In this document: piece after piece, positions 1 through 23,302 of the stretch
Numbering within the stretch: the stretch's first letter is position 1
Layout: the number at the start of each line of letters is the position of its first letter
IMG/VR virus record: IMGVR_UViG_3300023192_002910
Coordinates: 1-23,302 of that record
Source of the DNA: a virus
DNA: 23,302 bases
Strand: one strand, 5' to 3'
The notes under the pieces: generated by a model
Databases searched by the model: none
Told to the model about the DNA's origin: nothing
Seen by the model: the letters and a program-made list of their open reading frames with translations, nothing else
Position numbers and translations under genes: made by a program

Positions 1-84
1 TCTACATTACCTGACACAGTATTAATATTAACAGTTAAATTTGTTTGTAAAGATTCTACATTACCTGATACAATATCAATATTT
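1..84 (-). repeat. 54-base tandem repeat in fibre gene
   Basis: Bases 1-30 and 55-84 match at 26 of 30 positions with a 54-base period. In protein this is an 18-residue repeat built around VSGNVES. The array may continue beyond the left edge. Such in-frame repeats are typical of fibre shafts and can change copy number. Confidence 0.65.
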
Positions 85-239
85 GATTGAATCATCGCTG
101 TATTAGCCGTCGATCCCAAATGACGGGCTAATACCGATAAATTACTAAGATGTCTGCTTTCAATCGCTGCACTAGCAATTTTTGTATTACTAATTACATT
201 GGATTCTATAACAGGTGATGTTACTTTTGTTAAAGCCAT
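1..239 (-). CDS. Tail fibre-like protein, N-terminal part (runs off the left edge)
   Basis: The reading frame starts at the ATG at 239-237 and stays open to base 1, giving about 79 residues; the C-terminus lies outside the window. An AAAGGA ribosome binding site about 8 bases upstream supports the start. The protein begins MALTKVTSPVIESNVISNTK and has no signal peptide. It is rich in Asn, Ser, Thr, Ile and Val. An 18-residue unit containing VSGNVES repeats at its visible end, as expected for a trimeric beta-rich or coiled fibre shaft. The segment ISNTKIASAAIESRHLSN resembles ISNTKIQAATITSHEIEDRK in the collar-domain fibre at 789-1865, so the two may share a shaft or attachment module. The last gene of a tail operon after the J gene is usually a fibre. 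Function is inferred from composition and position. Confidence 0.6.
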   Translation of the reverse strand, partial: MALTKVTSPVIESNVISNTKIASAAIESRHLSNLSVLARHLGSTANTAMIQSNIDIVSGNVESLQTNLTVNINTVSGNV

Positions 240-268
240 GTTTTTTTATCCTTTAAACAAGCTAATTA

Positions 269-772
269 TTAATTATTTTCTTTATCATTTGAGTTTTCAT
301 CTTCTTCAACTTCTAATTCTTTGAAAAATTCTTCTAAATAATCCTTTTGCTCAACAGGTTCTGACGTTTCTTCAAAAAATTCTTTAATAAATTCTTCAAC
401 CTGTTCATCAACACTGGGTGGTTTAAGTAAGTCATCCCACTCTTCACCAATTGTTGCTCTCATGACTAAGTCTCTACAATAATTTGCTTCATCTTCGTTT
501 AATGGTTCCAATCTTCCATCTAACCATTTTTTTTCTGTATATTTTACTGTAGGCGTTTCTTCTAAATAAAGTGAAAAAACCATACCTTTAAGTAAATTTG
601 CTACTCTAGGTTCCTTTTCTATAAATTGATCATAAGGAAAAGTTCTTTGAATTAACTCTCCTTTACTTTCATTTGTTATTTTTCTATAACCACAATACAC
701 TATTCTAGTTTCGTTGTCAAGTGCATTAAATTTAATAAACTCTAATGGCTCTTCTAATTTTTCTAGTTCCAT
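269..772 (-). CDS. Acidic protein of unknown function between two fibre genes
   Basis: This 167-residue protein starts at the ATG at 772-770 behind an AGAGGA ribosome binding site. I do not recognise its family. Residues 1 to about 115 look like a small mixed alpha/beta domain, including LPEXX-free segments such as RIVYCGYRKI and KWLDGRLEPLNEDEANYC. The last 50 residues hold about 20 Glu or Asp. They contain two similar helical segments, EEFIKEFFEE and LEEFFKELEVEE, suggesting amphipathic helices that could bind a partner. There is no signal peptide or membrane segment. It sits 16 bases after the collar-fibre gene and 29 bases before the next fibre gene, in the same orientation. A fibre-assembly chaperone or fibre-linked adaptor is a reasonable guess from position and acidity, but nothing in the sequence proves it. 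Confidence 0.7.
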   Translation of the reverse strand: MELEKLEEPLEFIKFNALDNETRIVYCGYRKITNESKGELIQRTFPYDQFIEKEPRVANLLKGMVFSLYLEETPTVKYTEKKWLDGRLEPLNEDEANYCRDLVMRATIGEEWDDLLKPPSVDEQVEEFIKEFFEETSEPVEQKDYLEEFFKELEVEEDENSNDKENN

Positions 773-788
773 TATTTTCCTCTCTTTC

Positions 789-1865
789 TTAAGTTTTAAC
801 TATCCATTGAACTACTACAGTTGGAATTGTTGTCGTAGCTGTTAAGGATGAATGATCTGAAACAGCAGATACAACAGAAGTTGTTGATGAATCTTTTGCA
901 GACGCTGCTACAGTAGTCGTTGTTAGTGAATGCGACGACGGCGTAAAAGACGTACTAGTAAGTTGTGAAGACGCAGACATTGACCCTGTTTGAGTTCCTA
1001 AAGTAGAATTATTTGTTCCCTTACCTAACGCAAGTCTGTCTCCAAAACTCGGAACGTTAAAAGTATTATTACCATTTCCAGACCCATAAGTTGATCCTAA
1101 AACTGTAAATAAGGCTGCATATGTAGTTCTATTAACTGCAGTACCATCACAAAGTAAATATCCCGTTGGTGCACTAGCTGCACCATATGCTAAAAGTGAT
1201 CCTGATGGAACTGCTTGCGCCAGATCAAAACCAATTTTTGATAATATTACCGAATCATCTGCTAATTCATGTTCTGTAATAGAAACAGCTTCAATATCCA
1301 CATTTGAAATTTTTCTATCTTCAATTTCATGTGATGTGATTGTCGCAGCTTGAATTTTTGTATTACTTATAGAACGCTCTGCATACATCGTATTTTCTAC
1401 AGATAAAGGATGTGGTATACCAACATCCTTAATAGCTGTAGCAGTATTACTAGATTTCATATATAATCTAGCATTAGAATCGCCCACAATCGTTCCAACT
1501 GTAACAAATAATTCTCCGATTTGATAATTAGCTGGTGTAGTATTAGCTAAATCGTTTTCATATCTTGTACCTATACCAACTCTATTCCAGTTAGCACCTG
1601 GTCCTTCTCCGTTTTTCTTATTAGCTTTATCATTAATGTATAAAGCATTAAATGTTGAACTTCTATATAAAATTCCTTGAGCTGCATCACCGTCCATTGA
1701 TGTATTAGCTCCTGAAGTATCTACATAGTTTTGAGGTGCAGGTACTGAGGTACTATAAAAAGACTGCACCAACGACTGTAAGCTTCCATTTAAATGTATT
1801 CGAGACGTGGCAATTGAATTACCCGCTCCTGTTAACACAAAAGTATTTGAACTTCCTAGTGCCAT
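789..1865 (-). CDS. Tail fibre protein with phage tail collar domain
   Basis: This 358-residue protein starts at the ATG at 1865-1863; its AAGGAG ribosome binding site overlaps the stop codon of the J gene, so translation is probably coupled. Residues about 1-210 form a Ser/Thr/Asn-rich shaft with SISNTKIQ and KISNVDIEAVSITEHEL repeats. Residues about 215-275 match the tail collar family, with SGSLLAYGAASAPTGYLLCD followed by NTFNVPSFGDRLALGKG. The C-terminus is a Ser/Thr-rich stretch ending in VVVQWIVKT; a short VQWIIK-type end is common in collar-domain fibres. In this family the collar domain belongs to the distal fibre and contributes to receptor binding or trimer assembly. Its position right after J suggests a side or tip fibre. 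The domain call is firm; the receptor is unknown. Confidence 0.85.
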   Translation of the reverse strand: MALGSSNTFVLTGAGNSIATSRIHLNGSLQSLVQSFYSTSVPAPQNYVDTSGANTSMDGDAAQGILYRSSTFNALYINDKANKKNGEGPGANWNRVGIGTRYENDLANTTPANYQIGELFVTVGTIVGDSNARLYMKSSNTATAIKDVGIPHPLSVENTMYAERSISNTKIQAATITSHEIEDRKISNVDIEAVSITEHELADDSVILSKIGFDLAQAVPSGSLLAYGAASAPTGYLLCDGTAVNRTTYAALFTVLGSTYGSGNGNNTFNVPSFGDRLALGKGTNNSTLGTQTGSMSASSQLTSTSFTPSSHSLTTTTVAASAKDSSTTSVVSAVSDHSSLTATTTIPTVVVQWIVKT

Positions 1866-1877
1866 AAAATTTTCTCC

Positions 1878-4800
1878 TTAAACGCCAGTCATTGTAGCTA
1901 GCACTCTATCTCCTACTGCTGATTGGCTGTTAGATGCAAAAATAACATTTATATTTGCTCCTGTTGCTGTTCTTCCAATAATTACCGCAGTCGGTGCTGC
2001 TAAAACATTTGCACTTTCTAAAACAGTTAATGAAATTCCCGGCGGATTAGCAAATCCAGCAGAAGTATAATCAATAAGTGTATTACCACCAACGTCACTA
2101 TTTGCAGTATGAACAGCTTCAACTGTAAAACTAATTATTTGTTTATCTATTGTATATTCAAAACGATCTATAATAAAATTGGTTCCTGCAGGGTTACTAT
2201 TTTGAACATTATATTGTAATTGAAAATACCTCAAAGTTTGAAATCCAGAAGAATGCACCACATATCCCTTGGTTCCTAAACTTCCAAAAGTACTAATATT
2301 TACATTACCGTTTGCAAAGAACGGATCAGTAGATGTAACTCGCATAAGTAAATTACTAGTAATAGTAGATGAATCTCCAGCAAAAGTTGTAGTAGTTCCT
2401 ATCGGATCATTATATTGAGATAAATCTACTAATTTATAACTAGATACTACAGTAGCTAAGTTTGCAAACGTATTACCTCCTGTTGGTTCTCCATTTGCAA
2501 AATAACTTTCACCTAATTTTACTGCATTTGCATTAACAACTTCTGCAATTAATGAATAACTGTTTGAATTAGATATATCATTAACAAATTGTCCATCATT
2601 CCAAATTGCATACACATTTCCTGTAGATCCGCCACTTATTAATGTTTTATTTATAAGCTCATCAAACGTAACTGCGGCAGCAGCAGAATTGCTAAATCCT
2701 AAAACAGTTCCTAGTCCTTCGGCTCCTCCACATGCGGTATCAATTATAATAGTATTATCATCACTGACTTCTGTTACGCCTGCAGCTATGTCTGTTCTAA
2801 AAGTATTCCAAGTAGAAGCAGTAGCAGAAGTTCCAATTACGTTTGCTGTAATACTCGAAGCAGTATTAGCAGTAACATCTCTTACTTGTGTTTGATAAAA
2901 AGCAGAATTACCACTAAACTGTAAATCTGTAGGAGCAAGACTAACAACAGACCATCCTGATGATGTGCCATTTGCATTATCAACAAGACTTGAATCAAAT
3001 GTTGCGGATACTATACCACCAGTATTAGAATTTGCGAAACTTGGAAAATTAGTTTCTGTTCTATTTGAGTTAGGAAAACCTGAAACAACATTTCCACCCG
3101 GATTATCTTCACTATAAGTTTTAAATACCCTAACAACAGCAGTTCTATTTGTAGTAATTGTTATTCCAACTACATTCGTACTCATATTACCACTAGTATC
3201 ACGGGTTTTTGCTAAATATGTAAATGTACCAAATGTATCAATTGGTCGTGCTTTACGTGTAGAACCGGCACTAACTGTTACAAAAGGATCAGCTGTTTGA
3301 AAAGCTGCATCAAAACCTGCTGTATCAATTGCTCCCGAAGCTCGTTTGATTATAACCTCTTTTAAGTCTAAATCAATTAATTCCCCTGTAAGTGTCGTTA
3401 CGTATTGCCAAAATAGTGTTATTGTGTCCCCAAGTTGACCTGCACTAAAATTTATAATATTTTGTGGTAGTGCGGATTTTCCAATAATTGCATTCTGTAC
3501 TTCTGCACTAACACCTCTGATATCATTATTTAAGGGAGTTACCCGAACAATTAATGTATTTATTGCAGACACACTTCCTCGATCTATATTATTTATAGTA
3601 TATCTTATTTTTCCATCACTGTCAACCCCTGATGCTGGTACAATAACCGTATTAAAAGAAGTTAAATCTGTCAATTCCCCAGTAACTCGATAAGATAACT
3701 CGTAGCCTGTAATTTCTTGATTTGATATGTGAGTAAAAGACACAATGGCTCTAACCGACACACCGACGGTAGTATCTAAATATAAACTTTCAGTAAATGT
3801 TAAATCTGTAACTTTTTGTATTGGAAGTTGATCAATTTGAATTGATTGAGTACTATAAGGACTACGTCTTTTAAGGGTATTTACATTTCTTGCTCTAATT
3901 ATTGTTATCCCAAGATTTATAGCTTTAATAATTCTATCATGTGGTATAGTTAGAGATTCAAATCCAGAAGAAAGTGCCATAGAGTATACATTATGACTTG
4001 CTAAATTCCACGTACCAGGAACAGTAGCTGGATTATAATCTAAAGTAAAAGTAGATCCTTCAACATTATTAACTGTTCCAAAAGTTATATCAGGACTAAT
4101 ATTAACAGCTGTTACACCAGAAGAATTAGCGGATAATCTTTGTTTTACTTGAACTCTATAAATTTGATTTGCGGTAACAGTAGTATTATATTTTTCACTA
4201 CCTACATAATAACTAGTATTTACAACTGAATACACATTACCTGCTGAAAATTGTATATTATCTCCAACTTCAATTGTTGGAACTGTATAAACATCTGCTA
4301 TAGTTTTACAAACTTGTTCTGTACCATCCAATCCTGTAATAGTAACAGACGAATTACCGGAGTCTAAAGAAAATTCAGAAGTTGCTTTTTCAGTTCCATC
4401 AACAAAAACTCGTACTTGCTTTTTAAATCTTAAATTAGTTTCTAACGGTTGAGTAAAATTACCACCAGAAATTCCCGCAGTTATATTTGCATTAGTAACA
4501 CTTGAAACTAAGGAAGTACCTGTAAGATATATAGAATTAGCTGAAAATGTAGAAGGATCTAAAATTTGTCCAAGATATGCGTAAAACGGAGATTCCTCTA
4601 ATATATCGGATAACTTAATAGAACCAGAATGTTCGTTTTGAATTTTAATTTTACTGTTTGCAATACCAGCAACATTAGCATCTACTACATTTGCGCTAAA
4701 GTCTACTAATCTACTTTTATTGTCAATAAAACCAAGTCCACCAGTACCTGTATTAGATTTTTCGTTAATAGGAATAGTTATATGATCATAACCTTTTAAA

Positions 4801-7800
4801 CCGCTAAAAGTAGTTATTCCATCATTAACTAATAACATATGATTTGAAAAATTTTCATCATAAATATCGGGTAATCCAACAATAGTAAGAAGAATATTAC
4901 CATTAGAAACACCGCTTTCAACGTCTACCGTTGCTGTAGTTTCAACTAATACAGGAATAGTTCCTAAAATAGTTTGAAAACCGTTCTTACCAATTAAAGC
5001 ACTGGTTTGATTGTTTGCTAATAAACCGATATTATTACAAGTCATTGTTAACGGAAGACTCGCAGTTTGCGAAGTTATAGTTACAGAATCAACAGGTCTA
5101 GCTATTTGGTATTCTGTTGAAATAAATAACGGATATCCTGTTCTATTTGTAGTAGCATTTACTAATAAATCGTGTCTTACTGAACCATCATTTAATCTTG
5201 TAGGTATATGTTGTAACTTTAATATAGGCGGAGGAGGAGCAGTTAATGCAGATATAGTATCATCATATCTTTGTGGTGTGTAGTTAATTACTGTGTCTGA
5301 ATCTGAATACACATTTGGAACATATTCAACACCAGCTACAGTTATTTTTTCGTCTTCATTTCGTTCAAGAGATGTTACTTTAAATAACTTATCATTTCGA
5401 TTTCCATAAAAATTAGTTAGTTCACCTTCACCAAAACTCCACAAATCACCCTTTATCGGAACAGTATTTGCTTGAAACTGTACATCTGTAGTTTTAAACG
5501 CATTACTATTGTGATCAAATCTTTCAGTAGTTTTTAATTCAATTAAATCAATTCCTGAGTCAGCATTGCCTGTTGTTAAAACTTGATATGCAGTGTTACT
5601 AACAACATAATATTCAACTCTGTCACTTTGTTGTCCTATATGTCGTAACACTAATGGTAAAGTATTACCTAAAATAGTACTTTCTGTAATAGCAGGAGAA
5701 GTAAAATGTTCTAGCAAAACATTGTTAGTATTAACTGATGCATTTGCCGCAACTTTTCCACCAAAACCATATGCTACACCCACAGATCTAGATGAAATAG
5801 CAATTATATCACCAATAGATAAGTTTATAGCATCAGTTCCTGTTTTAAAAGATACTTGCCTTCTTAAATATTTACTAGCCGCAATCATGTATTGTCCATG
5901 ACGCTGTGCTTGGCTACGTCTAGTAACACCAGCCAACTCGACTGATTGAATATTTTCTATTTGTTGTAAATCTCTAAGAGCTTGAGGATCATCTATTCTA
6001 ATAGTTTCTCTTTTATAATGATTACCTGGCTCAGTGTACGTTATGTCTGCCCCTGTTATAATATCGGTTTCTTTAGTACCAAAAAAAGCTAATGATTCTT
6101 TTTCGATATTTGCGTCATTAAAAATCGCCACAGGAATATCATCTGGCATATCCACATTTAAAGTTATTTTACCACCAGAATAAAATAATATTGCTCTCAT
6201 TGTAGAAGAAACTCTTTGAACAATATCTAAAACTTGATTGGTTTCAAAAATAGTTAGGTTTAAAGTAAAACGTCTTTCTTTAACTTTTGTATCTCGTGGT
6301 AATCCAAGAAGTGTTTCTTTAACTTCTGAAAGCACATTTCTTGGTTTGTGTCTAAAAGTGCCATCAGCGAAACCTTCTACTCCTTTATATTGTCCAGTAG
6401 TAAGATCACAAGCATCACAATACATAGAGACCTTATAAAAGAAAAATTTATCTATATTTTCTTCGGGTATACCTAGTCCATAACTATTATTAGTTAACAT
6501 ATCGTATAAAATCCATACAGGATTTTGTGTCCAAGAAAATACAAAAGTGCCGTCCCAAACACCTTCATATAGTGCAGGATTTAATTCTGTTTTAATTGTA
6601 CCTGTTCCTGATTTTTGTAATCTATAACCTTGTGTGGAATACCCAACGCTCGTAGAATTACCATTAATAACTATGGAACCTGTCTCTGGACACTCTAGTT
6701 GTCTCCAATCTATTTCTCCATCGGCTAAGATTGGTTGATTATAATTAGATGGTACTTTAACTACTAATCCTTTCACCAAACAAGTAAAAGTTGGTATTTG
6801 ACCTTGATGTTCAGCAAACGACTTAATAGCATATCCTATTAATGCTGTACGAGGATACGCTTGATCATCTTCTTCTATTTCATCCCACCCAGTAAATTGT
6901 ACTGAGTCAGCAATTCTATTAGAATCACTGTCAGCAGATGTTTTTTCAACATTAAATTTATATCCGTTAGTGCTTTTACTACCATCAGGAATATCGACCA
7001 GTACTTGAAATTTAAATGGAGTATTAGTTTTTCCATTAATTGTTCTTCCAGCAGAAGCTATTTGTGTTATTCCTGCTGCATCAAAAACCGTAATTTTTAC
7101 TGATACTGCAAATCCCCTAACATTACCGTTTTCATCTGACTCTTGTAATCCGGAAAGACTAAAATTAAATCGTAATTTATCCCAATCTTGTAGGCTTGTA
7201 GCTTGTTTATCAATAGAAGCTCTTGGAACTCCTGCAATATTACCTTTTTTCAAATTGATAGCATTTTGTAATGATTGTGGAGTTACAATTTGATCACCAA
7301 ATTGCGTCATAGCAGTTTGATCAATAGTGCCTGTTCTAGTTGAAGTTTTAAATACGTCTGTATTTTCTTCACCGTCACCATCAAGATTTATTAAATCATC
7401 CACATTTCCATCATTTAATTCAATATCTTGTGACCCGTTAGGATTAATTCTGTATATAGGACCCTCTCCAATCGCTACCGTAACAAAAAGAATATCAGTA
7501 GAAAACAAAGTATTAGGATCTTCTACAGCAGCAGGAGCAGAGCCCCCTCCTTTACCACCTCCACCTTTATTTGATAATCTAATATCCTCACAAATATAGT
7601 TATGGTATGTATTAACAGTTAAATTATAAACAGTCTCATCTAGATACGATTCATTTTCTAAAAACAATATTTTACTCTTAGAATTATCCTCTAAAGTTAA
7701 TTCTTCATCAATTTTCCATTCTTTAACTTCTTTATAATCATTATTTTTATCGTATAAATAATGATTATCAGTAACTCTAAATTTTCCTTTTTCATGTGTT

Positions 7801-8051
7801 ACTGTAATAATATAACCAACAGTTTCAGAAGGTATGTGTTTCCATGTTTTTTCGATATATGAAATCTGTTTCATGTCATAATTATCAAAACAATAAACAG
7901 CGTCTCCAATTTTCAGTGTTTCAATTGGAAAATTACCTTCTGGAGTAGACACAAGTGCACCTGCTGGGAAACAACCGCCTCCTCCGCCGCTTCCTTCTAT
8001 CCATGGTACATGTGAACCTTGTACTATGCTATAATTTTTATATACAGTCAT
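1878..8051 (-). CDS. J-type tail-tip attachment protein with N-terminal Hint domain
   Basis: At 2057 residues this is almost twice lambda gpJ (about 1130). The ATG directly follows the stop codon of the preceding I-type gene (TAAATG). Residues 1-26 end in a glycine run. Residues 27-161 form a Hint domain: Cys27 in CFPAGALV, PIETLKIGD at 42-50, TDNH at 94-97, and VYNLTVNTYHNYI at 141-153, ending at Ser160-Asn161. Glycine-rich sequence resumes at 163-170. The conserved J core begins near residue 182 (ILFVTVAIGEGPI; compare lambda LLSVIDAISEGPI) and includes VPSNYN near 435, YEGVWDGTF near 500 and YDMLTNNSYGLG near 519. Residues from about 1400 to 1600 look fibronectin III-like. The rest is long Asn/Ser/Thr-rich beta sequence, probably the receptor-binding tip. 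J proteins form the trimeric central tip of siphophage tails and set host range. Confidence 0.93.
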   Translation of the reverse strand: MTVYKNYSIVQGSHVPWIEGSGGGGGCFPAGALVSTPEGNFPIETLKIGDAVYCFDNYDMKQISYIEKTWKHIPSETVGYIITVTHEKGKFRVTDNHYLYDKNNDYKEVKEWKIDEELTLEDNSKSKILFLENESYLDETVYNLTVNTYHNYICEDIRLSNKGGGGKGGGSAPAAVEDPNTLFSTDILFVTVAIGEGPIYRINPNGSQDIELNDGNVDDLINLDGDGEENTDVFKTSTRTGTIDQTAMTQFGDQIVTPQSLQNAINLKKGNIAGVPRASIDKQATSLQDWDKLRFNFSLSGLQESDENGNVRGFAVSVKITVFDAAGITQIASAGRTINGKTNTPFKFQVLVDIPDGSKSTNGYKFNVEKTSADSDSNRIADSVQFTGWDEIEEDDQAYPRTALIGYAIKSFAEHQGQIPTFTCLVKGLVVKVPSNYNQPILADGEIDWRQLECPETGSIVINGNSTSVGYSTQGYRLQKSGTGTIKTELNPALYEGVWDGTFVFSWTQNPVWILYDMLTNNSYGLGIPEENIDKFFFYKVSMYCDACDLTTGQYKGVEGFADGTFRHKPRNVLSEVKETLLGLPRDTKVKERRFTLNLTIFETNQVLDIVQRVSSTMRAILFYSGGKITLNVDMPDDIPVAIFNDANIEKESLAFFGTKETDIITGADITYTEPGNHYKRETIRIDDPQALRDLQQIENIQSVELAGVTRRSQAQRHGQYMIAASKYLRRQVSFKTGTDAINLSIGDIIAISSRSVGVAYGFGGKVAANASVNTNNVLLEHFTSPAITESTILGNTLPLVLRHIGQQSDRVEYYVVSNTAYQVLTTGNADSGIDLIELKTTERFDHNSNAFKTTDVQFQANTVPIKGDLWSFGEGELTNFYGNRNDKLFKVTSLERNEDEKITVAGVEYVPNVYSDSDTVINYTPQRYDDTISALTAPPPPILKLQHIPTRLNDGSVRHDLLVNATTNRTGYPLFISTEYQIARPVDSVTITSQTASLPLTMTCNNIGLLANNQTSALIGKNGFQTILGTIPVLVETTATVDVESGVSNGNILLTIVGLPDIYDENFSNHMLLVNDGITTFSGLKGYDHITIPINEKSNTGTGGLGFIDNKSRLVDFSANVVDANVAGIANSKIKIQNEHSGSIKLSDILEESPFYAYLGQILDPSTFSANSIYLTGTSLVSSVTNANITAGISGGNFTQPLETNLRFKKQVRVFVDGTEKATSEFSLDSGNSSVTITGLDGTEQVCKTIADVYTVPTIEVGDNIQFSAGNVYSVVNTSYYVGSEKYNTTVTANQIYRVQVKQRLSANSSGVTAVNISPDITFGTVNNVEGSTFTLDYNPATVPGTWNLASHNVYSMALSSGFESLTIPHDRIIKAINLGITIIRARNVNTLKRRSPYSTQSIQIDQLPIQKVTDLTFTESLYLDTTVGVSVRAIVSFTHISNQEITGYELSYRVTGELTDLTSFNTVIVPASGVDSDGKIRYTINNIDRGSVSAINTLIVRVTPLNNDIRGVSAEVQNAIIGKSALPQNIINFSAGQLGDTITLFWQYVTTLTGELIDLDLKEVIIKRASGAIDTAGFDAAFQTADPFVTVSAGSTRKARPIDTFGTFTYLAKTRDTSGNMSTNVVGITITTNRTAVVRVFKTYSEDNPGGNVVSGFPNSNRTETNFPSFANSNTGGIVSATFDSSLVDNANGTSSGWSVVSLAPTDLQFSGNSAFYQTQVRDVTANTASSITANVIGTSATASTWNTFRTDIAAGVTEVSDDNTIIIDTACGGAEGLGTVLGFSNSAAAAVTFDELINKTLISGGSTGNVYAIWNDGQFVNDISNSNSYSLIAEVVNANAVKLGESYFANGEPTGGNTFANLATVVSSYKLVDLSQYNDPIGTTTTFAGDSSTITSNLLMRVTSTDPFFANGNVNISTFGSLGTKGYVVHSSGFQTLRYFQLQYNVQNSNPAGTNFIIDRFEYTIDKQIISFTVEAVHTANSDVGGNTLIDYTSAGFANPPGISLTVLESANVLAAPTAVIIGRTATGANINVIFASNSQSAVGDRVLATMTGV
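7569..7973 (-). other. Hint (intein/hedgehog-type) domain inside the J protein
   Basis: This in-frame segment encodes J residues 27-161. Block A is CFPAGALVSTPEG, with Cys27 as the candidate nucleophile after Gly26. Block B holds the TxxH motif (Thr94, His97). The block F region is VYNLTVNTYHNYI. The end is Leu159-Ser160-Asn161 followed by Lys162. A splicing intein would normally have His-Asn followed by Cys, Ser or Thr. Here the penultimate residue is Ser and the +1 residue is Lys, so standard splicing is unlikely. N-terminal thioester formation and Asn cyclisation remain chemically possible, as in bacterial intein-like domains. At about 135 residues there is no room for a homing endonuclease. 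The flanks are glycine runs, consistent with insertion into a flexible linker. Confidence 0.85.
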
Positions 8052-8783
8052 TTAACTGAAACTCTCCGATACTTTAATATCATCAGTATTACCGTGCTCT
8101 GTAGTTTCTACAAAACCACTAATTAATTGTCCCGCAACTCGTGTTTGACCATAGTGTATTGGCACACTTTGTCCTGATGAAGTTGTATTGATAAATGATT
8201 CAAATCTATCATTATTGCGTCTTTGTCCGCCATCTATAAATGTTACTTTTTGTGTTCGTGGCTTATTCAGTGCTTGTATTGCTATACTAATAACTAATGA
8301 AATTAGTTGTCCGAAAAAGAATTTGGGAGTAAAAATACCAGCAAAAAATCCTGGTGCAGTTGCCGCTCCTGTAGTAGCGGCAGCACCTGCGGTGGTTGCT
8401 GCGGTGGTTGCTGCAAATGCAGGTAAAATATAAACAGCCAAAAGAATTATTACAACAATAACGACTAATATCAATAAAAATTTACCAAATCCTTTGCCTG
8501 ATCCGTACAAAACTGGAACTATATATAAAACAGAATGTAATTTTTTCTTTAATCTGTCTACAACAAGATCATGTTGAGTTATTGGATTTTTTTCTTTATC
8601 TATAATACAAATATCTTGTGTAACCTTTGTATAACGTAATTCTGTTAAATAATAATTAAGTTTCGGAAATAAATTTATTAATGCACTAATAACATTTGAC
8701 ATATTAGCCGCTTCTATTTCGTGTTCAGATAATCCATTTGTATATTTTCTTAAAGATTTGTGAAAATGTAATTTAATTTTCAT
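8052..8783 (-). CDS. Tail assembly protein I-like, second copy
   Basis: This 243-residue protein matches the lambda gpI layout. An N-terminal beta-grasp-like domain (residues about 1-95) ends in LHSVLYIVPVLYGSGKG. A strongly hydrophobic segment rich in Leu, Ile and Val follows (about 100-128), then an Ala/Thr/Gly-rich stretch. The C-terminal block RRNNDRFESFINTT...IHYGQTRVAGQLISGFVETT corresponds to lambda NTYFSSLDN...LPVLYGEMRVGSRVVSQ. gpI is needed to build the tail tip and acts with J; its exact biochemical role is unclear even in lambda. The start overlaps the previous gene as TGATG, and the stop abuts the J start as TAAATG, so all three are probably coupled. It is clearly paralogous to the gene at 8783-9490: the last 30 residues are nearly the same. 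Confidence 0.87.
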   Translation of the reverse strand: MKIKLHFHKSLRKYTNGLSEHEIEAANMSNVISALINLFPKLNYYLTELRYTKVTQDICIIDKEKNPITQHDLVVDRLKKKLHSVLYIVPVLYGSGKGFGKFLLILVVIVVIILLAVYILPAFAATTAATTAGAAATTGAATAPGFFAGIFTPKFFFGQLISLVISIAIQALNKPRTQKVTFIDGGQRRNNDRFESFINTTSSGQSVPIHYGQTRVAGQLISGFVETTEHGNTDDIKVSESFS

Positions 8784-9490
8784 CAGTTAAACCTTTCAGA
8801 AACTTTGGGATCGTCATCTTTACCGTGTTCAGTAGTTTCTACAAAACCACTAATTAATTGACCAGCAATTCTTGATTGACCATAAATTAACTGTATATTA
8901 GTGCCTGGCGCTGTTGTATTAACTAATCCTTCAAAAAGATTATTATTTCTTCTTGCTGGTGCATCGAACGAGGCTTCTGGTCTTTTGGGTGGTTTATTTA
9001 AAGAGCTAATAATTTGTGATATTATTAATCTAAAAACCATTCCAAAAAGTTTTTGTGGCGTAAAGAAACTTGCAAAAAATCCTGGTGCAGTTGCTCCTAC
9101 TCCACCCGCGCCTTGACTAAATAAAGCACTAAGTCCACCAGCCGCGCCGATCGCGTATGCAGCTATAGCAATAATCGCAATAATCGCAAGCATTTTTCCT
9201 GTCTTACCTGATCCATAAACAACAGGAACCATATATATTTCTTTATGATTTTTTCGTAATGTACCGATTTCGTAATGATATTTATTTACTAAAGCTTTAT
9301 TTTTATCTAAAAAAGCTAAATTTTCTCCAGCCGATCCACTTAAAACTAAACTAAAATAATTATTAAATTTTGGAAAAACGCCTTTTAATGCATTAACAAC
9401 ATCAGTAAAGTCTTTAGCTTCACACTCATAAGTAGTAAGGCCATTAGTATATTTTTGTAATATCTTATGAACGTGAATTTTAACTCTCAT
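8783..9490 (-). CDS. Tail assembly protein I-like, first copy
   Basis: This 235-residue protein starts one base after the stop of the JAB gene. Residues about 1-95 are the small beta-grasp-like domain, ending in KEIYMVPVVYGSGKTGK. Residues about 98-120 are hydrophobic (MLAIIAIIAIAAYAIGAAGG) and could cross or insert into a membrane or pack inside the tip. The Gly/Ala stretch, APGFFASFFTP, RRNNNLFEGLVNTT and LIYGQSRIAGQLISGFVETT blocks match both lambda gpI and the neighbouring copy. The two copies differ most in the hydrophobic region and the N-terminal domain, which suggests an old duplication with separate roles rather than recent redundancy. As in lambda, the gene sits between K-type components and J. 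Confidence 0.87.
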   Translation of the reverse strand: MRVKIHVHKILQKYTNGLTTYECEAKDFTDVVNALKGVFPKFNNYFSLVLSGSAGENLAFLDKNKALVNKYHYEIGTLRKNHKEIYMVPVVYGSGKTGKMLAIIAIIAIAAYAIGAAGGLSALFSQGAGGVGATAPGFFASFFTPQKLFGMVFRLIISQIISSLNKPPKRPEASFDAPARRNNNLFEGLVNTTAPGTNIQLIYGQSRIAGQLISGFVETTEHGKDDDPKVSERFN

Positions 9491-9491
9491 T

Positions 9492-9863
9492 TTAAATTAA
9501 ATGTTCCTCTTTAAAATCATCAAATCGTATAGCGTCAATGTTCTTATCAAGCCAATAAAGATAAAATTTATTACTAAATCCTACAATAAACTTATATTCA
9601 TCGAAAACCGCTCCTTTCTTATCATCTTCACTTGGTAAAGGATTTTCGTCTCCTGGATGAGAGTGAAATACCCCCCAACAATCGTCTTCATAATTAAGCA
9701 AAGCAACTGGATCTAAAACAAAACTTTCTTTTGGTCTTGGACTTATATTTTTACAAGGAACATATTCAAAATTCTTTGTAATTATTCCGCAACTTTCTTT
9801 AGGATATTCTCCAGCGGCATGTTTTGACATGTCTTCAATTAATTTTTGGTATATTGTCTTCAT
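9492..9863 (-). CDS. JAB/MPN-domain metalloprotease, K-type tail component
   Basis: This 123-residue protein is a single JAB1/MPN domain. The zinc-site residues of the JAMM motif are all visible: Glu23 (in YPKESCGII), His67 and His69 (VFHSHPG), and Ser78 and Asp81 (in LPSEDD). In lambda, gpK joins an N-terminal JAB domain and a C-terminal NlpC/P60 peptidase; here the JAB part is a stand-alone gene and the NlpC parts lie just upstream. The ATG at 9863-9861 has an AGGA site upstream and overlaps the end of the NlpC gene by 29 bases. The intact motif suggests an active isopeptidase or peptidase, possibly cutting a tail protein or cell-wall peptide during tip assembly or entry. Its substrate is unknown. 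Confidence 0.88.
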   Translation of the reverse strand: MKTIYQKLIEDMSKHAAGEYPKESCGIITKNFEYVPCKNISPRPKESFVLDPVALLNYEDDCWGVFHSHPGDENPLPSEDDKKGAVFDEYKFIVGFSNKFYLYWLDKNIDAIRFDDFKEEHLI

Positions 9864-10287
9864 CTTTTATTCCTATCCATTTATATATGCCTACTGTATA
9901 TTGTCTATAATATTTACCATAAACACCTATCCATGATTTTCTACCTTCCAATAGATGTAATAACTTATTATGATCAACATACAATGCACAATGATTTGTT
10001 TGATTTGTTGACCCAATACTCATTGTTATTACAGCATATAATTCAGGTTTTTCTATCTTTTCCCATCCATTTTCTTCCACAGCTCCCATCTCAAAAGGAC
10101 GAGTAGTATCGTAATTATACCAATTTGTATCAGCAATTTTACACCAATCCCTACTATCATAAGGAATTTTAATATCTAATTCTTCTTTATATACAAATTT
10201 TATTAAATTAAAACAATCAATACCTATTTTTGGATCTAATCCTAAATGTTGGAATGGCAACCCCACATATTTTTCATACCATTTCAT
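9835..10287 (-). CDS. NlpC/P60-family peptidase, second of a tandem pair
   Basis: I place the start at the ATG at 10287-10285, giving 150 residues. It follows a GGAGAAG site and aligns with the N-terminus of the neighbouring paralog (KYVGLP against KYLGIP). A longer open frame to 10338 begins with TTG and is less likely. The catalytic triad of NlpC/P60 hydrolases is visible: Cys25 in GIDCFNLI, His99 in TNHCALYV and His111 in KLLHLLEG. NlpC/P60 domains in phage tail tips cleave cell-wall peptides near the tip during infection. The start overlaps the upstream NlpC gene by 14 bases, and the stop overlaps the JAB gene by 29 bases, so the three K-like parts form one coupled block. It retains the Asp-Cys typical of the family. 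Confidence 0.85.
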   Translation of the reverse strand: MKWYEKYVGLPFQHLGLDPKIGIDCFNLIKFVYKEELDIKIPYDSRDWCKIADTNWYNYDTTRPFEMGAVEENGWEKIEKPELYAVITMSIGSTNQTNHCALYVDHNKLLHLLEGRKSWIGVYGKYYRQYTVGIYKWIGIKDEDNIPKIN

Positions 10288-10726
10288 CTTTTTTTCTTCT
10301 CCATATACTGTGCGTTTTTTCTCTCCAGTTAGCCCCAAAAAAATTAATCTCTGATTTATGTTTTTCTTCTATGTGAATAAATTTTCCTTCACCTACATAC
10401 ATACCAAAATGAATTGGACGATTTTTACTTGACTTAAATAATATTACATCATATTCTTGAAGGTCTGTCAAATCAACTTTTTGTGCATGATCTTTGCACC
10501 AATCCAATAATTCATCAAAAGTTACTTCAAATGTCCATTTAGTCCCAGTTAATTCTTTTCCTTTTAAATAAGCTTTTCCATCTTTAGATTTTATATCTAA
10601 ATAAACCCAAAGACTAGAAAAAATATTACTTTTTAATTCTCTTTTATAAATAAATTCAATTAATGTAATACAATTTATTTTATTATATGAGTGTGGAATT
10701 CCCAAATATTTGGTATATTTACTCAT
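10274..10726 (-). CDS. NlpC/P60-family peptidase, first of a tandem pair
   Basis: This 150-residue protein starts with ATG inside an ATGA overlap with the radical SAM stop codon. The probable triad is Cys19 (NKINCITLIEFIYKREL), His106 (RPIHFGMYV) and His118 (KFIHIEE). The usual Asp before the catalytic Cys is replaced by Asn, which is tolerated in some members. It shares its length, N-terminal motif and overall layout with the next gene, but the central region (residues about 30-95) has diverged. Its role is likely local cell-wall peptide hydrolysis, or a structural position in the tip if only one of the pair is active. Two full NlpC genes in tandem are unusual next to lambda's single NlpC domain in gpK. 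Confidence 0.85.
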   Translation of the reverse strand: MSKYTKYLGIPHSYNKINCITLIEFIYKRELKSNIFSSLWVYLDIKSKDGKAYLKGKELTGTKWTFEVTFDELLDWCKDHAQKVDLTDLQEYDVILFKSSKNRPIHFGMYVGEGKFIHIEEKHKSEINFFGANWREKTHSIWRRKKDEMV

Positions 10727-11910
10727 AATGATTCATACCATTTTTTATATTCAGGATAAATTTCGACAAAAGGAGGATCATCTCTAACTGATGCCATATG
10801 TTCGTTGTATCTCTTGAAATCTTTTTGTAATTTTAAATTAGTTTCTCCATTATTCATATACCGTAACCAATCTAAAATATTGTTAATTTGAGTTTTGTTA
10901 AAAATAACACCATGTGTTTGTAAAAATTCTTTATAATGTTGATTAATTTTTAATTTTTCTTTTTTAGGTAAAATTTGAATATTTTGTTGTTCAGGAGATA
11001 CTAAACAAGTACCGTGGACTTCTATACCATATTTCTTTGCCCATATTAATAATTTTGGTAAACTGTAAATACTATAAATACTAACCACACTACTAATAGT
11101 AGTTATATATTTTTGCATTTCTGCTACATGTGATGCAAATCTTCCCCATTTAAATTCTGTTCTAGTATATTCTCCTTGTTTACCAAATCCATCACAACTA
11201 GGCCATAATCTAACATCTTTAAATTTTTTCCACAATTTTCTAAGATCATAGTTTTTATATTTTAAAACACTCAAATTTGTATTATAAGTAATAGAAATAT
11301 TAGTATAATTATTCTCTATTAACCAGTCTAATAATTTATAATGACCTTCTTGCATTAATGGTTCGCCACCTGCAAAATATAAATCAGTTAAAGAAGGCGC
11401 AATTTGAGGTAAAGCTTCCCATAATTTATTATTATTTGTCCATTTATCAATAACTCCGACAGGTATTCTATTCAATGCTTTAGAGTCTTTATCCCATCTA
11501 GTTGATAAAACAGGTCCACAAGTTCGGCATCTAAAATTACAAATATTACCAAACCGAATATCTATATATGAAGGCAATTCCCCTAAAAACCCATCTTGTC
11601 TGGTTATAGATTGTCTATATTCTTTATTAGCAAATCTTTCATTAAATACTATTCTTGGACTTCTAATTCCTACTGCTTCTTTTTTATAACAATGTTTAAC
11701 GCATTGTGCTGGCTTTTTACCTTCCATAAAATCTGATCTAAGATTTTTTAGTTCTTGTCCGTTCCAAACATCATTTAAAATATTATCTTCTGAAGAACCT
11801 AAATTAAAATTTTCAGCATCTACGGCTCCCTCAGAAAAACAACATGCTTTATATTTTCCAGCAATATTTCCGTGAAGATGAATCCATGGAAGTATACAAC
11901 CTTTTATCAT
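10723..11910 (-). CDS. Radical SAM protein with N-terminal twitch/SPASM-like domain
   Basis: This 395-residue protein starts at an ATG after an AGGGGA site. The radical SAM core shows CX3CX2C at Cys124, Cys128 and Cys131 (GNICNFRCRTCGP) and GGEP at 181-184 for S-adenosylmethionine binding. Before the core, residues 1-80 resemble a twitch/SPASM auxiliary-cluster domain: Cys5, Cys23-Cys24, then NLGSSEDNILNDVWNGQELK and Cys70-X3-Cys74. SPASM domains usually follow the core, but phage and related proteins with this domain in front are known as twitch-domain radical SAM proteins. Family members with auxiliary iron-sulfur clusters often modify peptides. The gene lies within the tail operon, 17 bases after L and overlapping an NlpC gene, so co-expression with tip proteins is near certain. 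Its substrate is unknown; a tail protein is possible. It may also be an unrelated accessory gene inserted here. Confidence 0.9.
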   Translation of the reverse strand: MIKGCILPWIHLHGNIAGKYKACCFSEGAVDAENFNLGSSEDNILNDVWNGQELKNLRSDFMEGKKPAQCVKHCYKKEAVGIRSPRIVFNERFANKEYRQSITRQDGFLGELPSYIDIRFGNICNFRCRTCGPVLSTRWDKDSKALNRIPVGVIDKWTNNNKLWEALPQIAPSLTDLYFAGGEPLMQEGHYKLLDWLIENNYTNISITYNTNLSVLKYKNYDLRKLWKKFKDVRLWPSCDGFGKQGEYTRTEFKWGRFASHVAEMQKYITTISSVVSIYSIYSLPKLLIWAKKYGIEVHGTCLVSPEQQNIQILPKKEKLKINQHYKEFLQTHGVIFNKTQINNILDWLRYMNNGETNLKLQKDFKRYNEHMASVRDDPPFVEIYPEYKKWYESL

Positions 11911-11927
11911 TAATTTCCCCTATTTTT

Positions 11928-13544
11928 TTATTGTTTTGGAACAGTTCGTCCAGTACCTGGAAACCCTCCAAAATGTAATTGATTATTTCTAATTTTACAC
12001 GCTTCAAAACTTTTAGCACACTCGTCATCGAAATTAGAACTTGCTATTTGATTATTTAAATCAATTGGATTTGTATTACTAGTTACCGAAGTTCCAGAAA
12101 TTGCTAATCCTCCTGGACCGGGATATTGACACTCTTCTCCTTTATATGTCCATTGACAAGTATTTTTAAAAAATTTCCTTTTAGGAAGTATAAGTTTAAA
12201 ATATTGTAACCAGCTTACTAAAGAAAATGAAGCAAATTTTTCATTAAGAGTGGATAATCCATCAACTTTAAACACATCTTTAACATACGCTTCAGAATCA
12301 GATTCGTTATTAACAATTAATATTTTTTCTCCTGCGAAGGTATTACTTAAATTTTCATTATTTGCAAATATAAATCTATTCTCTTCAATTTCTACAACAA
12401 AAGTTGTTGTAGTAAGATCACTATTTGATGCAATTTCGTCACCAACTCTATAAGGTAATGTAGATACCATTTCAAGAACATTACTAAAAGCTGTCTTAGT
12501 AACTGAGTACTCAGGCCAGTAATCTAAAAAATTAGAAAAAGTAGATTTAATTTCTACAACTGCTCCTAATAGATCCCTGCTATCCAATTTTTCTCGTTTC
12601 CACGCATTTTGTCCAAAAACTCCAGATGTTTGTGCTTGAGTATAAATAAAACTGGCATTTTGAAATCCATAAATACTATCAATAACAGTTTGATCAAAAG
12701 CATGTCCTGCAGTACGTTGAGCATTAAGCACAGTCGTATGTTCTGAATCAGAATACGTAGCATCTGCTGGAACTGTTCTAGGATCAATACCGTTGACTAC
12801 TTCACCATTAACTACAGCAAATACAGCATTAGAAGTACAATTACCAACAATATCTGGATCTTCAACAATTGAAGTAATTACATTATCAAAATTAGAAATA
12901 TCAAGACTTACTTCATTGACTTCTCCATCAGACCCTGTTGAAATTCCTGAACTATCAACAGGATATGGCGAAAAACTTTCTGCGCCAAAAGTTACATTAT
13001 ATTGTAAATCAGAATGTAAATCACCCCTAATTTCTGCAAATTTTAATGGAAAATTGTGGGGCCAATTTCTTCCAGCACCAGGGGTCTCAGTATTTTCTCC
13101 TCCGTCTGGATTACCACTTTCGTTAGGAGGAAACCATTCACCAGGATAATATATAGTGTATAATCTTACTAATGGATTTTGTTCAAAAGCATTTTTTTCT
13201 CTAATATAATTACTATTATTAATTTCAAGAACTTGTCCAATACCTGTTGTAGTATTACTTACCGCAGGTGTAGGTGGAGTAAATGCTGTATCTCCTGTAG
13301 CACTAGCATTAGAATCCCCTCCTGAAACGTTAATTACGTTAGCAGTAATAGATTCTGAATTAGTAAATTCTTGAAAAACATTATTTACTTTTACTTTTAA
13401 ATTAGACGTACCATTACTATTAGACTCAACATTGGCGATAACACCTTCAGTGCCAGTTGTACCACCAATAATAACATTGCTGTTTTTAAAAATACCTGAA
13501 GATGTACTAACAGTAAGAATATAATCATAAGTTCTAGATGTCAT
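11928..13544 (-). CDS. L-type minor tail protein with four-cysteine C-terminal domain
   Basis: I start this 538-residue protein at the ATG at 13544-13542, which overlaps the previous stop as TGATG; an in-frame TTG one codon earlier is less likely. The C-terminus matches phage minor tail protein L: Cys463-X8-Cys472, Cys509-X6-Cys516 and the LHFGGFPG motif. In lambda gpL this region binds an iron-sulfur cluster, so the same is likely here. Lambda gpL is only about 230 residues. The extra length is an N-terminal beta-rich part (about 1-100) with IIGGTTGTEGVIANV, plus an expanded middle with a Pro/Gly-rich insert near 140-165. L forms the ring between the distal tail ring and the tip hub. Position after the M-type gene and before K-type genes agrees with lambda order. 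Confidence 0.85.
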   Translation of the reverse strand: MTSRTYDYILTVSTSSGIFKNSNVIIGGTTGTEGVIANVESNSNGTSNLKVKVNNVFQEFTNSESITANVINVSGGDSNASATGDTAFTPPTPAVSNTTTGIGQVLEINNSNYIREKNAFEQNPLVRLYTIYYPGEWFPPNESGNPDGGENTETPGAGRNWPHNFPLKFAEIRGDLHSDLQYNVTFGAESFSPYPVDSSGISTGSDGEVNEVSLDISNFDNVITSIVEDPDIVGNCTSNAVFAVVNGEVVNGIDPRTVPADATYSDSEHTTVLNAQRTAGHAFDQTVIDSIYGFQNASFIYTQAQTSGVFGQNAWKREKLDSRDLLGAVVEIKSTFSNFLDYWPEYSVTKTAFSNVLEMVSTLPYRVGDEIASNSDLTTTTFVVEIEENRFIFANNENLSNTFAGEKILIVNNESDSEAYVKDVFKVDGLSTLNEKFASFSLVSWLQYFKLILPKRKFFKNTCQWTYKGEECQYPGPGGLAISGTSVTSNTNPIDLNNQIASSNFDDECAKSFEACKIRNNQLHFGGFPGTGRTVPKQ

Positions 13545-15184
13545 CAATCATAGACCTCTTTAATTTTTATTTTAATAATATAAAAATTTTCTGGTAAAGT
13601 GCTTCCTGAAGATAAAACATGTGAAACATCTAAATTTCCATCAAATCTTGCTCGAATTGTTCCAGCTTCATTAATATGACTTAAATCAAAATCAAATGAT
13701 TCAAAAGAGCCGTTTCTTGCTTTAAAAAATCTTTCCAGTGCTTCTAATTCAACTCCTGAAACATTGGTATAAGATAAATCAAAATCTCTCTTAGAACGTC
13801 TACTTCTAAGGCGTCTTTTTTCATATCCTGCTTGTGATTCAAAAGTTACTACGTCAAAAGAACGTTCATGTTTATAGCCAGTATCAGGTTTTCTATCTGC
13901 CATACTTGAAAATCTATCTGTACTAGTAATCGATCCTTGAAATGTTCTAATATCAAGAGTATCATCCCCTGTTAGTCCTAACGGACTGTGTATAGTCGTA
14001 AAGGGGCCTGGAAGAGAAGTAAAAGCTTCATTATATACAGAAGTATTATTAACAAATCTAAAACTATCAATAAATCCATCTAAAAACTCTGAACTACTAA
14101 ATTTACCAAGATCAAATGTTCCTGTAGGATTTAAAGTAATTGTTGGAATAGCAATATCTTCTTCAATTAGTGTACCATCAATATAAAGTCTTGCGGCTCC
14201 TGTATCTGATGCACCTGCCTCATCGTCTTCACGATTGGAAACATTAATGTGATAATAAGTACTCGCACTAATACTCCCACCTTGTAAGTCTATCACATCT
14301 GTTCCACTTGCTACAAGCTTAAATTGAATTTTATTATTAGCTAATCTACTTAATTTAACATAATTAGAAGCGTCAGTACGATGAGAAAAAATTGTTCTTG
14401 CGTCTCCTATTCCGTCAAAACGCGCTCTACAATCAATAGTAAAATCTCCTGTATAATCAAAAACAGCATTATCAGCAAAAGTTATAGAATCGTCTGTACC
14501 ATCAAAGAGTGCCGCAGAATTTCCAAAAGCAGAAGTTCCACTTAAAACGGAACCTGTTACTGTAGAAGTTAAACTAGACTCGCTTTCGTCATTAAAATTA
14601 GAACCGAAATTTAGTAATAAAACAGTTCCTTCACTTTCTCCAATAGTAATTCCTTGAAACCCTAAATTTCTAGAATAAGATGCCGAAGTTGTTTCTGGTT
14701 CTGTATTAGTACAAGCAAATGTGTAAGAGTCATTACCTTGTTGAACACCACTGATAAAAACCATTAAATCATTTTTACTAGCAATACCGCTTACACCGGC
14801 AGGTAATGAGAAGTTAGTTGTTTGTCCATTTATTAAATATGTATTACCATTTACTACTGTAGCACTAGTATTTGAAAAATGAGTAGATTCAATACTAGGT
14901 AAAGAACGATTTAACCGATATCTTGCGGGCAAACTAATTGTTTTTAATGTCAGATTTGAAGCACTAGGGGCATCATTAAAAGTAATTGTTACTCCACCAT
15001 TTGATAAAGCATATGTTATAGTTGATTGTTGAATACCGTCTACAAATGCAACAACCTCGCCCCTATGTTCCACTGGTACGGATAAATTAAAAACAGTTGC
15101 AACCCCAGTAGAAGGATACGTAATACTAGAAGTTACAGAAAAAGCAGTTGTATTAGCTGTTGCGTCATCTGGATAAATTGCCAT
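13544..15184 (-). CDS. Distal tail protein: M-like domain fused to a LamG-like lectin domain
   Basis: The ATG at 15184 overlaps the tape measure stop as TAATG. The 546 residues divide into parts. Two related beta modules with FVDGIQQ and FISGVQQ lie at about 30-85 and 125-170. A concanavalin A/LamG-like domain spans about 188-395, with ALFDGTDDSITFADN, FTIDCRARFDG, ARLYIDG and FLDGFIDSFRF. A C-terminal domain at about 436-546 resembles lambda gpM, with RSRRSKRDFDLSYTNVSG, ALERFFKARNG and FDFDLSHINEAGTI. The M-like part should form the ring that closes the end of the tail tube. The LamG-like domain probably projects outward and may bind surface glycan, as in evolved distal tail proteins. The gpM match is moderate and the LamG call is based on motif pattern. 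Confidence 0.8.
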   Translation of the reverse strand: MAIYPDDATANTTAFSVTSSITYPSTGVATVFNLSVPVEHRGEVVAFVDGIQQSTITYALSNGGVTITFNDAPSASNLTLKTISLPARYRLNRSLPSIESTHFSNTSATVVNGNTYLINGQTTNFSLPAGVSGIASKNDLMVFISGVQQGNDSYTFACTNTEPETTSASYSRNLGFQGITIGESEGTVLLLNFGSNFNDESESSLTSTVTGSVLSGTSAFGNSAALFDGTDDSITFADNAVFDYTGDFTIDCRARFDGIGDARTIFSHRTDASNYVKLSRLANNKIQFKLVASGTDVIDLQGGSISASTYYHINVSNREDDEAGASDTGAARLYIDGTLIEEDIAIPTITLNPTGTFDLGKFSSSEFLDGFIDSFRFVNNTSVYNEAFTSLPGPFTTIHSPLGLTGDDTLDIRTFQGSITSTDRFSSMADRKPDTGYKHERSFDVVTFESQAGYEKRRLRSRRSKRDFDLSYTNVSGVELEALERFFKARNGSFESFDFDLSHINEAGTIRARFDGNLDVSHVLSSGSTLPENFYIIKIKIKEVYD

Positions 15185-18100
15185 TATGTTTGTTCCCTAA
15201 TTCCTCTACGTATTGCTCCATTATTTTTCAAGTCTCTTAAAATAACATCAACAACAATTTGTTCTGGAGTAATACTAATATCAGGGCTGCTATCTGCTTC
15301 TTTTGGCGCTCCTTCATTAGAAACATTCACACTAATATTTTGTCCTGAACCTCCTGTACCATTCATTCTTTGCATAGCAGAAATTCCAGCTTTAGAAACT
15401 GCCTGTTTTCTCATTATAAATTCACCAGGTTCTAACATCGCAGGAATATTATCTCTTTGCACACCGCCTGAAGCAAAATGTCTAATTCCTCTTTGGTTTG
15501 ACTGATTTATTAATCCACCTGCTGCCATACGTCTAACAAGTCCTCCTGAGGCAAATCCTTGGGGAAGGTCACTGGCACCGCCTCCAAACATCGAAGCGAA
15601 AAAACCACCAATACCACTAAGTAATCCGGTGCCTGCGGCACCCGTGCCAAAAATAGCGCTGCCTAGGCCGCCAAGAATATTCTTACCTAATCCAAGAATA
15701 CCATTAAAGGCTCCTGAGAAAATATTTCCTAAACCCGCAGTAAATGATCCTGTTTCTGAAAATATTTGTTCAAATCCTTGAGTAAACTGAGTACCTGCCA
15801 AAGTCAAATCAGCACTACCTGACTCTAATGCGGAGCCAAAAATATTAAGTCCGCCTGTTGCATTATTTGTAGATGCAAGAACAGCATTTTGACTTATAGC
15901 AAGAGTGTCATTGGATGCTGTCAACGTGTCATTTATATTAGCACTTTGTTTAGGTGCTAAAGCTTTCTGAAGCAGTCCTTGTCCACCACCTGCTCCTCCT
16001 GCAACAACTTGTACAAATAAAGCTTTTTGTGCACTAGTTCCATCACGTTTAACAAAACTATCACCTAAAATGCCTCCTAATAAATTTTTACCTATATCTG
16101 CAATTCCTTGTTCCAAGGGTTCCATAACAAGGCGATTAAAAACACTTTTTCCGATATCGCTTAAAAGACCAATAAATAGATCTTTTACTCCTTTTTTAAA
16201 GTTTTCCATAGTTAAAGTGCCTTCTTCAATAGCTGTAAAGAAATCTTCCGCACCTTGTTTTAACCTATTTCTAATAGCGCCAACAATATCATCAATAATT
16301 TTTAAAAACTCATTATTGAGAATACTATTTAATTTTTCTTGTGATTCAATTGCTTTATTTTTTGCAGCCACTTCTCTTTTAGCCGCATCGACGGCTTGCT
16401 GTGAGCTATCTATTACTCCGCTTAATTCGTGCCGCGCCGCATTAATTTTTGTTTGTAAAATTGTCTCATCAATCTTTTTTTGTTCATCAAGTAGTCCTTT
16501 CCTTTCCACAAACGCCAGTTTCTCTAGTTCCAATATCGCTAATTTATTTTTTATTGCTGCTAGGTTTTCGTCTTTTTTTGCATTAATTTGTATTTTTTTA
16601 TTTTCAAATTCTTGATTTGCGATTTCTTTTAGTTTAGTATTAATGCTTTCGTATGTATTAAGTAATAGAATGTTGTTCATTTTCAATTCCATCACTTTTT
16701 CTCCAAGTTCCTCAATACCTAGCTGCGCTCCAAACTCCTCCCTACTAACCTTTACCTTTACTCCTAAAGTATCAGCGATTTTTTTAACATGCATAAACAA
16801 CACATCACCTAAAGCAGTAGAATGTTCTCTTAACGCTTTTGCTTGTTCAAACATTAAATCTAGTTGTTTGTCTAAAAATTCTTTTGCTATCTTTCGTTGT
16901 ACAAAAGCAGCCTCTGCTGTTGCTATTTTACTAGCTTTTGCGAGGTTTGCTTGCTCAATTCGGGATGTAGCATCGGGACCAACACGCATTTTTTCATCAT
17001 TTAAAATTTTAATTCTTTCGTTAATTATCGTTTTTTCATTTTTAAGTTTTAATTCTTCGTATTTAAAACGTTGATTAATTAAAATTTGTTCTTGATTAAA
17101 TATCTTTTTTTGCTCATCCACTTTAAAGTTAGCAAGTCTTTTATCTAGTTCGAATTGCTTTTGTTGTCTTTCTAGAAGCCTTTCTGCTTCAGAAGCATCA
17201 ATACGAAGAGCTTCTAATTCAATAACTTGTGCATCTTTTTCTGTAAATAAATTACCAAAAGCACTTGCTACAGAAGATTTTAAAGCATTAGCACGTCTTT
17301 CATCTTCCGCCGCAGTTTTTATTGCAACTATTAGTATCTGTTCACTATACTCTAGACTTTTTTTAAGCCGCGACATGCTTGCTATATCCTGAGCAACTTG
17401 AGCATTAATTAGTTTTAATTTAGATTTATCTAAGTCTAAAGCTAATTTAGAATTATGTAAACCTGTGTCAGTTCCTACCTTAAGTTTAGTTTGAAGTAAT
17501 GCTTCTTTTTGGCTAAGCGCTGCTTGATCTTTTTTAGTTGCTATGTCGTTAGCATTAATTTTTTCTTGCTCTTCAAGGATAGATAATTGATTTGTTAGTG
17601 TTGTTAAGAGTAGATTTGCCTTATCATTAGCCTTATCTAATTGTTTAGTATATTTTTCAATTTCTAAATTAATTTTAGTATAAATACCTTGTAAAATTGA
17701 AGCAGTTTTATTTGCGATTTCGCCTTCTTTCGCGCTAAGTTCTAGTAGTTCCGTGGTTTTCTTCCCAAGGTAATAGGACGCGGCCACTGTTTGCTTATTT
17801 TTCTTTTCATAATCAACTCGCACTGCGATTAGTTCCACGCCTCTCTTTAAATAATCAAGCCTAGATCTTTCTACATCTACCGCATCTTCATTTAGGTGTA
17901 ACACGCCCTCTGAGTCTAATCGAATAACTTTATATAAATCTTTAGCAGCTTTTATTTCTTTACCAAATAAGTCTTTTAAACTGTCTCCTAAAGTAGCTAA
18001 ATTAGTAGCTATCTTACTAGCACTTTGAACAAGACTGTCATCTCCCAGAAGCTCCTGCATAGTTTTAAGAGCTCCCAAAGCATCTTTAGTACCTAATTTT

Positions 18101-20427
18101 TTTAACGCTTCTGCTGTGGTTGTAAGAGTTTTTCTTAAAGCATCTTGTTTTTTACTTAGTCCTTCGGAAGTAAATGCTGTATTTACCAATGTACTTTGGA
18201 ATTCTTTTGTCATAGCAATTAAAAGGGCAAGCTTTGGAGCTGTTTTTAATACCTCTACACCAAATTCTGTCCCGGCCATCGACTTGCCTTTCGCGCCCGT
18301 ATCTCTTAATGCCTCTTCATTTACACCACTAATAGTAAATGCTTCAACTACTCCCTTCTTATTTTTTATTTCGTCAGCAATCGCATGAAAACGACCAGAT
18401 AATCCAGGAACAGCGTCTTCTAATACTTTGAATAATTCTTTTACTGCTGATTGTAATTCTCCCTTAGCATCTAGAGCGGGATCTAACAATCCTATTTTGA
18501 GAACATTACGCATTTCATCAGAAAGGCCAAAACGCGCCTTTGCTGCATTAGCAATAACACTAGCTGTTATTTCACCATATACCTGCCGTAATTGACTATC
18601 AGTCGCTGTAGAAAGTAATTTGAAAGAAGTTTTTTGTTGCTTAACAGCTTCTAAGATTTCTGATCGCTTAAACCCTAAGCCTTGGGCTTGTAGCACAGAG
18701 GTCAGCTGTCCTTCAAAGATCTTCGGATCAAATGTAAACTTGCCGCCCTGTAAGGCGTTGGATCGTTCCACTATCCTTTTTAATTTTTCTCTTACTTTAG
18801 AAATTCGCTCAGTCGTTTCTTTAAGAACGTCTTCTCCAGTAAATTCTTTTACGCTCACCTTGAACCCTATAATAGTTTGCGCCACTTTAAACTTTTGTTG
18901 TGCATTAAAATATTTCGTCAAACTCGCCTGGGCCTTGAGAGCTGCCTCAGAAGATTTAATTAAAAACTTATTAAATGTTGCTTGTGCACGAGCTGCAGCA
19001 TTTGCTTCTTTTGTATAATTTTCAAAAAACTTTTTAATTGTGTCTCCGGCAGCCTGAAATAGATCAATACCAAAAACAAGTTTACCTATAGTTGAAGCTA
19101 ATATTTGAAGAATAGATATGACAAAAAAGATTTTTCCAATAGCGCCCACTAAAAGGTTAACCGCTCTAGTTGCCCCCGTAATTATTCTGGTAGCTATAGC
19201 GGTTGCAGTAGCAGCTATTTGCGCTGCTTTACCTAAACTCTTATAAGCTAGGTTAGCTTGCTTCAAAGCAGTTACAACCTGTACTCCCGCTCTTCCTTGA
19301 GCCTCAAGAGTTTTAATAAGGGTACGAAGGTCTACTGCTGTTAAAGTGCCGGCTCTTCCTAAATTAATTATTTCTTTAGCCGCTAGTTGAGTAGCTCTAG
19401 TTCCTCTAATCAATGATAGATTAAGACCCTTTAATGTTTTACTTAAAGTTGTTTGTAACGCTGTGCTTGCTTCCGTAGCTCTAATAGAAAAAGTTTCAGC
19501 TAACCTGGCTCCAAAAGCAGTTACAGACACCGTTGCTGATGCTAGCCCTGCACTAACCACTTGACTAAGTTTAGAAAATATAAGACCCGCTAATAACCCA
19601 GCCGCTGCTAGAGTATTTGTAAAATTACCTGATATAAATTCAATAAAAGGGCTAATTGCTTGGGCAAGAATACCTAATAAGGCATCAGAAAGATCTCCTA
19701 AATTTGCACTAAATTTATTTAGTGATTCTGCACTTGTAGTAATACTTGTATCAATAATTGAGAATTTTTTAAGTCCTTGGTCAATTACAGCATTAGCAAA
19801 AGCTTGAGAACGTTCGTAAGTAGTTAAATCTGCTGCAGCCTTACCAATAGAATCTGCATATTTTCTCACAGCTTCATCAAGCCGAACAATAATACCTAAT
19901 TCGTCCAAAATTTCTGGTTCAATCTTAGCCACACCACGAACTAATCTGTCTTGAGAATCTGCTAAATTTCTTCCCAAAGCAATTGAAGCTTTTAATGCAA
20001 CTGTTGTTAACTTTTCAATTTGTTCTGAGCCGAATCCTGCAGATAAAGCAAGGTTAGCGGTTGCTGCGGCTTTTGCAATACTTAGTTGGCCTTTGGTGAT
20101 TTCTTTAATTTTACTAAGAATTTTATCCCCTGATTCTCCAACCGTTGCAGCAAGAACTCTCGTTCCTTCAATAGCTTGTTGTGCTGCAGCCGCCTTATTT
20201 AAAGCACTAAAAGCAGCAGTTAAGGCAAAGATGGTCGCTGCCGCACCAGCATACGCAGCAACTACGACTCCTAAGTCCGATGCTTGGGCAGAAAACTGTC
20301 TTCCTGACGAGGCACTAGCTTGTCCCAGACGTGTTTGAGCACGACCAATAGATTCGGTTGTTTTGGCCGCTTGTTTACCACCTTTAGTTTTAAAAGTAGT
20401 TTCAATTATGTTTTTAATAATTGCCAT
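15184..20427 (-). CDS. Tape measure protein
   Basis: At 1747 residues this is the second longest gene in the window. The ATG overlaps the chaperone stop as TAATG. Residues about 45-230 are the conserved Ala-rich helical domain (LTTVALKASIALGRNLADSQ, DELGIIVRLDEAVRKYADSI). Hydrophobic segments at about 250-300 and 425-460 (IFFVISILQILASTIGKLVF) could insert in the membrane for DNA entry. Residues about 870-1400 are long Lys/Glu-rich coiled coils. Near the C-terminus, FFTAIEEGTLTMENFKKGVK and a Gly/Phe/Ala-rich stretch lead to FASGG repeats and DNIPAMLEPGEFIMRKQAV, typical of lambda-type tape measures. The protein sets tail length and fills the tube; from lambda scaling the tail would be roughly 250-300 nm. 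No lysozyme or peptidase domain was recognised. Confidence 0.95.
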   Translation of the reverse strand: MAIIKNIIETTFKTKGGKQAAKTTESIGRAQTRLGQASASSGRQFSAQASDLGVVVAAYAGAAATIFALTAAFSALNKAAAAQQAIEGTRVLAATVGESGDKILSKIKEITKGQLSIAKAAATANLALSAGFGSEQIEKLTTVALKASIALGRNLADSQDRLVRGVAKIEPEILDELGIIVRLDEAVRKYADSIGKAAADLTTYERSQAFANAVIDQGLKKFSIIDTSITTSAESLNKFSANLGDLSDALLGILAQAISPFIEFISGNFTNTLAAAGLLAGLIFSKLSQVVSAGLASATVSVTAFGARLAETFSIRATEASTALQTTLSKTLKGLNLSLIRGTRATQLAAKEIINLGRAGTLTAVDLRTLIKTLEAQGRAGVQVVTALKQANLAYKSLGKAAQIAATATAIATRIITGATRAVNLLVGAIGKIFFVISILQILASTIGKLVFGIDLFQAAGDTIKKFFENYTKEANAAARAQATFNKFLIKSSEAALKAQASLTKYFNAQQKFKVAQTIIGFKVSVKEFTGEDVLKETTERISKVREKLKRIVERSNALQGGKFTFDPKIFEGQLTSVLQAQGLGFKRSEILEAVKQQKTSFKLLSTATDSQLRQVYGEITASVIANAAKARFGLSDEMRNVLKIGLLDPALDAKGELQSAVKELFKVLEDAVPGLSGRFHAIADEIKNKKGVVEAFTISGVNEEALRDTGAKGKSMAGTEFGVEVLKTAPKLALLIAMTKEFQSTLVNTAFTSEGLSKKQDALRKTLTTTAEALKKLGTKDALGALKTMQELLGDDSLVQSASKIATNLATLGDSLKDLFGKEIKAAKDLYKVIRLDSEGVLHLNEDAVDVERSRLDYLKRGVELIAVRVDYEKKNKQTVAASYYLGKKTTELLELSAKEGEIANKTASILQGIYTKINLEIEKYTKQLDKANDKANLLLTTLTNQLSILEEQEKINANDIATKKDQAALSQKEALLQTKLKVGTDTGLHNSKLALDLDKSKLKLINAQVAQDIASMSRLKKSLEYSEQILIVAIKTAAEDERRANALKSSVASAFGNLFTEKDAQVIELEALRIDASEAERLLERQQKQFELDKRLANFKVDEQKKIFNQEQILINQRFKYEELKLKNEKTIINERIKILNDEKMRVGPDATSRIEQANLAKASKIATAEAAFVQRKIAKEFLDKQLDLMFEQAKALREHSTALGDVLFMHVKKIADTLGVKVKVSREEFGAQLGIEELGEKVMELKMNNILLLNTYESINTKLKEIANQEFENKKIQINAKKDENLAAIKNKLAILELEKLAFVERKGLLDEQKKIDETILQTKINAARHELSGVIDSSQQAVDAAKREVAAKNKAIESQEKLNSILNNEFLKIIDDIVGAIRNRLKQGAEDFFTAIEEGTLTMENFKKGVKDLFIGLLSDIGKSVFNRLVMEPLEQGIADIGKNLLGGILGDSFVKRDGTSAQKALFVQVVAGGAGGGQGLLQKALAPKQSANINDTLTASNDTLAISQNAVLASTNNATGGLNIFGSALESGSADLTLAGTQFTQGFEQIFSETGSFTAGLGNIFSGAFNGILGLGKNILGGLGSAIFGTGAAGTGLLSGIGGFFASMFGGGASDLPQGFASGGLVRRMAAGGLINQSNQRGIRHFASGGVQRDNIPAMLEPGEFIMRKQAVSKAGISAMQRMNGTGGSGQNISVNVSNEGAPKEADSSPDISITPEQIVVDVILRDLKNNGAIRRGIREQT

Positions 20428-21113
20428 TATCTTCTTGCCCTATGTTTAGATTCTTCTAATTTTCTTTGAGCTTCATAATGTTTTGCACTTTCTAAAATAC
20501 AAATTTGAAGTAAGTCAAATGCATCTCGGTTTTTTTCAATTCCGTAGATAGCCATGATATCGCCAAGTCCAGAAAAATCTTTACCTAACCATAACCCGCT
20601 CATACCTTCAATTTTATCAGGTAAAATATTAAACAAAAATAATGCAAGTTGAGCTTCATAAGATAAATCGTTTATCTCAAGAGGTGTTTCCATTTCGTCT
20701 GGTTCCCACCCCATTTGCTCACACATTAGCAAATATTGTTCGCGAGTTACGCCTCCACTTTGGAACTGGTTGCGGAGGTAGTCGGTGAGTTTTTTACGTT
20801 CTGAAAACTCAACATATTCATCTCCATTCATTGAACTAATGTCAACAGGAAGAAGCATAGGAAGATGTTTAATTTGTAATCCTTTCCAACCTTTAATAGC
20901 GCGAATTGTATACGCCTCTAAAAATTTGTCGTTATCAATTTCTTCTTCTCTCTGACGAGTACGTTTATTAAATTTAAATGTTAGACTCTGATTACGAATC
21001 TTCATTAAATCTTCTCTTGTTAAATAAACCAGATTTACAACAAATCCGTCAATATCTGGAAACTCAACATCGACAACTGTTTCAGTTGCCATTAGGGATG
21101 CAATTTTGCTCAT
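20427..21113 (-). CDS. Tail assembly chaperone (G/T-like), single frame
   Basis: This 228-residue protein sits between the major tail protein and tape measure, the place of lambda G and G-T. The N-terminal part (VEFPDIDGFVVNLVYLTRED, then FLEAYTIRAIKGWKGLQ) resembles tail chaperone domains. The C-terminal part (about 150-228) has GMSGLWLGKDFSGLGDIMAI and ends in a basic tail, RKLEESKHRARR. Such chaperones coat the tape measure and recruit major tail protein. Most make two forms through a -1 frameshift. Here one frame covers both parts and the stop overlaps the next ATG, so I see no room for a separate downstream frame and no good slippery site. The strong ribosome binding site GGAGAGGGGAA can pair with an upstream RNA loop, so translation may be regulated. 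Confidence 0.75.
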   Translation of the reverse strand: MSKIASLMATETVVDVEFPDIDGFVVNLVYLTREDLMKIRNQSLTFKFNKRTRQREEEIDNDKFLEAYTIRAIKGWKGLQIKHLPMLLPVDISSMNGDEYVEFSERKKLTDYLRNQFQSGGVTREQYLLMCEQMGWEPDEMETPLEINDLSYEAQLALFLFNILPDKIEGMSGLWLGKDFSGLGDIMAIYGIEKNRDAFDLLQICILESAKHYEAQRKLEESKHRARR

Positions 21114-21117
21114 TTTA

Positions 21118-21128
21118 TTCCCCTCTCC
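21118..21128 (-). promoter_or_regulatory. Chaperone ribosome binding site, complementary to an upstream loop
   Basis: The minus strand reads GGAGAGGGGAA just before AATAAA... ATG at 21113. The segment GAGGGGAA (21125-21118) is a perfect 8-base reverse complement of TTCCCCTC in the apical loop at 21181-21174. Pairing would cover the ribosome binding site. Confidence 0.6.
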
Positions 21129-21135
21129 TTTATAT

Positions 21136-21215
21136 AAAAAGGGTGTTCACCGATTTCAACTTGAGTTTTAGCCGAGGGGAAGAGCTAAAACACATTGTTA
21201 ACACGATGAACACCC
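21136..21215 (-). terminator. Terminator-like long hairpin after the major tail protein gene
   Basis: On the minus strand a perfect 9-base-pair stem GGGTGTTCA (21215-21207) / TGAACACCC (21149-21141) is followed at once by TTTTT (21140-21136), the form of an intrinsic terminator. It encloses another perfect 8-base-pair stem, GTTTTAGC/GCTAAAAC (21191-21184 and 21172-21165), with an 11-base loop TCTTCCCCTCG. Short pairs between the two stems would make one hairpin of about 75 bases with internal loops. It would lower transcription into the chaperone and tape measure genes relative to the abundant major tail protein. A structure this long is unusual for a plain terminator, and termination is probably partial because essential genes lie downstream. 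Confidence 0.7.
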
Positions 21216-21227
21216 ACATGAAATTTT

Positions 21228-21249
21228 AATTTCTACCCCTCTAGAAATT
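21228..21249 (-). promoter_or_regulatory. Short hairpin with GAGGGG loop right after the major tail protein stop
   Basis: The minus strand has a perfect 8-base-pair stem AATTTCTA/TAGAAATT closed by the six-base loop GAGGGG (21241-21236). It begins five bases after the major tail protein stop codon. Its loop is fully complementary to CCCCTC (21179-21174) in the loop of the next hairpin, allowing a six-base-pair kissing contact. It is followed by AAAATTT, not a T-run, so it is a poor terminator by itself. Confidence 0.55.
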
Positions 21250-21254
21250 TAGTA

Positions 21255-22550
21255 TTACGCTGCTTGCGTAACAAATGTTACGTTTGCACCTGCACCTCTC
21301 TGTGCAGTTGTTTCTTGCGCTAAGAACTCAGCCGTTAAACCAACCACATCTTCAATAGCATGTGTTGGGAAACTAAACTGACACGCCTGCATATCAATTG
21401 CAAAATAAGGAGCAGTTGCACCACCAATTACTAGATTGGCTTGTGTTCCTTGTGCAATTTGAGGCGATGTATTTGATGCAATATTACGTAGGAAAGAAGC
21501 AGAATTGTCACTTGCTGTCGATCCGCTACGTAGATATGCACTAATAGAACCAGAAATAGCCTGAGTACCAGTAAACTGAGTAATAGGCTGATTTAGAGAG
21601 GCAAGCTCTTCTGGTGTTAAATAAGTAATATTGTTATTAACATCAAAAGTCAATCCCGTTACAGGGAAAGTATGACTTGCTGAATCTCCACTGGAAGTAT
21701 CAGTAATATCAATAGTAGATAAACGGTTTTTAATAAATTCAGCACTTGTTGCCCCGCCGGAGGCAATATTGTAAGAATTCCAAGTATGATACTTTCCAGT
21801 AACAGCAACTGCTGGAAGATCAATACTAGAATTAGCTGTTACAGATGTACCATTATTTAATTCACCACCAAAAACTGAGATGGCGACATTACGAGGTCCG
21901 CCTGTAAGTTCTACAAGATTAGTTGCAAAACCTGTCCATGTAGTAGTCGCAATTCCATCAATAGCAGCATCAATTGATGCTTGGTTGACAGTAGCATTTG
22001 CAAGTTGATAAACAACGTTATCAACTTTTAAGTACATGTGTGATTCGCTTGCTGTAGCAAAATTAGGATTACTTGCCGCAACATTAGCTGCCGCAGTTCG
22101 ATTATTGTTTTCCCATTTTGCAATAGTAGTTGCGCCTGTTCCTTGCCATGCACTTTGCATAACCGTACCAGTTGCTGGGGCAGTTGCACTTAATAGTGCT
22201 TGCCACAGGAACCAATCCGCAACAGGAGTAACATTTCCGTTTTGTAATATATTATTAGTCGTTGTACCCAAAGGTGAGGTAGCGCGAGTGGGTTTCAAGT
22301 AAGCCTGAAGATTCCAATCAACAGGGTTAATAGCTGTATTGAACCTCTGTTGTGAACGATCAGGAGTTGAACCACTTTCCAAAGACGTAATGTCTTGGGT
22401 TGCTGCTGCTTGACTAAACGCATATCCCGCTAAAACCTCTATCTGCCAGGTATTTGCTGGGCTTACAGCCGTAACAGCCGCTCCACCGTTGATATCAACT
22501 GTAGAGTAAAAAACCCTTGTATTTCTTTGTAAATTTAATGACGCAGCCAT
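21255..22550 (-). CDS. Major tail protein (tail tube subunit)
   Basis: This 431-residue protein starts at an ATG behind a strong AAAAGGAG site that overlaps the end of the previous gene, fitting high expression. It has no signal peptide or membrane segment and is rich in Ala, Thr, Asn and Ser with few charged residues. Segments such as TQDITSLESGSTPDRSQQRF, PVDWNLQAYLKPT and EDVVGLTAEFLAQ are of the kind seen in siphophage tube proteins. Position between the tail terminator and chaperone genes corresponds to lambda V. It is larger than lambda gpV (246 residues), so it may carry an extra exposed domain in the middle (about 120-300). Hairpins after its stop codon probably set it apart from the genes behind it. 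Confidence 0.85.
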   Translation of the reverse strand: MAASLNLQRNTRVFYSTVDINGGAAVTAVSPANTWQIEVLAGYAFSQAAATQDITSLESGSTPDRSQQRFNTAINPVDWNLQAYLKPTRATSPLGTTTNNILQNGNVTPVADWFLWQALLSATAPATGTVMQSAWQGTGATTIAKWENNNRTAAANVAASNPNFATASESHMYLKVDNVVYQLANATVNQASIDAAIDGIATTTWTGFATNLVELTGGPRNVAISVFGGELNNGTSVTANSSIDLPAVAVTGKYHTWNSYNIASGGATSAEFIKNRLSTIDITDTSSGDSASHTFPVTGLTFDVNNNITYLTPEELASLNQPITQFTGTQAISGSISAYLRSGSTASDNSASFLRNIASNTSPQIAQGTQANLVIGGATAPYFAIDMQACQFSFPTHAIEDVVGLTAEFLAQETTAQRGAGANVTFVTQAA

Positions 22551-22566
22551 TTATTTAAGCTCCTTT

Positions 22567-23019
22567 TTAATTTTCTAAATCATATCTAATCAAAAGCGAA
22601 ACTTCACCGATCCCAAAAGGAGCTGTTAACCCTTGATCTGTTGAAATAGAAGAAATTTCAATTTGTTGAATTCCTTTATCGGTTCCAGTCTCTACACTGT
22701 ATAAGATATGTTCTACGTCTTCTAACAATGCTTCCGAAGTATCTACAGGATCTTCGTCCTTAGTATAACATCTTAGTATAACATCTAAATCAGAAGAAGT
22801 TAAGCCTACAGAACTGTAGTCTCTCACATCTCTACCAGCATTTACGTAAATAGCGGGAAAATCATTAACTTCATCAATGAATTTTAACCTTCTAAAGACA
22901 TTATTAGAAACGTTTGTATTATATGTATAACTTGCGTTAAAAGTAGATGTACTACCATTTATTTTTTTAAGTTCATCAACGATAAAATTTATAATCTGTC
23001 GTCGTCTACTTTCTGCCAT
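22567..23019 (-). CDS. Tail terminator / tail completion protein (U-like)
   Basis: This 150-residue protein starts at the ATG at 23019-23017 with an AGAGG site upstream. It has the usual plan of tail terminators: an N-terminal helix (RRQIINFIVDELKKI), FPAIYVNAGRDV near 55, a strand SSDLDVILRCYTKDED, a helix ALLEDVEHILYSV, and a final strand IGEVSLLIRYDLEN. Lambda gpU is similar in size (131 residues). The protein caps the finished tube and provides the surface that joins the head. It directly precedes the major tail protein gene, as U precedes V in lambda. The candidate promoter upstream would drive this gene and the major tail protein. Primary sequence similarity is weak, so the call rests on size, layout and position. 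Confidence 0.75.
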   Translation of the reverse strand: MAESRRRQIINFIVDELKKINGSTSTFNASYTYNTNVSNNVFRRLKFIDEVNDFPAIYVNAGRDVRDYSSVGLTSSDLDVILRCYTKDEDPVDTSEALLEDVEHILYSVETGTDKGIQQIEISSISTDQGLTAPFGIGEVSLLIRYDLEN

Positions 23020-23045
23020 AAATTTTTGTACCTCTAACTATAATG

Positions 23046-23074
23046 AGTATAGCAAATCTAACTTTCTAAAGCAA
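23046..23074 (-). promoter_or_regulatory. Candidate sigma70-type promoter before the tail terminator gene
   Basis: On the minus strand TTGCTT (23074-23069) and TATACT (23051-23046) are 17 bases apart, with TGC before the -10 giving an extended TGN element. Transcription would start near 23038, about 20 bases before the gene. It lies in a 91-base gap, the second widest in the window. The -35 matches only three consensus bases, and phage late promoters often differ from the host form. Confidence 0.45.
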
Positions 23075-23110
23075 ATACTTTTTTCTTATATCCAAATATT
23101 TAGTCACCTA

Positions 23111-23302
23111 TCATTGTTTAATAATTCTAAATTGTTGATTACCCAGATTCCTTCGTACTACAGTGCGAATACTCTCTTCTATTGTTCGATTAGGATTTCT
23201 ACTTGTATCTTCATGTACAAGATAAAGTGGATCATAAAAATAGCTTATTATATTTTGTTTCATTTGAGTTGTAATACTTCTAGTGGTTTTAGAAAATATA
23301 TT
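23111..23302 (-). CDS. C-terminal end of an unidentified connector-region protein
   Basis: The frame is open from base 23302 to a TGA at 23113-23111, giving the last 63 residues; the start is outside the window. Visible sequence includes MKQNIISYFYDPLYLVHEDT and ESIRTVVRRNLGNQQFRIIKQ. It is basic and helical near the end, with no motif that I recognise. In lambda-type operons the gene before the tail terminator is a head-tail connector or tail completion protein (Z position), which would fit, but the fragment alone does not show this. It may end an upstream transcription unit, as a candidate promoter lies in the gap that follows. Confidence 0.6.
   Translation of the reverse strand, partial: NIFSKTTRSITTQMKQNIISYFYDPLYLVHEDTSRNPNRTIEESIRTVVRRNLGNQQFRIIKQ

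Follow-up and report, generated by a model that had tools for sequence, protein, structure and literature searches.

A clade of radical SAM enzymes with an N-terminal twitch domain is nearly confined to one slot in the lambda-like tail-tip operons of uncultured phages

In phage lambda, the tail-tip genes follow the order H-M-L-K-I-J, in which L adjoins K with no gene between them and K is a single gene, and the L product (gpL) is described as binding an oxygen-sensitive [4Fe-4S] cluster (PMC10721106). Radical SAM (rSAM) genes have been reported from T4-like phages, namely the Campylobacter phages CP220 and CPt10 and the pelagimyophages, which carry several of them in an interchangeable module or in gene cassettes; it was proposed that such a module may raise the fitness of infected cells (PMC2853527, PMC7029224). 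Groups of rSAM genes in T4-like phages have also been described as part of Fe-S metabolism. The sections of these papers drawn on here mention neither a siphovirus tail-tip slot nor the family NF033640 in connection with those genes. Our search of the open-licence literature, which also drew on parts of PMC5332604, PMC13243795, PMC9301287, PMC6231123, PMC1779556 and PMC3322345, found, among the papers listed, no report that links an rSAM enzyme to the slot between L and K or to tail modification. Among the enzymes used for comparison, the peptide- or protein-modifying SkfB, CteB, SuiB and anSME carry their auxiliary domain C-terminal to the core in the accounts consulted, and in BtrN, an enzyme of butirosin biosynthesis, the twitch domain also follows the core (chain residues 185-257).

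The stretch of DNA analyzed here (the window; 23,302 nucleotides, positions 1 to 23,302 of IMG/VR virus record IMGVR_UViG_3300023192_002910) matches the lambda gene order, running from tape measure through DUF2460 protein, gpL, rSAM, NlpC, NlpC, JAB, gpI and gpI to gpJ (Table 1). It differs from lambda in that the rSAM gene is inserted between L and K, and in that the K function is split into the two NlpC genes and the JAB gene. The gpL-like protein scores 91.1 bits with PF05100 (cut-off 25) and 82.5 bits with TIGR01600 (cut-off 70.75), and hhalign pairs it with lambda gpL at a probability of 99.05, with the four cysteines aligned. Its AF2 model, which is only fair (mean pLDDT 74.2), has lambda gpL (8iyk_L) as its best PDB match. 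A preliminary description of this DNA had placed an rSAM gene between two tail-tip genes, and the fine structure of the locus bears this out: the gpL stop is separated by a 17-base gap from the rSAM start codon, an ATG preceded by a ribosome-binding-like AGGGGA that ends 5 bases 5' of it, and the rSAM gene overlaps the downstream NlpC_a gene by 4 bases. There is no excess of promoter-like sites in the window (9, compared with 10.6 expected from shuffles).

Table 1. Features of the tail-tip operon in the window, with the evidence for each assignment.
Feature	Position	Strand	Evidence
Tape measure protein	15184..20427	-	tblastn, ~10% of query, to annotated Vibrio phage tape measure proteins
Distal tail protein (M position, DUF2460), LamG-type stretch	13544..15184	-	PF09343 30.0 bits (cut-off 30.4); PF13385 46.4 bits (cut-off 27.6)
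gpL-like hub protein, four-cysteine C-terminal domain (C464, C473, C510, C517)	11928..13547	-	PF05100, TIGR01600, hhalign, fold match
N-terminal-twitch radical SAM (rSAM) protein, 395 aa	10723..11910	-	NF033640, PF13186, PF04055 (below cut-off), AF2 model
N-terminal twitch/SPASM-like domain of rSAM, residues 5-74, C5/C23/C24/C70/C74	11689..11898	-	PF13186; family-profile match to BtrN twitch; invariant cysteines
Radical SAM CX3CX2C motif of rSAM, residues 124-131	11518..11541	-	translation; cysteines in 44/44 non-redundant slot-clade rows
NlpC/P60 protein a (NlpC_a; part of gpK function)	10274..10726	-	PF00877, phrog_30
NlpC/P60 protein b (NlpC_b)	9835..10338	-	PF00877, phrog_30
JAB peptidase (other part of gpK function, separate gene)	9492..9863	-	PF14464, phrog_30
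gpI-like tail assembly protein, copy a	8783..9490	-	phrog_32
gpI-like tail assembly protein, copy b	8052..8783	-	phrog_32
gpJ-like central fibre protein, Hint-like domain near N-terminus	1878..8051	-	phrog_31; PF13550, PF24801 above cut-off; PF01079, PF13403 below

The rSAM protein resembles the NCBIfam family NF033640 (N_Twi_rSAM) over its whole length, with the twitch domain N-terminal and the core after it (345.6 bits, cut-off 170, 4e-103; residues 5-392, profile positions 5-398 of 398), and both this score and its N-terminal twitch cysteines place it in that family. The Pfam SPASM profile PF13186 matches residues 5-74 only (27.2 bits, cut-off 21.5), which departs from the canonical SPASM/twitch arrangement of an auxiliary domain after the core, whereas the Radical_SAM profile PF04055 scores 18.4 bits over residues 119-228, short of its cut-off (29.5). 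Cysteines C5, C23, C24, C70 and C74 all lie N-terminal to the core motif C124-x3-C128-x2-C131. Residues C124, C128, C131, G181, G182 and E183 are invariant in 100 rows, as expected of the radical SAM superfamily, which carries CX3CX2C and GGE motifs in a partial TIM barrel. The preliminary description was right that the auxiliary cysteines precede the core, unlike those of standard SPASM enzymes, and the order differs from that of BtrN as well. This is not a new domain architecture, since NF033640 already describes the same order; the enzyme belongs to a known subfamily, and what is new is a clade with a conserved, exchangeable place. The protein shares the core fold of SkfB, CteB, SuiB and anSME and differs from them in the position of the auxiliary domain. 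No Pfam match to a PqqD/RRE-like domain was found at E 0.01, and no precursor-peptide gene was seen among ORFs of at least 60 aa; the same-strand neighbours are tail proteins of at least 123 aa.

With the aim of describing the slot between gpL and NlpC, IMG/VR was searched with rSAM as seed and, separately, with gpL as seed. These collection scans may miss records close to that of the window, and the window copy (L002) was excluded from all locus counts. Four gpL-seeded scans were pooled (in three of them, the best 80 of 307, 307, and 345 matches), and a locus was counted as distinct unless the 360 bases around its gpL end were identical to those of a counted locus, a rule under which near copies remain. 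Among the matches listed, this gave 120 distinct loci, with rSAM next to gpL in 87, NlpC directly next in 28, and the contig cut in 5; a third gene occupied the slot in none of the 115 uncut loci. A single gpL-seeded scan (best 80 of 307) yielded 66 loci with rSAM, 11 with NlpC and 3 cut. After a 93% identity limit was applied within each class and the rSAM-seeded loci were added, there were 65 gpL rows with rSAM and 17 without. Among the rSAM-seeded loci (best 80 of 596), gpL lies upstream in 45, two (L037 and L064) begin after gpL and continue into NlpC, 32 are more distant and have no gpL, and one (L031) lies elsewhere; a second such scan (best 80 of 591) recovered largely the same contigs, as judged by eye. 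Of 14 contigs checked, 9 carry one NF033640 match each above the cut-off, and the contigs with no such match include two empty-slot phages, of 61.5 and 116 kb. In the GenBank phage collection we found no close relative of rSAM: the best matches there, in a pair of 255-kb Vibrio phages and a single-cell fragment, have ~25% identity over part of the protein.

These slot counts rule out chance placement for the slot clade, an alternative that the preliminary description had left standing, and we regard it as almost certain that the clade is tied to the gpL-NlpC slot. Whether homologues are scattered or share one place, as that description had asked, depends on the depth of the comparison: the slot clade returns to the same place or leaves it empty, whereas the wider family includes the 32 distant loci just mentioned.

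The same clade is recovered in trees, as a branch separate from the rest of NF033640. In a FastTree phylogeny of 157 rSAM rows (at least 300 aa, left from 234 clustered at 78% identity), a branch with support of 100 separates the 44 non-redundant slot rows and L031 from all other rows, and in a 96-row IQ-TREE phylogeny, which samples 25 distant phage members together with cellular relatives, the slot rows, L031 and a further locus, L161, fall together with support of 98. Our data show one NF033640 clade, bearing an N-terminal twitch and all of the expected cluster cysteines, that is nearly confined to the slot between gpL and a gpK-type peptidase in the lambda-like tail-tip operons of uncultured phages. 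The two exceptions lie outside tails, and a slot-clade enzyme can therefore exist away from them, though rarely among the loci listed. In L031, the rSAM gene lies between a tmRNA-like sequence (by eye), which it follows, and an NDP-sugar epimerase gene; a glycosyltransferase is encoded ~5 kb further on. L161 comes from a Neomarinimicrobiota genome, where the neighbouring genes, identified by eye from their translations, are of an ordinary chromosomal kind; of 245 genomes of that phylum, only the source itself has the rSAM gene. No gpL was found in the source records of either locus by a search that had no positive control.

Cellular relatives were sought in genome contigs. A first scan with alignment A2 confirmed none; in a second, with alignment A5, the best 80 of 215 relatives yielded 79 cellular loci, most of which belong to Bacteroidota and Bdellovibrionota-type MAGs. 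The commonest neighbour cluster, found in 13 of these loci, has a representative with no Pfam match. In the 96-row tree, L161 is the one cellular row within the slot clade; the other 25, a random draw from the rest of the 106 matches of 340-480 aa, all lie outside it. The other phage members of NF033640, among the matches listed, mostly lie beside further rSAM genes. Neighbours were also analyzed for 27 loci of distant phage relatives, chosen from the 38 rSAM loci with no gpL, and in 11 of the 27 we found a gene cluster whose representative has UDP-glucose/GDP-mannose dehydrogenase domains. Together with the sugar genes near L031, this cluster speaks for a moron-like metabolic cassette, in which the enzyme would act on a sugar, a nucleotide or another small molecule, for example to feed a surface glycan, and would simply ride in the late tail operon. 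We consider such a cassette a strong rival to the modification of a tail protein, though at well below even odds.

Gain, loss and exchange of the gene are also points in favour of a cassette of that kind. On the gpL tree (82 rows), the presence of rSAM changes at least 8 times by minimum count, and 6 of these changes are forced by starred branches. A ten-row clade that has support of 98 in gpL, and of 96 in M for nine of its ten rows, is not rejected by the NlpC_a data (p-AU 0.32) and is rejected by the rSAM data (log-likelihood 171 lower, p-AU 1e-56). A 13-row rSAM clade is in turn rejected by gpL (p 0.0006), by M (12 rows, p 1e-5) and by NlpC_a (12 rows, p 0.004). These p-values flatter the conflict between rSAM and the tail genes because the tested clades were picked after the trees had been seen. 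By these tests, gpL, M and NlpC_a have a common history, from which that of the rSAM gene between them differs. The rSAM distances correlate at 0.39-0.59 with those of five tail proteins, which correlate among themselves at 0.42-0.88, and the NlpC_b distances likewise depart from those of the other tail proteins (0.39-0.59). No tail protein stood out as a partner of rSAM, and tree mirroring was set aside as a means of choosing one. The rSAM gene behaves as an exchangeable cassette, which comes or goes and is replaced at its own position by other versions.

Morons often have their own promoter-like upstream site. L303, the only locus of the pooled gpL-seeded set with at least 200 bases from gpL to the next gene, has a 232-base rSAM leader with a sigma-70-like site that agrees at 11 of 12 positions (TTGACA, 17, TACAAT), and this would fit a small-molecule cassette, although promoter-like sites in that leader are not in excess (2 versus 3.7 in shuffles). 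Such a cassette could keep its slot because recombination through the conserved gpL and NlpC ends would restore it there. The slot, however, holds rSAM or nothing in the 115 uncut distinct loci listed, unlike a general moron site, and in the window the gene is tightly packed, with no surplus of promoter-like sites.

The enzyme is intact-looking by the conservation of its sequence. All 44 slot-clade rows have C23, C24, C70, C74, C124, C128 and C131, all 42 rows that reach the position of C5 have that cysteine too, and no cysteine after residue 131 is near-invariant in the 44 rows. The dN/dS ratio of rSAM is 0.158 for the window versus L005 and 0.154 for L017 versus L020; for gpL, the same two pairs give 0.144 and 0.141. 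The AF2 model of rSAM, built from 100 rows, has a mean pLDDT of 96.3 and a pTM of 0.92. When its core was compared with known structures by VIA, the cytosylglucuronate decarboxylase BlsE ranked first (Z 12.4, rmsd 3.6 over 215 residues), followed by MoaA (Z 11.7, rmsd 5.0 over 224), SkfB (Z 11.5, rmsd 3.8 over 210), CteB (Z 11.5, rmsd 4.6 over 224; PDB entries 5wgg and 5why, which we take to be this enzyme), anSME (Z 11.5, rmsd 4.0 over 222) and SuiB (Z 10.9, rmsd 4.4 over 211). The first five Z scores tie by the VIA rule, and the fold thus does not tell the substrate. The first rank of BlsE leans toward a small-molecule substrate, tied as it is, whereas three of the four next folds (MoaA, SkfB, CteB and anSME) belong to enzymes that modify peptides or proteins, and for this reason too the fold does not decide the matter.

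Sequence searches of the PDB gave no match with alignment A2 and 27 matched sequences with alignment A4, which consists of the window and 99 of 109 rows, ten fragment, minus-strand or long-branch rows having been dropped by eye. Positions 5-77 of the family profile match the BtrN twitch (4m7t 185-257, E 7.6e-7), and among the PDB matches, only BtrN chains align best over the N-domain of the profile. BtrN is a carbohydrate dehydrogenase, and this match, too, is a point for a small-molecule substrate. In a Foldseek search of the rSAM model, viperin-like chains came first by E-value (1.1e-5), and such chains are also among the PDB sequence matches. An enzyme of viperin type, serving defence or host takeover by making a modified nucleotide, would account for these hits and for weak matches of the core to PADLOC pVip (22.9 bits) and to the prokaryotic viperin family NF038283. 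The latter score is 22.2 bits, however, far from the cut-off of 180, the profile matches span ~100-120 core residues, and the gene sits in a structural operon; moreover, we know of no viperin with such an N-terminal auxiliary-cluster domain. We judge a viperin-type role to be very improbable.

Given that lambda gpL has an oxygen-sensitive [4Fe-4S] cluster (PMC10721106), and that gpL in the window adjoins rSAM and keeps four cysteines aligned with those of lambda gpL, the enzyme might instead help to mature that centre through cluster building, sulphur insertion or redox protection. Against such a role, C464, C473, C510 and C517 of gpL are invariant in 8 rSAM-minus rows as well as in 44 rSAM-plus rows, L directly adjoins K in lambda, and a search of 5 contigs of 61-116 kb, including two that lack the slot rSAM, found no A-type carrier (PF01521). 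Because the cysteines are kept where rSAM is absent, cluster building is unlikely to be its role, and we consider help with the gpL centre in any of these forms unlikely.

We searched for a target of the enzyme among tail-protein columns that are constant where rSAM is present and changed where it is absent. Nine tail protein sets supplied 399 near-invariant columns, and of these only gpL S179 was changed in 3 of 5 rSAM-minus lineages; in a pseudo-lineage control on gpL only, such a column appeared in 0.8% of random runs and 8.4% of long-branch runs, which makes it moderately unusual for gpL. Over the 82 gpL rows, 62 of the 65 with rSAM retain S179, and 8 of the 17 without rSAM depart from that residue (one of them by a gap); for N39, the next column, the figures are 64 of 65 and 9 of 17 (again with one gap). 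Independent pairs agree in ~2.5 of 6 cases for S179 and ~2.2 of 6 for N39. More loci did not make the signal decisive, and S179 is therefore not taken as evidence; it is a lead at most. Residue Y45 of gpI stood out among 49 rows and was no longer picked once all gpI copies of more than 100 aa were used.

We postulate that the slot enzyme is an optional modifier of a tail-tip protein, with gpL as the first candidate, a reading to which we give a probability of roughly 0.4. Made late, together with the tail-tip proteins, the enzyme would cleave SAM to yield the 5'-deoxyadenosyl radical and, with its auxiliary cluster, could introduce a post-translational change on one of them. That change may be a dehydrogenation, an epimerisation or a crosslink, among which sequence cannot tell, and gpL, encoded just upstream of rSAM, would be the first candidate substrate. 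In a more specific and still more tentative form, a dedicated enzyme of the L-K slot would alter the gpL hub, or a protein that partners it, by radical chemistry ahead of tip closure, and phages would swap or drop the enzyme to tune the tip. Relatives with no rSAM retain this tail operon, and for that reason the change would be optional; it would tune tip stability or host contact and would not be an assembly step that every such phage needs. A conserved tail protein as substrate would make it easy to understand why related phages swap the enzyme.

A tail-protein substrate is made plausible by a slot that holds rSAM or nothing and by the packing of the gene among tail-tip genes; its independent history, the clade members outside tails, and the sugar leanings of the twitch match and of the relatives' neighbours pull away from it. 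The suggestion in the preliminary description of a new tail maturation step fares accordingly: the placement that it gave is right, and the change to a tail protein is plausible only, set against repeated loss and gain, a discordant history, and two loci (L031 and L161) in which no gpL was found. Taken more broadly, the enzyme probably modifies either the tail tip or some other factor that serves late infection.

If the tail tip is modified, virions would carry a radical-made change that is invisible in the sequence alone, and a virion protein would bear radical chemistry of a kind not found in the open-licence literature searched. The empty-slot relatives would then be ready controls for the effect of the enzyme. 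The association with the slot also reduces the range of functions to consider for this uncharacterised rSAM subfamily. Even if the tail is left unmodified, a slot that, in the 115 uncut distinct loci listed, is reserved for a single enzyme is an unusual case of a phage cassette that is locked in position and yet freely exchanged.

The gpJ counterpart in the window carries a Hint-like (intein-like) domain at residues ~26-163, within its glycine-rich N-terminal linker, with two profile matches that both fall below cut-off (see the table). Parsing by motif assigned a Hint-type insert to 18 of 46 distinct gpJ N-termini and a plain linker to the other 28. These inserts end in HN-G, HN-K, or SN-K, and C, S, or T is absent after the Asn. 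Since the Asn lacks such a following residue, it is doubtful from these sequences that the insert is spliced by the usual route.

Tail genes of the window and their domain matches
Feature	Position	Strand	Match
gpJ with Hint-like domain	1878-8051	(-)	PF01079 + PF13403, both below cut-off
Two gpI-like genes in tandem	8052-9490	(-)
gpK function as two NlpC/P60 genes and one JAB gene	9492-10726	(-)
Distal tail protein with LamG/ConA-like stretch	13544-15184	(-)	PF13385

The window has two gpI-like genes, whereas lambda, as well as most relatives among those listed, has one. The order of the split gpK genes (NlpC/P60, NlpC/P60, JAB) is common to nearly all relatives among those listed, and the counterpart of the distal tail protein measures only ~325 aa in some relatives.

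Radical SAM (rSAM) genes of the same branch as those in the slot (i.e., the place between the gpL and NlpC genes) were also observed in other settings. One immediately follows a tmRNA-like sequence (L031, 7600-9194) on a 43-kb viral contig that also carries sugar genes, and another lies on a Neomarinimicrobiota chromosomal contig (L161, 7878-9065), a gene type found in 1 of 245 Neomarinimicrobiota genomes. In the locus L092, a B12-binding radical SAM gene (12649-14727) adjoins a row of rSAM genes of the N_Twi type. In L303, the slot rSAM is preceded by a 232-base leader (5995-6226) with a sigma-70-like promoter site (11/12 match, TG ahead of the second hexamer); promoter-like sites in this 232-base stretch were not in excess of shuffles.

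The combinations of Hint insert and rSAM were uneven. With near copies retained, and 4 unparsed and 3 undecided loci excluded, the insert was present in 13 and absent from 37 loci whose slot holds an rSAM gene, versus 9 and 1, respectively, where the slot is empty. Because near copies were retained in these counts, shared descent may account for the unevenness.

Follow-up and report, generated by a model that had tools for sequence, protein, structure and literature searches.

The gap between the major tail protein (MTP) gene and the tail assembly chaperone (TAC) gene of the virus record IMGVR_UViG_3300023192_002910 (IMG/VR) is best read, from sequence comparison, as a member of a conserved family of cis-acting structured RNAs, the conserved fold of which is best described as two hairpins joined by kissing loops. 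The element, shared by many uncultured phages that form a large group, is probably a previously undescribed control of tail protein amounts. In the fuller reading, the loop of the second hairpin (loop 2) would be shared between the loop of the first (loop 1) and the ribosome binding site (RBS) of TAC, and this reading as a whole has, in our judgement, an even chance of being correct. The stretch of DNA analysed, positions 1 to 23,302 of the record (23,302 nucleotides), is referred to below as the window.

Gene context and predicted fold in the window

An earlier note on this DNA had placed two hairpins with complementary loops, together with a matching RBS, at the coordinates listed below, and reading of the minus strand and folding with RNAfold confirmed each of them. 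Hairpin 2 had been presented as an apical stem, which is present; its lower stem (the 21215-21141 hairpin) and the T-run at 21140-21136 had been missed. The features of the locus are as follows.

21255 to 22550, minus strand: MTP gene, 431 aa (phrog_3575, E 1.8e-49), with its stop codon at 21257-21255
21228 to 21249, minus strand: hairpin 1, with an 8-bp stem AATTTCTA/TAGAAATT (RNAfold)
21236 to 21241, minus strand: loop 1, GAGGGG, the kissing partner of loop 2
21141 to 21215, minus strand: the whole of hairpin 2, one long three-tier hairpin (RNAfold)
21215-21204/21152-21141, minus strand: outer stem of hairpin 2, 12 bp, followed by a bulge (RNAfold)
21201-21197/21160-21156, minus strand: middle stem of hairpin 2, followed by an internal loop (RNAfold)
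21191-21183/21173-21165, minus strand: apical stem of hairpin 2, 9 bp (RNAfold)
21174 to 21181, minus strand: loop 2, TTCCCCTC, with CCCCTC at 21179-21174, in the apical loop
21136 to 21140, minus strand: T-run 3' of hairpin 2, a possible weak intrinsic terminator in the window clade, not conserved
21118 to 21130, minus strand: TAC ribosome binding region AAGGAGAGGGGAA, containing the RBS GAGGGGAA at 21125-21118
20427 to 21113, minus strand: TAC gene, 228 aa (phrog_3914 and phrog_313), with its ATG at 21113

In the window, 6 nt of loop 2 are complementary to loop 1 (as many as 14 nt elsewhere) and 8 nt to the TAC RBS, and the same CCCCTC serves both pairings, as the earlier note had proposed. 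Both hairpins were present, and both loop cores unpaired, in the RNAfold fold of the region, which was more stable than its shuffled versions (z = -2.9, 0/200; RNAfold). GAGGGG or its complement occurs five times in the 23.3 kb (3.3 expected), three of these occurrences lying in the element, and the arrangement GAGGGG...CCCCTC...GAGGGG was found once in the window and not at all in 100 shuffles. Around the middle of hairpin 2 (window positions 21201-21193 and 21165-21153), an invariant C-G pair, an A-rich internal loop and a 3'-side bulge were observed, also in relatives; the internal loop and bulge could bend the hairpin, moving loop 2 toward hairpin 1 or toward the RBS.

Whereas most adjacent tail genes of the window overlap or have almost no space between them, MTP and TAC are separated by 141 nt in the window and by 121-159 nt in all relatives. 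The TAC stop codon overlaps the tape measure start at 20427 (ORF list), and an ORF of 1747 aa, overlapping TAC, occupies the tape measure position, an arrangement that fits the translational coupling of the tape measure suggested previously.

Several further observations concern the genes themselves. The two usual frames of the chaperone are fused in the window (20427-21113) into one frame of 228 aa. Close relatives carry approximately 101 nt extra just 5' of a conserved AAAAAAC (near window position 20798), at which the usual -1 frameshift apparently produces the G and GT forms. In the window, the two frames are fused in this shorter version, and the missing nucleotides may reflect either a genuine deletion or a fault of assembly. 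In another locus (L001, positions 2047-2790, on a contig shared with L163), the entire chaperone is encoded in one frame with no stop after AAAAAAC, so the fused form is present elsewhere among the relatives too. In addition, the tail gene cluster of the window includes a radical SAM-like gene (10723-11910; phrog_14086, E 2e-7), and two adjacent genes (8052-8783 and 8783-9490) each match phrog_32 (tail assembly protein) along almost the entire gene, likely as a result of tandem duplication.

Distribution of the element among relatives

Relatives were collected by chaperone-based scans of IMG/VR, in which about 300 were found; one further scaffold came from a genome bin assigned to SAR86. A total of 376 copies of homologous loci had sufficient upstream DNA, some of them being overlapping fetches of one contig, and the element was found 5' of TAC in 373 of these, as 119 distinct sequences, which were reduced at 92% similarity to 61 representatives. 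The three loci of the 376 in which it was absent belong to three named T5-like phages, where a different gene precedes TAC and TAC starts right after that gene. Among named phages, the chaperone is also closest to that of T5-like phages of enterics and Vibrio (approximately 30-38% identity), and a DNA-level search found no match among named phages.

A pattern search of nine long phage records returned one site each in eight; the ninth, that of L133, was unmatched because the final GAGG of the pattern cannot match the AGGGGG present at the RBS in its group. The pattern was absent from two T5-like genomes searched whole. When IMG/VR was scanned with the pattern, at least 116 newly fetched loci were obtained among the matches listed, 93 of them with TAC adjoining; the other 23 comprised one locus with family sequence at a contig end (L302) and matches that were chance-like and mostly G+C-rich. 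The only match in bacterial genome contigs (L235; LUQU01000016.1) was a 5-kb scaffold from a Red Sea sample, binned as SAR86, which is possibly a hint of the host, or a binning error.

Covariation in the stems and in the kissing helix

Comparison of the relatives showed the predicted fold, hairpin 1 followed by the long hairpin 2, to be conserved. The consensus fold of the 61 representatives contains the outer stem, with 11 contiguous pairs, and the middle stem, and compensatory changes were found in 13 of the 16 consensus pairs of hairpin 2, with up to 29 both-sided changes in one pair. Hairpin 1 is poorly alignable across clades and covaries inside two other clades, with both-sided changes in 7 of 10 pairs (7 sequences) and in 5 of 10 pairs (second clade, 9 sequences), respectively; under constrained folding it was weak or missing in about 4 of the 61 representatives. 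In the minimum-energy fold of all distinct elements folded, hairpin 2 left its CCCC(C)TC unpaired, and few letters of the element are invariant outside the loops.

The GAGGGG/CCCCTC core of the kissing helix pairs in 61/61 representatives, and because this core is invariant, evidence of covariation was sought beside it. The helix comprises at least 6 bp, commonly 7-11. At position 7, G-C, A-T and G-T predominate (87% paired, versus 76% when shuffled), and position 8 is A-T in 20 representatives, T-A in 13 and C-G in 6 (70% paired, versus 38% when shuffled), with none of 1000 shuffles as high at either position. Under a phylogeny-aware null, for which changes in loop 2 were placed on the chaperone tree, P values of 0.004 (position 8) and 0.037 (position 7) were obtained. 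Double changes on single branches, for example TA to AT and GC to TA, were seen in the flanks of the core, and the number of G residues in loop 1 tracks the number of C residues in loop 2 (4/4 in 16 representatives, 5/5 in 32). As judged from these alignments, the pairing of loop 1 with loop 2 is real. The earlier note had called for a covariance check in relatives and had named, as an outcome that would speak against its model, stems being kept while loop complementarity was lost; loops 1 and 2 remained complementary in 61/61, with covariation at positions 7 and 8, and no covariation was found for the pairing of loop 2 with the RBS.

Match between loop 2 and the TAC ribosome binding site

GAGGGG was present at the TAC site in 49 of the 61 representatives. 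In a smaller set, it was found in 28 of 39 TAC sites, compared to 1 of 145 stretches 5' of other ORFs from the same loci, these being mechanical ORFs and not curated genes. The MTP start in the same phages is always preceded by the strong Shine-Dalgarno sequence (SD) AAGGAG, in the window as well as in 56/56 relatives, so TAC keeps a different site, which is weaker by its match to the anti-SD; in the window clade, the TAC site also has an AAGGAG-like SD, which shares bases with its GAGGGG. Complementarity of the RBS to loop 2 was lowered in 11 of the 61 representatives (7 with GAGAGG, 3 with GAGG and 1 with GAGGG), all of which retained the kiss. The GAGAGG clade (7 representatives) has 4 contiguous bp, or 7 of 8 with one mismatch, and the GAGG clade (3 representatives) has 5-6 bp; in a twelfth representative, with AGGGGG, the register is shifted and 8 bp with loop 2 are retained. 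In the chaperone tree, the sequences with GAGG form the sister group of the large GAGGGG clade, and those with GAGAGG branch close to the base, indicating that the site has changed at least twice. No covariation between loop 2 and the RBS was found among the 61 representatives, in which positions 7-9 of the RBS are independent of loop 2, and the G-run of the RBS stays at 4 whether loop 2 has 4 or 5 C residues.

The linker between hairpin 2 and the RBS is 6-22 nt long (6-9 nt in many clades) and loop 2 sits approximately 24 bp up hairpin 2; we estimate that with the shortest linkers, pairing of loop 2 with the RBS would need a bend at the bulge or a partial opening of the hairpin. According to duplex energies, the kiss is the stronger pairing in 54 of the 61 representatives, while in the window clade the energies of the two pairings are similar or favour the one with the RBS. 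Taken across the clades, the sequences strongly suggest that in most of them the TAC RBS has been kept as a weak, special copy of loop 1 that would be able to pair with CCCCTC, and loop 1 and this weak RBS probably compete for loop 2.

Proposed mechanism

The distance from the MTP stop codon to the start of loop 1 is 9-25 nt (median 14), so that the 5' strand of hairpin 1 would fall under a ribosome terminating on MTP, in agreement with the previous suggestion that hairpin 1 lies close enough to the stop to be disturbed in this way. This spacing, together with the sharing of loop 2, makes competition the most likely mechanism. Loop 2, as the shared partner, would leave the TAC site open when kissing loop 1; if loop 1 were removed, as might be done by ribosomes completing MTP, loop 2 would become free to cover the TAC site, and translation of TAC and the tape measure would be lowered. 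The element would thereby hold the scarce TAC and tape measure proteins far below MTP within one operon. It is plausible that translation of MTP triggers such a switch. The complete three-way version, in which ribosomes finishing MTP would directly throttle TAC and the tape measure and the RNA would act as a protein-free sensor of stoichiometry, is put forward tentatively and seems somewhat improbable in full. In lambda, the tail contains approximately 192 copies of MTP and the chaperones are absent from the virion (PMC5009743), and a strong boundary between MTP and TAC therefore makes biological sense.

Alternative explanations

A static role is the main rival, because the kiss and the stems are universal and the full match to the RBS is not. 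As a spacer or in mRNA processing, the kissed fold would cap and stabilise the MTP message or be cut by an RNase III-type (double-strand-specific) RNase, and would stop MTP ribosomes from running into TAC; TAC would be low owing to its weak SD, and the match of loop 2 would be secondary. Hairpin 2, being long and having an internal loop, resembles the RNase III sites of phage T7, which is in keeping with such a role. So is the retention of a 121-159 nt gap in all relatives, as against the overlapping or near-abutting tail genes of the window, and loss of the timP pseudoknot also reduced mRNA levels (PMC11228461). A static role, however, explains neither the specificity of GAGGGG for the TAC site nor the matching of both sites by a single loop, and we regard it as possible but doubtful. 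The element could also be an operator: MTP, TAC or another phage protein would bind to the kissed RNA, or to the GAGGGG repeats, and repress translation of TAC as its own amount rises. Autogenous operators are common in phages, and the recurrence of GAGGGG in loop 1 and at the RBS, as well as the invariant C-G pair in hairpin 2, would suit a protein ligand; the covarying flanks of the loops nevertheless favour base pairing over the reading of sequence, and the scarcity of invariant letters outside the loops likewise makes a protein operator unlikely.

The 12-bp stem of the window with TTTTT directly 3' of it, and the T-run in many relatives, would be accounted for if hairpin 2 were an ordinary or attenuating intrinsic terminator with incidental loop matches. 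Many clades, however, have no run of five T residues (for example, ACCTTATG and TTCATTTA), and the first 8 bases 3' of hairpin 2 vary by clade (for example, TTTTTATA versus ACCTTATG); with the T-run not being kept across relatives, this reading was rejected. It would also leave the loop complementarity in 61/61 representatives unexplained, and a terminator scan with a loop limit of 3-8 bases, which would miss a long compound hairpin, listed nothing here; the probability that we assign to it is very small. A leader-peptide attenuator, considered for an ORF (MWVFIVLT...) running through hairpin 2 in the window, was also rejected, its start codon and frame not being conserved across the representatives. 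Short G-rich and C-rich loops may be complementary by chance, and six-base matches are indeed common in isolation (GAGGGG alone, 5 found versus 3.3 expected), but the arrangement was absent in 100 shuffles, 119 distinct sequences conserve the element with covariation, and at least 116 newly fetched IMG/VR loci, 93 with TAC adjacent, were among the matches listed. Conservation and covariation refute chance for the pairing of loop 1 with loop 2, and as an explanation of the element it is extremely improbable.

Relation to known systems

Among the known systems closest to the proposed element are the pseudoknot switches of repZ/repA in IncI-alpha, IncB and IncL/M plasmids, reportedly described by Asano and Mizobuchi in 1998 and by others. 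In repZ, ribosomes on an upstream frame melt a hairpin and thereby alter the long-range loop pairing that governs the downstream RBS, a sequence of events (upstream translation, melting of a hairpin, altered pairing at a downstream RBS) that the proposed switch would share. In the plasmid systems, by contrast, the pseudoknot has an activating role, and what is translated upstream is a short leader peptide controlled by antisense RNA; the element instead follows a full structural gene, translation of which is predicted to act in the opposite direction. The autogenous pseudoknot operators of T4 gene 32, rpsO and the L20 leader are similar in that translation within an operon is set by tertiary pairing of the RNA close to an RBS; they differ in binding a protein, which the candidate element is not known to do, and the element matches no Rfam family.

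In the timP mRNA of enterobacteria (type I toxin-antitoxin), a pseudoknot is required to open the RBS (PMC11228461). As in the element, there are two upstream stem-loops that pair, over approximately 7 bp in timP, with covariation; the mutually exclusive conformations of timP and its otherwise sequestered RBS (PMC11228461) would be shared by the proposed switch, and timP thus provides a precedent in which a covarying loop-loop pairing decides the use of a sequestered RBS. It differs in that its RBS is held in a stem-loop of its own and not by a kissing loop, the signal comes from a small RNA, and the system is not sited between phage structural genes.

The author of the earlier note knew of no described element of this form. 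In keeping with this, no Rfam 15 covariance model scored above its gathering threshold, with no credible match in the window region or in 20 diverse relatives, and no kissing loop or pseudoknot element near phage tail genes was found in the open-access literature searched. Long-range pairing that governs an RBS is a known principle; this element and its place are, as far as the open-access literature was searched, new.

Tailed phages need hundreds of tube subunits and very few molecules of tape measure and chaperone, all from adjacent genes, and how these ratios are set, apart from the chaperone frameshift, is little explained. The RNA family added by the present analysis is described neither in Rfam nor in the open-access papers searched. 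With a conserved and so far unannotated RNA carrying covarying kissing loops at the boundary of MTP and TAC, the question of ratio becomes one that can be tested by two-gene reporters.
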